A program made the position numbers and the translations under genes. Shown here piece by piece: positions 1 through 64,000 of a stretch of DNA of 64,000 bases. Below the pieces are notes generated by a model. That model was not told where the DNA came from. It made no database searches and saw only the letters and a list, made by a program, of their open reading frames with translations. Each line of letters opens with the position of its first letter. Position 1 is the first letter of the stretch. Location: positions 1-64,000 of the forward strand of contig NZ_JOJM01000019.1 in the NCBI RefSeq assembly GCF_000720325.1, given 5' to 3'. Source of the stretch: Streptomyces sp. NRRL B-1347 (GTDB lineage: Bacteria > Actinomycetota > Actinomycetes > Streptomycetales > Streptomycetaceae).

Positions 1-127
1 GGGGTGGTGGGGTGGGGGAGGGATGGCCGGTGGTGGGGTTCTTCTCCGCGGGGCGCCGTCCAACGGCTACGGTGAGCGTCGGAACGCGGGGCGGGGCACG
101 TGCACGTCTGCTCGGGTGGAGGAGCCG

Positions 128-1876
128 ATGGGCCAGCAAAGCGCGGGCGGCGGCCAGCAGTTGACGCGGCTGCGTCTCGACGAGCTGCTCGAGGAGCTCG
201 CGGCACGCATCGGCGCGGTCCGCGGCACCCGCGACCGCCTGCACAGCCTCCTGGAGGCGGTCCTTTCGGTCGGGCGCGAGCTGGACCTGGCCCAGGTGCT
301 CAGGCGGATCGTGGAGACGGCCGTCGCCCTCGTGGACGCCGAGTACGGCGCGCTCGGCGTGATCGGGCAGGGCCGCATGCTCGACGAGTTCCTGCCGGTG
401 GGCATCAGCGACGAACTGCGCGCCCAGATCGGCGACCTGCCCTCCGGGCACGGACTGCTCGGGGAGCTGATCCGCAACCCCGAGCCGCTGCGGCTCGCGG
501 AGCTGTCCGAACACCCGGCCTCCTCCGGGTTCCCGGCGCACCACCCGCCGATGCACTCGTTCCTCGGCGTACCGATCCGCGTACGGGACAAGGTCTTCGG
601 CAATCTGTACCTGACGGAGAAGCACGGCGGCGCCGAGTTCGACGCCGAGGACGAGTCGGTCCTCTCCACGCTCGCCGTCGCCGCGGGCGTGGCCGTGGAG
701 AACGCCCGCCTGTACGAGGAGGCCCGGCTGCGCGAGCGCTGGCTCCAGGCCAGCGCGGAGGTCACCAGCGCCCTGCTGTCGGGCGCGCCCCAGGCCCAGG
801 TCCTGGAGCTGATGGCCGAGCGGGCCAGGGAGCTGACGTCGGCGGAGCTGGGGGTGATCGAACTGGTCGAGGGCGACGGCGAGTTGCGCGTCGTCATCGC
901 CATCGGCGAGCGCGCGCAGGCCCACCAGGGCGCCACCCTGCCGCGCCGGGGCACCTTCGCGGGCGCCGCCCTCGACGCCCAGGCCCTGGTGTCCGCGACC
1001 GACGTGCGCAAGGACCCGCGGGTCACGTTCAAGGCGGACCGCTGGGAGGGCCTGGGGGCGGCCGTGGCCGTGCCCATGAGCACGCGCGACGACGTGCGGG
1101 GCGTCCTGCTCCTGGCCCGCAGCGCCGGGCGCCCCGGCTTCTCCGCGGCGGAGACCACACCCCTGACGGGCTTCGCCGGGCAGGCCGCGCTCGCCCTCGA
1201 ACTGGCCGACCGGCGGCGCGACGCCGAGCAGATGAGCCTCCTGGAGGACCGCGACCGGATCGCCCGCGACCTGCACGACCTGGCCATCCAGCGGCTCTTC
1301 GCGACGGGCATGACGCTGCAGAGCGTGCAGCGGTTCGTCGAGCACCCCGGCGCCGCGGAACGGCTGCGCCGCGCCGTCGACGACCTGGACGCCACCATCA
1401 AGATCATCCGGTCCACCATCTTCGGCCTGCGCGACCACGAGGCGCCCGGCGGCGCGGCGGGCCTGCGCGTGCGCGTGGTGCGGGCCGTCGAGGACGCGGC
1501 CGGGGCGCTCGGCTTCACACCCGCCCTGCGGATGGAGGGCCTGCTCGACACGGACGTACCGCGCGAGGTCGCCGACGACGTGATCGCCGTACTGAACGAG
1601 GCGCTCGCCAACGTCGCGCGGCACGCCCGGGCGCACCGCGCGGAGGTCGCCCTCACGGTGCGCGACGGCGCGCTCGAACTCGCCGTCGTCGACGACGGCG
1701 TGGGCATCGCACGCCCCGGCGAGCCCGTGCCCGAGCCGCTGGACGCGGTGCACGGCGCGGGCCTGCGCAACCTCGCGGAGCGGGCCGGGAGGCTGGGCGG
1801 GGTGCTCGGGGTGCGGGCCGGGGAGCGGCGGGGGACGCGCCTGGAGTGGCGGGTGCCGCTGCGGCGCGCGTCCTAG
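128..1876 (+). CDS. two-GAF-domain sensor histidine kinase (DevS/NarL-partner type)
   Basis: Predicted sensor kinase of 582 residues. Two GAF domains in tandem (roughly residues 40-190 and 210-370) lead to a HisKA_3 dimerisation helix with the phospho-acceptor in RDLHDLAIQRL (His383), then a HATPase domain with N-box NEALANVARHA (about 485-500) and G-box DDGVGI (about 520). No membrane segment is evident, so it should be cytosolic, sensing a small ligand or redox state through the GAF domains as DevS/DosT kinases do. The ATG at 128 follows GGAGGAG and removes 35 non-homologous residues that an upstream ATG at 23 would add. It converges on the response regulator gene with only 10 nt between the stops. 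Family assignment is secure; the ligand is unknown. Confidence 0.9.
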   Translation: MGQQSAGGGQQLTRLRLDELLEELAARIGAVRGTRDRLHSLLEAVLSVGRELDLAQVLRRIVETAVALVDAEYGALGVIGQGRMLDEFLPVGISDELRAQIGDLPSGHGLLGELIRNPEPLRLAELSEHPASSGFPAHHPPMHSFLGVPIRVRDKVFGNLYLTEKHGGAEFDAEDESVLSTLAVAAGVAVENARLYEEARLRERWLQASAEVTSALLSGAPQAQVLELMAERARELTSAELGVIELVEGDGELRVVIAIGERAQAHQGATLPRRGTFAGAALDAQALVSATDVRKDPRVTFKADRWEGLGAAVAVPMSTRDDVRGVLLLARSAGRPGFSAAETTPLTGFAGQAALALELADRRRDAEQMSLLEDRDRIARDLHDLAIQRLFATGMTLQSVQRFVEHPGAAERLRRAVDDLDATIKIIRSTIFGLRDHEAPGGAAGLRVRVVRAVEDAAGALGFTPALRMEGLLDTDVPREVADDVIAVLNEALANVARHARAHRAEVALTVRDGALELAVVDDGVGIARPGEPVPEPLDAVHGAGLRNLAERAGRLGGVLGVRAGERRGTRLEWRVPLRRAS

Positions 1877-1886
1877 CGCCCGTCCG

Positions 1887-2606
1887 TCAGCGCTCGCCGG
1901 CCCGCGGGGCCTTGGGGGGTGTCACCTGGGCCGCGAGGACCGCCGCCTGGACCCGGCGCTCCACGCCGAGTTTCGCCAGCATGCGGGAGATGTGGTTCTT
2001 GACGGTCTTCTCCGAGAGGTAGAGCCGCTCGCCTATCTGCCGGTTGGTGAGGCCCTCGCCGACGAGGGCGAGGATGGCGCGCTCCCGGTCGTTGAGGGCG
2101 GCGATGCGCGCGTCCTCGGGCGGCGGCGCGTCCTCGGGGCCGCGCAGGGACCGCATGAGCCGGGCCGTCGTCGCCGGGTCGAGCAGCGACTGCCCGGACG
2201 CGACGGTCCGTACGGCCGTGACGAGGTCGGAGCCCTTGATCTGCTTCAGTACGTACCCGGCGGCGCCCGCCATGATCGCGTCGAGCAGGGCGTCCTCGTC
2301 GTCGAACGACGTGAGCATCAGGCAGGCCAACTCCGGCATCAGCGAGCGCAGTTCGCGGCAGACCGTGATGCCGTCGCCGTCCGGGAGCCGGACGTCGAGC
2401 ACCGCCACGTCCGGGCGCAGCGCGGGCCCGCGCACCAGTGCCTGCGCGCCGGTCCCGGCGTCGCCGACCACCTCGATGTCGGGTTCGCCCCCCAGGAGGT
2501 CGCGCAGCCCTCTGCGGACGACCTCGTGGTCGTCCAGGAGGAAGACCCTGATCGGGGCCTTCGGCTCCGCGGGCGGTCCGTCCGCCGCGGCGGGTGTGCT
2601 CATCAC
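1887..2606 (-). CDS. NarL/DevR-type LuxR-family response regulator
   Basis: Two-domain transcription factor of 239 residues. The receiver domain has the acidic pair in FLLDDHE, phospho-acceptor Asp in VAVLDVRLPDGDG (about residue 70) and the conserved Lys in YVLKQ. The LuxR C-terminal helix-turn-helix follows in LTNRQIGERLYLSEKTVKNHI. It probably receives phosphate from the convergent GAF kinase at 128-1876, since such pairs are standard in actinobacteria. The start is GTG at 2606 or the immediately following ATG at 2603, behind an AGGGGG Shine-Dalgarno. Two inverted repeats in its upstream region (2651-2674 and 2726-2750) are possible autoregulatory sites. Target genes cannot be deduced. Confidence 0.9.
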   Translation of the reverse strand: MMSTPAAADGPPAEPKAPIRVFLLDDHEVVRRGLRDLLGGEPDIEVVGDAGTGAQALVRGPALRPDVAVLDVRLPDGDGITVCRELRSLMPELACLMLTSFDDEDALLDAIMAGAAGYVLKQIKGSDLVTAVRTVASGQSLLDPATTARLMRSLRGPEDAPPPEDARIAALNDRERAILALVGEGLTNRQIGERLYLSEKTVKNHISRMLAKLGVERRVQAAVLAAQVTPPKAPRAGER

Positions 2607-2650
2607 TGCCCCCTGCGTTCGCCGCGTTCGCCGCGATCTCCATGGTGTGG

Positions 2651-2674
2651 CCCTTACGAGGGTGACGGTAAGGG
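2651..2674. promoter_or_regulatory. inverted repeat upstream of response regulator gene
   Basis: CCCTTAC and GTAAGGG form a perfect 7-bp inverted repeat with a 10-bp spacer (17 bp centre to centre), 45 bp upstream of the response-regulator start. The geometry suits a dimeric regulator such as the NarL-type protein itself, but there is no direct evidence for binding. Confidence 0.3.
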
Positions 2675-2725
2675 CTTACTCCTGCCAGGGGCCGAACGGC
2701 CCACCGCGGCGGCGAGAGGGGTACC

Positions 2726-2750
2726 GACCGGCCCCGGGAGAGGGCCGGTC
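2726..2750. repeat. 9-bp inverted repeat / hairpin
   Basis: GACCGGCCC and GGGCCGGTC are perfect complements separated by 7 nt. They lie inside a larger imperfect dyad bounded by GGGGTACCG and CGGTACCCC. It could be an operator or a transcript hairpin between the divergent regulator and membrane-protein genes. No T-tract is present, so it is not a classic terminator. Confidence 0.3.
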
Positions 2751-3027
2751 GGCCCTCGCGGTACCCCTGCCCCGCAGGGCATCTTGGTGCCTGGGCAGCC
2801 CATGACCCGGTCCCGGCGCCCGAGGCGGCGACGCCGTTCCCGGGACCGTCATCAGGTGCGGCGACGGCTGAGGACGTGGCCAGCGAGCACCGCACCCCGC
2901 CTGCGCGGCCGCAGGGGAGCGGCCGCGCAGGCGCATGGCGCGCGCGGCTGTGCGACCGCGCGGGCGCCGCCCCCGGCCGTGTCAGGGCCCTCTGATAGCT
3001 TCCCGGAAAGGCAAAGGGAGGCAAGGC

Positions 3028-3534
3028 GTGGCATCGGGTTCCCTCCAGGAGCACAACTTCGTCTCCCTCATGGGCATCGTCCTCATCGCCCTGATCGCCG
3101 TCACGGCGCTGGTGGCGTACGCCTGGGTGTGCGTGGCCAGGCGCCGCCCGGCCCTGTCCGCCGCGCTGCGCGCCGCCGCCGCCCTGTGCGCGGCGGGCGC
3201 CACCGGCGTGTACGCCTGGGGGGCCGTCCAGCTGCTCCGCTTCGACATAACCGAGCACGACCAGGCCTGTCGGCAGGCCGTGGGCGCCGCCCGCGCGTCG
3301 CGCATCGACGGCTATGAAGCCACGTACTTCCCGCTGCGCTTCGGCTGCCACGTCGCGGGCGACGGCACGTACACCGCGGGGGTGCCCGGCTGGCTGAACC
3401 CCGCCGCCCTCGGCCTCGGCCTCGGGGCCGTCGCCCTCGCGATCGCCGCCGCGGCCGCGTCCCCCGACGTCCGCCGCGCCTGCGTCCGCCGCGTCCGCGC
3501 CCTCACCCGCCTCCCGGACGGCGCCCACACCTGA
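3028..3534 (+). CDS. small three-helix membrane protein of unknown function
   Basis: Predicted protein of 168 residues that I do not recognise. Three hydrophobic segments are visible: about residues 13-36 (LMGIVLIALIAV...), 47-70 and 137-160. The loop between helices two and three carries two cysteines (in DQACRQ and RFGCHV) that could form an extracytoplasmic disulfide. The GTG at 3028 is chosen because AAAGGGAGG lies 6 nt upstream; the frame is open further 5' but that stretch has no Shine-Dalgarno. It is the last host gene before the prophage, and before phage insertion it would have been the upstream neighbour of cobL. Confidence 0.6.
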   Translation: MASGSLQEHNFVSLMGIVLIALIAVTALVAYAWVCVARRRPALSAALRAAAALCAAGATGVYAWGAVQLLRFDITEHDQACRQAVGAARASRIDGYEATYFPLRFGCHVAGDGTYTAGVPGWLNPAALGLGLGAVALAIAAAAASPDVRRACVRRVRALTRLPDGAHT

Positions 3535-3569
3535 GGTGCCCTCGCGGGTGCGCCCCAGACCCGCCCCTT

Positions 3570-3730
3570 CCCGACCTGGGGCTCCGCCCCAGACCCCGCT
3601 CCTCAAACGCCGGAGAGGTTGAAATCTCTGCCGCAACCGGCGACGGTTTCAGCCCGTCCGGCGTTTGAGGACGAGGCGCGAAGCGCCGATTGACGGGGGT
3701 CCAAGGGGGCGGAGCCCCCTTGTTCGGGAA
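3570..3730. repeat. hairpin-rich intergenic inverted repeat of Streptomyces type
   Basis: The left arm contains CTGGGGCTCCGCCCCAG and CCTCAAACGCCGG. The right arm contains CCGGCGTTTGAGG, GGCGCGAAGCGCC and GGGGGCGGAGCCCCC. The two arms are largely complementary, so the block can fold into one long cruciform or several hairpins. Sequences of this kind recur between convergent or unrelated genes in Streptomyces chromosomes and may act as bidirectional terminators. It is the last recognisable host sequence before the prophage. Confidence 0.6.
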
Positions 3731-3786
3731 GCCCCGATGCTCGCTAGTAGGAGTTCTGAGGGTAGTGCCTGGTCAGAGCATGGAGA

Positions 3787-3817
3787 AGCCCCGTCCGGAC
3801 CTTGGCCGAACGGGGCT
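3787..3817. terminator. rho-independent-type terminator at prophage left end
   Basis: AGCCCCGT and ACGGGGCT form an 8-bp stem just downstream of the leftward gene ending at 3832. It marks the first clearly phage-derived element at this edge. Confidence 0.6.
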
Positions 3818-3831
3818 GATCTCTGTCCTGA

Positions 3832-4275
3832 TCAGTTGCAGAACGACGACCTGACGGCGGTCACGACCTGTCCGGCTTGCTCGTCGGTCAGGCTCGGCAC
3901 GGTGCCCCCCTCGTAGCGAAGCTTCGCGTTCGCTCGCACCGTGGCCGTGCCCTTGTCCGCCTTGATGTCCGAGCACACGTTGCGGGCCCGGTCCACGGCG
4001 CGGTCTTCCTTAGCGACCAGGCCGGGCTCGATGGTCCGCAGAGCGCGTATCAGCCTCGCTGTCTGTGCGGGGTCTGGCGAGGGGATGCCACCGCCCGCAG
4101 CGGGCTTAGATGGCTTCTCCTCGGGCTTGCTCTCCTTCTTCACGGACTCCGTGACGGACGGCTTGGGCTTGGCTTCCGCCTCGCTGCTGTCGTCGTCCTG
4201 GAACAGCGACCCCACAGCACCGATGACGAACAGCGCTGCACCGCCGATCACCCAGTTACGCGTCTTTCGCTTCAT
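3832..4275 (-). CDS. membrane-anchored small protein with Cys-containing C-terminal domain
   Basis: Predicted protein of 147 residues. A short positive N-terminus (MKRKTRN) precedes one hydrophobic segment (about 8-24), then an acidic and Lys/Pro-rich linker (about 25-65), then a conserved-looking C-terminal domain of about 75 residues with cysteines in RNVCSDI and at the penultimate position. This suggests an exported, membrane-tethered protein with a disulfide-stabilised outer domain. The ATG at 4275 has GGGGAGGG upstream; an in-frame ATG 10 codons earlier lacks a site. Leftmost gene of the prophage, followed by a terminator. Function unknown; a surface or superinfection role is possible but only a guess. 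Confidence 0.55.
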   Translation of the reverse strand: MKRKTRNWVIGGAALFVIGAVGSLFQDDDSSEAEAKPKPSVTESVKKESKPEEKPSKPAAGGGIPSPDPAQTARLIRALRTIEPGLVAKEDRAVDRARNVCSDIKADKGTATVRANAKLRYEGGTVPSLTDEQAGQVVTAVRSSFCN

Positions 4276-4410
4276 GATCCCTCCCCTGATCTCAAGCAAG
4301 ATCACTCATGCCTATCACGTGGCCTACACACCGTGAGCGCACTTCAGACACAAGACGGGCCCCGCCCGACAGAGCAGCCGAGCGGGGCCGAGTCCTGCGG
4401 CTAGGGGTGT

Positions 4411-4632
4411 CTAGTGCCGAGTCGTCCAGCGCGTTGCGGGCAGCTCGTCCCACTGCGCGAGCGGCTTGTACTCGTGCACGTGGTCCGGGCACACGTAGTG
4501 CGTGAACCAGGCTCCGCCGCTCGCCTTGGGGACCTCGCCGACGGGGATAGGGGCTGTGGTCCAGCATCCACAGACACAGTGCACGCGCTGTGCGGGGGTG
4601 GTGGGCTCGCTAGTGATGCCGTCGCGGGTCAT
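4411..4632 (-). CDS. small cysteine-rich protein, possible zinc ribbon
   Basis: Predicted protein of 73 residues starting MTRDGITSEPTTPAQ. A CVCGC motif near residue 20 and CPDH about 30 residues later could bind a zinc ion. The start at 4632 overlaps the stop of the preceding gene in an ATGA arrangement, indicating translational coupling. No family recognised. Confidence 0.5.
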   Translation of the reverse strand: MTRDGITSEPTTPAQRVHCVCGCWTTAPIPVGEVPKASGGAWFTHYVCPDHVHEYKPLAQWDELPATRWTTRH

Positions 4633-4979
4633 GCGCACACCGCTCCGTACTCGTCGTGCCGCTCGGGGTTGGGGTAGTGGTAGCCCATGTCCGCGGCGAC
4701 CAGGGCGACGCAACGTTGACGCTGCCGCTCTCGTTCGCGTTCTTGCTCCGTTTCAACCCAGGCGCGCATGTAGAGGGGGACGATGGGGCGGACATCGTCG
4801 GAGAACAGCGGCACGCCCGCGGGCTCCGCGAGGGGCGGCAGGAGGTACCGGGGTGCCGAGGTAGCGGGCTCGGGCTGGTCGGAGGGGGATGCGGCGCTGT
4901 GGCATGCGGGCTCGGGCCGGCGAGCCCAAGGAAGGTGGGCGAGCACCCAGATGAGTGCTCGGGCGATAGCATCGCGCAT
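4629..4979 (-). CDS. small conserved actinomycete protein of unknown function
   Basis: Predicted protein of 116 residues. The N-terminus (about 1-20) is an amphipathic or weakly hydrophobic helix. A proline-rich middle follows, then a charged helix rich in Glu/Arg/Gln (ETEQERERERQRQRC) and a tail in AADMGYHYP. The combination of a charged helix preceded by RPIVPLY resembles short proteins common in Streptomyces genomes and plasmids, which have no known function. It is coupled to the downstream gene by an ATGA overlap and is divergent from the GntR-like gene at 5151. Confidence 0.5.
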   Translation of the reverse strand: MRDAIARALIWVLAHLPWARRPEPACHSAASPSDQPEPATSAPRYLLPPLAEPAGVPLFSDDVRPIVPLYMRAWVETEQERERERQRQRCVALVAADMGYHYPNPERHDEYGAVCA

Positions 4980-5073
4980 GGTCGTTTCAGCTCCTTGGAA
5001 GCTGTCTCGGCAAGCCCCGGTGGACCGGTCCTAAGCGGTCTGTCGGGGCGCTTTCATCTCTGACGGTAGAGAG

Positions 5074-5093
5074 CCTGTCCACCCCTGTCCACC
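5074..5093. repeat. tandem 10-bp repeat in divergent promoter region
   Basis: CCTGTCCACC occurs twice head to tail between the leftward gene starting at 4979 and the rightward GntR-like gene at 5151. A related CCTGTCGG and ACTGTCCGG follow nearer the start. This could be a binding site for the GntR-like protein; unproven. Confidence 0.35.
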
Positions 5094-5150
5094 CCTCGGG
5101 GCCCCTGTCGGTCATGCGGGGCGGCTCTCCGTAGTGGGTACTGTCCGGGC

Positions 5151-5399
5151 GTGGAATTCGACCCTCGGCGCCCGAAGTGGCAGCAGATCGCCGAAGTGAT
5201 CCGGCAACGCATCCGGACGGGTGTGTACGTGCCCGATTTTCAGCTCTCCGAAGTACGGTTGGCTGACGAGTTCGGCGTGAACCGGGACACCATGCGCAAG
5301 GCCACTCGGGCGCTCCGCGAAGAGGGTTGGATCACGACCACGCCGAACATGGGCAGTTTCGTTGCGGGAGTCCCCGAGGGCGAGCCCCAGACCGACTAG
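5151..5399 (+). CDS. short GntR-family winged helix-turn-helix regulator
   Basis: Protein of 82 residues consisting almost only of a GntR-type DNA-binding domain: KWQQIAEVIRQRIRTGVY, LSEVRLADEFGVNRDTMRKA and a wing ending GSFVAGV. No effector domain follows, as in stand-alone Streptomyces and phage GntR repressors. Start is GTG at 5151. It is the only rightward gene in this part of the left arm and faces the end of the lasso operon, so it may regulate either the left-end genes or the cargo. Confidence 0.8.
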   Translation: MEFDPRRPKWQQIAEVIRQRIRTGVYVPDFQLSEVRLADEFGVNRDTMRKATRALREEGWITTTPNMGSFVAGVPEGEPQTD

Positions 5400-5491
5400 C
5401 CCGCGTCGTCTGCGTCTCGGGCGAGGGAGCGGAGCCCCGCGCGCAGATCGGGGCACGGGGCGTACTCGTGGACGTCTACGGGGAGCGTCAG
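5396..5491 (-). CDS. possible 31-residue ORF coupled to the acetyltransferase gene
   Basis: Directly after the acetyltransferase stop (TGA at 5490-5488) lies an overlapping CTG (5491-5489) opening a frame of 31 codons, with the segment DVHEYAPCPDLRAGLRSLAR, which looks like the C-terminal end of short Streptomyces phage proteins. The CTGA overlap mirrors the GTGA overlaps used by the two genes upstream. CTG starts are rare and there is no Shine-Dalgarno, so it may instead be the remnant of a degraded gene. Confidence 0.3.
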   Translation of the reverse strand: MTLPVDVHEYAPCPDLRAGLRSLARDADDAG

Positions 5492-6054
5492 CCGCTGAGA
5501 GTTGGAGTCACTGCGGACGGTCCAGGGAAGTCCTCGGGCAACGCGTCCATCAACAGTTCGTCCACGGGCTTGCCAAGCCAGTACCCCGCCCCTCGGAGTC
5601 GACCTGACGGGCGGAACCCCGCCTTCTCGTACGCGGAGATTCCTGCCGCGTTGGGCTCCAGCACCTTCAGCCACACCATGCGCAGGTGGGCAAGGTGGAA
5701 CGCCCAATCGAGGGTCAGACGTGCCGCTTCCGTGGCGTACCCCTTACCCCGTGCGTCCGGGGCGAGAACCATCACGAACTCCGCCGTGCGGACGTACGTG
5801 TTGACTTCGAGGATTGTCATTCCCACGGGTGTGCTGTCGTTCAGCCTCACCACCTCGAACTGTTGGAAGCGATCGTTACCGCGCTGCCGTTCGTATCCGG
5901 CGGCGCGTACCTCCCACGACTGTGGCCACTGGTTGCCGTACCCCAGGATGGTCCGGGCGTCGTTCTCCCACTTGTGGTACTCGGGCAGCATGTCTTGTCG
6001 GGGCATCCCGAGGGCGAGCGTTTCGCCGCTCAGGAGGATGTGCGGTTCACTCAC
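5488..6054 (-). CDS. GNAT acetyltransferase of the lasso peptide cluster
   Basis: Protein of 188 residues of the RimJ/RimL-like GNAT family. It has a beta-strand pair around GMTILEVNTYV and the acetyl-CoA signature region EFVMVLAPDARGKGYATEAARLTLDWAF with the R/Q-x-x-G-x-G/A loop as RGKGYA. VWLKVLEPNAAGISAYEKAGF follows, the usual C-terminal GNAT motif. The GTG start at 6054 overlaps the stop of the lasso peptidase gene (GTGA), so it is translationally coupled to the cluster. In the albusnodin system a co-encoded acetyltransferase acetylates Lys10 of the lasso core; the predicted core here also has Lys at position 10. Acetylation of that lysine is therefore the likely reaction, with self-resistance as an alternative role. 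Confidence 0.85.
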   Translation of the reverse strand: MSEPHILLSGETLALGMPRQDMLPEYHKWENDARTILGYGNQWPQSWEVRAAGYERQRGNDRFQQFEVVRLNDSTPVGMTILEVNTYVRTAEFVMVLAPDARGKGYATEAARLTLDWAFHLAHLRMVWLKVLEPNAAGISAYEKAGFRPSGRLRGAGYWLGKPVDELLMDALPEDFPGPSAVTPTLSG

Positions 6055-6674
6055 GGTCGTACTCCTCTGGTGGCCCGTGCCGACCCGGGGCCGTCTGGTG
6101 TGTAGGTGGGGGTGTACAGGGCGGTGTCCGCCGGTTCCTCGACCGGAGCCCCGTCCGGGCCGGCTATCCAGGCGTGCAGCCGTACGGGGTCAAGGGCTAC
6201 CCCGTGTCGCCATTCAGCGCGGCGTCGAGTGACCGTCAGCAGCAGTGCGGCAGCCGTTGAGTCCTCTAGGCACGCCCACCGCATCGGCAAGAGCTGTGCG
6301 GCCCAGCGAACCGCGCGCACAGCGTAGCGAGCCTGAGACAACGTGGCCGGGGGTAAATCGCGCCCCAAGCACGCGAGCCGAATGAGTCGAGAGAACCGCT
6401 CGTGGTGCTTTCCAGCGGCCCATGTGACAGCGGTGGCGAGCACGACAGGTACAGCAGCGATGCGCCACCCCATCGGGATAGGGCCGGGCTCGGGCGGGAC
6501 CGTGGACTGTTCCACGGTCCCCCACGTTGGGACAGTGTCCGGAAGGGAAACGACGGTCGCGCCCATGGCGGTTACCGCGTCGGACGTGGGGCGTAGCTCG
6601 GTCGTGCCCGTGTCGTAGTCGATCACGACGGATACGTGAGAGGAACGGGCGACCACGGTGTTGGTTCGGCTCAC
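6051..6674 (-). CDS. lasso peptide leader peptidase (B protein, possible fused recognition element)
   Basis: Protein of 207 residues of the transglutaminase-like lasso B2 family, which cleaves the leader from the precursor. The catalytic Cys is in RWACLEDSTAA (Cys135) and the His in VRLHAWIAG (His167). It is followed by the conserved strand APVEEP and the YTPTYTP tail seen in Streptomyces homologues. Residues 5-40 (VVARSSHVSVVIDYDTGTTELRP...) resemble the start of a PqqD-like leader recognition domain, so B1 and B2 functions may be fused; no separate B1 gene is present. A hydrophobic segment lies at about 71-87. The GTG start at 6674 overlaps the cyclase stop (GTGA), and the stop overlaps the acetyltransferase start, so the three genes form one coupled unit. 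Confidence 0.85.
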   Translation of the reverse strand: MSRTNTVVARSSHVSVVIDYDTGTTELRPTSDAVTAMGATVVSLPDTVPTWGTVEQSTVPPEPGPIPMGWRIAAVPVVLATAVTWAAGKHHERFSRLIRLACLGRDLPPATLSQARYAVRAVRWAAQLLPMRWACLEDSTAAALLLTVTRRRAEWRHGVALDPVRLHAWIAGPDGAPVEEPADTALYTPTYTPDGPGSARATRGVRP

Positions 6675-8374
6675 CGTGCACCCGCCGGGGTTGGTGTGGT
6701 CTGCATCCATTCGGTTCCGGGCGCGCGCTCGATTGCCTCTAGCCACGCCTCGGCAGCGAGGGCGGACAGCAGTGGGGGCCAGATCGTCTCCGCGCCGAGG
6801 GCAGCCGCGTGAATCGTCGCTCGCAGCGGCGCGGGATTGACGAGCCCGAGGGCCGCTAGGCGCCCGTCCGCGAGGCCGAGCACGCGGCGCCGGTTCCTGC
6901 GTAGACCTAAGTGGAAGTCGCCGACCATGCGCCCTTTGGCGGCTCGTCTGCGGTGCGCGTCAGGTAGTAGATCGGCGAACGTGTCGGCGAGCATCGGCTT
7001 GTACCGTCGAGCCGAGTAGCGCTGTTTGACAGGGGCCGAGACCACCGCGTCCAAGACTGCCCCGTCGAAGTAGGGGTTGTGCAGCGCGAGGCCGAGCGCG
7101 TCCGCGAGTTGGATTTCTGCGTATGCCGACCGTGCCACCGTGTGCAGCCCGGCGGCTAACGCCATGTCCGCATCGGGGCCCGTGGGGACACTCACCTTCG
7201 GCACGGGCGCCGTGAGCCATTCGGGGCGGCCGGACTCCGACCGGCCGATGCGGGCGGCGTCTCCCCGAAGAGCGGCAGCGATCAACGGGCGGGGACTCTG
7301 CCGACGTAGCCGAGCCCAGTCCCGGGCGTCCCCGAGCAGCCGGAGCCAGTTCCCGCTACGGGCGAGGCTCGCCAGGTGCCCGGGGGTCGACAAGAACAGG
7401 TTGTCCCCTCCATCCCCGGTCAGGTGACAGACGGAGCCCGCGGCTGCCATCGCGCCGAGCTGGTCCGAGAACATCGACCACACCGCCGAGGACGGAGCCG
7501 GCTCGTCCGTCACGGGCAACGGCACGTCGGTCGCCGTGAATGGCAGATGCCGGATGTCGAGCGGGAAGGGTGCTCGGGTCAGACCCGGGACGGTCAGGGC
7601 TTGCGCGTACTGCATGTCTCCGCCGCTGGTGACGCCCGTCGGGTGCGCGGTCACACCCGTAACCGGCCCGTACTGTGCCGCGAGCAACGTCACGGTCGTT
7701 GAGTCCATGCCCGCAAGATCGGTGGTCGCGGACACTCCCTCGACCCGCACTCGCACGCCCTCGCCGAGCGCGTGCCGAAGCACTGCCGACGCATCACGTG
7801 CTGTGCGCCGTCTCGGCGACCACCAGCGGGTGAGCGACGAACCGCCCTCGGCGTCGAGGGCCAGCAGATGCCCGGCGGGAACCGGTGCGACCCCTGCCCA
7901 CGCGCTACGCCCCGTTGCGGGGCGGTGCTTGTCACGGAGGTACGCAGCGAGCCACCCGGTATCGACGCGCCCGCCGACGAGCGGGGCTAGCGCGAGGGAG
8001 CTAGACCCCCACACCGTTCCGTCCGGGGTGCTGACCGTGTAGAGGGGCGAGGCTGCCCCGGCGTCTGCGAGGACTTCCACACGGCGCCGCTCGGTCAGCC
8101 GAACAACAGTGTGCGAGCCCGCCCACGTCCGTGCGACCGTCGCAAGCCCGGGAGCCGACAGAGCACGGGCCATGTCGTGTTCGGTGGCCGAGCACGGGCC
8201 AAGCACGGCGATTCGCGCGCTGCCGAGTTCCACGGTCCGTACGTGCTCGGACAGCCAGTCTCCGCAGACCCATAACGCGGGGTCGCGCCAGAGCAGACGT
8301 GCACCCACGGGTGTTGCGGCGGGTCGGCCGCCGGGTGCGCTTCCGCCGTACCAGCGCGCTTTGCGTTCTTCCAT
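6671..8374 (-). CDS. lasso peptide macrolactam synthetase (asparagine synthetase-like C protein)
   Basis: Protein of 567 residues of the asparagine synthase family. The N-terminal half resembles a degenerate glutaminase domain without a usable N-terminal cysteine. The C-terminal half has the ATP-pyrophosphatase motif as DLAGMDSTT (about residue 220), slightly shorter than the usual SGGxDS, and a second conserved segment HLTGDGGDNLFLS. In lasso pathways it adenylates the side chain of an Asp or Glu in the core and closes the ring on the N-terminal amine. The ATG at 8374 has GGGAGAGG upstream. It follows the precursor gene by 80 nt containing small GC-rich hairpins, which could lower cyclase expression relative to precursor. 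Confidence 0.88.
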   Translation of the reverse strand: MEERKARWYGGSAPGGRPAATPVGARLLWRDPALWVCGDWLSEHVRTVELGSARIAVLGPCSATEHDMARALSAPGLATVARTWAGSHTVVRLTERRRVEVLADAGAASPLYTVSTPDGTVWGSSSLALAPLVGGRVDTGWLAAYLRDKHRPATGRSAWAGVAPVPAGHLLALDAEGGSSLTRWWSPRRRTARDASAVLRHALGEGVRVRVEGVSATTDLAGMDSTTVTLLAAQYGPVTGVTAHPTGVTSGGDMQYAQALTVPGLTRAPFPLDIRHLPFTATDVPLPVTDEPAPSSAVWSMFSDQLGAMAAAGSVCHLTGDGGDNLFLSTPGHLASLARSGNWLRLLGDARDWARLRRQSPRPLIAAALRGDAARIGRSESGRPEWLTAPVPKVSVPTGPDADMALAAGLHTVARSAYAEIQLADALGLALHNPYFDGAVLDAVVSAPVKQRYSARRYKPMLADTFADLLPDAHRRRAAKGRMVGDFHLGLRRNRRRVLGLADGRLAALGLVNPAPLRATIHAAALGAETIWPPLLSALAAEAWLEAIERAPGTEWMQTTPTPAGAR

Positions 8375-8454
8375 CTCGTCACCTCTCCCGCCGCTGACAC
8401 CGGGGGCGGCCCCCGTTGGGACTTTTCCCGCGGGGGGCTGCCCTTAGGGCTCGA

Positions 8455-8589
8455 TTAGTCGTACGGCGTCTGTTTCGCCTCGACTCCCGAGTTTTCACCG
8501 CCCCGCGTCAGCGTGGCAGCGTTGCCCAGAATGATGACCGGCGGAACGTCGAACTCTTCGGGCGTGTCCGTGGTGTGCTTGTGATCCAT
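8455..8589 (-). CDS. albusnodin-like lasso peptide precursor
   Basis: A 44-codon gene that standard callers can miss. The leader (1-29) matches the lasso recognition pattern Y/F-x-x-P-x-(L/V)-x-x-x-G...T-x as F13-DV-P16-P-V18-II-L-G22...T28-R29, with the obligatory Thr at -2. The predicted core (30-44) is GGENSGVEAKQTPYD: Gly1 can form a macrolactam with Glu8, leaving a seven-residue tail. Albusnodin (recalled as GQGGGQSEDKRRAYNC) shares Gly1, Glu8, Lys10 and Tyr14, and Lys10 is its acetylated residue. ATG 8589 has an excellent AAAGGAGG site. Cyclase, peptidase and acetyltransferase genes follow in order. Ring size and cleavage point are inferred. Confidence 0.85.
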   Translation of the reverse strand: MDHKHTTDTPEEFDVPPVIILGNAATLTRGGENSGVEAKQTPYD

Positions 8590-8674
8590 GTGTCTCCCTC
8601 CTTTCGCATGCGATGGGGACATGGACCCCCGTACCGAGCGGGGTCATCCGTCCTTGCGGGCAGGAAGGGACCGG

Positions 8675-8923
8675 TCAGGTTCTTGCGCCCTCGGAGGGTG
8701 GCGTTACCTGGGGGCCGCGGACAGCCATCGCGGCAGTTCGGTCCCGGCGGGGAATGTCCCAGGCGTCGAGCTGGTCCGCGAGCCACTTTTCACCCACGTT
8801 CCCGAAGGAACGCGCCAGGGAAGCGGCGGACTCCCCTCCCAGGTACCTGGTGGTCACCTCTGAGCGGGCTGCGATCAACTTGTCTCGTGCCGCGCCGAGT
8901 TCGGCGCGAGAGCGTTTCGGCAT
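8675..8923 (-). CDS. small helix-turn-helix-like protein upstream of the lasso precursor
   Basis: Protein of 82 residues starting MPKRSRAELGAARDK. The middle (YLGGESAASLARSFGNVGEKWLADQL) has the spacing of a helix-turn-helix of the kind that follows a basic helix, and DAWDIPRRDRTAA resembles the recognition part of recombinase or small phage HTH proteins. The ATG at 8923 is preceded by GGAGAG. It reads in the same direction as the lasso operon and ends 85 nt before the precursor start, so it may regulate it or merely share its promoter. Identity beyond HTH-like is not established. Confidence 0.5.
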   Translation of the reverse strand: MPKRSRAELGAARDKLIAARSEVTTRYLGGESAASLARSFGNVGEKWLADQLDAWDIPRRDRTAAMAVRGPQVTPPSEGART

Positions 8924-8970
8924 CGGTACTCTCCACTGCTCTTGCTCGGATCGTTGTTGAGTTCGGGACA

Positions 8971-9015
8971 ACGGGCCCGGTCCCAGGGGGGAGCCTGATG
9001 CGGGACCGGGCCCGT
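8971..9015. terminator. strong hairpin terminator
   Basis: ACGGGCCCGGTCCC and GGGACCGGGCCCGT form a perfect 14-bp stem with a 17-nt loop. It lies downstream of the leftward Nudix-like gene and upstream of the HTH/lasso unit, insulating the cargo operon from the genes to its right. Confidence 0.65.
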
Positions 9016-9187
9016 CGCTGGCTCGGCAGCCCGCACGGGGACGGGCCTTAGGGCCGAGCCATTCCGCGCCCTCGGGGACCTAGTCCGGAGCGCGGACCGT
9101 TCTCCCGTCACGAACCCGCGGGGTCTCGGCGGACGCGTTTGGCGGGGAACGGAGTCAGGTAGACGGGGGGCAACTCCGTGGGGTCCC
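9016..9187. other. short intergenic stretch, no gene seen
   Basis: Between the hairpin at 8971-9015 and the end of the Nudix-like gene no reading frame of quality is present; a few GC-rich imperfect dyads are visible. Together with 8924-8970 this is the likely place for a promoter of the HTH/lasso unit, but no -10/-35 pair stands out. Confidence 0.3.
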
Positions 9188-9691
9188 TTACGCGGACGCC
9201 ATCTCTCCGGCCAGCAGCAAGGGCAGCCGGATGCCGTTCTCAGACGCACGCACCGCCATGCGCACCCGCGCCGCTTCGTAGCAGCGCGCGGCATCGTCCA
9301 GGAGCGAGAGGGGTACCCACCTCAAGCCGCTTAGGTCTCCCCGCGCGACGTCTTCGATTCCGACCGCCGACGCGTCCGCAGCGGAGAGAGTTCCGCCGTG
9401 GCACACAAAGCTGTAGCTCTCCGCGGCGTTCCCCTCCTTGGGCATCTGGTCCATGCCAAGGAAGTGCGAGATAGGCAGTGTCAGCCCGGTCACTTCCTTG
9501 ACCTCACGGGCCGCAGCGGCGGCAAGCGTCTCGCCCGGCTCCACCCACCGTTCCAACAGTTGCCACCCGAGCCGTTCCCCACGGTGCTTGTACGTCGGCT
9601 TGACCATCAGTACGTGCCCCTGGGGGTCCCGTACGAGGATCGTCACGCCGATGCGGCGGGGGTATGCCGCTGGATCAATGTCCGTGCCCAT
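9188..9691 (-). CDS. Nudix-fold protein with degenerate Nudix box
   Basis: Protein of 167 residues. An N-terminal strand pair (RRIGVTILVRDPQGHVLMVKP) and the helix REVKEVTGLTL identify the Nudix fold. In the box G-x5-E-x7-R-E-U-x-E-E-x-G-U the first Gly is Arg (ERWVEPGE) and the second metal-binding Glu of EE is Val (KEVTG), while E of PGE, R-E and the first Glu remain. Hydrolase activity may be reduced or changed. Start taken as ATG 9691, where AAAGGG lies upstream; an ATG six codons earlier lacks a site. Separated from the lasso operon by a terminator, so a link with it is not implied. Confidence 0.75.
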   Translation of the reverse strand: MGTDIDPAAYPRRIGVTILVRDPQGHVLMVKPTYKHRGERLGWQLLERWVEPGETLAAAAAREVKEVTGLTLPISHFLGMDQMPKEGNAAESYSFVCHGGTLSAADASAVGIEDVARGDLSGLRWVPLSLLDDAARCYEAARVRMAVRASENGIRLPLLLAGEMASA

Positions 9692-9767
9692 AGGAGATAT
9701 CCCTTTCATCTTGGGGTCCCGCCACCGGTCGGGGGCGCCCTCGCCGGCCCGTCCGGAAGCGGGAAGA

Positions 9768-9863
9768 TCAGCGGTGCGTGAGCGGCAGGACGAGCAGCCA
9801 CCCGACCACGGCCCACGTAACGAGCGCGCAGACCGTCACGAGCGCCGTTCGGGCGGGTCTCAC
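9768..9863 (-). CDS. 31-residue single-pass membrane peptide
   Basis: A GTG at 9863 overlaps the stop of the upstream gene (GTGA) and opens a 31-codon frame encoding a basic start (VRPARTA) followed by one hydrophobic helix of about 22 residues (LVTVCALVTWAVVGWLLVLPL) and a THR tail. Coupling and the clean transmembrane profile support it as a real small gene. Role unknown; small membrane peptides in phages can affect lysis or exclusion. Confidence 0.55.
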   Translation of the reverse strand: MRPARTALVTVCALVTWAVVGWLLVLPLTHR

Positions 9864-10498
9864 GAACGGTGTCCCGCGTTCGCACGCCCGCAGCGGGGGA
9901 GCCACCGCAGCGGCGTCCGGGCTTTGCGGTGGCGCTGCACTCGCGTGGGGGGATGCTCGGGCGCCCGTATCGGAGGTTCGTCGGGCCGCTCGTCTGCGGG
10001 TACGTCCACGGGCACGACCCACACCGTGTAGACACCCGTGTGATCGGCAGCACTGAGCATGAACGGCCACCCGGCGCGAAGTCGTTCGTACGCCTCTTGG
10101 CGTCTCGCCCGGTCTGCACACCATGCCCGCAGCTCTGCGGGCACGTCGGGGGCCCACTCCGGCAGAGGCAACGCTCGAATGGCCTTCGACTTCTTCTCGT
10201 TCTTCTTGTCCTTAAGCCACCAGACGTCAGGTGCGGGGTCCAGCCCATCGGCGATGCGGTGCGCTTGTGCGCCCACCCAACGCATCACGATGCCGAGATA
10301 CGGGGTCTTGAGGGAGCCGAGCACGACGCGGACCGACTCACAGCCCTTTTGCGTCACGGGTCCCGTGCCGACCGCTTCGGCCTGGTACTCGCGGCGGGTC
10401 GGTGGCTCGTGGGGGCTCGTCTCCGTCGCCGCGTCGCCCGAAGCACCGGGGTCGTGCAGGGAGCCGGGCTGACCGTCAGTGAACTTGCCGCTAGACAC
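9860..10498 (-). CDS. phage protein of unknown function
   Basis: Predicted protein of 212 residues. After a low-complexity acidic N-terminus (about 1-45) comes a globular region with VVLGSLKTPYLGIVMRWV, a Lys-rich stretch (KDKKNEKKSKAIR) and ADHTGVYTVWVVPVDVP. GTG at 10498 is favoured because GAGGAG precedes it by 5 nt. The gene is coupled by GTGA to the small membrane peptide gene and divergent from the XRE regulator at 10604. I recognise no family. Confidence 0.5.
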   Translation of the reverse strand: MSSGKFTDGQPGSLHDPGASGDAATETSPHEPPTRREYQAEAVGTGPVTQKGCESVRVVLGSLKTPYLGIVMRWVGAQAHRIADGLDPAPDVWWLKDKKNEKKSKAIRALPLPEWAPDVPAELRAWCADRARRQEAYERLRAGWPFMLSAADHTGVYTVWVVPVDVPADERPDEPPIRAPEHPPTRVQRHRKARTPLRWLPRCGRANAGHRS

Positions 10499-10603
10499 GC
10501 CCACTCCTCTCCGTAGTGCTATCACTACCGGGGGGGTCAGCGTGGCCCACACCTGGGAACCATTCAACCTGTCGGATGAGAACGAAAGGTTGGCGAACGG
10601 GCC

Positions 10604-11440
10604 TTGAATCGCAAGGAGTTGAATCCGGACTCGTCGCCCCAAGCGGCGTATGGGGCACGCCTACGCAGCTTGCGGGAGACACACGGCTGGACACAAGATG
10701 ATCTTGCAGCGCGTATGGGGTACTCCAGCGTGCATATTTCGGCGGTAGAAACTGGTCGGAAGCCTCCAACTCTCCGCTTCTCGCGGAGTGCGGATCGGGC
10801 TTTCGGCATTGAGGGCACCGCGGATACGTTCGAGCGTCAGCACCGCGAGATTGCGCACGGTGGCCTACTGGAGGGTTTCCCCGAGTACGTCAAGTACGAG
10901 GCTCGGGCCGTAGAGCTTCGGCTGTACGAAATCGGAATCGTTCCCGGCCTGTTGCAGACACCGCAATACGCGCGGGTTCTGGCCGATAGCGCCGTACGTC
11001 GTGGCGCCATCACGCCCGAACAGGCCGATGATCGCGTTGCGTTCCTGGCGGAGCGCCAGGCAGCTTTGGTCCGCGCCCGCCCTCCCATGATGTTCGTGGC
11101 CATGGACGAGAGCTGTATCCGCCGTACCGTCGGCGGGGCAGCCGTCATGGACGGCCAGCTAGCGCGCCTGGTCGAGTTCGCCGAGCTACCGAACACGCTC
11201 TTGCAGGTGGTGCCGTACGACATCGGCGAGCGTCGCACGTTTGACCTGCCCGTTAACCTCTTGACGCTGCCGGATCGATCCGTTCTCTGCTACGCGGAGT
11301 CTCAAGCGCAAGGCAACCTAGACCGAGAGAGCGCCTCCGTGGAGCCCATGTTGACGGCCTACCATCAGCTACAGGCCGAATCGCTGTCGCAGGCGGCATC
11401 TGTGGCCATGATCGAGCAGGTACGAAAGGGCAAATCGTGA
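10604..11440 (+). CDS. XRE helix-turn-helix regulator with DUF5753 domain
   Basis: Protein of about 278 residues. Residues 16-70 are an XRE/Cro-type HTH (GARLRSLRETHGWTQDDLAARMGYSSVHISAVE). The remainder is the DUF5753 domain, with the typical segments YEARAVELRLYEIGIVPGLL, YARVLA and LVEFAELPNTLLQVVPY. Start is TTG at 10604 or TTG at 10619, which has AAGGAG closer upstream. It is followed by a coupled DUF397 gene (GTGA overlap). In Streptomyces such pairs behave like regulator plus small partner and are often linked to development or to mobile elements. Here it is a candidate lysogeny regulator. Confidence 0.85.
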   Translation: MNRKELNPDSSPQAAYGARLRSLRETHGWTQDDLAARMGYSSVHISAVETGRKPPTLRFSRSADRAFGIEGTADTFERQHREIAHGGLLEGFPEYVKYEARAVELRLYEIGIVPGLLQTPQYARVLADSAVRRGAITPEQADDRVAFLAERQAALVRARPPMMFVAMDESCIRRTVGGAAVMDGQLARLVEFAELPNTLLQVVPYDIGERRTFDLPVNLLTLPDRSVLCYAESQAQGNLDRESASVEPMLTAYHQLQAESLSQAASVAMIEQVRKGKS

Positions 11441-11646
11441 CGACCGAATCCCCCCGCTGGTTCAAGTCTTCGTACAGCAACAACGGTGGCAACTGTGTAG
11501 AGGTTGCCGCCAACCTTGTCGTCACGAGCGGTATCGTCCCCGTCCGTGACTCCAAGCGCCCGAACGGCCCGGCCCTGAACTTCCCGGCCGCCGCATACTC
11601 TTCCTTCGTGTCAGGCGTCAAGGAAGGTTGGTTCGACAACACCTGA
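11437..11646 (+). CDS. DUF397 small partner protein
   Basis: Protein of 69 residues matching DUF397: WFKSSYSNNGGNCVEVA at the N-terminus, VPVRDSKRPNGPALNF in the middle and a C-terminal W-F. It is a standard partner of XRE-DUF5753 regulators in Streptomyces, where the pair can act in a toxin-antitoxin-like or anti-regulator manner. GTG start overlaps the upstream stop; a terminator follows at 11693. Confidence 0.85.
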   Translation: MTTESPRWFKSSYSNNGGNCVEVAANLVVTSGIVPVRDSKRPNGPALNFPAAAYSSFVSGVKEGWFDNT

Positions 11647-11692
11647 CCACTCGTCACGGCACCAACCGGAACTAGGCACACCATCACCAGAC

Positions 11693-11727
11693 GCCCCGCC
11701 ACTCCATCCCCTTCGGAGCGGCGGGGC
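11693..11727. terminator. terminator after the XRE/DUF397 pair
   Basis: GCCCCGCC(A)CTCC pairs with GGAG(C)GGCGGGGC around a short loop, 47 nt after the DUF397 stop and just before the convergent leftward gene ending at 11737, so it may serve both directions. Confidence 0.65.
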
Positions 11728-11736
11728 ACTCTGCTG

Positions 11737-11973
11737 TCAGACAGCGACACCAAAGGCCAGGGCCACGCCCCGAGCCCATCCGTCAGGCGGCCCCAACTCG
11801 GGTGTCCGGTCGGTCAGATAGACACCCCACGAGCTTGATCCCGGAACCCGGTGGGCGCTGACCCCGTATCTGCGCGTCATGCCCGAGCGGCGGAGTACCG
11901 AGGCAAGTCGGTGCATCTCGGCGGACGCACTCACCTGGTCCTCGCGGCCGAGGACGAACACGCGCGCGCTCAT
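11737..11973 (-). CDS. small protein of unknown function
   Basis: Predicted protein of 78 residues starting MSARVFVLGREDQVSASAEM. It has mixed alpha/beta character with VSAHRVPGSSSWGVYLTDR near the middle. Start ATG at 11973 overlaps the stop of the preceding gene (ATGA), so the two form a coupled pair. No recognised domain. Confidence 0.5.
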   Translation of the reverse strand: MSARVFVLGREDQVSASAEMHRLASVLRRSGMTRRYGVSAHRVPGSSSWGVYLTDRTPELGPPDGWARGVALAFGVAV

Positions 11974-12332
11974 GCGGCGAGCACGGTCGTGGGGCAGTGC
12001 TGTCCGTAGGCGCACATGGTCACGGGCTCGTCCCACTGGACCCACAGCCCGGAGTCTCCGCGGACCCATTCGACGGAGCCGGCGAGGGTGTGCGACTTGT
12101 GGTCCCGCGCGAGCAGCCTGAACCCGGTGTGCTTGCCGATGGTCCGGAACAAGCGCGCGACGATGCCGCCTTGACTCTCAACGATCCTGTGCAGGTCGGC
12201 ACATGACCGCACCGCCTCTTCGCTCAGCACGTCGGGCAGCTCGCAGCAAGCCCCCCATGCGCCGTCTGCGCCACCACGTACAGGCACGATGACGGTTGTT
12301 TGAACCCGAAACTCCTCGCTGTGCGTAACCAT
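11970..12332 (-). CDS. phage or plasmid-type protein of unknown function
   Basis: Predicted protein of 120 residues, MVTHSEEFRVQTTVIVPVRGG..., with two adjacent cysteines in WGACCELPD and a helical segment EEAVRSCADLHRIVESQGGIVARLF. It ends with WDEPVTMCAYGQHCPTTVLAA. Coupled to the downstream 78-residue gene. Function unknown; cysteines could be metal ligands. Confidence 0.5.
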   Translation of the reverse strand: MVTHSEEFRVQTTVIVPVRGGADGAWGACCELPDVLSEEAVRSCADLHRIVESQGGIVARLFRTIGKHTGFRLLARDHKSHTLAGSVEWVRGDSGLWVQWDEPVTMCAYGQHCPTTVLAA

Positions 12333-12687
12333 GCGGACACGCTAGTACAGGCATTCGATTTGCGGAAGCATCTTTCTTGGCCATTCAATGTAACACTTCC
12401 ATAACGCGCCGAGGGTAGTGATATCCCGCTGGCCAGCCAAAGCCCGTTATGTCCATGCCGAGTTGTGCTCACCACGTGAAGGGTGGGGTTGACGATTCCA
12501 CCCAACATCTTTGCCGCCCAGCAAATCGCAATGACTCTTCGTAAGCAGGTTACGTGCCCGCATGATGTCTGATTCCAGCCCGCCACCCCTCACGCTTGGG
12601 CTGCCGAGAGCACCCGAAGTGCGAGGGGGAGAGTTAGCAACTCCGCTTTTTCTAGGGGGAGTTCACAGCTCGATTACTGACGGGAGA
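12333..12687. other. AT-richer intergenic region without a gene
   Basis: About 355 bases with lower GC than the surroundings and no good reading frame on either strand. It should hold the promoter of the leftward 120-residue gene starting at 12332; a TGTACTAG-like -10 element lies about 10 nt before that start, without a clear -35. Confidence 0.35.
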
Positions 12688-12703
12688 ACGCCCCGCGGGG
12701 CGT
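12688..12703. terminator. palindromic hairpin after sigma factor gene
   Basis: ACGCCCCGCGGGGCGT is a perfect 16-bp palindrome located 31 nt beyond the sigma factor stop. Probably a terminator, though no T-tract follows. Confidence 0.45.
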
Positions 12704-12733
12704 CACGACGCCAGCCGTTGCGGGTCGTCAGGG

Positions 12734-13543
12734 TCACCATGCCCGAGCCCCTGCCTGGTACAGCTCGCGGAAACGTTTCTGCCCCTTGGCGCGCGCCTCG
12801 TGGACCTGCTTGGGGGTGACACCCATGTCCTCGGCTAGTTCAGTGTCAGGGCGGTCGCTGAAGTCGGCGACGGGGGCTATGCCGTAGCTCGCCTTGAGGA
12901 CGACGCGCTGTCGTTCCCCCAACAGCCCCAGCGTGCGGTGCACTTGCTCGTGCACGACCGTGCGCCTGGTGGTCTCGTAGTCGCGCGAGTCGAGTAGATC
13001 GACGGGAACCTCCGCAACGGCGGCAACTACGTCGCCGAGGGTCAATTCGTCGTCGTTCTCGTCCACGTCGTGCGGGCGGTCGAGCGAGTCCACACCGAGC
13101 CACGACAGCAATGCGGCGTACGCCCGATCCGGAGTCATCCTGCGAGGCCCCATTTCATCCGTGGTCGCGATCCGAGCCGCTGCGTACGGGTCACCGGAAG
13201 CGAGAGTGAGGGCGCTCGCAAAATCCTTCGTGGTCTGCGCGCTCACCCCAGGGTTAAGCGACTGTTGGCGAAGGTCACGCATGACGCTGTGCAACTCACG
13301 GTCTATGAATGCCATGAATTGCGCACCAGTCTCGCCGCTAAAGGCGGCAAGGCACTGCCAAACAGTTATCCGCCCCGCCTGGGTGAGGTCTTCTGCCAAG
13401 TGATGGTCGGTTCGGCTGGCTCCGGTTGCGTAGCTGCGGGCTCGCTGGGAAACAAACGTCTCGGTTTCTGCAATTACGGCCTGAACCGCATGAATGTTGT
13501 TTCCCTTTGCTGCCGAAATGATTTCTGCCGTAAGGTGCGTCAT
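12734..13543 (-). CDS. phage-encoded sigma-70-like factor
   Basis: Protein of 269 residues. The region DHHLAEDLTQAGRITVWQCLAAF...AFIDRELHSVMRDLR corresponds to sigma region 2. The C-terminal part (LLGERQRVVLKASYG...TELAEDMGVTPKQVHEARAKG) is a region 4 helix-turn-helix for -35 recognition. Between them is an acidic linker. ATG 13543 is preceded by GGAG at about 9 nt. Placed just after the DNA polymerase gene, it may direct middle or late transcription of the phage. Region 2 is divergent, so promoter preference cannot be predicted. Confidence 0.7.
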   Translation of the reverse strand: MTHLTAEIISAAKGNNIHAVQAVIAETETFVSQRARSYATGASRTDHHLAEDLTQAGRITVWQCLAAFSGETGAQFMAFIDRELHSVMRDLRQQSLNPGVSAQTTKDFASALTLASGDPYAAARIATTDEMGPRRMTPDRAYAALLSWLGVDSLDRPHDVDENDDELTLGDVVAAVAEVPVDLLDSRDYETTRRTVVHEQVHRTLGLLGERQRVVLKASYGIAPVADFSDRPDTELAEDMGVTPKQVHEARAKGQKRFRELYQAGARAW

Positions 13544-13672
13544 TGGGCATCGCTCCGTTGGTTTGGGGCTCTGCTCCCTGTGGGGAGCGGGGCTTGCCCG
13601 GAACGGAGCGCGCGGGACCAGAAAAGGCCCTGTGGCCCTAATGCAATGCGCCTTGAATAAGGGCACAAAAAT

Positions 13673-13700
13673 GCCCCGTCCCGGAATGGCAGGACGGGGC
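13673..13700. terminator. terminator upstream of sigma factor gene
   Basis: GCCCCGTCC and GGACGGGGC form a 9-bp stem with a 10-nt loop in the gap between the DNA polymerase and sigma genes; it would end leftward transcription from the replication block. Confidence 0.6.
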
Positions 13701-13827
13701 TTGCGCATTGCCTTATCGCTGCGTGGTCGATGAATTTAGGTTCGGACCACGGGGCCAGCAATGCTGTTATTCAGGTCATGCAATATCAAATAGGTGGATG
13801 TCGCTTAGAACGGGACTTAGCCGAGAC

Positions 13828-14028
13828 CTTGCCTACTGCGAACGCGGTAGGTGAGATCCCATCGGGGCCTGCCTCCTCCTCCGCCAGTAGGAGGGAGGTA
13901 GCCAGTTGTGCCCACCCTGTGATCAGAAGTGCGCAACTGGTGAAGGGCGAGAATGCGTCTATTTCAGAGGCTCATTTCAGGTTCACGCGGTGTGACCAGC
14001 GCTCCGAAGCGATCACCTGTGAGTGATC
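13828..14028. other. run of hairpins in a 480-nt gene-free gap (candidate structured RNA or origin)
   Basis: Consecutive dyads: CCTACTGCG/CGCGGTAGG (13832-13851), CCTCCTCC/GGAGGGAGG (about 13871-13898), CCAGTTGTGC/GCGCAACTGG (13902-13940), GGTTCAC/GTGTGACC (13980-13997) and GATCAC/GTGATC (14011-14028). The last overlaps the polymerase stop and may be its terminator. No reading frame uses the stretch. Dense structure next to replication genes fits an origin or a non-coding RNA; neither is proven. Confidence 0.4.
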
Positions 14029-15880
14029 AGTAGTCCGCGCCATACAGCGAGCCCCACGAGCGCCCACCTATCTCCGCCTCAGCCACGATGGGCACCCCGT
14101 ACAGGCTCATGGTCATGCAGCGTTCGAACTCGCGGGCTACGTCCGCCGCGTCCTCGCGCGGAGCCGATGCCAGGATTTCGTCATGGATCGGGAGCCGCAT
14201 GTATTCGAGCAATCCCGCGCCTTCCATTTCGATCATGGCTTGCCCGAGGACATCCCTTGCCGCAGACTGGCACGCGTAATTCGTTACGGCGTAGGTGCGG
14301 TCCCGGTCCAGCGGCAGTCGGCGACCAGTCGCCGAGACGAACACCATGCCGTTTTGGAAAGCCTGACGCTGCCACCGCTTTCCCGCGCGCTTGATCTCCG
14401 GAAAGACTCGGTCGTACGCGGTGACCGCTTGGGAAATCTCTGCCTCGCTCGCACCGGTCTGCCTCGCGAGCGTCGTGATTCCTCCGCCGTAGACATTTCC
14501 GAACCCAGCACCCTTGAATAGCTTCCGGTCGCGCTTCGTGGCGCCCTCGCCCCGGATCAACTTGGCCGTGTACATGTGGATGTCGAATGCGTCGCCACCC
14601 CTGGCGAAGCCCTCTTTCATGCGGCGCACGTCGGCGAGGGCAGCCAAGACCCGCATTTCGATCGCTTGGAAATCGGTGCTGATCATGACGTGTCCGGGTT
14701 CGGCGAGGATGGCGCGGCGTACGACGTGATCGGAACTCGGGAGCTGGTGCAGTCCGTCCGTCACGGACATGCGCCCTGTTCTCGCGGCGAGGGGCGTGAT
14801 CACGGGGTGGATGCGTCCCGCGGCGTCGAGCTTGTGCATGAACCCTGCGGCGTAGGTCTCGCCCCACTTGGCGGCGCGCTTCGCCCGCAGTACGGCGTCG
14901 GCGAGTGCGTTGGGCTCGCGGGCCCCGATGCGCTGCCAGTCCCGGTCGAGATCGGCGAGGGGCAGCAACACAGCCTTGTCTGTCTTCAGAGAGCCCGCGT
15001 CGGTGCGTTCGGTAAGCGCCTCGCCCATGCCCACGAGCGCCGCCGCCACCTGGCCCCCCGACCCCACCTTGGTCACGCCGTACCGGGCAGCGACCGCGCG
15101 GTACCGCTCGGCTTCCGCCGCGAGCCGGCTCGCGAGGGGGCCCGCGTAGTCCTGGTCGACGAGCAGCCCCCGCCGCTGCATCACTGCGCAGATGCGGGCT
15201 AGCTCGTGCTCGTACGCCACCAGCTCGTCACGCACACCGAGCCGGGACAGCTCGCGGCGTAGGGCCGGGGCAAGTCGAGCGGTCAGGATGACGTCGAGTC
15301 CCGCGTACAGGAGGTAGGTCGGGTGGTCCAGCGGGATGCCCGCCCATCCGGTCTCTTTCGTCAGCCCGAGCGAGCGGAACACCGCGGTGAGTCCGCTCTG
15401 TGTGTCCGGGGCCGCAGGGTCCACCCAACGGGCCGATAGCGGTTTGAGGGCGGTCCCTATCCCGCCCTCGGACGGTTGGCGCGGGTCGCAGAGCGCCGCG
15501 AGGGTGCGGGTATCGGTCGTCCACGGTGCGAGGTCTTCCAGCGGTATGCCCGCGCACCTGTCGAGTACGAGCCAGTCATAGGCAGCGTTGTGAATGAGAA
15601 CGCGTCGTGTGCGCTGGACTGCCTCGCGTGCATAGGATTCGAAGTACCCGCCCCGCTCGTACTGGATCACCCATGCGTCGCGCTCGTCGCCGAATTGCAC
15701 GGTGCGGAGCCGGAACGACGGGTTGAAGACATTCAAGCCCGTGGTCTCGGTATCGAGTGCGATAGGACCCCGTTCACGTGCCGCGTACAGCCACCGCCAG
15801 AACTCGTTAAGGTCTTCTGTGGTCTCAGGCACGTGCACCGTGATCAGTTCACCGGCTATCTCGTGCCGGAATTCCTTCAC
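14027..15880 (-). CDS. family A DNA polymerase with 3'-5' exonuclease
   Basis: Phage DNA polymerase I of 617 residues. Exonuclease motifs: DTETTGL (about residue 42), LIHNAAYDWLVLD (about 95) and YAGLDVILTARL (about 195). Polymerase motifs: A in STDFQAIEMRVLAAL, B in RDRKLFKGAGFGNVYGG and C in LPIHDEILAS, with the catalytic aspartates of A and C present. No 5' nuclease domain, as usual for phage enzymes. Start ATG 15880. It lies downstream of the primase-helicase gene with a hairpin between them; together they form the phage replisome core. Confidence 0.95.
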   Translation of the reverse strand: MKEFRHEIAGELITVHVPETTEDLNEFWRWLYAARERGPIALDTETTGLNVFNPSFRLRTVQFGDERDAWVIQYERGGYFESYAREAVQRTRRVLIHNAAYDWLVLDRCAGIPLEDLAPWTTDTRTLAALCDPRQPSEGGIGTALKPLSARWVDPAAPDTQSGLTAVFRSLGLTKETGWAGIPLDHPTYLLYAGLDVILTARLAPALRRELSRLGVRDELVAYEHELARICAVMQRRGLLVDQDYAGPLASRLAAEAERYRAVAARYGVTKVGSGGQVAAALVGMGEALTERTDAGSLKTDKAVLLPLADLDRDWQRIGAREPNALADAVLRAKRAAKWGETYAAGFMHKLDAAGRIHPVITPLAARTGRMSVTDGLHQLPSSDHVVRRAILAEPGHVMISTDFQAIEMRVLAALADVRRMKEGFARGGDAFDIHMYTAKLIRGEGATKRDRKLFKGAGFGNVYGGGITTLARQTGASEAEISQAVTAYDRVFPEIKRAGKRWQRQAFQNGMVFVSATGRRLPLDRDRTYAVTNYACQSAARDVLGQAMIEMEGAGLLEYMRLPIHDEILASAPREDAADVAREFERCMTMSLYGVPIVAEAEIGGRSWGSLYGADY

Positions 15881-15898
15881 TGTCTCCCCCTATAGCAA

Positions 15899-15939
15899 AA
15901 GCGGGCCGCCCGCCCCGAGTTGGGGAGGACGACCCGCTT
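15899..15939. terminator. hairpin between primase and polymerase genes
   Basis: AGCGGGCCGCC pairs imperfectly with GGACGACCCGCT, with an inner CCCC/GGGG. It sits 10 nt after the primase stop and could partly terminate or process the transcript before the polymerase gene. Confidence 0.45.
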
Positions 15940-15949
15940 ACGTGGTCTG

Positions 15950-18385
15950 CTAGTGGCCGAAGATTCCGGGGCCGACCGCATCGGGGCTTTCGTCGGCGAG
16001 GCGGAGCCCCGCGAGGGAAATCCCCTTGTTGGTCTTCTTGCGGACGGCTCCGCGTTCTTCCATGGCGTCATAGAAAGCGCGGCGGGTCCACCGTTCCTTT
16101 GCGGGAAGGTTCTCGGCCTCGCACCATTCCAAGTAGCTGTTAAACGCGTCGTTTCCGTTGATCACAATGGATTCGTCCGCGTAGTCGAGCACGCCCGGAA
16201 GGAAGCCGGCGAGGGGGTCCGAGGTTTCGCGGTACTCCTGACTCGCACCTGTGATGAGCTGCGGGTCTTGCAGTCCGCCCCGGTACCACTCGACCGCACC
16301 GCGCACGGCCCATGCGGCTATGCCCTCGGCTTCGGCGAGTAGCTTGCGGTCTAGGTCCGGGTCCCTCTCCTTGGGTGCAAACCACCGCTTGAAAGGCAGC
16401 AACTTGACGCGCCTCCACAAACCCTCGTCCTGCGAACGGAACTTGGGCTTATGGTTTGTGGCCAGAAGCAGCAAAAACGACGGCTTGAACTCGAAGAACT
16501 CTTGGCGCAAGAACCTTGCCGAGATCATGTCCTTGCCGGTCACTCGCTTGAGAATGGATTCCGACATGGACTTGCCCGACTCGCCCTCGGATGCCATGAC
16601 TAGGCGAGCCCCGCGCAACGCAGCGATGTCATTCGGAATGCCACCGCTCTTGCGCTCCTCGAACGTGGCAAACGGGGTGGTCCGGGCGATGGCTCGGAAC
16701 ACCGTTGTCAGGGTGTCCACCAGCACGCTTTTCCCGTTAGCCCCCTTCCCCCACAGCACCCCGAAACTCTGCTCCGTGGTGTGCCCGGTGATGCCGTAGC
16801 CGACCAGCCGTTGAATGTAGGCGGGCATCTCTGGCATGCCAGGAAAGACCTCGGCGAGGAATGATTGCCACCGTGGGCACTGCGCATCGGGGTTGTAGTC
16901 GATATCGAGCGCGTACGTCAGTAGGTCCGCCTGGTCGTGCGGGCGGAGCCTGCCCGTGCGCAAGTCCACTGTGCCGTTGCGGAAGTTGAGGAAGTCCGGA
17001 CGGTCGTCAAAGTCGGTTGCGGCAATGCTGACGTTGGGCACGGAACACAGCTCGGTCAGCAGCGCGTCGATCCGGCTCGTCATCGTGAAGCCGCGCGCTA
17101 GCTGGTTCTGTCCGGCGAGGACGAGGGCGGCGCCCATGCGGTGGATTTCCTGCCGGACCCGCATGTCTGAGCGGACCCACGTGCGACCGTTCCACGTGTA
17201 GAACCCGAGCCCTGCCGCGTAGCGGATGCGCCCCCCGGACCAGGCGACCAGTGCGTGAGCGTTCATCGCGTCGGACTCGCCGTACTGCGACACGAGCTTG
17301 GCGAGGATGTCCGCCGCTTCGGCTCCCTGGTCGCGGGACACCACATCCGCGCCGGTCCTGGTCGCCAACTCTGCCGTCCGGGCGTCCGCTTCCACCTCGG
17401 CAGAGGGGCGGACCGGACGAGCTGCCTTGACCGCACGGTGAAGCTCGGCCGCGAACCGCTCGGGGGCTGACTCGCGCCAGTCGGTCACGTCCCCCGCAGC
17501 GTTCGGGAGGTCGAGGCGGAACGCGTCTAGCCCGTGCTCGGCGAGCCCTGCGGCGAGGCGGGACGTAAAGCCGCTGCCCGCCTGGTCGTTGTCCCCGGCG
17601 AGGATGACGAGCGAGCCCCGTAGTCCCTCGGCGAGTTCGGCAACCAGCTCGGGCGAGCCGGCGAGGGACGCCCCGCGCACGGCCACGGCGTCATAGCCGC
17701 ACGCCACCGCTGTGAGCGCGTCTCCGGGCCCCTCTGTGATCAGGACCGTGCCGTATCCGCCCCCGCCCCGGAACACGCCGTACGGCGCCCACCGGAGACC
17801 CTTCGGGTTGACCAGGGACAGCCACCGTGCGGGGCACTGCCCGCCGAGGTCTCGCCCCTGTAGGCCACGGGGCGTCCCGTCGAACCCGTTCAGGGGCACG
17901 GTCAGCCGAGGGTGTTCGCGGTAGAGCCGCGAGAGGTAGGGGAAGCCCTCGCCCTGGTCGCCGTGGTCCACGCCGAGCCCGAGTTCCGCGGCGGTCTCCA
18001 GGTCGAGGCCGAACCGGTCGGCGAGGTACGTCCGGGCCCGCTCGGACCACTCGGCCCCGTAGTCGCCGAGGGCGAGCGAGGTCCGGTCCACGTACGCGGC
18101 GAGCGCGGCAGTCTGCGCGACGGGCACCAGCTCGGGGCGCTCGGCGGACACGGTGGCCCCGGGGCCGCTCACGTCGAACAGGTCCGACCAGGACAGCCGC
18201 GCCGCTGCGATTACGTCCGCGGTGTCACACCCCGTGCGGCATGTGAGCCGTACTTTCAGGTCCTCGCCCCGCCATATGCGGAGCGAGGGGCGCGAGTCCG
18301 GATGTGCGGGGCACGCGGCGAGGTACCCGCCGTCCGCCTGGTCCGTCACCTGATCGAACCGGGCGAGCAGATCAGACAGCAGCAT
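15950..18385 (-). CDS. primase-helicase fusion (zinc finger, TOPRIM, D5/SF3 helicase)
   Basis: Protein of 811 residues. Zinc-binding residues appear in ACPAHPDSRPSLRI and TCRTGCDTADV (about 24-55). A TOPRIM-like unit has LITEGPGDALTA and ILAGDNDQAG (about 225-285). After a linker come the D5 N-terminal region and a superfamily 3 helicase with Walker A GKGANGKSVLVDTL (about 545) and LVMASEGESGKS. The C-terminus is a winged-helix-like tail. It would prime and unwind the phage replication fork. It overlaps the resolvase gene by 14 nt, consistent with one replication operon. Confidence 0.9.
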   Translation of the reverse strand: MLLSDLLARFDQVTDQADGGYLAACPAHPDSRPSLRIWRGEDLKVRLTCRTGCDTADVIAAARLSWSDLFDVSGPGATVSAERPELVPVAQTAALAAYVDRTSLALGDYGAEWSERARTYLADRFGLDLETAAELGLGVDHGDQGEGFPYLSRLYREHPRLTVPLNGFDGTPRGLQGRDLGGQCPARWLSLVNPKGLRWAPYGVFRGGGGYGTVLITEGPGDALTAVACGYDAVAVRGASLAGSPELVAELAEGLRGSLVILAGDNDQAGSGFTSRLAAGLAEHGLDAFRLDLPNAAGDVTDWRESAPERFAAELHRAVKAARPVRPSAEVEADARTAELATRTGADVVSRDQGAEAADILAKLVSQYGESDAMNAHALVAWSGGRIRYAAGLGFYTWNGRTWVRSDMRVRQEIHRMGAALVLAGQNQLARGFTMTSRIDALLTELCSVPNVSIAATDFDDRPDFLNFRNGTVDLRTGRLRPHDQADLLTYALDIDYNPDAQCPRWQSFLAEVFPGMPEMPAYIQRLVGYGITGHTTEQSFGVLWGKGANGKSVLVDTLTTVFRAIARTTPFATFEERKSGGIPNDIAALRGARLVMASEGESGKSMSESILKRVTGKDMISARFLRQEFFEFKPSFLLLLATNHKPKFRSQDEGLWRRVKLLPFKRWFAPKERDPDLDRKLLAEAEGIAAWAVRGAVEWYRGGLQDPQLITGASQEYRETSDPLAGFLPGVLDYADESIVINGNDAFNSYLEWCEAENLPAKERWTRRAFYDAMEERGAVRKKTNKGISLAGLRLADESPDAVGPGIFGH

Positions 18386-18902
18386 GCCCGCTCACCCCCG
18401 CCACGGTGCGGCGGTAGTCGGCGAGTAGGCGCCCGAGATCCCACACGGTGGTGGTCATGTACCAGCGCGAGGAGTCGAGCCCGCGCAGCGAGGCAGTCCA
18501 GCCGTACGCCGCGGCGAACTCCACGGCGGGCATGCCGAGGGCGAGCCGAACCCGGGTCCACGTCCGCACCGACATGTGCACGCGCCCGTTCCACACCGCC
18601 GAGCGCCGCACCTTGTGGACGACCACGCCGTACGGGAATCCCGCATGCTTGGCCTCGGCGTCGGCTTGCCGTAGCCATGTTGGGACCGCGCAGGACTTCA
18701 CGTCCTTTGCTTCGATGATGAACGGGGCTGCGTGGATGTCGCCGACATCCTTCGCGCCCTCTTGTGCGGCTCGGCGGATGTTCTCGCCCGAGAGCGGGTT
18801 GCGGAATACTCCGGTCTCGTCCACCAGGCCGAGGTACCAATTCAGGTAGTCGCGTATTGCGCTTTCCCATGCCGTCCCGCGTCGCTTGTTCGGGTTAGCC
18901 AT
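18372..18902 (-). CDS. putative Holliday junction resolvase-like nuclease (PD-(D/E)XK)
   Basis: Protein of 176 residues. The N-terminal half has GTAWESAIRDYLN, then DVGDIHAAPFIIEAKDVKS, giving E...D...E-x-K spacing of a PD-(D/E)XK nuclease of the archaeal Hjc-like type. The C-terminal part is not recognised. The GxxxE helix before GDI supports the family. Sits between a small gene and the primase-helicase gene with overlaps on both sides, so it probably processes branched replication intermediates. Confidence 0.65.
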   Translation of the reverse strand: MANPNKRRGTAWESAIRDYLNWYLGLVDETGVFRNPLSGENIRRAAQEGAKDVGDIHAAPFIIEAKDVKSCAVPTWLRQADAEAKHAGFPYGVVVHKVRRSAVWNGRVHMSVRTWTRVRLALGMPAVEFAAAYGWTASLRGLDSSRWYMTTTVWDLGRLLADYRRTVAGVSGHAAV

Positions 18903-19080
18903 CGGCTTCCCCCTGCCGGATCATGCACCCGCGCCCCATCGCGTGTGCCGCAGCGGCGAGATAGCGAAGCCAGTCCGGGCGGGTCTTCCACCCGGGAAGT
19001 AGCCACAGTTCGTCACCCGCACTGAGTTCACGCACGTCCCCGATGGGCGGCGCGTAGTCGGCACTCAACTCGTAAATCAC
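18895..19080 (-). CDS. small phage protein of unknown function
   Basis: Predicted protein of 61 residues, MIYELSADYAPPIGDVREL..., with tryptophans in DELWLLPGWKTRPDWLRYLAAAAHAM. Overlaps the resolvase start by 8 nt and starts just after a strong terminator, so it is the first gene of the primase/polymerase transcript. No family recognised. Confidence 0.5.
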   Translation of the reverse strand: MIYELSADYAPPIGDVRELSAGDELWLLPGWKTRPDWLRYLAAAAHAMGRGCMIRQGEADG

Positions 19081-19094
19081 TGTCCCCCCAAACG

Positions 19095-19132
19095 AGAGGA
19101 CCGGACCCCCTCATAGGGAAGTCCGGTCCTCT
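19095..19132. terminator. 12-bp hairpin terminator
   Basis: AGAGGACCGGAC and GTCCGGTCCTCT form a perfect 12-bp stem with a 14-nt loop between two leftward genes (ending at 19146 and starting at 19080). It separates the methylase unit from the replication unit. Confidence 0.75.
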
Positions 19133-19145
19133 CTGGTCGTGCGTG

Positions 19146-19430
19146 TTACTGGTCTCGCTCGCCCGTCACATCAGGGATGATCAAGCGGACGTGTTCCGAC
19201 GTGATCCATTCCTTCCGGAGAGACCGGCGCTTAGCGAAACCCGATTCAGTGCCGGTAGGGCGGATGCGCAGCATGGGCCTAAGGCGCCCGTCCACAAGGC
19301 GAGTTGTCACCCGGTCAACGATGGCGTCAGCCATACGCACCCGGTTTCCCTGCCGTGCCGCGTACGCGACCAAATCCCCCCGGTATAGCTCCTCGCCCCC
19401 GTAGTCGGTGACGACCCCCCGCTTACCCAT
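19146..19430 (-). CDS. small beta-rich phage protein of unknown function
   Basis: Predicted protein of 94 residues with many short strands (LYRGDLVAYAARQGNRVRMADAIVDRVTTR) resembling an SH3-like small fold, then a basic region KRRSLRKEW. Its start overlaps the end of the methylase C-terminal frame by 8 nt. No known family; an accessory of the methylase or a DNA-binding protein is conceivable. Confidence 0.5.
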   Translation of the reverse strand: MGKRGVVTDYGGEELYRGDLVAYAARQGNRVRMADAIVDRVTTRLVDGRLRPMLRIRPTGTESGFAKRRSLRKEWITSEHVRLIIPDVTGERDQ

Positions 19431-20082
19431 CGTTGGCCTCTTCCTTGTAGTTGAGCAGATGCAGATACGCCGCGAATGCCTGTTGGCTGACGACCCCGTT
19501 TCCGGCTGCCTTGATCTGCCGCGACCGGTTGAGCCCGGGGATGTGAGTGATCCACCCCCGGGGCAGTCCCATTAGCCACTCGGCGAACACGGACGCGAGG
19601 CGGCGCCCGCCGCGGGGGCCGAACTCCACCGGGATCGGAGCCGGCGAGCCCATCAGGGTTTCCCAACGGTGCACAGCGGGCCCGTAGTCGGCCCACCATT
19701 CCGGCGGGCTGTGGAATGCTCCCGGGGTCTCCTCGGCAACGTCCGGGTCCACGGGCAACAGGAACGAAACCTCGTCATCGAGCGTCGGCCCATGCCCGCC
19801 CGCGCGCCGCTTATCCGGATGCTGCGGGGCGCCGTTGCTGCCGAGATTCGCGGTCGGCGTCTTGAACAGCTTGTGGGCACGTTCCTTGTCGAAGAGCCGC
19901 GCCACTGCGGTAACGAGATCCTGTCCGCCGCTTCCCTGCCGGTCGTCTCGTGCGAAGTCCGGGCCCTTAGTCGCGTCGGATGCCAGAGGAGTCGGCAGCA
20001 GGGGCGGCAACGAGGAACCATCTATCTCTGTGGTGGGCGGCTCCAACTGCGGACGCCCGATGGCAACACCACCGCGTGTCAT
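19423..20082 (-). CDS. DNA cytosine methyltransferase, C-terminal part (separate frame)
   Basis: A 219-codon frame from ATG 20082 (MTRGGVAIGRPQLEPP) holding features of the specificity/C-terminal half of phage cytosine methylases: LLPTPLASDATKG, FKTPTANLGSNG, FAEWLMGLPRGWI and the closing RQIKAAGNGVVSQQA (motif X-like, needed to complete the fold). The frame remains open upstream to 20301, and the residues there (SWRTYPPSETGASRTYSRDWPRHGM) also look methylase-like even though that DNA is coded in another frame by the N-terminal part. See the N-terminal entry for the relation of the two. Confidence 0.7.
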   Translation of the reverse strand: MTRGGVAIGRPQLEPPTTEIDGSSLPPLLPTPLASDATKGPDFARDDRQGSGGQDLVTAVARLFDKERAHKLFKTPTANLGSNGAPQHPDKRRAGGHGPTLDDEVSFLLPVDPDVAEETPGAFHSPPEWWADYGPAVHRWETLMGSPAPIPVEFGPRGGRRLASVFAEWLMGLPRGWITHIPGLNRSRQIKAAGNGVVSQQAFAAYLHLLNYKEEANDG

Positions 20083-20512
20083 ACCGTGTCTCGGCCAGTC
20101 CCGCGAGTACGTGCGCGAGGCCCCTGTTTCGGATGGCGGATACGTTCTCCAGGAAAACGAACCGTGGTCGAAGAACGCGAACGGCCCCGAGAACGCTTTC
20201 CCAGATACCCGACCTCTCACCATGAATCCCTGCCCGTTTCCCCGCGTTACTGATGTCTTGACACGGGAACCCTGCCGTAACGATGTCCACCTCTCCCGCA
20301 ATGGTGGACCAGTCGAATTGTGTAATGTCCCCGATGTTGCGCGCGTGCGGATATCGGGTGGCGAGGATCAGTGACGCGTACGGATCGATCTCCGCCACGA
20401 TCTTGATTCTGTCCCCGGTCAGAGCCTCAACGGCCCTGCCGATGCCCCCGTATCCGGCGCACAGTTCCAGAATCGGAATGTGAGTACCCCCAGAAGGAAG
20501 GGGCCCGAGCAT
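19967..20512 (-). CDS. DNA cytosine methyltransferase, N-terminal catalytic part
   Basis: 181 codons with motif I LELCAGYGGIGRAVEAL, the SAM-binding acidic strand VAEIDPYASLIL, the catalytic Cys in TAGFPCQDISNAGKRAG, the ENV motif in RFVFLENVSAI and the RDRWFLVA strand. The frame then stops at 19967 after ADSSGIRRD. The target-recognition half continues in the frame reached by a +1 shift and overlaps this one by at least 116 nt. Active enzyme would need association of two polypeptides or a frameshift. ATG 20512 overlaps a hairpin and is uncertain; initiation a few codons later is possible. Confidence 0.75.
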   Translation of the reverse strand: MLGPLPSGGTHIPILELCAGYGGIGRAVEALTGDRIKIVAEIDPYASLILATRYPHARNIGDITQFDWSTIAGEVDIVTAGFPCQDISNAGKRAGIHGERSGIWESVLGAVRVLRPRFVFLENVSAIRNRGLAHVLAGLAETRYDTRWCCHRASAVGAAHHRDRWFLVAAPAADSSGIRRD

Positions 20513-20532
20513 GCACCCGGGCCCCTCGCCGG
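20510..20532. terminator. hairpin between directionality factor and methylase genes
   Basis: GGGGCCCG and CGGGCCCC arms flank the methylase ATG (region about 20499-20528 on the plus strand). It would terminate or attenuate leftward transcription after the RDF-like gene and could restrain methylase translation by burying its start. Confidence 0.5.
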
Positions 20533-21231
20533 CTAGAACGTCGGCGCGTCGCTCACAGCGTCGTTCCATGACTTCAGTACGCGAATGACCGGCTTGCGGT
20601 ACGACACGTCCCGGCCCTTCTTCGTGGTGTACTCGACCAGCTCTAGCGACAGTTCGGCGAGGGCTTCCCCGCCGATGCGGTCCAGTGCGTTGCCGATCTC
20701 GTGCAGCGTCTCGGCCAACTTCCATGAGCCGGTCTGGAACCGGAAAAGGCCAAGGTCGTAGTCCTCGGCGAGGCGGAACGTTACTGCGATGCTCGGCGCG
20801 GGGCCGCGCTTGCTCTTCGCTGCCGCCTTACGGTCCTCCATCAGAGCCGGGCAGCCGCACGACTTGCCCCGGTCCTCATCCGGAGACAGGTACTCGACCC
20901 CATCGCAGTGGTGGATAAGGTTTGCGCCGTTCCACAGCTTCATATCCGAGGTCACCGCGTCAGCGCCCGAGAGCACAACCTTGACCTTGTTCTGAGCGGT
21001 CAGCACTTCGATGAAGTTCTCGGAAGTGGAGTCGGTCTCTTCGGGCTGCCCGCCCATGAGCTGGGCAATAGCCGCGGCAACCTCCGGGTCCCCGGTAGTC
21101 ACCCGCCACTCACCAAGTGATTCCGGCACGCCGTTGACTTGTCGGCCCGAGTGAAAGCGCCCCACGGTGTCGTCGCTGAAAGTGTTCTTCGGCATGGCGT
21201 CCGGGTCGGTCTCGAAAATGCGGAGTCCCAT
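20533..21231 (-). CDS. phiC31 gp3-like protein (recombination directionality factor family)
   Basis: Protein of 232 residues. From memory it resembles phiC31 gp3 along its length: GLRIFETDPDA at the start, EWRVTTGDPEVAAAIAQLMGG, the LIHHCDGVEYLSPDEDRGKSCGCPAL zinc-like segment, SIAVTFRLAEDYDLGLFRFQTGSW and a C-terminal KPVIRVLKSWNDA. gp3 binds the serine integrase and switches it to excision; relatives may also act in replication. ATG 21231 is chosen with AGGGGGA upstream, although an in-frame ATG nine codons earlier lies in the start-associated element at 21241. The integrase it should act on is truncated here. Confidence 0.75.
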   Translation of the reverse strand: MGLRIFETDPDAMPKNTFSDDTVGRFHSGRQVNGVPESLGEWRVTTGDPEVAAAIAQLMGGQPEETDSTSENFIEVLTAQNKVKVVLSGADAVTSDMKLWNGANLIHHCDGVEYLSPDEDRGKSCGCPALMEDRKAAAKSKRGPAPSIAVTFRLAEDYDLGLFRFQTGSWKLAETLHEIGNALDRIGGEALAELSLELVEYTTKKGRDVSYRKPVIRVLKSWNDAVSDAPTF

Positions 21232-21240
21232 ACTGTGAAT

Positions 21241-21268
21241 CCCCCTGGTTTTGGGCATGAAATAAGGG
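21241..21268 (-). promoter_or_regulatory. start-associated element copy 1 (before RDF-like gene)
   Basis: Read on the minus strand: TTTCATGCCCAAAACCAGGGGG, directly after a GC-rich hairpin and 9 nt before the RDF start. It contains an ATG-CCC and the Shine-Dalgarno AGGGGG. The same arrangement occurs before the endolysin, capsid and portal genes. Confidence 0.55.
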
Positions 21269-21309
21269 ACTGCGCTCGTGCGCGGCCCCTGGTCTGCGGA
21301 TGTGGTGTG

Positions 21310-22146
21310 TTATGCGGCTCGCCGCTGCGTTCCCGTGATGAGCCGGCGGACGCTCTCAGCGATCGGGCGGCCGAACACGGTCTTGGAAATCTCGCGGTCC
21401 CACTGGAACACGTGCCGCAGCGTCAGAAAGACGTTGAAGATCTCTTCATCAATGCGGACGGGCTTGAACACCCAGCCTTCCGGGGTGATGTGCAGAACGG
21501 CCGCGCCGTCCACCTTCGGCATGGGCTCGGACGTGCCGTCCGGGGCAATGATCCGGTCCGCGTGCGCGTACGCCGAGAGCTGTAGCGCAACGTCCGGGTA
21601 CGCGCTCTTACTGGTCTTCCAGTCCACCAACAGCGTGTGCCACTCGCCGTTCTCGTGGTCGGGCTTTCCGTCCTCGCCGAGCCGCACGCGCACCAGGGCG
21701 TCAAACGACCCCGCGTAGCCGTGCTCGTCGGACCAACACACGTCCTCGGCGCGGACGAGCTGCGGACGCACAGCGGTAAGGAACTCTGCGAACCCGAGCC
21801 GGTACGGCTCCAAGTCCGGGTGTACGCGGCCGATTTCCTCAAGCCGCATCATGCGTTCAAACAGGTCGTGGGCATCGCTGCCCACCTTGGCTCGGAGTTT
21901 GGTGTACCGAGTGTGCGCGTTGCGCAGGAAGTCCACGGCGCCCGCGGGGTCGCGCTCTGCGATTGCCCGCACGGCGTCCATGTTCTCGACTGCCGTTTCC
22001 GCGGTCATGCGGGCCGCCCAGAAGGTGAGGAACGGTTTGGGCAGCATGCTCACGATGGACGTAACACCCGGGACCTTCTCGGCGGTCTCAGGGCTGATAT
22101 AGAAGCGCGAGCCACCGCGCTTGATAGTCCGGATGGCTCCGGGCAT
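21310..22146 (-). CDS. RecB/Cas4-like PD-(D/E)XK exonuclease
   Basis: Protein of 278 residues. The nuclease core is in the middle: GYAGSFDALVRVR supplies the acidic residue, LLVDWKTSKSAYPDVALQLSAYAHA gives the D-x-K and the downstream QLxxY motif of RecB-family nucleases. The N-terminus has VPGVTSIVSMLPKPFLTFWAAR. Such proteins often partner with phage recombination or replication proteins. It starts with GAGGGGGAA upstream and ends before the RDF-like gene. No annealing protein is obvious nearby. Confidence 0.8.
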   Translation of the reverse strand: MPGAIRTIKRGGSRFYISPETAEKVPGVTSIVSMLPKPFLTFWAARMTAETAVENMDAVRAIAERDPAGAVDFLRNAHTRYTKLRAKVGSDAHDLFERMMRLEEIGRVHPDLEPYRLGFAEFLTAVRPQLVRAEDVCWSDEHGYAGSFDALVRVRLGEDGKPDHENGEWHTLLVDWKTSKSAYPDVALQLSAYAHADRIIAPDGTSEPMPKVDGAAVLHITPEGWVFKPVRIDEEIFNVFLTLRHVFQWDREISKTVFGRPIAESVRRLITGTQRRAA

Positions 22147-22190
22147 GGCTTCCCCCTCGGGGTTGCTGGGGTGGGGTAGAGGGGTGGCGG

Positions 22191-22250
22191 AGTGACGGTT
22201 CTACCTGTCTTTTTTGAAGAACAAGAAAAACCAAGAAAGAAGAGGGTTCG
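22191..22250 (+). repeat. dispersed imperfect repeat, copy A
   Basis: Begins AGTGACGGTTCTACC, continues CTTTTTTGAAGAACAAGAAA and ends CCAAGAAAGAAGAG. About three quarters of positions match, in inverted orientation, the copy at 42098-42157. It lies in the gap between the nuclease and dNMP kinase genes and is unusually A/G rich. In both copies the conserved GTG could start a short peptide (MTV..F.E..EK...KR), but its length and tail differ. Confidence 0.5.
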
Positions 22251-22281
22251 GGGTCACTTCCGCCACCGCGTCACGCTGTCG

Positions 22282-22863
22282 TCAGCGCGGAACCGCGAGC
22301 CCGTCCGCCGCCTGGTACAGCTCGGCGAGCGTCCCGCCATTGGTCAGCACCGCATCCGCGGGGTACTCGTCTAGCGCGGTCTCGCTGACGTGCTCGCGCT
22401 CGGCTCGGCTCGCGGGCCCGTGGGCACCAGGGCGCACAACGCGGACGAGCGCGAACCCCCGCGTGCGGAGTGCGTCAGCCTCGTTGACGTGCCGCACGTC
22501 AGTGATCACGACGGGGATGTTCCAGCGGTCTGCGGTGTCCACCTTGGCGAGGGCGAGGCGTAGCCAGTGCTCGGGGTCGTGCTCGCGCACCGCTTCCCCG
22601 AGCCGCTGCAACGTGCGCCGTACCTCGGGAAAGATCTTCGCTGCGTCCCATCCATGGCGGCGCACCACGTCCGACAGACGGATGGGCAGCGCTCCGAGCC
22701 CGGTCGGTTCGGTACCCACGATGGGGTCAAGGTCCAGCGCCGTTGTCCGCAGCGGGTCCGCGAACGCGACCCTCACGAACTGGTGGCGCAGGACAAGCCG
22801 GGCCCCCGCGGTGTCCTTGCCACTGCGCGCCCGACCCATCAACGCGACGTGCCGGAACGTCAC
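22282..22863 (-). CDS. deoxynucleoside monophosphate kinase
   Basis: Protein of 193 residues of the phage dNMP kinase type. P-loop in ALMGRARSGKDTAG (about residues 8-20), LADPLR-like segment FADPLRTTALDLDP, and the later VVITDVRHVNEADAL strand-helix with the conserved Asp. It would phosphorylate dNMPs for phage DNA synthesis. The GTG start at 22863 overlaps the holin stop (GTGA). Confidence 0.8.
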   Translation of the reverse strand: MTFRHVALMGRARSGKDTAGARLVLRHQFVRVAFADPLRTTALDLDPIVGTEPTGLGALPIRLSDVVRRHGWDAAKIFPEVRRTLQRLGEAVREHDPEHWLRLALAKVDTADRWNIPVVITDVRHVNEADALRTRGFALVRVVRPGAHGPASRAEREHVSETALDEYPADAVLTNGGTLAELYQAADGLAVPR

Positions 22864-23096
22864 GCGAGCGTCCCGCCGTCCGCCTGGTCCTGGTGCTCGC
22901 CCTCGCCGGCTGCAGTGGTCCCGGCGGTCTTGGCGTTCTCGGCGCGCTGGACAGCCTCACCGGTACCGAGCACCGCGGCGACCAGGCCGAGGACGAGCGC
23001 GCTCGGCAGCTCGGGGACGTAGTGCGCCACCAGGGCGAGAGCGGCCACCGCCACGGCGTAGATGCGGGCCGGATGGGTGCGAATGAACGTGATCAA
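22860..23096 (-). CDS. putative holin
   Basis: Protein of 78 residues beginning at TTG 23096 with AAGGGGG upstream. Two hydrophobic segments (IYAVAVAALALVAHYV and ALVLGLVAAVLGTG) separated by PELPS are followed by a hydrophilic tail rich in Glu, Asp and Gln, the layout of class II holins. It follows the endolysin gene. An ATG-start extension reaching 23414 would be hydrophilic and antisense-like, so it is rejected. Confidence 0.65.
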   Translation of the reverse strand: MITFIRTHPARIYAVAVAALALVAHYVPELPSALVLGLVAAVLGTGEAVQRAENAKTAGTTAAGEGEHQDQADGGTLA

Positions 23097-23257
23097 GGGT
23101 CCCCCTTGTCGGTGACTGTGTGTAGATCGAATGAGCAGCTGCACGACCGGGCGATACGTGGGCATGGCGGGCACCCGGTCGATACGCTGAGTAATGGGTG
23201 TGGGCTCGTCGGCCCCGAGCTGGTCCCGGCAAATCGGACCAGGACTACGGGCCGTGG

Positions 23258-24052
23258 TCAGCCGCGCGGAACCTTGAGGGCGTCCCACGTCGTGCGACCG
23301 GGCCACCCATCCGCGTCGGCCCCGGTAAACCCGCGCTTGCGCTGCCACGCGGCGTACGACTTGCGGTCTGCGTCGGTCCACTGCGGCCCCGGGCCCTCGG
23401 CGTACCGCCCGCATCCCTCGGCGACCAGGCGCCGCCCCATGGCAGTGATCAGGGGCGAGCGGGGCGAGGACTTGAAGAACTCGGCACCGGGGAACTCGGC
23501 GTACGGGGACGGCTTGGGCGGCTTGCCCCCGGCAGCCTTGACGATCCCGGGGAACACCAGCTCCCGGAACTGCCGCTGTCGTGCGTCACCCGGGCACGCG
23601 GTCCCGCCGTTCGACCAGGCCGCGAACATGCGGTGCGTGCCGAACCCGGGGTCGGTCGCACTGCGGCAGATGCGCAGCGGCACCCCGTGCGTGTGGTGCA
23701 TCCATACGCCGAGCTTGATCAGTGCGGAGATCTGCGAACTCGTCCACGGGTCGGTGTGCTTCAGATTGGACGCGGTCTCGACGGACACCGCGCCCGTTCC
23801 GTCGCCGCGCTTGTTGGCGTGCATGTTGGCGTCCGCTCGGGTCTGCGTCCCGATGTACTGGAACACGCCCCCGCCGAACTCAACAAAGAAGTGGGACTCA
23901 AGATTGGTGGAGTCCCGCCAGTACTCGTACGTGCGGCGACCGGTCCACGGCGCGGCAATGCTGTGGAAGATCATCTGAGTTGGGCGGATGGCGGGCTGTG
24001 CGTTCCCCTCGGGCTGCACTTCCATCCGCTTGGCATTCGGGTACCAGGCCAT
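23258..24052 (-). CDS. endolysin: N-acetylmuramoyl-L-alanine amidase with C-terminal binding domain
   Basis: Protein of 264 residues. Residues about 20-165 fit an amidase_2 fold: QMIFHSIAAPWTG (zinc His), ESHFFVEFGGGVFQYI, and a later GTHRMFAAWSNGGTACPGDARQ segment. The C-terminal 80 residues include GRRLVAEGCGRYAEGPGPQWTDADRKSYAAWQRKRGFTGADADGWPG, a peptidoglycan-binding-like repeat. No signal peptide is visible, so release depends on the holin. It is preceded by a start-associated element and a terminator. Confidence 0.85.
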   Translation of the reverse strand: MAWYPNAKRMEVQPEGNAQPAIRPTQMIFHSIAAPWTGRRTYEYWRDSTNLESHFFVEFGGGVFQYIGTQTRADANMHANKRGDGTGAVSVETASNLKHTDPWTSSQISALIKLGVWMHHTHGVPLRICRSATDPGFGTHRMFAAWSNGGTACPGDARQRQFRELVFPGIVKAAGGKPPKPSPYAEFPGAEFFKSSPRSPLITAMGRRLVAEGCGRYAEGPGPQWTDADRKSYAAWQRKRGFTGADADGWPGRTTWDALKVPRG

Positions 24053-24057
24053 GAATT

Positions 24058-24085
24058 CCCCCTGTGTCTGGGCATGAAAAAGCCC
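24058..24085 (-). promoter_or_regulatory. start-associated element copy 2 (before endolysin)
   Basis: Minus strand: TTTTTCATGCCCAGACACAG then GGGGAATTC immediately before the endolysin ATG. The TTTTT is also the T-tract of the terminator at 24081-24110. The element's ATG is out of frame with the endolysin. Confidence 0.55.
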
Positions 24086-24110
24086 CGCCCGGTCGAGCCC
24101 GGACGGGGCT
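24081..24110 (-). terminator. terminator before endolysin gene
   Basis: AGCCCCG/CGGGGCT stem with extra GTCC/GGAC-like pairing and TTTTT on the leftward transcript, downstream of the 90-residue membrane protein gene; ends the tail operon. Confidence 0.75.
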
Positions 24111-24141
24111 GGTGTGTGCTGTGGTGGCTACTCGGCGAACG

Positions 24142-24414
24142 TCAGCCGGCTACCTTCGCCACGGTGAGACCCGCAGCAACTACGGTTGCCACAGCGGTAA
24201 TCAGAGCGACGGGCAAGACGAACTTGCCGCGCTCACCCTCAAGGCTCCGTATGCGCGTCTCATGGTCCTCTAGCGTCTCGTCCACGCTTTCCCCTTGCTG
24301 CCCGAGCGACCGCACGTCCTCGCGGAGCCCAACAACCTCGTCGTAGATCTCGCGGGCCCCGATTCGCACGCCTAGCGTCTCGTCCTGGTCGTGCATCCCG
24401 TCGCCCTCGCTCAC
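24142..24414 (-). CDS. small coiled-coil protein with C-terminal membrane helix
   Basis: Protein of 90 residues. The first two thirds form a charged helix with heptad-like spacing (EIYDEVVGLREDVRSLGQQG...ETLEDHETRIRSLEGERG), followed by one hydrophobic segment (KFVLPVALITAVATVVAAGLTVAKV). This is the XhlA/DUF2746-like layout seen near phage lysis genes. GTG 24414 overlaps the stop of the tail gene (GTGA); ATG 24417 is an alternative. Could assist holin function. Confidence 0.6.
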   Translation of the reverse strand: MSEGDGMHDQDETLGVRIGAREIYDEVVGLREDVRSLGQQGESVDETLEDHETRIRSLEGERGKFVLPVALITAVATVVAAGLTVAKVAG

Positions 24415-26684
24415 CATGGCGTCAAGGTCGGATCGGTGGGCCTGTCCGGGGTAAGTCCCGCATCCTTCGGAGGACCGTTGGCGGTCGTTCCGCGGAGTGT
24501 GAGGGTCTGCCGTATCTCTCCATTCTCCGCGGAGAGTTTGATGCCGATAACCCAGGCTAGGGTGTCCAGTTGGGCGCCCGTTGAGTCGACCACGCGCACG
24601 GCGTCGCCGAGTTCAATGCGCGGGTCCGGCAGGATCTCGACATCCCCGAGGAGCGGGATGGGGTAGGCGCCCGCGGATTTCAGGATCTCGGCTATACGCT
24701 GTGCAGGCTCTTCCTGCTGAATCCACCCCTGCGCGTCGTGCTCGTATTGCTGCACGCCGTAGTAACGCTGACTCGTCGCGTCCTGCGAGACCTCCCAATG
24801 ATCTGTTGGCGAGGCGCCGCTATCCATGGTTGGAGTCACCAGCGACAGGGACAAGCCGTTGAGCGCGTTGCCCCGTAGCCACACCGTTTCGCTACTGCGG
24901 TTGCGCATGGACAGGACGAGCTTCCCGTCCTCACGGTGAGTCCCTACTTCAACCGCCCCGTGCACAACGGGAGTTCTGCCGATCTGCGCCGAGCCGAACC
25001 GGATGGTGTCGGGTACCACGGTCTCCGCTGTTGCCGGGGGCGTGGTGTCGAGTTCATCGTTCCCGACCGTCCACGCAATGCTTCTCGTCTGCCCCGGGTT
25101 GATCTGAATGACGTTAATGGCCTCTTTGACGTTGGCCATGTTGGCCTTGACCCGATACCAGCTCGCCCACCGGACAGAGCAGTGATTCCGGCAAGCGTCA
25201 ATCTCCTCCGTCAGCGTGAGCGACGCTAGTTCTCGCTCGGACGTCACGGTAAGGTCGGGCTTTTCCGGCGGTGTCTGCCACCTCTCCGGGCCGCGCCACC
25301 GGAACACCCCCGCACTATCAAATTCAGCAGTCGAAAGAGTGGCCCGTGCTATCTGCGTGATCGCATCCCAAGCGCTTCCCGAAACCGCGGGCAGCATACG
25401 GACGGGAATCTTGGGCACATCAAGCGTCGCCGACTTGTCCCACATGCCTTCCTGCATCCGGGCGGCAACGGAACTCGGTTTAGCGGCCAGCTGTGAGAGT
25501 TGCAGCCCCTCCACCTGAATCGAGCTGATATCGATCGTCAGATCCGCCATAGCGCCAGGCGGAATGTCCATCGTCGGTATCGTCTTACGGCTGATCTCAA
25601 TGAGCGGGTCACGCGGGGACACCAGATGCCCCGTAATAGCCGCGGTTCCACCCGAGGAAACCGTGAGCCAGAAACCAAGATGCCACCGCCCGAAATCACT
25701 TTTGAGAGCGTCAACATAGGTCTCAACGGGGCCGTAGTCCTGCGGAGGGTTCAACTGCCGCCCCGAGTAGGTGACTGCCCCTTCCCGGAAGTCGACCTTA
25801 ATGTCCACGGTGTGCATGACACCCTTACCCGCATCCCAAGACAACGAGAACTTGATCGACGAGTCCACCGTGGCGGGAACCCGGGAAGGGTTCTTCGCCC
25901 ATATTTCCAGCCACAGCCCATCCGAGTGGTTCCGGTTGACCGGGCGCATCTGCGGGATGTACTTGGCCCACGTGCCACCTGTGCGGTTTCCGCTCGCCGA
26001 GCATTCCCACGGCGCATCCTTCTTGGACCACTTTTCCCAGTTGCCGCTCAGCGTCTTGAGGTAGCCGACGTTGGCGGCAGCCCCGCCGTGCATCGACGCG
26101 TACAGGATGCAGCCGGCCCGCGGGGGCGGAGCGGTGTGTACCCCGCTTCTCATCAACAGGTGGTCGACGCACCACACATCCGATGCAACCCAGTTGGTCG
26201 CGTCCCCGTAGGGGGTCGCGGGGTCAATGCCGCCCGCGGGGCGAGGGAGCTGTGCGGGCGTCCGCAGACGCTCGGCGCCGTCGAGGGCGGACAGCCTGAC
26301 CGTGTCTTCTCCCGACTGTGCCGAGCGAGACCGCACCGTTCCCCGGAAGGTGGGGAGCGTCCCCATTTCATGCGTGCCAAGTCCCCAGGAGTGGACGACC
26401 GACTGACGCGGCCGGGCCACGTCCCCGCTCGCGCGAGGGGCCCACGGCCCGTACAGCGCGGGGGCCGACGCACCCCCCTTGCCACTCAGCGCGATGTCCG
26501 CTTGGGCGCTGGCCGAGCCGCTGAATGCGCGCATGGCCTCCGGTAGGTCGGTGCTGTACGCACGGTCCAGCGCCCACGACTGCACCTGAGTGGACATGTC
26601 GTGCCCCCCGAGCCGAATCACGTGCGCGGCTATCCGCTCGCGTGCGGCGAGAGCTGCTGTCAGCGTCGCGTTGCCGGGCTTCAT
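24411..26684 (-). CDS. large minor tail protein (tail tip)
   Basis: Protein of 757 residues beginning MKPGNATLTAALAARERIAAHVIRLGG. It is beta-rich, without a clear catalytic motif, and follows the tape measure and distal tail genes in the standard siphovirus order. The C-terminal 200 residues (RIAEILKSAGAYPIPLLGDVEILPDPRIELGDAVRVVDSTG) resemble hub or tail-associated proteins. Its start overlaps the upstream stop (TGATG). Probably part of the adsorption apparatus. Confidence 0.7.
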   Translation of the reverse strand: MKPGNATLTAALAARERIAAHVIRLGGHDMSTQVQSWALDRAYSTDLPEAMRAFSGSASAQADIALSGKGGASAPALYGPWAPRASGDVARPRQSVVHSWGLGTHEMGTLPTFRGTVRSRSAQSGEDTVRLSALDGAERLRTPAQLPRPAGGIDPATPYGDATNWVASDVWCVDHLLMRSGVHTAPPPRAGCILYASMHGGAAANVGYLKTLSGNWEKWSKKDAPWECSASGNRTGGTWAKYIPQMRPVNRNHSDGLWLEIWAKNPSRVPATVDSSIKFSLSWDAGKGVMHTVDIKVDFREGAVTYSGRQLNPPQDYGPVETYVDALKSDFGRWHLGFWLTVSSGGTAAITGHLVSPRDPLIEISRKTIPTMDIPPGAMADLTIDISSIQVEGLQLSQLAAKPSSVAARMQEGMWDKSATLDVPKIPVRMLPAVSGSAWDAITQIARATLSTAEFDSAGVFRWRGPERWQTPPEKPDLTVTSERELASLTLTEEIDACRNHCSVRWASWYRVKANMANVKEAINVIQINPGQTRSIAWTVGNDELDTTPPATAETVVPDTIRFGSAQIGRTPVVHGAVEVGTHREDGKLVLSMRNRSSETVWLRGNALNGLSLSLVTPTMDSGASPTDHWEVSQDATSQRYYGVQQYEHDAQGWIQQEEPAQRIAEILKSAGAYPIPLLGDVEILPDPRIELGDAVRVVDSTGAQLDTLAWVIGIKLSAENGEIRQTLTLRGTTANGPPKDAGLTPDRPTDPTLTPW

Positions 26685-27520
26685 CAGGTCACCTCCACCA
26701 GGTCCAGGCTGATATCCCGGAACGCTCCGTCTCCGGCCGTAGCCGCGTGGCTGTAGCCCGTGATGCTGTAGGCGGGGGTCCCCTCGCCATACGGGCGCGC
26801 ACCAGCGACCAGGGCCGCGGACACGTCGCCGAGACAGAGCATGGATTGCCCCATCGGCCAATCACCCCCTCGCGTGCCATCGAACCTGACGGCAGGGCGC
26901 ACGTATGCCGCCTTTTCCGGTGCCGTGCGCACAATCGGAACCGCCACATTTGGCGTTGACGACGTGAAGAACAGCTTTCCTGACACGTCGTACCATTCCA
27001 TCCGCCACTGCACTACAGGGGCCCCAGATGCCAGAAGACCAGGCGCCCACCATGTGTAAACCATTCCCGGATGGGCGGGGTACCCCACCCAATTCGGATG
27101 CTGCCAATACAACTCCGGTCCGCCCTCGCCGACAGTGACGACGCCCACTCGATTTTCAACGTAGGGACTCCACACCCCGCCAAAGAGTGCAAGTTCCTTG
27201 GTGTAGGCCCATTTCGCAGGGTCGCCGAGCGCGAGTCCTTGAGACGACGACAGGACGTTTCGCGCGAGGGGGTCAATGACCGCTACCGGTCCGGCCTCAT
27301 CAATGCGACGGGCGAGCCGGTCCAAATGCACCACGTCGTCTCGCTCCATGGCCGACCACTCCAGGCGGAGCCGGCGAGGGCGGATGGGGGGTATCCACGT
27401 GGTGACACCCCCGCTGAGAGCCCGGAACTCCTTCACGCCGAGATCGGGCGAACGGTCGAACTTCACGGCGCCGTCAGTGACTTCGCGGAGCGCTCCGGGG
27501 CGTCCGATCCATAGCCCCAC
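26684..27520 (-). CDS. distal tail / minor tail protein
   Basis: Protein of 278 residues directly after the tape measure gene, the usual position of the distal tail (Dit-like) protein. The N-terminus (MGLWIGRPGALREV...DRSPDLGVKEFRALSGGVTTW) and a domain with repeated Trp/Tyr (WRMEWYDVSGKLFFTS) suggest a beta-sandwich. GTG start at 27520, 5 nt after the tape measure stop. Assignment is mainly positional. Confidence 0.65.
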   Translation of the reverse strand: MGLWIGRPGALREVTDGAVKFDRSPDLGVKEFRALSGGVTTWIPPIRPRRLRLEWSAMERDDVVHLDRLARRIDEAGPVAVIDPLARNVLSSSQGLALGDPAKWAYTKELALFGGVWSPYVENRVGVVTVGEGGPELYWQHPNWVGYPAHPGMVYTWWAPGLLASGAPVVQWRMEWYDVSGKLFFTSSTPNVAVPIVRTAPEKAAYVRPAVRFDGTRGGDWPMGQSMLCLGDVSAALVAGARPYGEGTPAYSITGYSHAATAGDGAFRDISLDLVEVT

Positions 27521-27524
27521 GTGC

Positions 27525-29915
27525 TCACCTCCTAGCTAGCTGACGCTGTCCGTACGCCACCGCGCGGGCAATCTCGGTCTCTCCGATGCGCACCACGATG
27601 TCCCGCCCCCGTTCGCGCTCCAGCGAGCGCAGCAGAGCATTGATGGCGCCCTCCCACGAGCCCGTTGATTGCGGCTGCACTACGGCAGCAGAGGCACGCA
27701 CAGGCCTCATTTCAGGCACGCGGACCATGGCTCGAAGGCGGGTGTCCAAGGTGCGCTGTTCGGCGTCGATACCTTCGACGACACCCGCAGGAATCCATCG
27801 GCCGATCTCATCGCGCATGAGCCGCGAGGGACTGTTGATCCCGAGGGCTTTAGCAATGGGACCGGGGATGATCTTCTTCGCCCACCCGGTGAGCTTGTCC
27901 TTAAGCCATCCTCCCAATTCGCGCACGCCATCCCAAATTCCGCGGACTAGGTCTCTTCCCTTGCCCACGAGTAGTTCTCGGAAGTCTCCGAGCTTCCGCC
28001 GGATACTGCGGGGAAGTCCGCCCATCCAGTCGACGAAATCGCCCACGCGCCGCTTGGAAGCACTCACGAACTCGCCGACACCACGAATCGCCGAGACAAA
28101 AGCTTGAGCAAGCTTGCCAACGATCCGGATCACGTCACCGATCCCGGAAAGAGCCACTCCGAGAGCCCAGATGAGCCCGGAGAATACAGGTCCGGCCAGC
28201 CGTACTATGACGGGTATGGCGGTGCCTAGAATCTCCGCTGCAAGTCGCCCGAGCCATTTAGCGACGGTCGACAAAGCCTGAATCAGGGGCTGCGAATCCT
28301 GAACGAGCTTCTGGAATTTCGCGCCTATGCTCCGCAGCGCAGGGGAAAAGTGCACAGAAATAAAATCTGCCACAGACGACAGGATCGGCCGCACGTTCTC
28401 GTACAGGGCGGTGTACACCGATATCGCCGCTGGCGCCACGGTGCCCGTGAGGATCTGTGCCAGGCCGGTAAAGGCTGGCCCCACCGTCCCGGATACTGCC
28501 GAGAACAGCCCGCGCACCGAAGGGGCAAGCTGCGTGGATATAACCGCCCAGACACCACGGGCAGCCGGAAGGAAAGACGTCGTGAAACGCTCGGACAGCG
28601 CGCCCACACTGGGGGACAGTTCATCTCGCGCTGAACTCGCAAGCCCCCGTACTTCCTGGCCGATGCCAGAAATCACCCCTCGGACCCCGCCCGAGGAGAA
28701 ATAACCGAAGAACCCCCCGACAACTCCCTTGGCCCGGTTGAACGCGGGCGCTACTACATCCGCGGCGGCGGAGCCGAGAGACAGCATCGGGGGAAGAACC
28801 TGATTCCCGATAAAGTTCGTGAGCTTGACTTCGGCGGTGCGCTTGAATTGCTCAATGCGTGCCCCGGCACCGCTGTGCAGTGCCTTGCCCATCTTGTCGG
28901 CAGCACCCGCGGTCTTGCCCAATGCCTTTACGGCATTGGTCGGGTCCATGGCATAAAGTGCCTTGCCGAGGTCTTCGCTTTGCGTGCCGAAAAGATTGAC
29001 CGCAGCCTGGTTCTGTTCAACCGGGTCTTTCATGGCCCGGAGCCGGTCAATGGTCAGATCCAGTGCCCCGGCAGCGGTCTTTCCCCCCTTTCCGAAACGG
29101 GCAGCCATGTCCTCGGCGTTGAGGCCGAGAGATTTGAATCCGTCCGCGGTGGTCTTGGAACCGTCCACCACACGGATGGAGAATTCCTTAAGCGCATCGG
29201 CCGCAACGTCGGAGTCGCGGGCGCCCGCTTGGACCATCTGTGAAATGAGCCCAAGTGATGTCTTTCCGTCCAGCCCCAGTTTCCTGAATTGAGTGGAGTA
29301 CTCATTCATCGTGTCCAACAGGTCGTCAGCCTTGTTGGAACCGTTCTGGAAACCGCGGGTCAGAACGTCAAAAGCCTCGTCCGCGGACTTGGCCATGCCG
29401 GTGCGGAGCATCTGCGAGACAGCCCGCGTGACCCCGCCTACGTCCTGGTCAAATACCTTCGCCAGGTTTCCGGCTTTGGAGGCAATGCTTTCAATCTGGT
29501 GGTTCGTGGCGTCCGGCGGAGCGATTCCGGCTTCCATGACGGAGCGGATGACGTTGGCCGCGTCCTGCACGTTGTCGGTGACCCCGTGCGCGTAAAGCTG
29601 CCCGGCGACCTCGCCGTAGCGCTTGGCGTCCTTCGGCGTGCTGCCGAGCTGTGCCTGAATCCGGTTGTTGATCGACTGCTGATCTAGCGCATTCTGGAAT
29701 CCCTTTACCAGCACCGCACCAGCGGCCACACCGATACCGGCCAGTCCTGCCTTAAGGACTCCGCCCATCTTGGACTTGAAACCCTCGCCGGCTGCCCCGC
29801 CCGCACCCTGCCCCGCCGCATCCGCGGGGCCGGTGACTTCCTGCTGTAGGCGCTGCCCAAACCCCTGCACTTCCGGGACCACGGACACATAGCCCACGCC
29901 GACCTCAACGGCCAT
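27525..29915 (-). CDS. tape measure protein
   Basis: Protein of 796 residues starting MAVEVGVGYVSVVPEVQGFGQRLQQEV, a common opening of actinophage tape measures. The N-terminal half is a PhageMin_Tail-like region (LGSTPKDAKRYGEVAGQLYAHGVTDNVQDAANVIRSV...AKVFDQDVGGVTRAVSQML). The central part has hydrophobic helices (VLVKGFQNAL, AEILGTAIPVIVRLAGPVFSGLIWALGVALSGIG). Length predicts a tail of roughly 115-120 nm by the usual 0.15 nm per residue rule. Overlaps the tail chaperone frame by 11 nt. Confidence 0.9.
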   Translation of the reverse strand: MAVEVGVGYVSVVPEVQGFGQRLQQEVTGPADAAGQGAGGAAGEGFKSKMGGVLKAGLAGIGVAAGAVLVKGFQNALDQQSINNRIQAQLGSTPKDAKRYGEVAGQLYAHGVTDNVQDAANVIRSVMEAGIAPPDATNHQIESIASKAGNLAKVFDQDVGGVTRAVSQMLRTGMAKSADEAFDVLTRGFQNGSNKADDLLDTMNEYSTQFRKLGLDGKTSLGLISQMVQAGARDSDVAADALKEFSIRVVDGSKTTADGFKSLGLNAEDMAARFGKGGKTAAGALDLTIDRLRAMKDPVEQNQAAVNLFGTQSEDLGKALYAMDPTNAVKALGKTAGAADKMGKALHSGAGARIEQFKRTAEVKLTNFIGNQVLPPMLSLGSAAADVVAPAFNRAKGVVGGFFGYFSSGGVRGVISGIGQEVRGLASSARDELSPSVGALSERFTTSFLPAARGVWAVISTQLAPSVRGLFSAVSGTVGPAFTGLAQILTGTVAPAAISVYTALYENVRPILSSVADFISVHFSPALRSIGAKFQKLVQDSQPLIQALSTVAKWLGRLAAEILGTAIPVIVRLAGPVFSGLIWALGVALSGIGDVIRIVGKLAQAFVSAIRGVGEFVSASKRRVGDFVDWMGGLPRSIRRKLGDFRELLVGKGRDLVRGIWDGVRELGGWLKDKLTGWAKKIIPGPIAKALGINSPSRLMRDEIGRWIPAGVVEGIDAEQRTLDTRLRAMVRVPEMRPVRASAAVVQPQSTGSWEGAINALLRSLERERGRDIVVRIGETEIARAVAYGQRQLARR

Positions 29916-30360
29916 CGGTCACCCCCTCGCGGGTCGACTGAAACCGCGCGAGATAGGCGGCAACGTGCTCGGGGCTCCGGTCAGTCCGCCCGATCCGATC
30001 GGCCCGGAAACCCGGGCGAGGAATCGGCGAGGGACGTCGGCTCGGCGTCTTCGAACCCGCGTTACCGCGCTGCCAATTCGCCTCGCTCAGACGGTCATGC
30101 ACCGCGGCAAGCAACTGCGTTTGCAGGGTCCAAACGGCGTCCTCGCCACCCATCGACCGGTGCAGGGAAGATTCCGCGGGCAACCCCATGATCAGAGCCC
30201 GCAACCGGCGCCACGTCAGCCCCGAACCGGACCTGAAAAGGTCCCGAATATCGAGACCGTAGAAACGCTGTAGGTCTGCCTCTATGGCCTCCCCGTGCTC
30301 ACTCAGGAGCCGGAAGAGGCCCCGGATTCCCCCACCGGAGCACCCTCGTGCTTCTGCCAC
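29905..30360 (-). CDS. tail assembly chaperone, frameshifted C-terminal part (GT-like)
   Basis: Frame in -1 relation to the upstream chaperone. The open frame starts before the overlap, but expression is expected by ribosomal slippage at 30327-30333 rather than from its own start, giving ...GAPVG/GIRGLFRLLSEHGEAI. Conserved-looking segment: LQRFYGLDIRDLFRSGSGLTWRRLRALIMGLP, typical of the second tail chaperone reading frame in actinophages. It precedes the tape measure gene as expected. Confidence 0.75.
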   Translation of the reverse strand: MAEARGCSGGGIRGLFRLLSEHGEAIEADLQRFYGLDIRDLFRSGSGLTWRRLRALIMGLPAESSLHRSMGGEDAVWTLQTQLLAAVHDRLSEANWQRGNAGSKTPSRRPSPIPRPGFRADRIGRTDRSPEHVAAYLARFQSTREGVTDGR

Positions 30361-30614
30361 TGACGGAACAGCTCGCCGAGAGCAGCAAGCGGAACCGGTA
30401 TCTCATCAAAGAGAGTCCACTGATCACCGAGCCCGGACCTGAGCAGTGCCTCAATGTCCCGGGCACTCGGATTGTCAACGTTGACCGCGTTAAGAATCGA
30501 CTTGTCCAGCTCACCCGCAGCGGGCATCGTGAAAATGTTGCCCGCGAGCGTGAACCTAAAAGGCTCTCGACGGGCTTCCTTAACCCAAACATCAAGGTCA
30601 AAAGGCGCACTCAT
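30303..30614 (-). CDS. tail assembly chaperone (G-like)
   Basis: Protein of 103 residues between the tail tube gene and the tape measure gene. MSAPFDLDVWVKEARREPFRFTLAGNIFTMP, then a helical region with FRQWQKHEGA near the end. Terminates shortly after a G-rich slippery site, from which a longer fusion product is made in small amount. Chaperones fold and position the tape measure during tail assembly. Confidence 0.8.
   Translation of the reverse strand: MSAPFDLDVWVKEARREPFRFTLAGNIFTMPAAGELDKSILNAVNVDNPSARDIEALLRSGLGDQWTLFDEIPVPLAALGELFRQWQKHEGAPVGESGASSGS
30327..30333 (-). promoter_or_regulatory. -1 programmed frameshift site of tail chaperone
   Basis: On the coding strand GTG GGG GAA: the heptamer GGGGGAA lets Gly-tRNA on GGG re-pair one base back on GGG, after which the ribosome reads GGA ATC CGG in the second frame. 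Position (end of the first chaperone gene, upstream of tape measure) and direction (-1) match the conserved tail chaperone frameshift of siphoviruses. Confidence 0.7.
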
Positions 30615-30655
30615 GGTAATACCTCAATCAAAGAAGGAACGATTCAGCTAAAGAA

Positions 30656-31219
30656 TCAAGCGGCAGGCGTAGCCACCCACGCAGGGTCATCGGAGTACTT
30701 GTAAGCGACCGTTCCGTCAGCGCCCGGATAGGCGGTAATGGTCAACTCGTAGGCAATGGCTTCGTCGCCCTTGTACGTGATATCTCCGGTCTCGGTAACC
30801 TCTCCGTCCGGCACAACGATGCGGATATGAGAGTTACCGTCGATCACGTCGAATCCGAAACTGCGGCGGTCCGGTCCCGGCGCCTTGATGGCAAGGACGC
30901 TCTTACCGCTCGCCGACGTGACCTTAGAGCCCTTGTGGTACAACTCTAGGACCGTCTTGTTGGTCTCGATGGCCGTGAACTGAAACGTCATCTCGGACGA
31001 GCTGATGACCTTGCGGACGGTCTGACCGCCCTGCCACCCCTTGATCTCGCTCGCGTCCGTCGAGTTCGCTTCGGTAATCCCGTCATCCGAGATCCACCCA
31101 ATATCGACAAAGGCGGCATCCCAACCACTCGTGGAATCAGTCGGGAGCTTGGACTTGGGTGGAGCCACGTACGCAGCGCCTGTGATAGCGACACGTACGG
31201 CATTAGCGTTTAGAGTCAT
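30656..31219 (-). CDS. major tail (tube) protein
   Basis: Protein of 187 residues: MTLNANAVRVAITGAAYVAPP opening, GWISDDGITEANSTDASEIKGWQGGQTVRK, and a C-terminal Ig-like or beta-rich end (AIAYELTITAYPGADGTVAYKYSDDPAW). This pattern of a GWISDDG segment followed by ITAYP is typical of actinophage tail tube proteins. GGAGTG site 7 nt before ATG 31219. Next gene downstream is the tail chaperone. Confidence 0.85.
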   Translation of the reverse strand: MTLNANAVRVAITGAAYVAPPKSKLPTDSTSGWDAAFVDIGWISDDGITEANSTDASEIKGWQGGQTVRKVISSSEMTFQFTAIETNKTVLELYHKGSKVTSASGKSVLAIKAPGPDRRSFGFDVIDGNSHIRIVVPDGEVTETGDITYKGDEAIAYELTITAYPGADGTVAYKYSDDPAWVATPAA

Positions 31220-31284
31220 AGTTTCACTCCTTTGGAGCAGGCGTGTTTCGGTGCTCGAAAAGAAACCGACGGTAGGTTTGCCGC

Positions 31285-31770
31285 ATGACAGACGGACTGG
31301 TCGGAGCGCTCATTGGTGGAGGGGTTGCGATCGTTGCGCAACTAATCGTCCTGCGATGGCAGCGTCAGATGCATAGGGAGAACATTCAGGCTCGCATTAA
31401 CGAGTACAGACACGACGGGCGCCTCAATGCCTTTGCGGATCTTGTAAATGCCTGTAAGTCGGCGATTAGCGCCTACGAGGATGTTCACCACCCTGATAGA
31501 CTTCCCGTTGGATATACCAATTGGCGCGACGCCGCCATGGGAATCATGCGACGAATCGATGACGCCGTTTCCCGGATCAATATTGTCGGGCCACTCGAAC
31601 TAGCTGAACCCGCCAAGAAATGCCAGTCCTCTTCCCAAGGGCTGATCGAACATGTCTGGGATACGTCCCATCTGAACCTCGCTCCCAAAGACCTGGTTGA
31701 GCAAGCAGAATCGGCCCTACAGCGGTTCACTGAGCAAGCCAGAGAAGCCCTAGAGCGTTCGCCCGCGTAG
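31285..31770 (+). CDS. rightward membrane-anchored coiled-coil protein (moron candidate)
   Basis: Protein of 161 residues read against the direction of all surrounding tail genes. A first membrane helix (GLVGALIGGGVAIVAQLIVLRW, residues 4-25) is followed by a long helical region (QRQMHRENIQARINEYRHDGRLNAFADLVNACK...) with no enzyme motif. Base composition is visibly lower in GC than neighbours. It sits in the divergent gap before the tail tube gene and overlaps the end of the convergent connector gene by 21 nt. Orientation, composition and topology suggest a lysogenic-conversion gene, possibly a membrane-based exclusion factor. Function not proven. Confidence 0.7.
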   Translation: MTDGLVGALIGGGVAIVAQLIVLRWQRQMHRENIQARINEYRHDGRLNAFADLVNACKSAISAYEDVHHPDRLPVGYTNWRDAAMGIMRRIDDAVSRINIVGPLELAEPAKKCQSSSQGLIEHVWDTSHLNLAPKDLVEQAESALQRFTEQAREALERSPA

Positions 31771-32154
31771 GTGCACCTCGGCCGCGAACGCGTACCGGGG
31801 CTGTCCGGACTCGGAATCGGGGAGCCACTGCGGGCCCCCCACCTCGGTCACGCTGTAGACCGTGACCCCGCCGCGGACTCCGGGAATCGCGCCGAGCAGA
31901 CCGCGCACCAGCGCGCACAAGTCGTGCGCCTGGTCCTCGCGCGTCGCCCACGCGTGGAAGTCGAGTCGGGCTCGGTCCGTGACCGGAGTTGGCGAGGACC
32001 CGCCGAGCCGTTCCATCCGAACGAACCGGTGCGGGCGGGGAGTTGGGATGCGGGATACGACCGGGACGGGTTCGCCGGCTGCCGCGAGGGCAGAGCGGAG
32101 ATAGCTCGTCACCACGGCCACCGCGTCGGGCATGACGATGATGGGTCGGCTCAC
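31750..32154 (-). CDS. tail completion / head-tail joining protein
   Basis: Protein of 134 residues: MSRPIIVMPDAVAVVTSYLRSAL..., DFHAWATREDQAHDLCALVRGLLGAIPG and a final strand YAFAAEVHLRGR. This matches the small tail terminator proteins placed just upstream of the tail tube gene. ATGA-type overlap with the preceding gene at 32151. Assignment from position and general pattern. Confidence 0.7.
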   Translation of the reverse strand: MSRPIIVMPDAVAVVTSYLRSALAAAGEPVPVVSRIPTPRPHRFVRMERLGGSSPTPVTDRARLDFHAWATREDQAHDLCALVRGLLGAIPGVRGGVTVYSVTEVGGPQWLPDSESGQPRYAFAAEVHLRGRTL

Positions 32155-32405
32155 TCGCCACCCCCGCCGAGCCCGCGCAACAGGTCCCGACGCGAGCCCG
32201 CTGCACCCCCGGATTTCGACCAGTTGTAGTTACCGATCACAGCGGCACGCCATCGGCGCGCGCCCAACGCTGCGTCGGTGCGAAAGTCGCCCTCGGACCC
32301 CGCGGCAGCCGACGCGATGCGCTCGGCAATGCGCCGGACCTCGGCGCCCGTCTCGGGGGTCTTCATCAGGCTGTTGATCCCTTCCCTGTTGGGCCGGAAC
32401 CTCAC
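32151..32405 (-). CDS. HK97 gp10-like head-tail joining protein
   Basis: Protein of 84 residues starting at GTG 32405, which overlaps the stop of the preceding gene (GTGA). Helix VRRIAERIASAAAGSEGDF and the strand RRWRAAVIGNY are typical of the gp10-like connector family in actinophages. Confidence 0.65.
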   Translation of the reverse strand: MRFRPNREGINSLMKTPETGAEVRRIAERIASAAAGSEGDFRTDAALGARRWRAAVIGNYNWSKSGGAAGSRRDLLRGLGGGGE

Positions 32406-32746
32406 CCGTTCACCTCCTTCAGGCGGGCTTCTGTGTGGTGGTGTCGGCCCCCGAGCGTCCAGCGGGCAACGTCTCCGTCCACGTCGAGCAACCGCCCGAG
32501 CGCAACCACGCGGTCCCCGGGAGTCAGGTCTATGTCCGCCCCGGTCCGCGTGACCAGGCGCCACCCGGTGACGACAACCGGACGGTCCCCGGTGTCCTCG
32601 GCGGACGTGTCGGGCTGCACGGACACACGGCGGACCGTGGTCTTGGCGGCCCGATCCCAGTCACGTTCGCTCGTGGTGTTGCCGTACCGGTCCGTGACGT
32701 ACGGAGCCCGCAGGATCACGACTGTCTGTGTGTAGTGGAGCGTCAC
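32402..32746 (-). CDS. head-tail stopper/adaptor protein
   Basis: Protein of 114 residues from GTG 32746 (overlapping the upstream stop): VTLHYTQTVVILRAPYVTDRYGNTT, then a beta-barrel-like region ending ALGRLLDVDGDVARWTLGGRHH, as in phage head closure proteins. A longer frame exists upstream but it is the wrong strand pattern and lies over the connector gene. Confidence 0.65.
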   Translation of the reverse strand: MTLHYTQTVVILRAPYVTDRYGNTTSERDWDRAAKTTVRRVSVQPDTSAEDTGDRPVVVTGWRLVTRTGADIDLTPGDRVVALGRLLDVDGDVARWTLGGRHHHTEARLKEVNG

Positions 32747-33279
32747 CGCAGACCCACCACCGCGACGCGTCGCCGGTACCGGGCGAGTAGGTCCCGGTCC
32801 GCGGGGGCGAGGGACGCCCCGATGGTCTCGGCGGAGTAGGTGACGGACACGCTGCCCACGGACTCTTGCCGAAGATCGGACGGGTTCGTGAGCACTCGGG
32901 ACGCGAGCGTCAGCACCACGGCGAGCACGTCCGCGGGGACGCTCGCGTATCCGTGGGTGTAGGTGACGGTCACGGCCTGGTCGCCGCCGAGGACGCGCAC
33001 CCGGTCCCGGACGAGCTGCCACCGGTCCGCGGGGACGAGCTGCCCGCCGCGCCGAACCTCCGCAACCGAGATCACGGGACGCTGCGGCAGCACCGCCCAC
33101 CCCTCGCGGGGGTAGAGCGTCGCCGAGCTGTTGCCCCGTGTGAAGTTCTGCCGAGCCTCGCGGCGAACGATCGTGGACGCCACATCGAGGACCAGGGCAG
33201 CGCCCTCGGGCAGCTCGGCCCGCTCGCGCTGCATCCACGCGGCGAGCTGGTCCGTGGTGGCCAATGCGGGCAGAGCCAT
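32743..33279 (-). CDS. head-tail connector protein (gp6/gp15-like)
   Basis: Protein of 178 residues from ATG 33279 with GGGAGGG upstream. Helical N-terminal part (ATTDQLAAWMQRERAELPEGAALVLDVASTIVRREARQ), a beta loop (VISVAEVRRGGQLVPADRWQ) and a helical bundle (PADVLAVVLTLASRVLTNP) fit the phage head-tail connector family that docks on the portal. Confidence 0.75.
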   Translation of the reverse strand: MALPALATTDQLAAWMQRERAELPEGAALVLDVASTIVRREARQNFTRGNSSATLYPREGWAVLPQRPVISVAEVRRGGQLVPADRWQLVRDRVRVLGGDQAVTVTYTHGYASVPADVLAVVLTLASRVLTNPSDLRQESVGSVSVTYSAETIGASLAPADRDLLARYRRRVAVVGLR

Positions 33280-33293
33280 AGCGTGCCCTCCCG

Positions 33294-33452
33294 CTACTTC
33301 ACTGTCTGAGCGCCGCACGCCAGACACCGCGTCACCGTGCGCGAGGTTCCGTCCGAGTCGAGAACTGGGAAGCTCTCGATTCGGTCCGGGACCGTGCACG
33401 CATCGGTGTGCGGCACCTTCGGGGCGGACGCTGCACGCTTACGCGGCGGCAA
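33294..33452 (-). CDS. 52-residue zinc-ribbon-like protein between capsid and connector genes
   Basis: Short gene starting TTG 33452 with GAGAGGGG upstream. Basic N-terminus (PPRKRAASAPK), then HTDAC and later TRCLACGAQ, giving His15/Cys19 ... Cys43/Cys46 as possible zinc ligands. The frame is open only over this interval and fits snugly between the capsid stop and the connector start. Similar short Cys/His proteins occur after capsid genes in actinophages. Function unknown. Confidence 0.6.
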   Translation of the reverse strand: MPPRKRAASAPKVPHTDACTVPDRIESFPVLDSDGTSRTVTRCLACGAQTVK

Positions 33453-33469
33453 TTCCGTGCCCCTCTCGG

Positions 33470-34426
33470 CTACTTGGCGAGGACGCCGTTAAGGCGCGCG
33501 GCAGCCTTGCCGCCGAAGAGGGCGAGACCGGTGTAGAACTCAATCCGCGTGCGATATGCGGGCTTGGTCTCCAACTCGCCGAGGTCGTACGCCTGAACGC
33601 CGCCGTTGGTCAGCCCCGTCACGGCCCGGTCATCCTCGGACTGACCGAACTTCACGGCGTAGATGCTGGACGCGTCGGTTGCCGTGCCCTGCGTCTCGGT
33701 CTGCGGCAGGATGTCCGCGCCCGCGGCAGTCTGGCCCGGGTCGAGCAGTGGAATCCCGTTGTAGGTCGAGACGAGCTTGCCAGTAATGGCCTCGCGGACC
33801 ATTTCAAAACCGCCGATCCGGCGGGCAGCGCTGCGAATCTTCGCGATCACCTGCCGGTTGGCGTAGATCGCGCCGTTGGCGCTGTTCAGCCCCGGCACCT
33901 GTGCAACGAGCTGGTCCAGCAGATCAAAGAACTTATGTGAGTCATCGGCACCAGCGCCCACGATCGGAGCGCCATCCTTGCCCGCGCTGATGACCTGCGA
34001 GCCCGTCAGACGCTTCCGCAGACCATCAAACGACTTGGGGTCGGTCGCCACGTCGCCGTTAAAGAACGTCTCCGCGAACTTGTACGAAGCGGCCTTGACC
34101 TTCATGCGCGTCTGAATCGCACGCTGATCATTGAGGTTCCCGCGGGTCTGGACAATGAACCGGTCCACGTCAGCGTCACCACCGAGAATCACAAGAGACT
34201 CGCTCTTCTGGTTCACGGCACCCGTGGACTCCGGGTACGCCTCATTCACGGAACGGAACGAGACACCCGGCAGCGCCGCTTCCTCGTTGTAGGCGTACGA
34301 ATTACCCTCAATCGTCAGCAGCGGAATCCGGTCAAGAATGCTGGACTCCTGAACGAACGTCTCCACAACGCCCCGCTGAAGATCAGTCGTGGAAAGCTTC
34401 GCCGCCTCGGCCAGAGTAAGAGCCAT
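33470..34426 (-). CDS. major capsid protein (HK97 fold)
   Basis: Protein of 318 residues: MALTLAEAAKLSTTDLQRGVVETFVQESSILDRIPL, an N-arm followed by an E-loop-like region (VQTRGNLNDQRAIQTRMKVKAASYKFAETFFNGD), a spine-helix region and a C-terminal domain ending YRTRIEFYTGLALFGGKAAARLNGV. The pattern is typical of siphovirus capsids without N-terminal protease domain. Follows the scaffold gene and has the start-associated element at 34437 before it. Confidence 0.9.
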   Translation of the reverse strand: MALTLAEAAKLSTTDLQRGVVETFVQESSILDRIPLLTIEGNSYAYNEEAALPGVSFRSVNEAYPESTGAVNQKSESLVILGGDADVDRFIVQTRGNLNDQRAIQTRMKVKAASYKFAETFFNGDVATDPKSFDGLRKRLTGSQVISAGKDGAPIVGAGADDSHKFFDLLDQLVAQVPGLNSANGAIYANRQVIAKIRSAARRIGGFEMVREAITGKLVSTYNGIPLLDPGQTAAGADILPQTETQGTATDASSIYAVKFGQSEDDRAVTGLTNGGVQAYDLGELETKPAYRTRIEFYTGLALFGGKAAARLNGVLAK

Positions 34427-34436
34427 TTAAGAAATC

Positions 34437-34462
34437 TCCCTGATTTTGGGCATGAAAAAGGG
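34437..34462 (-). promoter_or_regulatory. start-associated element copy 3 (before capsid gene)
   Basis: Minus strand: TTTTTCATGCCCAAAATCAG then GGAGATTTCTTAA directly abutting the capsid ATG. Its ATG-CCC opens a nine-codon frame (MPKIREIS, stop) that ends right at the capsid start, while the Shine-Dalgarno AGGGAG lies inside it. Confidence 0.55.
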
Positions 34463-34510
34463 ACGACCCTCGGCGGGTGCGCCCCTCGAAAAGGAAAAAG
34501 AAGTGGGTGG

Positions 34511-35098
34511 TCAGCTTGTGCCGAACGCGCGCCGTAGCCGCTCGTGCGGGGTGGCGGGCTCGGGCTCGCCCGGGTCCTCGCGCTGCCCGCTGCCCACGTC
34601 GCCCCACGGGGCCGTGGTCGAGCCCGCGCCCGACTCCGCGGCGAGGTACGGCTTTGCCTTCAACAGCTCGTCCACAGCCTTATTGATGGCCACGCTGTCT
34701 ACGTCGCCCCCGTCGCCGGCTAGAGCCGCAACGTCCACCAGGGCGAGCGCGTCCGCGGGGTCACGGAGCCGACCAGCGGCAGCCGCGCGCACCTCGGCAC
34801 GCACGAGCTGGTGCGTGAACTCCGAGCGAATCTCCGCCCGCAGCGCGTCAAGGTCCGTGCCCTTGACCGCAGCGTTGGCACGGCGGAGCCGAGCCGCTTC
34901 CTTCTCGGCAGCCTCACGCGCCGCGCGCTCCGCGGACAGCTCGTCCGCCTGGTCCTGGTGCTCGTCCTCGCCCTGGTCCTGGTCGCCGCTCTCGCCCTCG
35001 GGCTTGGCAGTGCCGCCCGGGTCCTGGTGCTCATGCTTGGCGTCGTCCTGGACGCCCTCGGGCTCGCTGCCCGGGGTGGTCTCCGGCTCGTCTGCCAT
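34511..35098 (-). CDS. capsid scaffolding protein
   Basis: Protein of 195 residues directly upstream of the capsid gene. Acidic, Gln/Asp/Glu-rich N-terminus (about 1-55), a long coiled-coil-prone helix (ADELSAERAAREAAEKEAARLRRANAAVKG), and a C-terminal helix (RLRRAFGTS) of the kind that contacts capsid. Composition and position are typical of siphovirus scaffolds; no protease motif seen. Confidence 0.8.
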   Translation of the reverse strand: MADEPETTPGSEPEGVQDDAKHEHQDPGGTAKPEGESGDQDQGEDEHQDQADELSAERAAREAAEKEAARLRRANAAVKGTDLDALRAEIRSEFTHQLVRAEVRAAAAGRLRDPADALALVDVAALAGDGGDVDSVAINKAVDELLKAKPYLAAESGAGSTTAPWGDVGSGQREDPGEPEPATPHERLRRAFGTS

Positions 35099-35106
35099 GT
35101 GTCCCC

Positions 35107-36087
35107 CTACGTGATGTATCCGTGCTTTCGCAGCATCGCTATTTGGTGCTCGCGGGAGTCCCCTGCGAGGTCGAAGATGGTTTCCGGCATAAGCCGCGAC
35201 TCTTTCGAGCGCTCGTATCGGTTGCCGGGGTTCTTCTGGAAACCGGCGTTCAGTGCCTTGCCGCCGATTCCGCGTTTGGTGGTGCCCTCGGTCGTGACCT
35301 TGACCGGCCCGCGTCCCGTGGCGGCCGTGGCCAGTCCACGGCGGGCATTGACGAGCTGCCCGAGGTCCGCCCCCGCCTCAAGTGCCTTGAGCGCAGCGGG
35401 CCCGAGACGCTTCCGCTGTTCTTCGGGGCTCATCTGCCGGAATAGGTCCTCGGGCGTCTTGGTCTGCCGCCACTCGGAATCCGTCATCGGCTGCATGCCA
35501 CAGTCACAGCGCGGATGACGCTTGAACCCGGTCGAGTACGAATACTGACGACCGGACAGGATGATGCAGCGGGCACACGCGGGCAGCCGCACCACCCGCA
35601 CGTACGAGACACAGCGGGGCTCGGCAGCCATGGCGACCGACGTAGCCGCACGCGCGGTGTCCGTAATCTGCGTGCCCACCAACATGGACAGCTGGTTCAG
35701 CCCCGCGAGCGACGCGGCTTCCGCGGACTGGCCGAGTGCGAGAGCTTGCGCGGTGCGGATCGCCGGAAGGTACAGCAGCGAGGCAAGCGGACGCGCGTCC
35801 GACGCGAGCCCCACGAATGCCGCAGGGTCCACCATGCCGAGCGGCCCAAATCCCGCGCCCGCAGCGAGGATTGAAGCGCTGACGAAAGCCTGAGCGCCCG
35901 CAGCGGCAGACATCTGACCCGCCATGACAGCAGCGAGGATCTGCCGCCCGGTCTCACCCTGCATCGCAGACAGAATCCGGTCCGGAATCACGTCCCGCCA
36001 CAAGGCTTGCACCGCCTCAACGACGCTCCGAGAAACGCTCTGCACGTCCGCGTAGCGGGCTTGCGCGAGCGTCCCGGGCTCTGCCAT
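35107..36087 (-). CDS. MuF-like minor head protein
   Basis: Protein of 326 residues between portal and scaffold genes. Helical N-terminal two thirds, then YVRVVRLPACARCIILSGRQYSYSTGFKRHPRCDCGM, a Cys/His cluster found in phage MuF/VG15 minor head proteins, followed by a C-terminal region of unknown fold. Shares one base with the portal stop. Probably packaged or head-associated. Confidence 0.75.
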   Translation of the reverse strand: MAEPGTLAQARYADVQSVSRSVVEAVQALWRDVIPDRILSAMQGETGRQILAAVMAGQMSAAAGAQAFVSASILAAGAGFGPLGMVDPAAFVGLASDARPLASLLYLPAIRTAQALALGQSAEAASLAGLNQLSMLVGTQITDTARAATSVAMAAEPRCVSYVRVVRLPACARCIILSGRQYSYSTGFKRHPRCDCGMQPMTDSEWRQTKTPEDLFRQMSPEEQRKRLGPAALKALEAGADLGQLVNARRGLATAATGRGPVKVTTEGTTKRGIGGKALNAGFQKNPGNRYERSKESRLMPETIFDLAGDSREHQIAMLRKHGYIT

Positions 36088-37511
36088 CAGGCAGCCTCTG
36101 CAAGCTCGTCTGCGGGCTCGTCGGGCTCGCTCTCAGGCTTGGGGCCGAACAGCTCGGCCACGTTCCCGCCGAGGATCGCGCTCGCCTGGTCGTTGCGCAT
36201 GGACTTCCACCGGGCTATCTCGTCCGGAGTCACACCCGGGATGCGCTCCCAGAGCGCTTCGTCCGGTACGCCAATGGCCTTGAGCTTGACGAGTGCGTCC
36301 GAGTACTGCGAGTCCGAACGGAACTGCGGGTCCCGCCACACCACGGAGCCGAGGGAGAGGGATTCCGCCCGAGCGCCCTCGCCGGCTGCCAGTGCCTCAA
36401 GGCGCATGACTTCCCGCAGCGCGGCCCCGAAGTGCCGTTGCCTCTCGGTCACCTTGGCGACGAGCCCCGCCTCACTCGCGGCGAGTGCATCGGCGCTGAC
36501 GTTGACCAACTGCCCGATCAGGTAATGCGGGGGTGTACGGGTCTGTGCGGCGATGTGCTGCACTGCGGCCTCAATCACCTTGAGGTAGTTCCCGAGGTCA
36601 CCCGCGGAGAACTCGGCAATGCGCGCGGTGTCCTTCTCCAGCCACAGCAGACGGTCCGAGCGGAACCGGTCTAGGGGCAAGTCCTCTTCGCCGACGACTT
36701 CCCCCGAATCGGGGTCCACGATTTCCCGAACGGGCCGGTCCATGCCGAGAACGGCACGCGCCGGAAGCGCAAGGTAGTCGCTTCCCGTCATCAAGTGAGC
36801 CCAAAGGGTATTCACGGCGTCCTGTAGCGGCAACACCGTTGCAAGCTCACTGCGCGGACTCCCATGCAGCCGCGACCGGTTGGGCAACTCGACCAGCGGC
36901 ACCACGCCGAGCGGGTTCGGGATGTGGCTCGGCTCGCCGCGGGAAAGTCCCGCCGTACGCCCGGTCCACGCACCACCGTTCCGGGTCGGGCGCTGCCACC
37001 GGTACACCATGTCCGGAGTGAACAGCGTCGCAAACTCAACCCCCGAGTCCCGCCACACCATGAGCCCCGCCTTACGGAGCCGTCGGCGACCAGGCACGTA
37101 CTCCACCACGGCATTGGACGCGTGCTGAAACGTGATCTCGGTATTGAGCCCGTCGGGCTTCCACACCAGCGCGTACGAGCGGCCCGTGATCAGAGCCTCT
37201 AGCAGAGCGAGGCCAATTTCTACGTCACACTCGCTCTTGCGCCACGCTCGCCCCGCCGCCTGGTCAATGCTCCCGTCCTCAAGTCGGAACCCGATCGGCA
37301 TAAGCCGTTCAACGGTCGCGTCCGGAACCGTGGCACACCAGTTGTCCGAGAAATCGGCGAACAGATCCCCGGTCTGCGTGCTGAACTCAGGGCTTGCGAA
37401 CATCAGGGGCCGTTCCCCCTCGTACGCATCCGACCAGCGCTTAGCCCGCGCCTTGCGTTGTTCGATCTTGGCCCGTAGACGGACCGTCATCTGTAGCGGA
37501 GATTCCGCCAT
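36087..37511 (-). CDS. portal protein
   Basis: Protein of 474 residues (SPP1 gp6-like portal). WSDAYEGERPLMFASPEF and the middle NPLGVVPLVELPNRSRLHGSPRSELATVLPLQDAVNTLWAHLMTGSD are typical portal segments; QTRTPPHYLIGQLVNVSADALAASEAGLV is the conserved crown/wing helix. The terminase large subunit gene lies upstream. ATG 37511 has GGAGGGGGG in front; an in-frame ATG six codons upstream belongs to the start-associated element. Confidence 0.9.
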   Translation of the reverse strand: MAESPLQMTVRLRAKIEQRKARAKRWSDAYEGERPLMFASPEFSTQTGDLFADFSDNWCATVPDATVERLMPIGFRLEDGSIDQAAGRAWRKSECDVEIGLALLEALITGRSYALVWKPDGLNTEITFQHASNAVVEYVPGRRRLRKAGLMVWRDSGVEFATLFTPDMVYRWQRPTRNGGAWTGRTAGLSRGEPSHIPNPLGVVPLVELPNRSRLHGSPRSELATVLPLQDAVNTLWAHLMTGSDYLALPARAVLGMDRPVREIVDPDSGEVVGEEDLPLDRFRSDRLLWLEKDTARIAEFSAGDLGNYLKVIEAAVQHIAAQTRTPPHYLIGQLVNVSADALAASEAGLVAKVTERQRHFGAALREVMRLEALAAGEGARAESLSLGSVVWRDPQFRSDSQYSDALVKLKAIGVPDEALWERIPGVTPDEIARWKSMRNDQASAILGGNVAELFGPKPESEPDEPADELAEAA

Positions 37512-37514
37512 GCT

Positions 37515-37542
37515 CCCCCCTCCGGGCATGGAAAAGCCCCGG
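37515..37542 (-). promoter_or_regulatory. start-associated element copy 4 (before portal gene)
   Basis: Minus strand: CTTTTCCATGCCCGGAGGGGGG just before the portal ATG, following the terminator after terL. Shares the T-run, C-ATG-CCC and G-rich Shine-Dalgarno with the other three copies but is more diverged. Confidence 0.5.
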
Positions 37543-37564
37543 TCGGCAGTAACGCGAACGGGGC
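37535..37564 (-). terminator. hairpin after terminase large subunit gene
   Basis: GGGGC and GCCCC arms with a CTTTT tail on the leftward transcript, just beyond the terL stop at 37568. Confidence 0.5.
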
Positions 37565-37567
37565 GGT

Positions 37568-39268
37568 CTAAGCACTCGCAGCGCGAGCACGTTTCAGCGG
37601 GCGGCGCACGTATCCGTCAAGCGCCATCACAGCAGCGGCTATCCCGTCGATACGAGCGGACGACTTGTCCCGGTCCGGTTTCACCGGGCGCATGTTGTCG
37701 TTGCCGTCCCGGTAGACCTCCACGACAGAGGCATGCCACCGCAACACCGGATTGCCGCCGTGGCGTATCCGGCCCTCGCGTAGCAACCGTTCAAGTTCCT
37801 TGCTCCCCGGGCTCATCCCTAGATAGGTCTGCGCGACCGGAACCACATCAACGCCCCTGGTTTTGGCGTCGATTCGCTGGACTAGCTGCCCGGCAAACAT
37901 CCGGTCGTACGAAATCCGCTGCACGTCCAGCCGACGACAGTCCGCCACTATCTGCCGCTCGATGGCGTCATAGTCGATGGCGTCGCCCTCGGTCAGCGTC
38001 AGCAGACCATCCCGAGCCCATTGCCTAAGCGGCACCTGTAGCTGTTGCTCTAGCTCGTCCACCCGTTCTTCCGGCAGCCAGAACCGCGAGATCAGTTCCA
38101 ACTCGACACCGGGCACCCGGGATTCAACCGCAATGACCCACGCGGAAAGGTCCGAGACCGCGGAGAGGTCCACCCCGCCCCACGCGCGCCGGTACCGGAA
38201 CCGCTTCTCGTCCACCGTGCCGTTGTTCTCGTCCCACAGCGGAAGCGTCAGCCACCGCGAGGACGAGCGCATTCGCCTGTTCAGAGACAAGCGGCAGAAC
38301 GTAGGGAAGTAGGAAGGCGTGGACTTGGCCTTTGCCGCCTCGCGCCGCATGTACGCAAGCGAGGGCGACACTCCGAGCCCCGGATTCGCCTTACGCCACG
38401 TGGACTCGGCGAAAGGGTCGTCCGATTCCTCGGCCGCCCAAATCACGCCGTAATGCGCGGGGTCATCAACGATCCCGTCCGCACAGCGGCGCGTGTACGT
38501 GTGCTTCTCGTCGTAGATGCTGCCCTCTTGCCCCTCGTCGGCAGTCGTAATGAACACGACTAGGGGTTGGTCACGGGCTCCGGTGCCAGTCTCGATAGCG
38601 TCGATAAGGTCCCGGCGCTTGTGTACGTGGACCTCATCCACAATCGCGCCGCTGACGTTCAACCCGTGTGCGGTTTCAGCAATCTTGGACAGCGCGCGGA
38701 ACACGCCACCAGTCCTCGGCACTCGGATGAGCCCCCGCAGAACCTCCACGCGGCCCCGTACGGCCCTACTGGTGAGCGCCATACGCTTAGCGTCATCAAA
38801 GACGCGTTCGGCCTGCGGAAGCGAGCCAGCAGCCGCGTACACCTCGGCGCCAATCTCGCGGTCTGCGAGCAACAACACCAGGCCGATACCGCTGGAGAGC
38901 GTGGACTTGCCCGCCTTACGGGGAACCTCAATCCACACCGTACGAGCCACCCGCACGGCACGGCCCAACTCCGGGTCATGCCACAGCCACCCGAAGATGG
39001 GTGCGATGATCCACACCTTTTGCCACGGCGCGAGCTTGAGCGCAGTCCCGCCCCAACGGCCTTTCGTGTGCCGCATGGACTCGATAGCTGCAATGGCTCG
39101 GCGAGCGGCGGGCACATCGAAATAGGCACCCTCACGCTTCGACGCCTGGTGGGCGAGGACGAGCGGACGGGACTCGGCCGCGTCGGCTATCTCGTCCTGG
39201 GTAAGCCCGAGTTCGTACAGCGCGTCCGGCGGTACGGGCAGATCGTCAGTCGAATATGTCTCCATCAT
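37568..39268 (-). CDS. terminase large subunit
   Basis: Protein of 566 residues. ATPase: Walker A in VPRKAGKSTLSSG (about residue 120) and Walker B in NVSGAIVDEVHVHKR (about 205). Nuclease domain: GGVDLSAVSDLSAW (first Asp), later YDRMFAGQLVQRI and KSSARIDGIAAAVMAL with the conserved Asp. Start at ATG 39268/39265, overlapping the small subunit stop. It powers genome packaging and cuts concatemers. Confidence 0.92.
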   Translation of the reverse strand: MMETYSTDDLPVPPDALYELGLTQDEIADAAESRPLVLAHQASKREGAYFDVPAARRAIAAIESMRHTKGRWGGTALKLAPWQKVWIIAPIFGWLWHDPELGRAVRVARTVWIEVPRKAGKSTLSSGIGLVLLLADREIGAEVYAAAGSLPQAERVFDDAKRMALTSRAVRGRVEVLRGLIRVPRTGGVFRALSKIAETAHGLNVSGAIVDEVHVHKRRDLIDAIETGTGARDQPLVVFITTADEGQEGSIYDEKHTYTRRCADGIVDDPAHYGVIWAAEESDDPFAESTWRKANPGLGVSPSLAYMRREAAKAKSTPSYFPTFCRLSLNRRMRSSSRWLTLPLWDENNGTVDEKRFRYRRAWGGVDLSAVSDLSAWVIAVESRVPGVELELISRFWLPEERVDELEQQLQVPLRQWARDGLLTLTEGDAIDYDAIERQIVADCRRLDVQRISYDRMFAGQLVQRIDAKTRGVDVVPVAQTYLGMSPGSKELERLLREGRIRHGGNPVLRWHASVVEVYRDGNDNMRPVKPDRDKSSARIDGIAAAVMALDGYVRRPLKRARAASA

Positions 39269-39725
39269 CGTCCCCGCTCTCAGGCGGGGTGACCCGGGTT
39301 GCAGACGCGGGGCTAAGCCCCAACTCGCCAACCAGCGAGCGGAAGTGACTCCGGTACTGGTGGGCAATCGTCACCCATGGACTCTTGACGTTCCCGCGCT
39401 CCGTCTCGACAACCAGGCCGGTCCGAGATAGCTCCCGCTCTGCCTGCCAAAGGCGAGCAACTGTCACGCAATACTCAATAGCGGTTTCCCGCTGTGGGTC
39501 GGTCAAGCCTGCCGACACCACCAGGGCGGGAATCGTCCGTGCCCACACGTCAGCGGCCTTGTCCCGCACGTCCTCGGCGGAGTCGCCCGGCAGTAGCTCG
39601 GACCAATCCGGCTCGGTGGGGATCTCGGGGGCGAACCGCGCCCCCTCGGAATTCCGGTCGGGGCGGAACGTTCCCTCACGGACAGCCTGAATGTGCGGCT
39701 TCGGTTTCTGGCCCGGAACGGCCAC
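39246..39725 (-). CDS. terminase small subunit (P27-like)
   Basis: Protein of 159 residues: DPQRETAIEYCVTVARLWQAERELSRTGLVVETERGNVKSPW, the motif order of P27-family small terminases, with C-terminal SPASATRVTPPESGDDDGD. First gene of the packaging operon; overlaps terL by 23 nt. Confidence 0.85.
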   Translation of the reverse strand: MAVPGQKPKPHIQAVREGTFRPDRNSEGARFAPEIPTEPDWSELLPGDSAEDVRDKAADVWARTIPALVVSAGLTDPQRETAIEYCVTVARLWQAERELSRTGLVVETERGNVKSPWVTIAHQYRSHFRSLVGELGLSPASATRVTPPESGDDDGDIFD

Positions 39726-39829
39726 GGCTCATCACCTCCATAGGAACGCTCAAATGAGCCATGCGAGTTTTTTGCCTCCCTGCCGATCTGGCAGCGGAGC
39801 GGTCGGGGAGTACCCCCCTGGTCGCCGAG

Positions 39830-40204
39830 TCAGGACCGGCGAGGCTGGACGCGCTCGGCAGCCCAACCGCCCGGCTGATGCTTCGCGGTCTCACGGTTGT
39901 GGCACGACGTGCACAGCGGACGCAGACGCGACCACGCGTCCGGATCGGCGACACCACGAGCCACCAGCGACCGACGCGACTCCGGGAAGTGATCCGCCAC
40001 GGTCGCGATGCGCGAGCACAGCACGCACCACGGATGCGCGTACAAGTAGCGGCGCCGGACGCTCTGCCAGCGGGTGTCATAGCCCCGCTCGGCTGTCGTG
40101 CCTCGCTGTTGCTGTGCCTCACGCTCGTGCTTCGGGCAGCGTCCCCCGCTCGTCAGCTCGGGACACCCGGGGATCGTGCAGGGGGTACGGGGCTTACGGG
40201 GCAC
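39830..40204 (-). CDS. HNH endonuclease
   Basis: Protein of 124 residues with CTIPGCPELTSGGRCPKH at the start and an HNH core: HPWCVLCSRIATVADHFPESRRSL...RPLCTSCHNRETAKH, with paired CxxC motifs and the catalytic His in ADHFP. Located next to the terminase genes, where HNH proteins can stimulate packaging cleavage. Confidence 0.85.
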   Translation of the reverse strand: MPRKPRTPCTIPGCPELTSGGRCPKHEREAQQQRGTTAERGYDTRWQSVRRRYLYAHPWCVLCSRIATVADHFPESRRSLVARGVADPDAWSRLRPLCTSCHNRETAKHQPGGWAAERVQPRRS

Positions 40205-40561
40205 GGGGGATCACCTCCCGAGGGGTGGGGTTTGCGGGGCAGGTGGACTCGATCGCCACTGCCGCCCGGGAGCAACCGGGCGCTTACCAGGGCAGGGCGT
40301 ACGCCTGCACCGCACCTCTTCAGCTCCCGTACCGTTCCGGAAATCGGTAATCCGCTATTTGTGTAGCAAGCAATGGAGTCAAGGCCCCGTAGGAGTGAAG
40401 CGGAAGCGTTCGCAGAAAGCCGTATTCCCCTTTGCCTCACTTACTGGAATGTGCGCCTCCGCACCTCTGGGGTGCGGGTGCGATCGTGAGTTCCGTCGGA
40501 CCGCGTGTTTCCCCTCGTGTTCACTCGGCACGGCATGCGGCCCCGGGCAAGGAGGAAGAAC
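40205..40561. other. divergent promoter region, no gene
   Basis: About 360 bases between the leftward HNH gene and the rightward secreted-protein gene. No convincing reading frame; GC falls around 40330-40450. It must hold the promoter of the rightward gene and probably of the late leftward operon, but I see no certain -10/-35 pair. Confidence 0.35.
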
Positions 40562-41116
40562 TTGAAGCGTCGTCTCGCCCTCGCCATCGCCACGCTCTTG
40601 CTGGCAGGTGCCACCACAGCAGTCACGGCAAGTCCGGCAGCAGCAGCGCCCCCGGAGCTGTGCACCGCGGAACAGGAAGCACAGGGAGCAGTCAACGACG
40701 CCGTCGCAAAGGGCTGCCATGCCGACCGAGCCAACAGCGCTGCCGCGCGCGGCTCCAAGTACCTTGAGCGGGCGTACAGCATCAAGGATGGCAGCCACGA
40801 AGAGGAACACCTCATCAATGAGCTTGACCAGCTTTCAGAGGTCGCTGGCACAGCCGCCGGGGACGCCGACAACGCGGAAACTGCCGCTGATGCCGCCGAG
40901 TACGCTCGGAAGGCTGCCAGCGTGGTCAATGGGATGGCCAAGGCTGTCTCTGACATGACGAACCACACTCAGCAGGACACCGCCCGCGCACTGGCCGCCG
41001 AAACCGCATACCAGGCAGCCAGGCAAATCAGCGAAGAGGGCACGGGCCGAAACGCAGCGCTGAACGTGGCAGCGGACACGGCAGAAAAGGGAGCCCAGGC
41101 CGGAATCGACTGGTAA
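40562..41116 (+). CDS. secreted alanine-rich helical protein (moron candidate)
   Basis: Protein of 184 residues from TTG 40562 with AAGGAGGAA upstream. A Sec signal peptide is clear: basic KRR, hydrophobic core LALAIATLLLAGATTAV and cleavage site near SPAAAAP. The mature part is Ala/Glu-rich and almost wholly helical, with few cysteines (ELCTAEQ and KGCHAD) that may pair. It reads opposite to the phage late operon, between two HNH genes. Such isolated exported proteins in prophages are typical conversion genes. Function unknown. Confidence 0.75.
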   Translation: MKRRLALAIATLLLAGATTAVTASPAAAAPPELCTAEQEAQGAVNDAVAKGCHADRANSAAARGSKYLERAYSIKDGSHEEEHLINELDQLSEVAGTAAGDADNAETAADAAEYARKAASVVNGMAKAVSDMTNHTQQDTARALAAETAYQAARQISEEGTGRNAALNVAADTAEKGAQAGIDW

Positions 41117-41158
41117 GGCTGACCGCCAACACGTCACCTGACCTCCGGGCCGCACCGC

Positions 41159-41524
41159 TCAGCGCCCGGAGGCCAGGACCCCCGCACCAGCCGCCCCGAA
41201 CTCCGTCGCGGTCTTCAACCCGTGGCACCCCCGGCACAGCACCTGAACGTTGCCCGCCGTGTCCGTCCCGCCCATCGCGAGGGGCCGCACATGGTCTACG
41301 TCCACCGCTTCCGCGGGGAAGTCGTGCAGGCACCAGTCACACCAGGCGTGACCGCGCTCCTGTATCCGTGCGCGGAGCCGCGCCGCCGCATCATGGCGTC
41401 TCGCCCTGCGCCTACCGCGTGCACGTCGGGCACGAACCGAGGGAAGCGCTTGGTGCTGTGCGTCGTGAACGTCGCAGCGTCCGCGGCGAGTTGCCGTGTC
41501 GGGGCACTCAATGCATGGGGTCAT
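41159..41524 (-). CDS. second HNH endonuclease
   Basis: Protein of 121 residues: CIECPDTATRRGRCDVH zinc-like start, basic middle, HNH core HAWCDWCLHDFPAEAVDVDHVRPLAMGGTDTAGNVQVLCRGCHGLKTATEF with CxxC pairs and the DHVRPL catalytic His. More complete than the HNH at 39830; one may be the packaging-linked HNH, the other selfish or degenerate. Confidence 0.85.
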   Translation of the reverse strand: MTPCIECPDTATRRGRCDVHDAQHQALPSVRARRARGRRRARRHDAAARLRARIQERGHAWCDWCLHDFPAEAVDVDHVRPLAMGGTDTAGNVQVLCRGCHGLKTATEFGAAGAGVLASGR

Positions 41525-41555
41525 GGGTCACCGCCTGGTCGTCGTTGTCGTGGAG

Positions 41556-41655
41556 TGCCCGCCCCCGGACTCGAACCGGGGAACTCTGCGGGTTGCTTCC
41601 GGGTCTCCCCGAGGGGGCCGGTACCGCGCACCTCTAGCCGTTGGGTCAGCGGGCA
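41556..41655 (-). tRNA. tRNA-like element with aberrant anticodon domain
   Basis: On the minus strand a 7-bp acceptor TGCCCGC/GCGGGCA, T8, a D-arm ACC-CAACGGCTAGA-GGT and a T-arm CCCCGG-TTCGAGT-CCGGGG can be drawn over 100 nt. The central part does not form a normal anticodon arm; instead GCGG/CCGC closes an inner hairpin (CCCC/GGGG). No anticodon can be assigned. Probably a degenerate or insertion-bearing phage tRNA, or a tRNA mimic. Confidence 0.4.
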
Positions 41656-41957
41656 TGGTCGTCCGAGCCGGCGAACCGGTCCGGACGTTGTGGGGGGCCG
41701 TACGGGCTTCCAACCCCGTTCGGCGCACTCGCGGACGAGTGGGTTACTGATGGGCGGTACGGCCCCCGCGCGCTGTCTCACGACCCCCGCGGCCACCCCG
41801 AGTAACGCGGGATGCGTGGTGCATGAACAGCGCTTGTCGCCGAGAGCGGACACTCAGACCGCCGTGTGTCCCCCTGTAGGGCGGGTGCGCGGTAATCCCG
41901 CTCCCGGCAAGTTGGTGAGGGAGGGTGGCACTCGCCCCGAGCGCCCTGCCCGTTCCC
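41656..41957. other. gene-free GC-rich stretch
   Basis: About 300 bases without a convincing gene; the frames open here do not resemble proteins. It lies between the tRNA-like element and the 32-bp direct repeats. Confidence 0.3.
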
Positions 41958-41989
41958 CCCTCCTACTTTCTGTGGGGAGCGGACCTTGC
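41958..41989. repeat. 32-bp direct repeat, copy 1
   Basis: Core CTCCTACTTTCTGTGGGGAG followed by CGGACCTTGC. CTCC and GGAG can pair around a pyrimidine-rich loop. The second copy at 42026 differs at one base. A related form occurs at about 13571-13598 (GCTCCCTGTGGGGAGCGGGG then CTTGC). Confidence 0.6.
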
Positions 41990-42025
41990 TCGGTGTCGCT
42001 GCGCACGAGCGAGCGGGCTGTTTCG

Positions 42026-42057
42026 CCCTCCTACTTTCTGTGGGGAGCAGACCTTGC
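42026..42057. repeat. 32-bp direct repeat, copy 2
   Basis: 31 of 32 bases identical to 41958-41989, 68 bp downstream, in the gene-free region between the HNH gene and the integrase remnant. Possible protein-binding iteron or small-RNA target. Confidence 0.6.
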
Positions 42058-42097
42058 CCAAGGGGTCGACTGGTGGCGGAGTGCCGTTTGAGGTACC

Positions 42098-42157
42098 GGG
42101 CTCTCTTTTCTTGGATTTTTTCTATGCGTTCCAAAAAAGTGGTGTAAACCGTCACTC
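42098..42157 (-). repeat. dispersed imperfect repeat, copy B
   Basis: Minus strand: AGTGACGGTTTACACC, ACTTTTTTGGAACGCATAGA, AAAATCCAAGAAAAGAGAG. Related to copy A at 22191-22250. The shared GTGACGGTT...TTTTTTG...GAAAAA...CCAAGAAA order is unlikely by chance in GC-rich DNA. Confidence 0.5.
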
Positions 42158-42223
42158 CATCACCCCTCGCCCCGCTGTCGAGCTGCCCCGAGCGCGCGAG
42201 GGGACCGGGGGCGGGTAGCGGAA

Positions 42224-42256
42224 AGCCCCGGGCAGTCTCGGGGACCGACCGGGGCT
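42224..42256. terminator. terminator after integrase remnant
   Basis: AGCCCCGG and CCGGGGCT pair around a 17-nt loop, about 125 nt beyond the integrase stop at 42382. Confidence 0.6.
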
Positions 42257-42381
42257 CTCGCGGCTAGCTGTACTGCACCGCATACAACCGGATACCTAGC
42301 CGCTCAGGGACTGTACCGGGGCAGCCGAGGGCCCCGACGGTCGGCAGGGACCGCCGGGACCGTTCCGGGCCTATGGCACGG

Positions 42382-43914
42382 CTACGCGGCTACCAGTGCC
42401 CGTGCGGGCTCGGCGGGGGCAGGATCGGGCTCGGGGTGCACCCGCACGGTGCTTGTGGCGGGCTCGGCGAGGGTGTGCACGGGCTCGGGCTCGGCGAGGC
42501 GTACCGCGCTGCCCGGAGCCGGGGGCGCGTCGTTGCGGGCTTCGGCTTCCGCATCCCCGGTGACGGTCGCAAGCTCGGCAATGGCGGGGTCCAGTTCTCC
42601 GGTGATGGTGAAGTCGACGCGGCGTGGGTCGAGCCGTCGCCATCCGCCCTTGCTGCCCGGCTTGACCATCAGGCGTGCTCCCGCGGCTATGAGCATGGCG
42701 CGCTGTGCCGCCGTGTCGGCGTCGTTCCAGTCGTCGGCGTACGTGCGCCCGGTGGGGACCACCTCTCGGCGAGGCTCGCGCTTCTCTCGGGATTCCAGCT
42801 CGGCCAACCGGGCGTCAAGGGCGTCTGCGCGACGCTGCCACTCGGCCTTCGCGGTCTTGGACTTCTGGCGTCCCTTGTCCTGCTGGTGCTCGGCGAACTC
42901 TGCTGCTGTCGCGTCTATCTCGGGCTGCGGGTCATAGCCCGGTATCTCGATGACGCGGTTGATCTGCACCTGACCGGCCGCCTTCAGGAACTGTTCGGTG
43001 ACGTACTCATCGACCCACTCAGCCCGCACTGTGCAGGGGGCGGGGCAGTGTGTCCCGTACTTGTACGACGAGCACCGGTAGGTACCGCTGGACCGGTTCA
43101 GGTACATCCGCTCGTCGCATCCGTTGCAGTGGATGACCCGCAGCAACAGCGCGGTGGAGTCGGTGCGCTCGGGCGCCTTCTCCGCCACGGGCTTGGGGGT
43201 GAGCAGTGCGGCAACCTGGTCGAACTCTTCGCGGCTGAAGATGGGGGATGTGGTGGCCATGACGGGGTTGCCCGCGTCGTCGCGCACGGGCTTGCCGCGG
43301 TGCATCTTCCAGCCCATGAGCGCGGGGTTGGCCAGCATCTTCTCGATGGTCTGCGCACGCCACTGCGCGGGCTTCTTCACGGGCTGGTCCGTGGCCACGG
43401 CGGTGCGCTTCTTGGTGCGCGCCTGGTAGGCAGTCCAGTGCGCGGACGGGGACAGCACGCCATCCGCGTTGAGGGCGCGCGCGATGGTGTGCAGTCCTCG
43501 GCCGTCCATCAGCTCGGCAATGATCCGCTCAATGATCTTCACCGCGTCCGGGTCGGGTACGAGGGTCCAGCCGATTCCGCCGTGCTCGGCGGGCATCTCG
43601 GCGGGCAGGTAGCCGTATGCGGGCTTGCCGCCGCCCCGCCAGCGAAGCGGCATCTTCCGCATGGCTGCCTGTGCCCCGGTGACGCGGTCCTTGATGCTCT
43701 GCGACTCGACCTGAGCGGCAAAGGCCAGCATGAGCATCATGAGTTCGCTCATGGGGTCCATGGGGTTGCGGAAGTCGAACGTCAGACGGCCCCCGCCGAT
43801 GCCCTCGGCGAACACGATGAGCTTGCGGTGTTCGCGGGCCCACTTGGCAAGCTCGTGCATGTCGCCCATGTCCCGGATGGCGCGGTCGAAGCGCCAGAAC
43901 ACCAGGGCGTCAAA
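42382..43914 (-). pseudogene. large serine integrase lacking the N-terminal catalytic region
   Basis: Homology begins abruptly at FDALVFWRFDRAIRDMGDMHELAKW, which in large serine recombinases lies near residue 90-110. Downstream come the rest of the catalytic domain (VFAEGIGGGRLTFDFRNPMDPMSELMMLMLAFAAQVES), the recombinase domain (MRKMPLRWRGGGKPAYGYLP, LANPALMGWKMHRGKP), the zinc ribbon (CNGCDERMYLN...YRCSSY) and the coiled-coil segment. The frame stays open to 43992 but encodes Gly-rich low-complexity residues without the R-x-S nucleophile motif. No piece of the missing domain is found elsewhere. The gene stops being phage-like at the cobL junction, so a deletion across attR is the simplest explanation. 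Confidence 0.8.
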
Positions 43915-43955
43915 GAGTGCGCCTCCGTTGCCCCCGAGTGCCGAGGTACCGCTCA

Positions 43956-45242
43956 GTGACCCGCCCCCGTCCCGCCCCGCCCGCCCCCGTCACCGTCGTA
44001 GGGCTCGGTGCCGACGGCTGGGCAGGAGTGCCGGACGCGGCCAGGGACGAGCTGCGCGCGGCGGACGTGCTGATCGGCGGCCCCCGCCAACTCGCACTGC
44101 TGCCACCGGACTGCCGCGGGGAGCGGATCGCCTGGCCCGCGCCGCTGCGCCCCGCGGTGCCGGGGCTTCTCGCCGCGCACGCGGGCCGCAGGATCGCCGT
44201 CCTCGCGAGCGGCGACCCGATGTTCTACGGCATCGGCCGCGCCCTCACCGAGGAGCTGGGGCCCGGCGCGCTGCGCGTCCTGCCGCACCCCTCCTCCGTG
44301 TCGTACGCCTGCGCCCGGCTCGGCTGGCCCGTGGAGGACGTCGAGGTCGTCACGCTCGTGGGGCGCCCGGCCGGACGGCTCGCCGCGGCCCTGCACGACG
44401 GGCGCCGGCTGCTCGTCCTCAGCGCGGGCGCCGCGACCCCCGCCGAGGTCGCCGCGCTGCTGCGGGACCGCGGCTTCGGGCCCAGCCGGATGCGGGTCCT
44501 GGAGCAACTCGGCGGCCCGGCGGAGCGGATGACCGACGCGGCCGCCGCCGACGCCTGGGCGCTGCCGCCCGGCGACCCCCTCAACGTCGTCGCCGTCGAG
44601 TGCCGCCGCGCCCCGGACGCCCTGCGGCTCGGCGCGGTGCCCGGCCTGCCAGACGCGGCGTACGAGAGCGACGGGCAGCTCACCAAGCGGCACGTCCGCG
44701 CCGCCACGCTCGGCGCGCTCGCGCCCGCCCCCGGCGAACTCCTGTGGGACGTCGGCGGCGGCTCCGGCTCGATCGCCGTGGAGTGGCTGCGCACCCATCC
44801 GTCGTGCCGGGCCGTCACCGTCGAGCGCGACCCCGTACGGGCCGGGCGCATCGGCCGCAACGCCGACCGGCTCGGCGTGCCGGGCCTGAAGGTCGTCACG
44901 GGTGCCGCGCCCGCCGCGCTCGGCGGACTGCCGCGGCCCGACGCCGTGTTCATCGGCGGCGGGCTCACCGCCCCCGGACTGCTCGACGCCTGCTGGCGGG
45001 CGCTGCCCGTGGGGGGCCGCCTCGTCGCCAACACCGTGACACTGGAGTCCGAGGCGCTGCTCGCCGACGCCTACCGGCGCCACGGCGGCGACCTGGTGCG
45101 GCTCGCCGTCGCCCACGCCGTGCCCGTCGGCGGCTTCACCGGCTGGCGCCAGGCCATGCCGGTGACCCAGTGGGCCGTACAGAAGACAGCAGACGCAGCA
45201 CACGCAGTGGACGCAGCAGGAACAGCGGGAGCAGAGCTATGA
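43956..45242 (+). CDS. cobL: precorrin-6Y C5,15-methyltransferase (decarboxylating), CbiE-CbiT fusion
   Basis: Protein of 428 residues. The N-terminal CbiE half has VTVVGLGADGWAG and LASGDPMFYGIG (SAM-binding tetrapyrrole methylase motifs). The C-terminal CbiT half has LLWDVGGGSGSIAVEWLR (SAM motif) and AVTVERDP. It methylates C5 and C15 and decarboxylates precorrin-6B. GTG 43956 is favoured (CGAGG 8 nt upstream, residues VTRPRPAPPAPVTVV); GTGs at 43917 and 43938 would start in or at the phage junction. Coupled to cobM by ATGA. The prophage end lies a few tens of bases upstream. Confidence 0.92.
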   Translation: MTRPRPAPPAPVTVVGLGADGWAGVPDAARDELRAADVLIGGPRQLALLPPDCRGERIAWPAPLRPAVPGLLAAHAGRRIAVLASGDPMFYGIGRALTEELGPGALRVLPHPSSVSYACARLGWPVEDVEVVTLVGRPAGRLAAALHDGRRLLVLSAGAATPAEVAALLRDRGFGPSRMRVLEQLGGPAERMTDAAAADAWALPPGDPLNVVAVECRRAPDALRLGAVPGLPDAAYESDGQLTKRHVRAATLGALAPAPGELLWDVGGGSGSIAVEWLRTHPSCRAVTVERDPVRAGRIGRNADRLGVPGLKVVTGAAPAALGGLPRPDAVFIGGGLTAPGLLDACWRALPVGGRLVANTVTLESEALLADAYRRHGGDLVRLAVAHAVPVGGFTGWRQAMPVTQWAVQKTADAAHAVDAAGTAGAEL

Positions 45243-45988
45243 CCGTGTACTTCATCGGCGCCGGACCCGGTGCCGCCGACCTCATCACGGTGCGCGGCGC
45301 CCGGACGCTCGCCGCCTGCCGGGTCTGTCTGTACGCGGGCAGCCTGGTGCCGCGCGAACTGCTCGCCGAATGCCCGCCGGACGCCCGCCTGGTGGACACC
45401 GCGCAGCTCAACCTGGACGAGATCGTCGCCGAGCTGACCCGCGCCCATGAGGAGGGGCACGACGTCGCCCGGCTGCACTCCGGGGACCCGTCGGTGTTCA
45501 GCGCGGTCGCCGAGCAGATGCGGCGGCTCGACGCGGCCGGTGTGCCCTACGAGGTCGTCCCGGGCGTGCCCGCCTTCGCCGCGGCGGCCGCGGCCCTGAA
45601 GCGGGAGCTGACCGTGCCGACCGTCGGCCAGACCGTGATCCTGACCCGGATCGCGCAGCGCGCCACGGCCATGCCCGAGGGCGAGGACCTGGCGACGCTC
45701 GGCCGCAGCGGCGCGCTGATCGTGCTGCACCTGGCCGCCGGTTACGTGGACCGCGTGGTCGAGGAGCTGCTGCCGCACTACGGCGCCGACTGCCCCGCCG
45801 CCGTCGTCGCGTACGCCTCGCGCCCCGAGGAGCTGGTCCTGCGCGGCACGCTCGACGAGATCGCGGGGAAGGTGAAGGCCGCGGGGGTCGTGCGGACTGC
45901 CGTGATCATGGTGGGGCGGACGCTCGGGGCCGAGCAGTTCCGTGACAGCCACCTGTACTCCGCGGAGCGCGACCGGCACATCTGCTGA
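45239..45988 (+). CDS. cobM: precorrin-4 C11-methyltransferase
   Basis: Protein of 249 residues: MTVYFIGAGPGAADLITVRGARTL at the start, LHSGDPSVFSAVAEQMRRLD and YEVVPGVPAFAAAAAALKRELTVP, the hallmark motifs of CobM/CbiF. Ends RDSHLYSAERDRHIC. ATG overlaps the cobL stop, so the pair is co-translated. Confidence 0.93.
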   Translation: MTVYFIGAGPGAADLITVRGARTLAACRVCLYAGSLVPRELLAECPPDARLVDTAQLNLDEIVAELTRAHEEGHDVARLHSGDPSVFSAVAEQMRRLDAAGVPYEVVPGVPAFAAAAAALKRELTVPTVGQTVILTRIAQRATAMPEGEDLATLGRSGALIVLHLAAGYVDRVVEELLPHYGADCPAAVVAYASRPEELVLRGTLDEIAGKVKAAGVVRTAVIMVGRTLGAEQFRDSHLYSAERDRHIC

Positions 45989-46066
45989 GCGCCTGCCGGG
46001 GTGCCCAGTGGTGACGTCTGGCGTCTGCGGGTTCGTCGTGGCTTGTCGCGCAGTTCCCCGCGCCCC

Positions 46067-47194
46067 TTAGGGTGCTTCGGCTGGGCCCGACCTTCCCACC
46101 ACCGTGCCCGCTCGGTCGATGCAGATGACGTCCACCGTCACCGGCGCCCCGCGCAGCACCGCCAGGGCCTGGTCGCGGGCCTCCACGGCCACCAGGTCGC
46201 CGAGGGGGACCCCGGCCGCCGCGCACAGCTGGAGCGCGGCGAGCCCGGTGTTGGCTTCCGCCACCTGTGCGGCGAGGGCCTCGTCCGCGCCGCCGCGGCG
46301 GGCCAGGGCGGCGAGGAAGCCCTTGTCGACCTGGGAGCGGGCGGAGTGCAGGTCGAGGTGTCCGGCGGCGAGCTTGGAGAGCTTCGCGAAGCCGCCGCAG
46401 ACGGTCAGCCGTTCCACCGGGTGACGGCGGACGTACTTCAGGACGGCGCCCGCGAAATCGCCCATGTCGAGCAGGGCGTCCTCGGGCAGGTCGTACTCGG
46501 CGACGACCGTACGCTCCGACGTCGACCCGGTGCACCCGGCGACGTGCGTGCGCCCGGCCGCCCGCGCCACGTCCACGCCCCGCCGGATGGAGTCGATCCA
46601 CGCCGAGCAGGAGTACGGCACGACGATGCCGGTGGTGCCGAGGATGGACAGGCCGCCGAGGATGCCGAGCCGCGGGTTCCAGGTGGAGCGGGCGATCTCC
46701 TCGCCGTGGTCGACGGAGACGGTGATCTCGACGTCGCCGCTGCCGCCGTGCGCCGCCGCGACCCGCGCCACGTGGTCCCGCATCATCTGCCGGGGCACCG
46801 GGTTCACGGCCGGTTCGCCGACGGGCAGGGGAAGCCCGGGGCGCGTGACCGTGCCCACGCCGGGGCCCGCCCTGAAGACGACCCCGCTCCCGGCGGGCAG
46901 CCGCCGCACGGTGGCCCGGACGAGCGCGCCGTGCGTGACGTCCGGGTCGTCGCCCGCGTCCTTCACGACCCCCGCCATCGCGCGCCCCTCCCCGAGCTCC
47001 TCGGCCGCGAGCGCGAAGGACGGCGTCTGCCCCTTGGGCAGCGTGATCGTCACCGGGTCGGGGAACGCGCCGGTCAGGAGCGCGGTGTACGCGGCCGTCG
47101 TGGCCGCCGTCGCACAGGAACCGGTGGTCCAGCCGGGCCGCAGACCGGTGTGCTTGAGTTGGGCGCCGCGGCCGCCCTTGGCCTCGCTGCTCAT
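46067..47194 (-). CDS. cbiD: cobalt-precorrin-5B C1-methyltransferase
   Basis: Protein of 375 residues: LRPGWTTGSCATAATTAAYTALL (CbiD signature near residue 20), NPRLGILGGLSILGTTGIVVPYSCSAWIDSI, VGCTGSTSE-type segment AGCTGSTSERTV, and VCGGFAKLSKLAAGHLDLHS. It is CbiD rather than the CobF used in Pseudomonas, although CobG/CobN elsewhere in the cluster belong to the oxygen-dependent route. ATG 47194; divergent from cobK with only 30 nt between the two starts. Confidence 0.93.
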   Translation of the reverse strand: MSSEAKGGRGAQLKHTGLRPGWTTGSCATAATTAAYTALLTGAFPDPVTITLPKGQTPSFALAAEELGEGRAMAGVVKDAGDDPDVTHGALVRATVRRLPAGSGVVFRAGPGVGTVTRPGLPLPVGEPAVNPVPRQMMRDHVARVAAAHGGSGDVEITVSVDHGEEIARSTWNPRLGILGGLSILGTTGIVVPYSCSAWIDSIRRGVDVARAAGRTHVAGCTGSTSERTVVAEYDLPEDALLDMGDFAGAVLKYVRRHPVERLTVCGGFAKLSKLAAGHLDLHSARSQVDKGFLAALARRGGADEALAAQVAEANTGLAALQLCAAAGVPLGDLVAVEARDQALAVLRGAPVTVDVICIDRAGTVVGRSGPAEAP

Positions 47195-47224
47195 GCCTCG
47201 CTCTTTTGAAGGGAACCGGACTTC

Positions 47225-47974
47225 GTGCACATCCTCATCCTCGGCGGGACCACCGAGGCCCGGCGCCTCGCCGAGCGTCTGGCGGAGCAGGCGCCGGGGC
47301 TGCGCGTGACAAACTCCCTGGCCGGACGCGTCGCCGCGCCCCGGCTTCCGCCCGGCGAGGTGCGCGTGGGCGGCTTCGGCGGGGCCGAGGGCCTGGCCGC
47401 GTGGCTGCGCGCGCACGCGGTGGACGCGCTCATCGACGCCACCCACCCCTTCGCCGGGACCATCAGTTTCAACGCGGCGCGGGCCGCCGCCGACGCCCAT
47501 GTTCCCCTGCTGGCGCTGCGCCGCCCCGGCTGGGTGCCGGTGGCGGGCGACGACTGGCGCGAGGCGGGCTCCCTGACGGAGGCCGCCGAGCTGCTGCCCG
47601 CGCTCGGCTCCCGGGTGTTCCTGACCACGGGCCGGATGGGCCTCGCGGCGTTCGCGGCCCTGGACGCGCAGTGGTTCCTGGTTCGGTCCGTGGACGCGCC
47701 CGAGGCACCGCACCCGCCCCGCATGGAGGTGCTCCTGGACCGCGGCCCCTTCACCCTCGAAGGGGAGCGGGAGCTGCTGCGCCGCCACCGCGTCGACGTG
47801 GTGGTCAGCAAGGACAGCGGCGGAGCCGCCACCGCGCCGAAGCTGACGGCCGCCCGCGAGGCCGGGCTGCCCGTGGTCGTGGTCCGCAGGCCGCCGGTGC
47901 CCGAGGGGGTGCCGGTGGTGGCGGAGCCCGCGGCGGCGGTCCGCTGGATCACGGACCGCATCGGCGGGCGCTGA
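47225..47974 (+). CDS. cobK: precorrin-6A reductase
   Basis: Protein of 249 residues: MHILILGGTTEARRLAERLAEQ (NADPH-binding start), DALIDATHPFAGTISFNAARAA, FLTTGRMGL and VVVSKDSGGAATAPKLTAARE, all typical of CobK/CbiJ. GTG 47225. Divergent from cbiD; the two must share promoter space. Confidence 0.93.
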   Translation: MHILILGGTTEARRLAERLAEQAPGLRVTNSLAGRVAAPRLPPGEVRVGGFGGAEGLAAWLRAHAVDALIDATHPFAGTISFNAARAAADAHVPLLALRRPGWVPVAGDDWREAGSLTEAAELLPALGSRVFLTTGRMGLAAFAALDAQWFLVRSVDAPEAPHPPRMEVLLDRGPFTLEGERELLRRHRVDVVVSKDSGGAATAPKLTAAREAGLPVVVVRRPPVPEGVPVVAEPAAAVRWITDRIGGR

Positions 47975-47989
47975 CCGGCTCCCGAGGGC

Positions 47990-49558
47990 CTACGCCTCCG
48001 GGTAGCGGCGCGGCGTCCAGACGATCTCCTCGCCGTCCCCGCGCCGCACGGCCCGCGTCTGCGAGGAGCCGACCAGCAGGATCGTGCGCATGTCGACCTC
48101 GGTCGGGTCCAGGTCCGCGAGGCGGACGATCCGCACGCGCTCGCCGGAGCCGCCGACGTCCCGGGCGACCACGACCGGGGTGTCCGGCGCCCGGTGCTCC
48201 AGGAGCAGCTCGCGGGCCTTGCCCACCTGCCAGGTGCGGCTGTGCGAGCCGGGGTTGTACAGGGCGAGCACCAGGTCGGCGGAGGCCGCGGCGCGCAGCC
48301 GCCCGGCTATGACCTCCCACGGCTTGAGCCGGTCCGACAGGGACAGCGTCGCGTAGTCGTGGCCGAGCGGGGCGCCCGCGCGGGCCGCGGCCGCGTTGGC
48401 GGCGGTCACGCCCGGCAGGACCCGTACGCGCACGTCCGCGTACGCGGCGTCCGACGCGGCCTCCAGGACGGCGGTGGCCATCGCGAAGACGCCCGGGTCG
48501 CCGCCCGAGACGACGGCGACGCGCCGCCCCCGCTGGGCGAGCTGGAGCGCGAACTCGGCGCGCTCGGCCTCGACCCGGTTGTCGGAGCCGTGCCGCAGCT
48601 GGCCGGGGCGCACGGGCACCCGGTCCAGGTAGGTGGTGTAGCCGACCAGGTCGTCGGCGGCGGCGAGCGCGCCGCGCGACTCGGGCGTCAGCCACAGCGG
48701 TCCCGCGGGCCCGGTGCCCACGACGACGACCTCGCCACGAGCCGGAGCCGGAGCCGGATCAGGACCCGTAACCTCCGCTTCCGCGCGAGCGGTTGAGCCC
48801 GTCGGGTCCGTCGGCCCCGGCTGCCCCGGCACCGGCAGCGCGGCCACCCGGCTCGGAAGCACCGCCACCGAGAAGTACGGCACCGAGTCCTCGGTCACGT
48901 CCGCGAGGTCGGCCAGGCGCTCCCCGGCCATGGTGGCCCGCTCGACGTACCGGGCCCCGTCCAGGCGCTCCGCGCTCCGCAGGGCGCGCCGCACCTTGGG
49001 GAAGGTGCGGCCCAGCTTCATCACCACGGCCGCGTCGGTCGCGGCGAGCCGGGCGGTCAGCTCCTCCTCGGGCAGGGTGCCCGGCAGGATGGTCAGGACC
49101 TCCTCGCCCTCCGCGAGCGGCGTGCCGAGCCGGGCCGCGGCGGCGGACACCGACGTGACGCCGGGGATGACCTCGGTGTCGTAGCGGTCGGCGAGCCGCT
49201 TGTGCATGTGCATGTAGGAGCCGTAGAAGAGCGGGTCGCCCTCGGCGAGGACCGCGACGGTGCGCCCCGCGTCCAGGTGCGCGGCGAGCCGGGCCGCCGA
49301 CTCGGCGTAGAACTCCTCCATGGCGCCCTGGTAGCCGCCCGGGTGGTCGGTGGTCTCCGTGGTGACCGGGTAGACCAGCGGCTCCTCGACGTGGTCGGCG
49401 CGCAGGTGCTTCGCCGCGATCGAGCGCGCGATGGACCGGCCGTGCCGGGCGCTGTGGTACGCCACCACGTCGGCCTCGGCGATGACCTCGACGGCCCGCA
49501 GCGTCATCAGGGACGGGTCGCCGGGTCCGAGCCCGACGCCGTACAGCTTGCCGTTCAC
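47990..49558 (-). CDS. cobIJ: bifunctional precorrin-2 C20- / precorrin-3B C17-methyltransferase
   Basis: Fusion of 522 residues. CobI half: [63 protein letters not shown]. After a Pro/Ala linker (about 245-270) comes the CobJ half: [65 protein letters not shown]. Fusions of this type are normal in Streptomyces and mycobacteria. Overlaps cobH by 4 nt. Confidence 0.93.
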
Positions 49559-50217
49559 TCTTCCTCACTCGCGATCGCGTTGAGCGCGGCGGCGGCCATG
49601 GCGCTGCCTCCGCGACGGCCGCGCACGACCAGGTGCTCCAGGCCCGAAGGGTGCGCGGCGAGCGCGTCCTTGGACTCGGCCGCGCCGATGAAGCCGACCG
49701 GGACGCCGATGACGGCGGCGGGGCGCGGGGCGCCCTCCTCGATCATCTCCAGGAGCCGGAACAGGGCCGTGGGCGCGTTGCCGACGGCCACCACGGAGCC
49801 TTCGAGGCGGTCGCGCCACAGCTCCAGGGCGGCCGCGCTGCGCGTCGTGCCGAGCTTCGCCGCGAGCTCCGGCACGGCCGGGTCGGAGAGCGTGCACAGC
49901 ACGTCGTTGGCGGCGGGCAGCCGCTTGCGCGTGACGCCGCTCGCCACCATCTGGACGTCGCAGAAGATCGGCGCCCCGGCGCGCAGCGCCTCCCGGGCGC
50001 GGGCCACCACGCCGGGCGTGTGCGCGAGGTCCCGTACGAGGTCGACCATCCCGCAGGCGTGGATCATCCGGACCGCGACCTGGCTGACGTCGGCGGGCAG
50101 GGCCGCGAGGTCGGCCTCCGCGCGGATGGTGGCGAAGGACTGGCGGTAGATGGCCGCGCCGTCCTTCTCGTAGTCGTACGTGGTCACGGTCTTGTTCTCG
50201 CTGCTCTCGGTCGTCAT
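49555..50217 (-). CDS. cobH: precorrin-8X methylmutase
   Basis: Protein of 220 residues: [42 protein letters not shown] (active-site His), [19 protein letters not shown] and [19 protein letters not shown] are CobH/CbiC signatures. It moves the C11 methyl to C12 to give hydrogenobyrinate. Overlaps neighbours on both sides, so cobG-cobH-cobIJ form one leftward operon. Confidence 0.93.
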
Positions 50218-51746
50218 GCGGGGGGAAACGCCGCCAGGGCGGTGGCGAGGTGGGCGGGGTCGGCGATCCGGGCGCCGGGTGCTGGGTGTCCGCCGGTCAC
50301 GGCGGAGAGGTCGTAGCCGCCGTCCGGCGCGGCGACCACGTCGATCCGGTCGCCCCGCGGGTGGCCGCAGCGCCGCTCGCAGCCGGACCAGTACAGCGGC
50401 AGTGCCGCCGTCCCGGCGGCGGCGAGGGCGCGGGCCGCGTCCGCCCGTACGTCGGCACGGGACTTGGCACAGCCGGGACGGCCCGCGCAGGCGCCGACGC
50501 GCAGCCAGGGCGAGCCCGGCTCGGTGACGAGGCCGGTGGCGGAGAGCCGGGCGAGCGCGGCGGCGGCGTCCGCCGCGCCGAGCCCCGGGGCGGGCACGAC
50601 GGCGCCGCGCCAGGGGGTCAGGCGCAGCTCACCGGGTCCCGCGGCGGCGGCGACGTGCGTCAACTCCCGCCACTGGAGGCCGGAGAGGCGGCCGAGGGGG
50701 ATGTGCACGGACAGGGCGGAACCGACAACTCCGGGCGGCGGCCCGGCGGGGCGTGAGCCCGCGGTCGCGGCAGCCCCGGCGGTCCGGGCAGTTCCGGCGG
50801 CCCCGGAGGGCCCGGCAGTCCGCGCAGCCCCAGCAGCCCCAGCAGCCCCGGTGGTCCCGACAGCCCCGGCGGTCCGGACAGTCCCAGCAGCCCCGGCAGT
50901 CCCGGAGGTCCCGGTGGCCCCGGCGGTCCGGACAATCCCGGCAGCCCCGGCAGCCCCAGCAGTCCGCGCAGCCCCGGCAGCCCCGGCGGGCTCCGCGGGC
51001 TCCGTCGGCTCGGCCGTGATGCCCTCGGTCGCCAGGCGCCGCCGCACCTCGGCCGTCAACGCGCCGGGAGGCAGCGGCAGTTCGCTGATCCGCCAGGCCT
51101 TCGTACCGCTCTCCCTGACCTCGTGCAGAAACGCTTCAGCCGCCACGAGCGCCGCTCGGGGCGCGTCCGCCGCGGCGACCGACAAGGCCGCGCCCGCCGC
51201 GCCGAGACCGAGCACGGCCCGGCCGTCCGCGGCCGCCCGTACGGTCACGTCCGCGTCGAGCCCCGCCACGTCCCCGCGCCCGTCGTCGAGCGCGAACAGG
51301 AACCGGCCCGAGAGGGCCCGCGCCGCCGCGCTCGCGCACAGCGCCGCGTCGAGGGCGGTGAGCCAGGGCCTGACGTCGCGGGCGCCCCGGCCGTCGAGGC
51401 CGGACAGCGGTGAGGCGACGACGTTGCGGACCCGCTCGTGCCCCGGCGACGGCAGCAGGCCCGCGGCGTCGAGCAGCGCGGCGAGATCCGCGCCACAGCC
51501 GTCCGCGAGACCCCGCAGCTGGACGTTGCCGCGCGAGGTCAGATGCAGGTCGCCGTCGCCCAGGTCCCGGGCCGCCGCGGCGAGCGCCTCGGCCTGCCGG
51601 ACGGTCAGCACGCCGCCGGGAAGCCGCACGCGCGCCAGCGCCCCGTCGTCCGCCGCGTGCAGCCGCAGACTGCCGGGGCAGGCGTCGCCGCGGTCCCGTG
51701 GGGCCGCTGTGGCCTGCGGGGACGGGCGGAGGGGAGCCGTGGACAT
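50214..51746 (-). CDS. cobG: precorrin-3B synthase with low-complexity insertion
   Basis: About 510 residues. First sulfite-reductase-like half: [58 protein letters not shown]. Second half: [39 protein letters not shown] and the Fe-S cysteines [12 protein letters not shown]...[11 protein letters not shown]. Between them lies a ~95-residue linker of repeated [15 protein letters not shown] units (50755-51000), unusual for CobG. It oxidises precorrin-3A to 3B using O2. Start uncertain: ATG 51746 is closest to homology, with ATGs at 51758 and 51767 possible. Confidence 0.88.
50755..51000 (-). repeat. in-frame low-complexity repeat inside cobG
   Basis: DNA units of about 15 bp such as CCGGCGGTCCGGACAGTCCC recur, encoding Gly/Ala/Thr/Arg runs ([20 protein letters not shown]). 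No frame is broken, so the expansion is in multiples of three. It probably forms a flexible linker between the two reductase-like halves. Confidence 0.75.
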
Positions 51747-51837
51747 GGCGGCGAGCATACCGACCATCACACTGCGGGAACGCCCTGCCTCAAACCGCCG
51801 CCGCTTACTATGCTCCACAGTGGATCACCCGATCCGC

Positions 51838-51965
51838 CATCGCCATGACGGCGACAGGGGAGGAAGCCCGGTGCGATTCCGGCGCGGTCCCGCCACTGTG
51901 AGCCCGACCCCGTGAGGGGCCGGGCGAGCCAGGAACTCCCTTCTCCGCACGCCCGGCTCCGGCCG
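51838..51965 (+). ncRNA. adenosylcobalamin riboswitch upstream of cobN
   Basis: Reading toward cobN: GACAGGGGAGGAAGCCCGG, then TGCGATTCCGGCGCGGTCCC, GCCACTGTGAGCC and the B12-box variant GAGCCAGGAACTCCC followed by CTTCTCCGCA. These are the conserved core blocks of the cobalamin riboswitch in order. Ligand binding should reduce cobN expression; the expression platform lies in the 60 nt before ATG 52025. It does not cover cobG, which reads away from it. Ends are approximate. Confidence 0.88.
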
Positions 51966-52024
51966 GGCAGGAGAGACCCACACACCACCCGGGGCGCGGA
52001 CACCCCGAGGAAGGCCGACGCCGC

Positions 52025-55000
52025 ATGCAGCACACGACCGGGCCCCGCATCCTGCTTCTGTCGACGTCCGACACCGACCTCCTCAGCGCCCGCGCCGCCG
52101 CGGGCCCCGTGGCCTACCGCTTCGCGAACCCCTCCCGGCTTCCGCTGGACGACCTGCCCGGCCTGCTGGACGGCGCCGACCTGGTCGTCGTACGCCTCCT
52201 CGGCGGCATCCGCGCCTGGCAGGAGGGCCTCGACCTGCTGCTCGCCGACGGCCGCCCCGTGGTGGTCCTCAGCGGGGAACAGGCGCCTGACGCCCAGCTG
52301 ATGGCCGCCTCCACCGTCCCGGTCGGCATCGCCGCCGAGGCGCACGCCTACCTCGCGCACGGCGGCCCCGCCAACCTGGAGCAGCTCGCCCGCTTCCTCA
52401 GCGACACCGTCCTGCTCACCGGCCACGGCTTCGAGGCGCCCGCGCCCGCGCCGACGTGGGGCCCCCTGGAGCGGCAGGCCCCGGCGGGCGAGGGCCCGAC
52501 CGTCGCCGTGCTCTACTACCGCGCCCACCACATGAGCGGCAACACCGCCTTCGTGCACGCCCTGTGCGACGCCGTCGAGGCGGCGGGCGGCCGCCCGCTG
52601 CCGCTGTACGTGGCCTCGCTGCGCGCCCCCGAGACCGGGCTGATCGACGAGCTGCGGGCCGCCGACGCCATCGTCACCACGGTCCTCGCCGCGGGCGGCA
52701 CCAAGCCCGCCGAGGCCTCCGCGGGCGGCGACGACGAGTCCTGGGACGCGGGCGCGCTCACCGCCCTCGACGTGCCGATCCTCCAGGCCCTGTGCCTGAC
52801 CGGCTCGCGCGCCGCCTGGGAGGAGAACGACGAGGGCGTGTCCCCGCTGGACGCCGCGAGCCAGATCGCGGTGCCGGAGTTCGACGGCCGCCTGATCACG
52901 GTGCCGTTCTCCTTCAAGGAGATCGACGAGGACGGCCTCCCGGCGTACGTCGCCGACCCCGAGCGCGCGGCCCGCGTCGCCGGGATCGCCGTGCGCCACG
53001 CCCGCCTCAAGCACATCCCGGCCGCCGACAAGCGGATCGCGCTCGTCCTGTCCGCGTACCCGACGAAGCACTCCCGGATCGGCAACGCGGTCGGCCTCGA
53101 CACCCCCGCGAGCGCCGTGGAGCTGCTGCGCCGACTGCGTACGGAGGGCTACGACTTCGGCGGCGCCGAGATCCCCGGCCTGGCCTCCGGCGACGGCGAC
53201 GAACTGATCCGCGCGCTCATCGAGGCGGGCGGCCACGACCAGGACTGGCTCACCGAGGAGCAGCTGGCGAAGAACCCGGTGCGCATCCCGGCCGCCGACT
53301 ACCGGCGCTGGTACGCCACGCTCCCCGAGGAGCTGCGCTCGGCCGTCGAGGAGCACTGGGGCCCGGCGCCCGGCGAGATGTTCGTGGACCGCAGCAGCAA
53401 CCCGGAGGGCGACATCGTCCTCGCCGCGCTGCGGTTCGAGAACCTGCTGATCCTCATCCAGCCGCCGCGCGGCTTCGGCGAGAACCCCATCGCGATCTAC
53501 CACGACCCGGACCTGCCGCCCTCGCACCACTACCTGGCGGCGTACCGCTGGATCGCGGCGGCCGCGGCCGACGGCGGCTTCGGCGCCGACGCGATGATCC
53601 ACCTCGGCAAGCACGGCAACCTGGAGTGGCTGCCCGGCAAGAACGCGGGCCTGTCCGCCGCCTGCGCCCCCGACGCCGCCCTCGGCGACATCCCGCTCGT
53701 CTACCCGTTCCTGGTCAACGACCCGGGCGAGGGCACCCAGGCCAAGCGCCGCGTGCACGCCACCCTCATCGACCACCTCGTCCCGCCGATGGCGCGCGCC
53801 GACTCCTACGGCGACATCGCGCGCCTGGAGCAGCTCCTCGACGAGTACGCGCAGATCAGCTCGATGGACCCGGCGAAGCTCCCGGCCATCCGCGCCCAGA
53901 TCTGGACCCTCATCCAGGCCGCGAAGCTCGACCACGACCTGGGTCTGGAGGACCGCCCGGACGACGACGGCTTCGACGACTTCCTGCTGCACGTCGACGG
54001 CTGGCTGTGCGAGGTCAAGGACGCCCAGATCCGCGACGGCCTGCACGTTCTCGGCGCCCCGCCGGCGGGCGACGACCGCGTCAACCTGGTCCTCGCGATC
54101 CTGCGCGCCCGCCAGATCTGGGGCGGTACCACGGCCCTGCCCGGCCTGCGCGAGGCCCTCGGCCTCGACGAGTCGGCGGCGACGCGCACGACCGCCGACG
54201 CGGCGGAGGAGCAGGCCCGCGCCCTGGTCGTGGCGATGGAGGCGGCGGACTGGGACCCGGCCGCCGTACCCGCGGTGGCGGCGGCGGTCGCCGATGACCG
54301 CCGCGACCAGGTGACGGCCATCCTGGAGTTCGCGGCCCGCGAGGTCGTCCCGCGCCTGTCGGCGACCACGGCCGAGCTGGACCACGCCGTGCACGCCCTG
54401 AACGGCGGCTTCGTCCCCGCGGGCCCCTCGGGCTCCCCGCTGCGCGGCCTGGTCAACGTCCTGCCGACGGGCCGCAACTTCTACTCCGTCGACCCCAAGG
54501 CGGTCCCCTCGCGGCTCGCCTGGGAGACGGGCCAGGCCCTGGCCGACTCCCTCCTGGAGCGCTACCGCGCGGACAACGGCGAGTGGCCCACCTCGGTCGG
54601 CCTCTCCCTGTGGGGCACCAGCGCGATGCGCACCGCGGGCGACGACGTGGCCGAGGCCCTGGCCCTGCTCGGCGTCCGCCCGGTCTGGGACGACGCGTCC
54701 CGCCGGGTGACGGGCCTGGAAGCCATCCCGTACGACGAACTGAACCGCCCCCGCATCGACGTCACCCTCCGCATCTCCGGCTTCTTCCGCGACGCCTTCC
54801 CGCACACGATCGGCCTCCTGGACGACGCGGTGCGCCTGGCCGCCTCGCTCGACGAGCCCGCCGAGGCCAACCACGTGCGGGCGCACGTCCAGGCCGACCT
54901 CGCCGAGCACGGCGACGAACGCCGGGCCACCACCCGCATCTTCGGCTCCCGCCCCGGCACGTACGGCGCGGGCCTGCTCCAGCTGATCGACTCGCGCGAC

Positions 55001-55660
55001 TGGCGCACCGACGCGGACCTCGCCGAGGTCTACACGGTCTGGGGCGGCTACGCCTACGGCCGCGGCCTCGAGGGCCGCTCGGCCCGCACCGAGATGGAGA
55101 CGGCGTACAAGCGCATCGCGGTCGCGGCCAAGAACACCGACACCCGCGAGCACGACATCGCCGACTCCGACGACTACTTCCAGTACCACGGCGGCATGGT
55201 CGCCACCGTGAAGGCCCTGCGCGGCGGCCGGGCGCCCGAGGCGTACATCGGCGACTCCACACGGCCCGAGACGATCCGCACCCGCACCCTGGTCGAGGAG
55301 ACGAGCCGCGTCTTCCGCGCCCGCGTGGTGAACCCCAAGTGGATCGAGGCGATGCGCCGCCACGGCTACAAGGGCGCCTTCGAACTCGCCGCCACCGTCG
55401 ACTACCTCTTCGGCTACGACGCCACCACCGGCGTGGTCGCCGACTGGATGTACGACAAGCTCACCGAGACCTACGTCCTGGACCCCACCAACCGCGACTT
55501 CCTCAAGGAAGCCAACCCCTGGGCCCTCCACGGCATCGCCGAACGCCTCCTGGAAGCCGAATCCCGAGGCATGTGGTCCAACCCGGACCCCGCGACCCTG
55601 GAAGCCCTCCGCCAGGCCTACTTGGAGACAGAGGGCAACTTGGAGGACAACGGGGCCTGA
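52025..55660 (+). CDS. cobN: aerobic cobaltochelatase large subunit
   Basis: Protein of 1211 residues of the CobN/BchH family. Landmarks: TVAVLYYRAHHMSGNTAFVHALCDAVEAAGG, PVLQALCLTGSRAAWEENDEGVSPLDAASQIAVPEFDGRLITVPFSFKE region, SAYPTKHSRIGNAVGLDTPASAVELLRRL, MIHLGKHGNLEWLPGKNAGLS, YPFLVNDPGEGTQAKRR and the C-terminal SGFFRDAFPHTIGLLDDAV and YGRGLEGRS. It inserts cobalt into hydrogenobyrinate diamide with CobS/CobT-like partners not present here. Controlled by the riboswitch at 51838. Confidence 0.95.
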   Translation: MQHTTGPRILLLSTSDTDLLSARAAAGPVAYRFANPSRLPLDDLPGLLDGADLVVVRLLGGIRAWQEGLDLLLADGRPVVVLSGEQAPDAQLMAASTVPVGIAAEAHAYLAHGGPANLEQLARFLSDTVLLTGHGFEAPAPAPTWGPLERQAPAGEGPTVAVLYYRAHHMSGNTAFVHALCDAVEAAGGRPLPLYVASLRAPETGLIDELRAADAIVTTVLAAGGTKPAEASAGGDDESWDAGALTALDVPILQALCLTGSRAAWEENDEGVSPLDAASQIAVPEFDGRLITVPFSFKEIDEDGLPAYVADPERAARVAGIAVRHARLKHIPAADKRIALVLSAYPTKHSRIGNAVGLDTPASAVELLRRLRTEGYDFGGAEIPGLASGDGDELIRALIEAGGHDQDWLTEEQLAKNPVRIPAADYRRWYATLPEELRSAVEEHWGPAPGEMFVDRSSNPEGDIVLAALRFENLLILIQPPRGFGENPIAIYHDPDLPPSHHYLAAYRWIAAAAADGGFGADAMIHLGKHGNLEWLPGKNAGLSAACAPDAALGDIPLVYPFLVNDPGEGTQAKRRVHATLIDHLVPPMARADSYGDIARLEQLLDEYAQISSMDPAKLPAIRAQIWTLIQAAKLDHDLGLEDRPDDDGFDDFLLHVDGWLCEVKDAQIRDGLHVLGAPPAGDDRVNLVLAILRARQIWGGTTALPGLREALGLDESAATRTTADAAEEQARALVVAMEAADWDPAAVPAVAAAVADDRRDQVTAILEFAAREVVPRLSATTAELDHAVHALNGGFVPAGPSGSPLRGLVNVLPTGRNFYSVDPKAVPSRLAWETGQALADSLLERYRADNGEWPTSVGLSLWGTSAMRTAGDDVAEALALLGVRPVWDDASRRVTGLEAIPYDELNRPRIDVTLRISGFFRDAFPHTIGLLDDAVRLAASLDEPAEANHVRAHVQADLAEHGDERRATTRIFGSRPGTYGAGLLQLIDSRDWRTDADLAEVYTVWGGYAYGRGLEGRSARTEMETAYKRIAVAAKNTDTREHDIADSDDYFQYHGGMVATVKALRGGRAPEAYIGDSTRPETIRTRTLVEETSRVFRARVVNPKWIEAMRRHGYKGAFELAATVDYLFGYDATTGVVADWMYDKLTETYVLDPTNRDFLKEANPWALHGIAERLLEAESRGMWSNPDPATLEALRQAYLETEGNLEDNGA

Positions 55661-55681
55661 GCCACCGGCCCGCCCGGGGCG

Positions 55682-56182
55682 CTAGCGGGCACGTGCCTCC
55701 CCGGTCCAGCCCGCCTCCGCCGCTGTCGCCACGGCCCTCTCCTCGGTCGCGTCGGCCCTCTCCGTCAGGGTCTCGTCGCGGCCCGGGCGGGGGCCGCCGG
55801 CCGTTTCGGCGGCTGTGTGGGAGGCCGTCAGGGCGGCCTTGAGGGCGGTGGTCGTGAGGGTGTCGGGGGTGTGGGCGTGGGCCGTCTGGGCGGCGATCGC
55901 CGCGGCCGCCGACGCGTTGCGTGCGCAGCGGGCGTCGGCCGCGGGGTCGGGGGTGCGGCCCGCGCGTTCGGCGATCGACCGGGCGGCCAGGCGCACCGCG
56001 TTCGCGGCCCGGGCGGCCGGTCCCGTCGGCACGGCCTCCGCCCGGTCCGGCTCGATGCCCGCGGCGCGGCAGGCGGCGACGGCCCGTGCGTACGCGCTCC
56101 TGGCGCGGGCCAGGTGCCGGTCCTGGAGGGCCTGCTCGCCGGTGGCGGGCTCCGGCTGGTCACTGCGGACGGGCGCGTTCAT
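55682..56182 (-). CDS. Ala-rich helical protein of unknown function
   Basis: Predicted protein of 166 residues from ATG 56182, behind a strong GGAGGTGG site. Composed mainly of Ala, Arg, Thr and Glu in helical runs (ARSAYARAVAACRAAGIEP, TTTALKAALTASHTAAETA). No domain recognised. A CTGATGG-type inverted repeat lies in its upstream region at 56265, shared with the DoxX and amidohydrolase genes. An overlapping frame on the other strand looks like a shadow. Confidence 0.45.
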   Translation of the reverse strand: MNAPVRSDQPEPATGEQALQDRHLARARSAYARAVAACRAAGIEPDRAEAVPTGPAARAANAVRLAARSIAERAGRTPDPAADARCARNASAAAAIAAQTAHAHTPDTLTTTALKAALTASHTAAETAGGPRPGRDETLTERADATEERAVATAAEAGWTGEARAR

Positions 56183-56264
56183 GGCCACCTCCGGGAAGCG
56201 GTGCAGCGGGACGCTGGTGCTGCGGCAGGGTGGCACGCCGTCGGCGAAGTAGCCAGGGGTGTGG

Positions 56265-56277
56265 TGATGGGGCGTCA
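56265..56277. promoter_or_regulatory. operator-like site 1 (upstream of 166-residue gene)
   Basis: TGATGGGGCGTCA, followed by GAT: same 7-nt centre (TGGGGCG) and TGA/TCA arms as sites 2 and 3. Lies 83 bp upstream of ATG 56182. Confidence 0.45.
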
Positions 56278-56284
56278 GATTTGC

Positions 56285-56370
56285 GCCCCGGCCCCGGCCC
56301 CGGCCCCGGCCCCGGCCCCGGCCCCGGCCCCGGCCCCGGCCCCGGCCCTGGCCCTGGCCCCGGCTCCGGC
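56285..56370. repeat. (GGCCCC)n hexanucleotide tandem repeat
   Basis: About 13-14 head-to-tail copies of GGCCCC, ending in diverged GGCCCT units, in the gap between the 166-residue gene and the DoxX gene. The opposite strand is (GGGGCC)n and could form G-quadruplexes. Confidence 0.9.
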
Positions 56371-56392
56371 CGTCGCGGCCGCCGCGAGGCGC

Positions 56393-56842
56393 CTATCCGA
56401 ACAGCCCCAGCGCCTCGTCCAGCGACCACGTCTGCCAGCCCATGCCGAAGAAGGCCGTGGCGGAGATCAGGGCCATCATCAGGTTCTGCCCCTGCTCCGC
56501 CCAGTCGTGGATCATCAGGACGAGGTAGACCAGGTTGAGCACCAGTCCCGCGGCCAGGGCGATCGGGGTGAGGAAGCCGAGGATCAGGCCCAGGCCCAGG
56601 GCCAGTTCCGCGTGGGCGACGACATGGGCCATGAGGCGCGGGCGCGGTCCGACCAGGCCGTCGAAGCCGCGCCGGACGACGGGCCAGCGGTGTCGCTCGG
56701 CGATGCCCGCGGCCCAGGCGATGCCGCCCCCGGAGAACCAGCTCTTCTTGTCCTTGTGCCGCCAGCTTTCCAGCCACCACAGGCCCAGGCCGATCCTGAG
56801 GACCGCGAACCACTCGGCGCCGCCGAGCCAGATCGTCTGCAT
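56393..56842 (-). CDS. DoxX-like membrane protein
   Basis: Protein of 149 residues with four hydrophobic segments: WFAVLRIGLGLWWLES, a short region before GLVGPRP, AELALGLGLILGFLTPIALAAGLVLNLVYLVL and ALISATAFFGMGWQTW. The RIGLGLWW and HAELALGLGL segments are typical of DoxX/DoxD family quinone-linked membrane proteins. ATG 56842 with GGGAAGGG upstream. Shares the CTGATGGGGCGTCAG site with its divergent neighbour, the amidohydrolase gene. Physiological substrate unknown. Confidence 0.7.
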   Translation of the reverse strand: MQTIWLGGAEWFAVLRIGLGLWWLESWRHKDKKSWFSGGGIAWAAGIAERHRWPVVRRGFDGLVGPRPRLMAHVVAHAELALGLGLILGFLTPIALAAGLVLNLVYLVLMIHDWAEQGQNLMMALISATAFFGMGWQTWSLDEALGLFG

Positions 56843-56875
56843 CGATGGTTCCCTTCCCGCTCCGCGCCAGCAGAT

Positions 56876-56890
56876 CTGATGGGGCGTCAG
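56876..56890. promoter_or_regulatory. operator-like site 2 (upstream of DoxX-like gene)
   Basis: CTGATGGGGCGTCAG: CTGA/TCAG arms around TGGGGCG, 34 bp upstream of the DoxX-like start. Typical size for a TetR-family dimer site. Confidence 0.55.
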
Positions 56891-56963
56891 TTCAGCGGAA
56901 GGGCGCACAACCCGCAAGGGCCCGCGCCCGCTTGCCGTCCGGCCGCGCGCCGACCTACCATCT

Positions 56964-56982
56964 ATCTGATGGGTCGTCAGAT
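56964..56982. promoter_or_regulatory. operator-like site 3 (upstream of amidohydrolase)
   Basis: ATCTGATGGGTCGTCAGAT: perfect 6-bp arms around TGGGTCG, 40 bp upstream of ATG 57022. Best copy of the three. Confidence 0.6.
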
Positions 56983-57021
56983 ATGGTGACCCGGCCGAAC
57001 CGGCGGGCAGGGGGCTGCGGC

Positions 57022-58308
57022 ATGAGCGGCAATGAGTCCGGCACGAAGGGCATTTCCGAGGGCGTACCCGAGGGCGTTCCCAAGGACGTGCCCGAGGACA
57101 TTCCCAAGGTCATCAGCGTGGACGATCACGTGATCGAGCCCGCGCACCTCTTCGAGACCTGGCTTCCGGGCAAGTACCGCGACAAGGGCCCCCAGCCCTT
57201 CACCGCCGGGATCGGAGAGCTGGAGTACGTGGGCGGGAAGTACCGCTTCACCACCGATCCGGACGGCCAGATCACCGACTGGTGGCGGTACGAGGGCGAG
57301 GTCTTCCCGTACAAGCGGATCATCGCCGCCGTCGGCTTCTCCCGGGACGAGATGACGCTCGACGGCATCACGCGGGAGCAGATGCGGCGCGGCTGCTGGG
57401 ACCCCAAGGCGCGCCTCGCGGACATGGACCTCAACCACGTCGAGGCCTCGCTGTGCTTCCCCACCTTCCCGCGGTTCTGCGGCCAGACGTTCGCGGAGGC
57501 GAGGGACAAGGAGGTCGCCCTGGCCTGCGTGCGCGCGTACAACGACTGGATGGTGGAGGAGTGGTGCGGGGACAGCGGCGGGCGCCTGATCCCACTGTGT
57601 CTCATCCCGCTGTGGGACGTGGAGCTGGCCGTGGCGGAGATCCGGCGGAACGCGGCGCGCGGGGTGCGGGCGGTGACGTTCTCCGAGATCCCGACCTATC
57701 TGGGATTGCCGTCGATCCACTCCGGGTACTGGGACCCGTTCTTCGCCGCGTGCGAGGAGACGGGCACGGTGGTGAACATGCACATCGGCAGCAGCTCCCA
57801 GATGCCCGCCGCGTCGCCGGACGCCCCGCCCGCCGTGCAGGCCGCGCTGTCCTTCAACAACGCGATGGCCTCGATGATGGACTTCCTGTTCTCGGGCGTC
57901 CTGGTGAAGTTCCCGCGGCTCAAACTCGCCTACAGCGAAGGCCAGATGGGCTGGATCCCGTACGCCCTGGAGCGCGCGGACGACGTGTGGGAGGAGCACC
58001 GCGCCTGGGGCGGGGTGCGGGACCTGGTCCCGGAGCCGCCGTCGTCGTACTACTACCGGCAGATCTTCTGCTGCTTCTTCCGCGACCGGCACGGCATCGA
58101 GGCCATCGAGACCGTGGGCGTCGACAACGCGACGTTCGAGACGGACTACCCGCACGTCGACTCGACATGGCCGGACACGAAGCGGGTGGCCGCCGAGCAC
58201 GTCGGCGGGCTCTCCGCGGAGGTGGCCTACAAACTGCTGCGCGGGAACGCGATTCGTATGCTGGACCTGCCGTTCGATCAGGATCGGACGGTCGCGGCCA
58301 CCGCCTGA
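57022..58308 (+). CDS. amidohydrolase (metal-dependent hydrolase, amidohydrolase_2)
   Basis: Protein of 428 residues. VISVDDHVIEPAHLFETWLP gives the DxH-like metal start, MDLNHVEASLCFPTFPRFCGQTF, VNMHIGSSSQMP (metal His) and VDNATFETDYPHVDSTWPDT (C-terminal acidic/His), as in the family that includes decarboxylases such as gamma-resorcylate and o-pyrocatechuate decarboxylases. Such genes often lie with acyl-CoA or steroid-like catabolism genes. ATG 57022 with AGGGGG upstream; a leading stretch of charged residues (ESGTKGISEGVPEGVPKDVPEDIP) precedes the domain. Controlled by operator-like site 3. Confidence 0.85.
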   Translation: MSGNESGTKGISEGVPEGVPKDVPEDIPKVISVDDHVIEPAHLFETWLPGKYRDKGPQPFTAGIGELEYVGGKYRFTTDPDGQITDWWRYEGEVFPYKRIIAAVGFSRDEMTLDGITREQMRRGCWDPKARLADMDLNHVEASLCFPTFPRFCGQTFAEARDKEVALACVRAYNDWMVEEWCGDSGGRLIPLCLIPLWDVELAVAEIRRNAARGVRAVTFSEIPTYLGLPSIHSGYWDPFFAACEETGTVVNMHIGSSSQMPAASPDAPPAVQAALSFNNAMASMMDFLFSGVLVKFPRLKLAYSEGQMGWIPYALERADDVWEEHRAWGGVRDLVPEPPSSYYYRQIFCCFFRDRHGIEAIETVGVDNATFETDYPHVDSTWPDTKRVAAEHVGGLSAEVAYKLLRGNAIRMLDLPFDQDRTVAATA

Positions 58309-58368
58309 CCCCGGTCCCGGGAGCGGCCCGCCGCGGTTCGCGTGGCCCCCGTGGGAGAGGCGAGTGCA

Positions 58369-59310
58369 ATGAACAGCGGCAGCGCGGTGTCGGATGCCCT
58401 GTCGGAGGTCCTGGCCACGCTCGGCCGCCGGTACGTGCGCGACGCGCCCGGGACCTTCGGCAAGGCCGCGCTCGCGACCCGGTATCTGAACCCCTGGCTG
58501 CGGGAGCACCCCCGCGAGCGGGTGGTCGACACGGTCTTCGGCGCCCGGTTCGCGGTCGACACCCGGGACCTCATCCAGCGCTACCTCTATCTGTTCGGCG
58601 TCTGGGAGCCGCACATGTCGCGCTGGCTCCGGGGCCGCCTTCGCCCCGGCGACGTCTTCGTGGACGTCGGCGCGAACATCGGCTACTTGAGCGTCCTCGG
58701 GGCCCAACTGGTCGGCGCCGGGGGCCGCGTGGTCGCCGTCGAGGCCTCGCCCGAGTTCCACCGGCGGGTGCTGCTCCACCGGGAGCTGAACGGCTGCGAC
58801 AACATCCGGGCGGTCAACGCCGCCGTGTCGGACCGCAGGCAGAAGCTCACCTTCGTCCTCGCCAGCGCGCACAACATGGGCGCGAACAGCGTCGTCCCGT
58901 GGGACGGCCCGGTCGCGTCCCGCTTCGAGACGGACGCCGTGCCGCTGCCCGAGCTCCTGGAGCCGGACGAGATCGCACGGGCCAGGGTCATCAAGGTGGA
59001 CGTCGAGGGGGCGGAGGGAAGCGTCGTGCGCGGCCTCGCTCCCGTCCTCGACCGGCTCCGGCCGGACGCGGAGATCGCCGTGGAGGTCACCCCGGAGCGG
59101 ATGGCGCAGCTCGGCGACAGCGTGGAGGAACTCCTGGACACGATGCGCGCGCACGGCTTCCACACCTACCGCCTGCTCAACGACTATGCGCCGGGCAGCT
59201 ATCCGGCGGCCGTCCGGTACGCGGGCGAAGGCCCGGCCCGATGGCGCGGGCCGGTGCGCGGCGAGACCGACCTGATCTTCTCGCGCGTCGACGCCGAAGC
59301 CCTGGAGTGA
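58369..59310 (+). CDS. FkbM-family methyltransferase
   Basis: Protein of 313 residues. SAM-binding motif DVFVDVGANIGYLSVLGAQLVG, acidic strand VVAVEASPEFH, NIRAVNAAVSDRRQKL, and the later VIKVDVEGAEGSVVRGL typical of FkbM methylases. ATG 58369 with GGGAGAGG upstream; 60 nt after the amidohydrolase stop, so possibly same transcript. Substrate (sugar, lipid or secondary metabolite) unknown. Confidence 0.85.
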   Translation: MNSGSAVSDALSEVLATLGRRYVRDAPGTFGKAALATRYLNPWLREHPRERVVDTVFGARFAVDTRDLIQRYLYLFGVWEPHMSRWLRGRLRPGDVFVDVGANIGYLSVLGAQLVGAGGRVVAVEASPEFHRRVLLHRELNGCDNIRAVNAAVSDRRQKLTFVLASAHNMGANSVVPWDGPVASRFETDAVPLPELLEPDEIARARVIKVDVEGAEGSVVRGLAPVLDRLRPDAEIAVEVTPERMAQLGDSVEELLDTMRAHGFHTYRLLNDYAPGSYPAAVRYAGEGPARWRGPVRGETDLIFSRVDAEALE

Positions 59311-59374
59311 GGCCGGGGCCCGCGGGTCCGGTGGACCTCTCCGGCTCAGCGGGTGCCCGTGGCGGCGCGGGCCG

Positions 59375-59986
59375 CTACGCGCTCGCCGCCCCGGCCCCGG
59401 CCGGGGTGCTCCGCCGCAGCCGCCGCACCTGGGTCGTGTAGAGCCCGGCCGACCACCAGTACAGGGCCGCGCCCCACAGCGCGAGCGCCCAGCCGCAGAC
59501 GCGCGCCCCGTCGGCGACCGCGCCGTCCCCGCTCGCCAGGAGCAGCAGCGGGAAGGCGTACATCAGATTGAAGGTGGCCGCCTTCCCCATGAAGTTCACC
59601 TGGAGCGGGCCGTATCCCCTCCTGCGCAGGGCGGCGACGTTGAACGTCATGAAGACGTCGCGCGCGAGGAGCAGGACCAGGAACCACCAGGGAATGATGT
59701 CCCGCAGCAGCAGGGCGAGCAGCGTGGACGCCGTGTAGAGCCGGTCCGCCGCGGGGTCGAGGACCTGGCCGAGGCGTGTGATCTGGTTCCATCTGCGGGC
59801 CAGCTTGCCGTCGAGGTAATCGGTCGCGCCGCTGAGCGCGAGCAGGGCGACGGCCCAGCCGTCGCGATTCGGATTTCCGAAGTACGGCTGGAGCACGAGC
59901 CAGAGGAATACCGGAACTCCGGCGACTCGCAGGGCGCTCAGCGCGTTGGGGATCGTGAGTACCCTGTCGAATCCGTCACGCGCCAC
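59375..59986 (-). CDS. CDP-alcohol phosphatidyltransferase
   Basis: Protein of 203 residues, several membrane helices. Contains the signature D-G-x2-A-R-x8-G-x3-D-x3-D as DYLDGKLARRWNQITRLGQVLDPAADR (about residues 60-85), with all acidic residues present. It would transfer a phosphatidyl group from CDP-diacylglycerol to an alcohol (phosphatidylglycerol, inositol or cardiolipin synthase type). GTG start at 59986. Convergent with the FkbM gene. Confidence 0.9.
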   Translation of the reverse strand: MARDGFDRVLTIPNALSALRVAGVPVFLWLVLQPYFGNPNRDGWAVALLALSGATDYLDGKLARRWNQITRLGQVLDPAADRLYTASTLLALLLRDIIPWWFLVLLLARDVFMTFNVAALRRRGYGPLQVNFMGKAATFNLMYAFPLLLLASGDGAVADGARVCGWALALWGAALYWWSAGLYTTQVRRLRRSTPAGAGAASA

Positions 59987-60389
59987 CGACGTGCCTCCCG
60001 AAATCCTTCGCCCGGATCGTTTTGTCCTGATCCTGTTGATCGGCCGATCGGGGATCCTATCAGGGGCGACGCCGCCACCCGCCGGGGGCGAAAGACGGAA
60101 AACCCAAGCTCAGAGGCCATGTCGGCGGTGGCGCCCCGGCGGCGCTCGCCCGGCGAATCGGTGCATACTGCATCTTGTGTTGCATAAGGCGATAATTCAG
60201 CGAGGCGGCTGATGGCGGGCCAGGGCCGTTCCCTGTCGGTTTGACGCCCGCATTGCCCGACAGGCAAAACGTTGATTTCCTCGCCCGGCATGACCGAAGG
60301 GGCCCTCTGTCGGACCCTCTGCGGGATCCTCAAGTGGCGTGCGGCGAAGTGCCTTTTGCGAACCGGCGCCGGAAGCCGACTTGAAGGGC
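59987..60389. other. intergenic region, lower GC, no gene seen
   Basis: About 400 bases between the leftward phosphatidyltransferase and glycosyltransferase genes. Frames are open but low quality. Contains TTGCATAAGGCGATAATTC-type AT-rich stretch near 60180 and short inverted repeats (GATCGGCCGATC at about 60049). Likely promoter for the phosphatidyltransferase gene. Confidence 0.35.
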
Positions 60390-61160
60390 TCAGCCCGAGC
60401 CGAGCGCGTACTGCCACCGGAAATGGGACAGGGCCCTGGCCCGGGACTCCACGACCGCCATGCGCGCGGCGTGCTCGGCCGTCTCGGTGTGCGCGGCCTG
60501 GCCCGTGACCTGGCCCTCCCACTTGCGGTAGAGCAGCCCGACCTCGGCGGAGAACCAGCCGCGTGCCACCGCGTTGAGGGCGAGCAGGAGGCCGGTGTCC
60601 TCCGAGGCGGGCAGCGCCATCCAGCCGCCCAGGGCGACGAGCAGGTCGCGGCGCACGCAGAGCGTCGCGGGGTGGACCGGGGCGCGGAAGCCGTCCGCCT
60701 TCCAGCGGTCGAGGACGGCCGCGCGCTCGATCGGGCCGTGGTCGGGGTCGCCGGGGAAGCCCGCAGTCGACCCGTCGGGCAGCAGGTCGAGCACGCGCGA
60801 CGTCGCCCAGCCGATGGTGTCGTCCGCCTCTAAGGCCGCCAGGTCGCGGGCGAGCGCGCCCGGCTCCAGCTGGTCGTCGGCGTCGAGGACCTTCACGTAC
60901 GCGCCGTCGGCGTGGGCGAGCGCCATGGTGCGGGCGACTCCGGGCCCGCCGGCGCGCCCCTGCCGGAAGGTCACCCGCTCGTCGTCGGGCACGTGGGGGG
61001 CGACCAGGCCGCTCCTGCCGTCCTCCTGGATCAGCCAGCGCCACTCCCAGCCGTGGGGGAGCTCCTGCTCGCGGATCGACGCGTACGCGTCCGGCAGGAA
61101 GCGGGCGGACGGGGCGTGCACGGCGGTGATGACGGTGACGCGCTGACGCATGGCACTCAC
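60390..61160 (-). CDS. family 2 glycosyltransferase
   Basis: Protein of 256 residues: RVTVITAVHAPSARFLPDAYASIREQ, the EDGRSG nucleotide-binding segment (usual DDGS), VKVLDADDQLEPGALARDL (DxD metal motif) and LPASEDTGLLLALNAVARGW. GT-A fold enzyme; acceptor unknown. GTG 61160 or ATG 61151. C-terminus has a helical segment HTETAEHAARMAVVESRARALSHF. Confidence 0.85.
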   Translation of the reverse strand: MSAMRQRVTVITAVHAPSARFLPDAYASIREQELPHGWEWRWLIQEDGRSGLVAPHVPDDERVTFRQGRAGGPGVARTMALAHADGAYVKVLDADDQLEPGALARDLAALEADDTIGWATSRVLDLLPDGSTAGFPGDPDHGPIERAAVLDRWKADGFRAPVHPATLCVRRDLLVALGGWMALPASEDTGLLLALNAVARGWFSAEVGLLYRKWEGQVTGQAAHTETAEHAARMAVVESRARALSHFRWQYALGSG

Positions 61161-61642
61161 CTACGACTCCTCGATGGGCGGCGACGGAACGATGGGGGGG
61201 CGGCGACGGGACGGTGGCGGTGGCGGGACTGCGGCCGGGCTGCGGCGGGACTGCGATGGGGCTGCGACGGGGCTGCGGCGGCCGTTCGGAAATCCACGGC
61301 CGGTGAATTCGAAGGAAACGTCCACACCTTGGCGGCCGAACGGCGCGTCGGTTCGGAGAAAGGCGCCGCACTTGCTAGGGCCGCGGATACGGCTGCGGAT
61401 ACCGGTCCGTACCGGGTCGGCCGCGAACCGCCGTTGTGGATGGCGCAACGACGTCGTTGTTGAGGGCGCAACGGATCCTGGGGCCGCTGTTGCGCGAGTT
61501 CGTCGCGACAGTGTTGCATGTAACGGGAAAGTATCTTTTGCCCGAGCCCCGGGTGCCAGCTGTGGCCAGTGAAATGCGCTGGGTAATTAGGGGTCTTGTA
61601 GGGGGTGCGCGCGGCGCCCGCGGGGCCCGCCGGATATGGAAG
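61161..61642. other. intergenic region with G-rich direct repeats
   Basis: About 480 bases without a clear gene. 61230-61290 repeats the unit GGGGCTGCGGCGGGACTGCGATG-like, shorter forms of which are GGCTGCGACGGGGCTGCGG. Probably promoter or spacer for the glycosyltransferase gene. Confidence 0.35.
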
Positions 61643-61684
61643 AACCCGATCGCTGGCGACGGGGGATGCACCAGCGATCGGGTT
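61643..61684. terminator. 14-bp stem-loop
   Basis: AACCCGATCGCTGG and CCAGCGATCGGGTT are perfect inverted repeats around a 14-nt loop. It lies about 110 nt beyond the leftward WD40 gene stop and just before a micro-ORF, so it may be a terminator or part of a leader/regulatory RNA. Confidence 0.65.
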
Positions 61685-61713
61685 GTTCCCAACCTTAACA
61701 AGGGAGCCTCCGT

Positions 61714-61752
61714 ATGGGGAGTGAACTTCCCGGCAAAGATGCCGAGTTGTGA
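61714..61752 (+). CDS. possible 12-residue micro-ORF (MGSELPGKDAEL)
   Basis: ATG 61714 sits 7 nt behind a good AGGGAG site and encodes MGSELPGKDAEL before TGA, immediately after the 61643 hairpin. Well-placed Shine-Dalgarno and length suggest a leader peptide or small signal peptide rather than noise, but there is no gene directly downstream on this strand within the window. Confidence 0.35.
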   Translation: MGSELPGKDAEL

Positions 61753-61795
61753 TCGGGATCACGCGCGCGATCCACAAGCGAGAAGCGGCGGGGCG

Positions 61796-64000
61796 TTACT
61801 CCGCGCACGGCGGCTCATACGAGAGCCGGGGCAGATACTCGCGCCAATTCTCCGGCGTCAGGACGCCCCGAGTGGTCGCGCAGATACGGCGAATTGCCGT
61901 GTCGGCGTCCAGATTCCACAGCCGGACGGTATCGGGGCCGCTCGAAACTCCGAGCATGCGTCCTTGAGGGCTGAACGACAGGAAACTTCCCGTCTTGGCG
62001 TTCGGGCTCATCGACTGCCCGATGGGGGCGGCGTCGGACGGGTGGGTGAGGTCCCAGAGCCGGACCGTGTTGTCGTTGCCGCCGCTGGCCAGGGTGCGGC
62101 CGTCCCGGCTGAACGTCAGGGACACGAGCGCGTCGGTGTGCCCGGTCAGCGGGGCGCCGCGGGGGGTCGCGTCGCGGGGGTCCGTGACGTCCCAGAGCCG
62201 GACCGTGCCGTCGTCGCTGCCGCTGGCCAGGGTGCGGCCGTCCGGGCTGTGGGCGAGCGTGTTGATGGGCCCCAGATGGCCCGTCAGCGGCTTGCCCATC
62301 GGTGCGGCGCGCCGCGGATCGGCCACGTTCCAGAGCCGGATGGTGCCGTCGGAGCTGGCGCTGGCGAGCGTGCGCCCGTCCTTGCCGAAGGCCAGGTCGT
62401 TGACGTAGCCCTTGTGGCCGGTGAGCGGGGTGCCGAGCCGCCGCAGGCGCTGCGGGTCGCCGACGTTCCACAGCTGGATGGTGCGGTCCTCGTAGGCGGT
62501 CGCGAGCGTGCGCCCGTCCCTGCTGAAGGCGAGCGCGGCCGCGAACCGCGTCCGCAGCTCGACCGGATCCCCGTACGGCACGGGCCGCGAGGGGTCGGAG
62601 ACGTCCCACAGCTGCACCGCGCGGCTGCCCGTGAGCACCGCGAGGGTACGGCCGTCGGGGGAGAACGCGGGCGCGCGCACGGCGCCTTCGGCGGGCTTGA
62701 TCGGGGCGCCCAGGGCCATCGGGCGGGTGGGCCGCTCCACGTTCCACAGCCGGAGCTTCTCGTCGCGGGCGGCCGTGACGAGCACCTTCCCGTCGGGCCG
62801 GAACGCCCCGATGCGGCCGATCATGTCCGAGGTCGGGATCGACCACAGCCGGACCTTGTTGTCGCCGCTCCCCGTGGCCAGGGTGCGGCCGTCCGGGCTG
62901 AAGCCGAGCGCGTACATCTCCCCGCTGCTGCCCGCGAGCGGTTCGCCGACCTGCGAGGGGTGCGCCGCGTCACGGACGTTCCACAGGCTCGCCGTGCTGT
63001 CCGCGCTGGCGGCCGCGAGCATCGACCCGTCGCGGTTGAAGGCCACGGACCACACGGGTCCCGTGTGCCCGGCGAGCGGCGGGCCGAGCGGGCGCGCGCG
63101 GCGCGGCTCCGCGACGTCCCAGAGCCGGATCGTGTTGTCCGAGCTGCCGCTGGCCAGCGTCTTCCCGTCGGGGTTGAAGGCCACGGAGTGCACCGTGTCC
63201 TTGTGGCCGGTCAGCACCTTGCCGATCCGCTGCGGGCGGCGCGGGTCCGCCGTCCGCCACAGCCGGACGGCGCCGTTGTCGCTGCCCGCCGCGAGGGTCT
63301 TCCCGTCGGGGCTGAACGCCACGGAACGCACCGGCGCGGTGTGCCCGGTCAGGGTGGCGAGCGGCTTCGGGCGCCCCGGGTCCCGCACGTCCCACAGCCG
63401 TACGCTGCGGTCCTCGCTCGCGGACGCGAGCGTGCGGCCGTCCGGGCTGAAGGCCACCAGGTAGATCGTGCCGCCGTGACCGGCCAGGGGAGCGCCGAGG
63501 GAGCGCGGCCGCCGCGGGTCCGTGACGTCCCACAGCCGGACGGTGCCGTCGTCCGCCGCGCTGGCGAGGGTCTTGCCGTCCGGGCTGAAGACCGCGCTGC
63601 TCACCCAACTCGTGTGCCCGGTCAGGGGTTTGCCGAGCGGCTTCGGCCGGGACCGGTCCGACACGTCCCACAGGCGGACCGTCCGGTCGTAGCTCGCGGT
63701 GGCGAGCAGCCGCCCGCCCGGATGGAACGAGGTGAGGTAGACGGCGCCGGTGTGGCCCGCGAGCGGAGTGGCCAGGGGCGCGTTGACGATCGAGATCAGC
63801 CGGTTCATCGTGCCCTGGTCGTCGGGCCGCAAGCGGTGGGCCACCAGGTCGAGTTGGGCGGAGAGCGAGGGGTCCGTGCTCTGCGCGCGGTCGGCCGCGG
63901 CGGTCACCTGCGCGAAGATCGCGTCGTTCCGCTCGGACACCGCGTCGTCCCGCTGCTGCCAGGCGACCACCGCCGAGACGGCGGCGAGCAGGGCGAGGAC
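61796..64000 (-). CDS. WD40 repeat protein (14 repeats), N-terminus beyond window
   Basis: The visible 735 codons (frame still open at the window edge) begin with a membrane or hydrophobic helix (VLALLAAVSAVVAWQQ) and a coiled region, followed by 14 WD40 repeats, each ending in x-x-(L/V)-W-(D/N)-(V/L) (e.g. LATASYDRTVRLWDV), enough for two seven-bladed propellers. It ends NWREYLPRLSYEPPCAE, a tail common to Streptomyces STAND/WD40 regulators. The missing N-terminal part probably carries an HTH or NTPase domain. Likely a signal-transduction scaffold. Confidence 0.85.
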   Translation of the reverse strand, partial: VLALLAAVSAVVAWQQRDDAVSERNDAIFAQVTAAADRAQSTDPSLSAQLDLVAHRLRPDDQGTMNRLISIVNAPLATPLAGHTGAVYLTSFHPGGRLLATASYDRTVRLWDVSDRSRPKPLGKPLTGHTSWVSSAVFSPDGKTLASAADDGTVRLWDVTDPRRPRSLGAPLAGHGGTIYLVAFSPDGRTLASASEDRSVRLWDVRDPGRPKPLATLTGHTAPVRSVAFSPDGKTLAAGSDNGAVRLWRTADPRRPQRIGKVLTGHKDTVHSVAFNPDGKTLASGSSDNTIRLWDVAEPRRARPLGPPLAGHTGPVWSVAFNRDGSMLAAASADSTASLWNVRDAAHPSQVGEPLAGSSGEMYALGFSPDGRTLATGSGDNKVRLWSIPTSDMIGRIGAFRPDGKVLVTAARDEKLRLWNVERPTRPMALGAPIKPAEGAVRAPAFSPDGRTLAVLTGSRAVQLWDVSDPSRPVPYGDPVELRTRFAAALAFSRDGRTLATAYEDRTIQLWNVGDPQRLRRLGTPLTGHKGYVNDLAFGKDGRTLASASSDGTIRLWNVADPRRAAPMGKPLTGHLGPINTLAHSPDGRTLASGSDDGTVRLWDVTDPRDATPRGAPLTGHTDALVSLTFSRDGRTLASGGNDNTVRLWDLTHPSDAAPIGQSMSPNAKTGSFLSFSPQGRMLGVSSGPDTVRLWNLDADTAIRRICATTRGVLTPENWREYLPRLSYEPPCAE

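Follow-up and report, generated by a model that had tools for sequence, protein, structure and literature searches.

In the window analysed here, a stretch of 64,000 nucleotides from Streptomyces sp. NRRL B-1347 (contig NZ_JOJM01000019.1, positions 1 to 64,000), a four-gene operon of the albusnodin (ACBT) type is very probably carried as cargo in a Rowa-like prophage, and is predicted to encode a 15-residue lasso peptide whose Lys10 is likely to be acetylated. Lasso clusters are already known on chromosomes and plasmids. The earlier note had considered a lasso cluster inside a prophage to be new, and we likewise found no printed report of one.

The operon occupies positions 5488-8589 of the minus strand in the albusnodin order ACBT: precursor (8455..8589, 44 aa), lasso cyclase (6671..8374, 567 aa), peptidase or B protein (6051..6674, 207 aa) and GNAT acetyltransferase (5488..6054, 188 aa). 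AAAGGAGG lies directly upstream of the precursor gene, 80 nt separate the precursor and cyclase genes, and the cyclase/peptidase and peptidase/GNAT pairs overlap by 4 nt each. All four genes are intact, each being a single open frame with one stop. These overlaps and frames, together with curated models, uphold the four coupled genes of the earlier note at the positions it gave; the interval it drew around them (5396..8589) starts 92 bp below the last gene. Measured against four relatives, dN/dS is 0.11-0.29 for the cyclase, the peptidase and the GNAT, a substitution pattern that indicates purifying selection on all three enzymes. Given these values and the recurrence of the same gene set at many loci, the operon is more than a product of chance. 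The RNA fold of the gap between precursor and cyclase is not convincing (z-score -1.58), and a promoter scan returned zero sites with 0.4 expected. No exporter was found by motif scan in positions 1-14000 of the window or in up to 4 kb at 36 loci, some of which end at contig ends; the missing exporter was counted against the main reading.

Lasso precursors have Thr at position -2 of the leader, Gly1, and Glu or Asp at positions 7-9 of the core. The window precursor follows this rule, with a leader that ends in LTR directly before the Gly of the core GGENSGVEAKQTPYD, in which G1, E8, K10 and Y14 are present; the predicted ring joins Gly1 to Glu8 and Lys10 is the predicted acetylation site. The same four residues presumably occur in the albusnodin core, in line with the likeness claimed earlier. 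GQGGGQSEDKRRAYNC, which we take to be the albusnodin core, is encoded at several fetched loci, G015 among them. Against NF033525 (albusnodin peptide) the window precursor scores 29.4 bits and does not reach the curated cut-off of 30, while eight of eight sibling precursors lie above it (34.6-40.6 bits). The shortfall of 0.6 bits was counted against the main reading.

The earlier note had proposed database searches with the precursor and the GNAT. The latter was productive, giving 388 proteins from 690 candidates, the best besides itself 87% identical; the former returned one candidate from the protein database, the window's own protein, owing to the limit of the short-word rule, and precursor relatives were obtained from DNA instead. 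From 68 loci, 60 cores were recovered, with 50 distinct sequences. Position 8 is E in 59 and D in one. Because the search pattern required G1 and E/D8, K10 and Y14 alone count as independent tests, and both are present in 60 of 60. A K10 core is found at 59 loci besides the window, and at 56 of them at least 1.5 kb of downstream sequence is available; a GNAT follows at 55 of the 56 by script, and the remaining one (L110) also shows one. By its GNAT and its Lys10, the window operon fits the acetylated (ACBT) lasso type, with a predicted acetyl group on Lys10.

The Asn-synthetase-like cyclase matches NF033561 (albusnodin/ikarugamycin macrolactam cyclase) with 611.8 bits, against a cut-off of 300, and PF00733 with 64.5 bits. 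The cyclase match, the ACBT order and Lys10 bear out the description of the cluster as albusnodin-like, alongside a precursor just under its own cut-off. The B protein is composed of an N-terminal beta-rich part and a C-terminal peptidase part, and matches NF033537 with 71.1 bits (cut-off 33) and PF13471 with 61.4 (26). Lasso B2 proteins are Cys-proteases with Cys-His-Asp. In the window protein Cys135, Asp162 and His167, presumably the catalytic triad, are invariant in 27 of 27 aligned sequences, and together with the NF033537 score they mark it as a B2 Cys-protease. Its N-terminal strands, seen in a predicted structure with mean pLDDT 85.7, could possibly represent a reduced RRE; no PDB match was obtained for this protein at E 0.001, by fold or by sequence, and RRE models gave zero matches among seven proteins scanned. 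The GNAT matches PF13302 with 61.2 bits (cut-off 25.4) and is AlbT-like by its position and its linkage to Lys10 cores.

What would these proteins make? The B protein would bind the leader and cleave after LTR, and the GNAT would add an acetyl group to the Lys10 side chain, probably while the precursor is still linear, as has been proposed for albusnodin. The cyclase would use ATP to activate Glu8 and link it to Gly1; the tail would thread the resulting 8-residue ring, and the predicted [M+H]+ is 1575.692. A lysogen making the peptide would gain a putative benefit, which is proposed to favour retention of the prophage.

The prophage spans approximately 40.2 kb (3740..43913), its left edge placed by likeness to the left end of a prophage in Streptomyces AV19 and its right edge by likeness to the region upstream of cobL in relatives. 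Genes for phage replication, lysis, tail, head and terminase functions (14027..39725, minus strand) follow the order of phage Rowa. Terminase, portal, capsid, tail and replication genes arranged as in phages identify a Rowa-like siphovirus prophage; neither PHROG nor Pfam gives a match for two ORFs of the tail region (24411-26861 and 26684-27520). The operon is placed between a phage sigma factor gene (12734..13708, minus strand) and a DUF732 gene (3832..4275, minus strand) common to Streptomyces phages Heather and Euratis, whose gp51 proteins are part-length homologues, marking phage DNA beyond the operon. The GC content of the operon (68.9%) stands beside 64.7-67.9% in five other prophage segments and 74.5-75.2% in the flanks; this base composition is phage-like and supports the prophage-borne reading. 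That claim of the earlier note is thus sustained by synteny with Rowa, phage genes on both sides, base composition and the same arrangement in AV19.

Nearer to the operon are a GntR-type HTH gene (5151..5399, plus strand), which has a 41% identical equivalent in the corresponding position of the AV19 prophage; an 82-aa ORF upstream of the precursor (8675..8923, minus strand), whose 73% identical counterpart adjoins the cluster of strain A1277 (L084); an HTH + DUF5753 regulator (10604..11440, plus strand), copies of which, 62-66% identical, accompany clusters L072, L075 and L084, and its DUF397 partner (11437..11646, plus strand); and, between the operon and this pair, a Nudix hydrolase (9188..9709, minus strand). 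The GntR, Nudix and HTH/DUF397 genes led us to consider an integrative conjugative element, a reading rejected because terminase, portal, capsid and tail genes are present and arranged as in phages. A role in anti-phage defence found no support: run on ten proteins (the three operon enzymes and seven neighbours), PADLOC matched the HTH gene alone, mostly in its HTH part.

The serine integrase (42382..43914, minus strand) is not full-length, with about 107 N-terminal residues missing relative to that of AV19, and it runs up to the border with DNA resembling the region upstream of cobL. With its integrase lacking the N-terminus, the window prophage is probably trapped. The corresponding part of the AV19 protein found no match in the window's own genome, in a search run without a positive control, and no att repeat was found. 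The right end has the look of a deletion junction. A comparison aimed at an empty site for this copy gave an alignment with the cobL-upstream DNA of relatives only from about 43914 onward, and no match for the left-flank proteins in 13 fetched relatives' loci. Chromosomal sequence may have gone with the deletion as well, or the contig may contain a wrong join at this point.

How far do phages carry this operon elsewhere? In Streptomyces AV19 a related prophage carries the operon in the same position as in the window; the two genes that bracket this prophage lie next to each other in 22 of 24 further fetched loci, and its integrase frame is 603 aa long. In CB02959 the operon lies inside a different prophage at another site, ending about 150 bp inside it; this prophage, with a full-length integrase frame, interrupts a gene that is uninterrupted (an empty site) in 11 of 29 further fetched loci. 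An operon of this kind thus sits in at least two further Streptomyces prophages that were inserted separately, and phages are therefore likely to contribute to the spread of the ACBT lasso family. Both prophages may also be defective, since the large terminase subunit of AV19 is divided between two frames and its match in CB02959 has a stop in the N-terminal piece.

The family as a whole is not phage-specific, and not a phage invention, as judged from the fetched flanks of 78 homologous loci: 75 are without a phage hallmark, those of the nearest cyclases (82-84% identical) included, and three have one. Relatives of the cyclase were absent from 50,697 phage records and from viral_contigs, the latter searched by peptide patterns. 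The earlier note would have given up its reading if homologous clusters all lay outside prophages and this one proved to be a chromosomal insert; the first part comes close to what the 75 loci show, and the second does not hold, as the window copy is not merely a chromosomal insert.

It is possible, if rather doubtful, that the operon is a decaying passenger: prophages that have themselves become trapped would have picked up a chromosomal lasso cluster that is of no use to the phage. The truncated window integrase, the terminase lesions in AV19 and CB02959, the hallmark-free loci of the nearest cyclase relatives and the hallmark at just 3 of 78 loci would fit this explanation. However, the four window genes are intact and the three enzymes are under purifying selection, the AV19 prophage has the operon at the same position together with its 603-aa integrase frame, and the CB02959 prophage carries it at another site. 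That the cluster was inserted beside the prophage, with the left phage edge to the right of the operon, is highly improbable. Although the window shows no repeat that resolves its left att site, the phage-type gene at 3832-4275 is on the left side of the operon, the sequence around 3740 is similar to the left end of the AV19 prophage, and the AV19 and CB02959 operons lie within bracketed insertions.

Is the GNAT a tailoring enzyme or an antidote? We think it rather unlikely that it serves self-protection instead of obligate tailoring, with an unacetylated active peptide. In favour of this, triculamin and lariocidin are described as cases of self-resistance by Lys acetylation in the accessible part of a 2026 review (PMC13352647), and such a role was proposed for lariocidin (PMC11451635). 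By contrast, neither albusnodin nor its unacetylated form was seen when the acetyltransferase gene was absent (accessible text of PMC9266682 and PMC8498205), all 60 recovered cores keep Lys10, and an ABC exporter is part of the lariocidin cluster (PMC11451635), whereas the motif scan found none here. A more speculative and unlikely extension is that the acetylated lasso operon is a mobile moron of temperate Streptomyces phages, with repeated entry at cargo positions near the attachment site, delivery by the virion, an armed lysogen and the GNAT doubling as antidote; if so, prophage loss or an encounter with a rival strain would be costly.

The AV19 and CB02959 prophages, with bracketed insertions and full-length integrase frames, make the carriage and spread of acetylated lasso peptides by phages directly testable, and likewise the benefit of such peptides to the lysogen, even if their terminase genes are suspect. 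The 50 distinct cores, all with Lys10, are a resource for studying the role of albusnodin-type acetylation.

Dragos 2021 is reportedly among the work on biosynthetic gene clusters in prophages. Such clusters were present in prophages of 13 of 2112 analysed actinobacterial genomes (PMC10023795, accessible text); like the window they include a small RiPP-type cluster in a prophage, but those named are class I lanthipeptides and type III PKS, and the word 'lasso' is absent from the main text as accessible. The marine lasso family RF27583 has, like the window peptide, been discussed with phages and mobile elements and is linked to phage and defence by correlation, but it is host-encoded near transposons and defence genes, with no prophage location described in the accessible text (PMC11118758). 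Lasso clusters on Pseudonocardia plasmids (PMC9903846, accessible text) also reside on a mobile element, in this case a plasmid and not a prophage; the plasmid records annotate the cyclase as albusnodin/ikarugamycin family, and these cyclases are 34-35% identical to that of the window.

Phage Rowa, compared together with its relatives Nesbitt and Euratis, shares gene order with the window and has TerL 84%, portal 64%, primase 66% and polymerase 59% identical. The repressor and integrase of Rowa and Nesbitt have no match in the window, and none of the phage records searched has the cyclase. The window integrase is closest to those of Lilbooboo, Vash, Euratis and Samora (50-52%), but is truncated. 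The albusnodin cluster of Streptomyces albus DSM 41398 has, like the window, the order A-C-B-T with the GNAT last (PMC8498205, accessible text). The window cyclase is about 35% identical to the cyclases at G015 and G155, most positions of the core other than the four shared residues differ from albusnodin, and the window cluster, unlike that of albusnodin, lies in a prophage.

An intact lasso peptide operon, conserved among relatives and under selection, lies within a prophage of Streptomyces sp. NRRL B-1347, whose genome comprises 10.2 Mb in 362 contigs; the window is bases 1-64000 of contig C19. The operon runs on the minus strand from 8589 down to 5488 and encodes a 44-aa precursor (8455-8589), a 567-aa cyclase (6671-8374), a 207-aa B protein (6051-6674) and a 188-aa GNAT (5488-6054). 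All four genes are intact, and an 80-nt gap after the precursor is followed by two 4-nt overlaps. The three enzymes match the curated models NF033561 (cyclase, 611.8 bits, cut-off 300), NF033537 (B protein, 71.1 bits, cut-off 33) and PF13302 (GNAT, 61.2 bits, cut-off 25.4), and their dN/dS values against four relatives are 0.11-0.29. The sole model matched by the precursor is NF033525 (albusnodin family peptide), at 29.4 bits, slightly below the cut-off of 30; all eight sibling precursors scanned lie above it (34.6-40.6 bits).

How constant is this arrangement among relatives? A profile of five cyclases was searched against one genome per species, and the best 80 of 82 relatives gave 78 distinct loci, 67 of which, together with the window, were searched for a precursor upstream of the cyclase. 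A core was recovered at 60 of these 68 loci, with 50 distinct sequences. Lys10 and Tyr14 are present in all 60, the candidate with Lys10 having been preferred at two loci with two candidates, while position 8, which the search pattern restricted to Glu or Asp in addition to requiring Gly1, is Glu in 59 cores and Asp in one. Three cores carry a second Lys. The pattern found no core at L078 and L106, which lie at contig edges, or at L123, L124, L125, L127, L133 and L139. Outside the window, 59 loci have a Lys10 core and 56 of them at least 1.5 kb of downstream sequence; a script located a GNAT gene at 55, and the 56th (L110) has one at 11411-11953, outside the script's distance filter. No GNAT was found at ten loci with enough room (L112, L139, L141-L144 and L146-L149), among which the core search covered L139 only. 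Across the genus, with three candidates scored per genome, a cyclase above cut-off is present in 36 of 392 genomes, and 18 loci, the window's among them, reach at least 590 bits.

The surrounding prophage is related to known Streptomyces phages. Its gene order from the HNH gene (39854-40204) to the sigma factor is that of phage Rowa, the large terminase subunits are 84% identical, and 21 of 61 annotated Rowa proteins and 24 of 57 from Nesbitt have tblastn matches in the window at 1e-3; the repressors and integrases of these two phages have none at that threshold. PHROGs names a sigma factor, polymerase, primase, resolvase, methyltransferase, exonuclease and dNMP kinase, together with an endolysin, tape measure, tail chaperone, major tail, major head, protease, portal, terminase and integrase. 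Two ORFs in the tail region have no PHROG or Pfam match. The tape measure gene (27525-29915) is a single open frame of 796 aa, compared with 1033 aa in Rowa and 1045 aa in Nesbitt. In Rowa, Nesbitt, Euratis and phiC31 a repressor gene sits between the dNMP kinase and exonuclease genes; unlike in these phages, the gap is about 130 bp in the window (22147-22281) and in the AV19 prophage. To the left of the operon, a DUF732 gene (3832-4275) is homologous over 56% of its length to gp51 of phages Heather and Euratis, where gp51 lies between polymerase and integrase; thus, phage genes flank the operon on both sides. The operon has a GC content of 68.9%, five further segments of the prophage have 64.7-67.9% and the flanking DNA has 74.5-75.2%; third-position GC is 0.75-0.79 in the operon enzymes versus 0.93 and 0.98 in two flanking genes.

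Where does the prophage end? The left edge probably lies near 3740, judging from likeness to the left end of the AV19 prophage. On the right, the alignment of the integrase (42382-43914) with that of AV19 does not start until residue 108 of 603 and runs to base 43914, and its Pfam Resolvase match begins at profile position 69 of 145; from about that base on (43914-45242), the window aligns to DNA upstream of cobL in relatives. The junction looks like a deletion that cost the integrase its N-terminus and the prophage its right attachment site, and may alternatively be a misjoined contig; a search of the host genome, run without a positive control, found nothing of the missing part. This copy of the prophage is probably unable to excise by itself. 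The names cobL, sixA, serB, aceE, I36-type inhibitor and cobN are our own reading of translated sequence.

The operon is also found in other prophages. In Streptomyces sp. AV19, the prophage belongs by its replication genes to the lineage of the window's prophage (79% identity for polymerase and primase, 92% for exonuclease), and its operon (cyclase 77%, GNAT 84%) is placed between the sigma factor and a gp51-like gene. This prophage, with an integrase frame of 603 aa, sits between sixA and serB, which adjoin each other at 22 of 24 other fetched loci (from 30 genomes searched); an 8-mer found at two places 40.6 kb apart is a weak candidate for the att sites. Streptomyces sp. CB02959 carries the operon in a prophage with a different integrase (551 aa), on the downstream side of the lysis genes. 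Of 29 other loci fetched, 11 have a whole I36-type gene next to aceE; in CB02959 this gene is split into pieces about 41.2 kb apart, and the GNAT end lies some 150 bp inside. By eye, TGGGT occurs at both edges where the alignment breaks, although five bases alone are weak. The AV19 large terminase subunit is split over two frames (5672-7307 of region L152) and a stop interrupts the N-terminal part of the CB02959 terminase match (region L154), possibly through prophage decay or sequence error. Structural genes of AV19 share about 31-62% identity with their CB02959 counterparts, which makes these phages mosaics that are not wholly independent of each other. Streptomyces sp. MspMP-M5 likely has a CB02959-type prophage with parts on two contigs (L153 and L081), one carrying the operon. 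In S. odonnellii, the operon shares one short contig (L074, 2518-12887) with an integrase (61%) and two HNH matches but no terminase; the region is probably what remains of a prophage, or else a small integrating island.

A search with 191 hallmark queries, taken from 13 phages or prophages, gave hits in the fetched flanks of three of the 78 loci (L073, L074 and L097, the last being the CB02959 locus) and none in those of the other 75, some of which are short. Among 16 genomes of the genus with the cluster (17 loci), only CB02959 has a terminase or portal match close to it. Searches of 50,697 phage records, and of viral_contigs by peptide patterns, revealed no relative of the cyclase; a distant one occurs in eight of 72,556 plasmid records. 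In the material consulted from open-licence PMC papers, no lasso cluster is described inside a prophage.

In a cyclase tree of 64 rows (the 67 loci and the window, minus L078, L106, L110 and L113), the window clusters with three hallmark-free loci (L072, L079 and L084), with AV19 as the sister of this group of four (100/91), and CB02959 and MspMP-M5 form a separate group. This mingling of hallmark-free loci and prophages indicates that phages and chromosomes exchange the operon; which way it moves is not settled by the tree. The window has an HTH(DUF5753)/DUF397 gene pair at 10604-11646, and HTH genes 62-66% identical to its own, each beside a DUF397 partner, adjoin the operon at L072, L075 and L084, loci without phage hallmarks; the pair may therefore travel with the operon and is a possible regulator.

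Cys135, Asp162 and His167, which we take to be the catalytic residues, are invariant in 27 aligned B proteins, fitting a peptidase. A structure model (mean pLDDT 85.7) has short strands at the N-terminus, which may be a reduced leader-binding domain, followed by a helical part; it matched nothing in the PDB at E 0.001. The operon is most likely retained through a putative benefit to the lysogen.

How might the peptide be made? A scan for two motifs, covering window positions 1-14000 and the surrounding 4 kb at 36 loci (L072-L107, where contig ends shorten some), turned up no ABC transporter, which fits the ACBT organisation reported for albusnodin (PMC8498205). By analogy with albusnodin (PMC9266682 and PMC8498205) and with how lasso enzymes generally work, Lys10 would be acetylated before folding, the leader would be cut off after LTR, and the ring would be closed between Gly1 and Glu8. 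The GNAT can also be read as a putative self-protection enzyme, by comparison with triculamin and lariocidin (PMC13352647 and PMC11451635).
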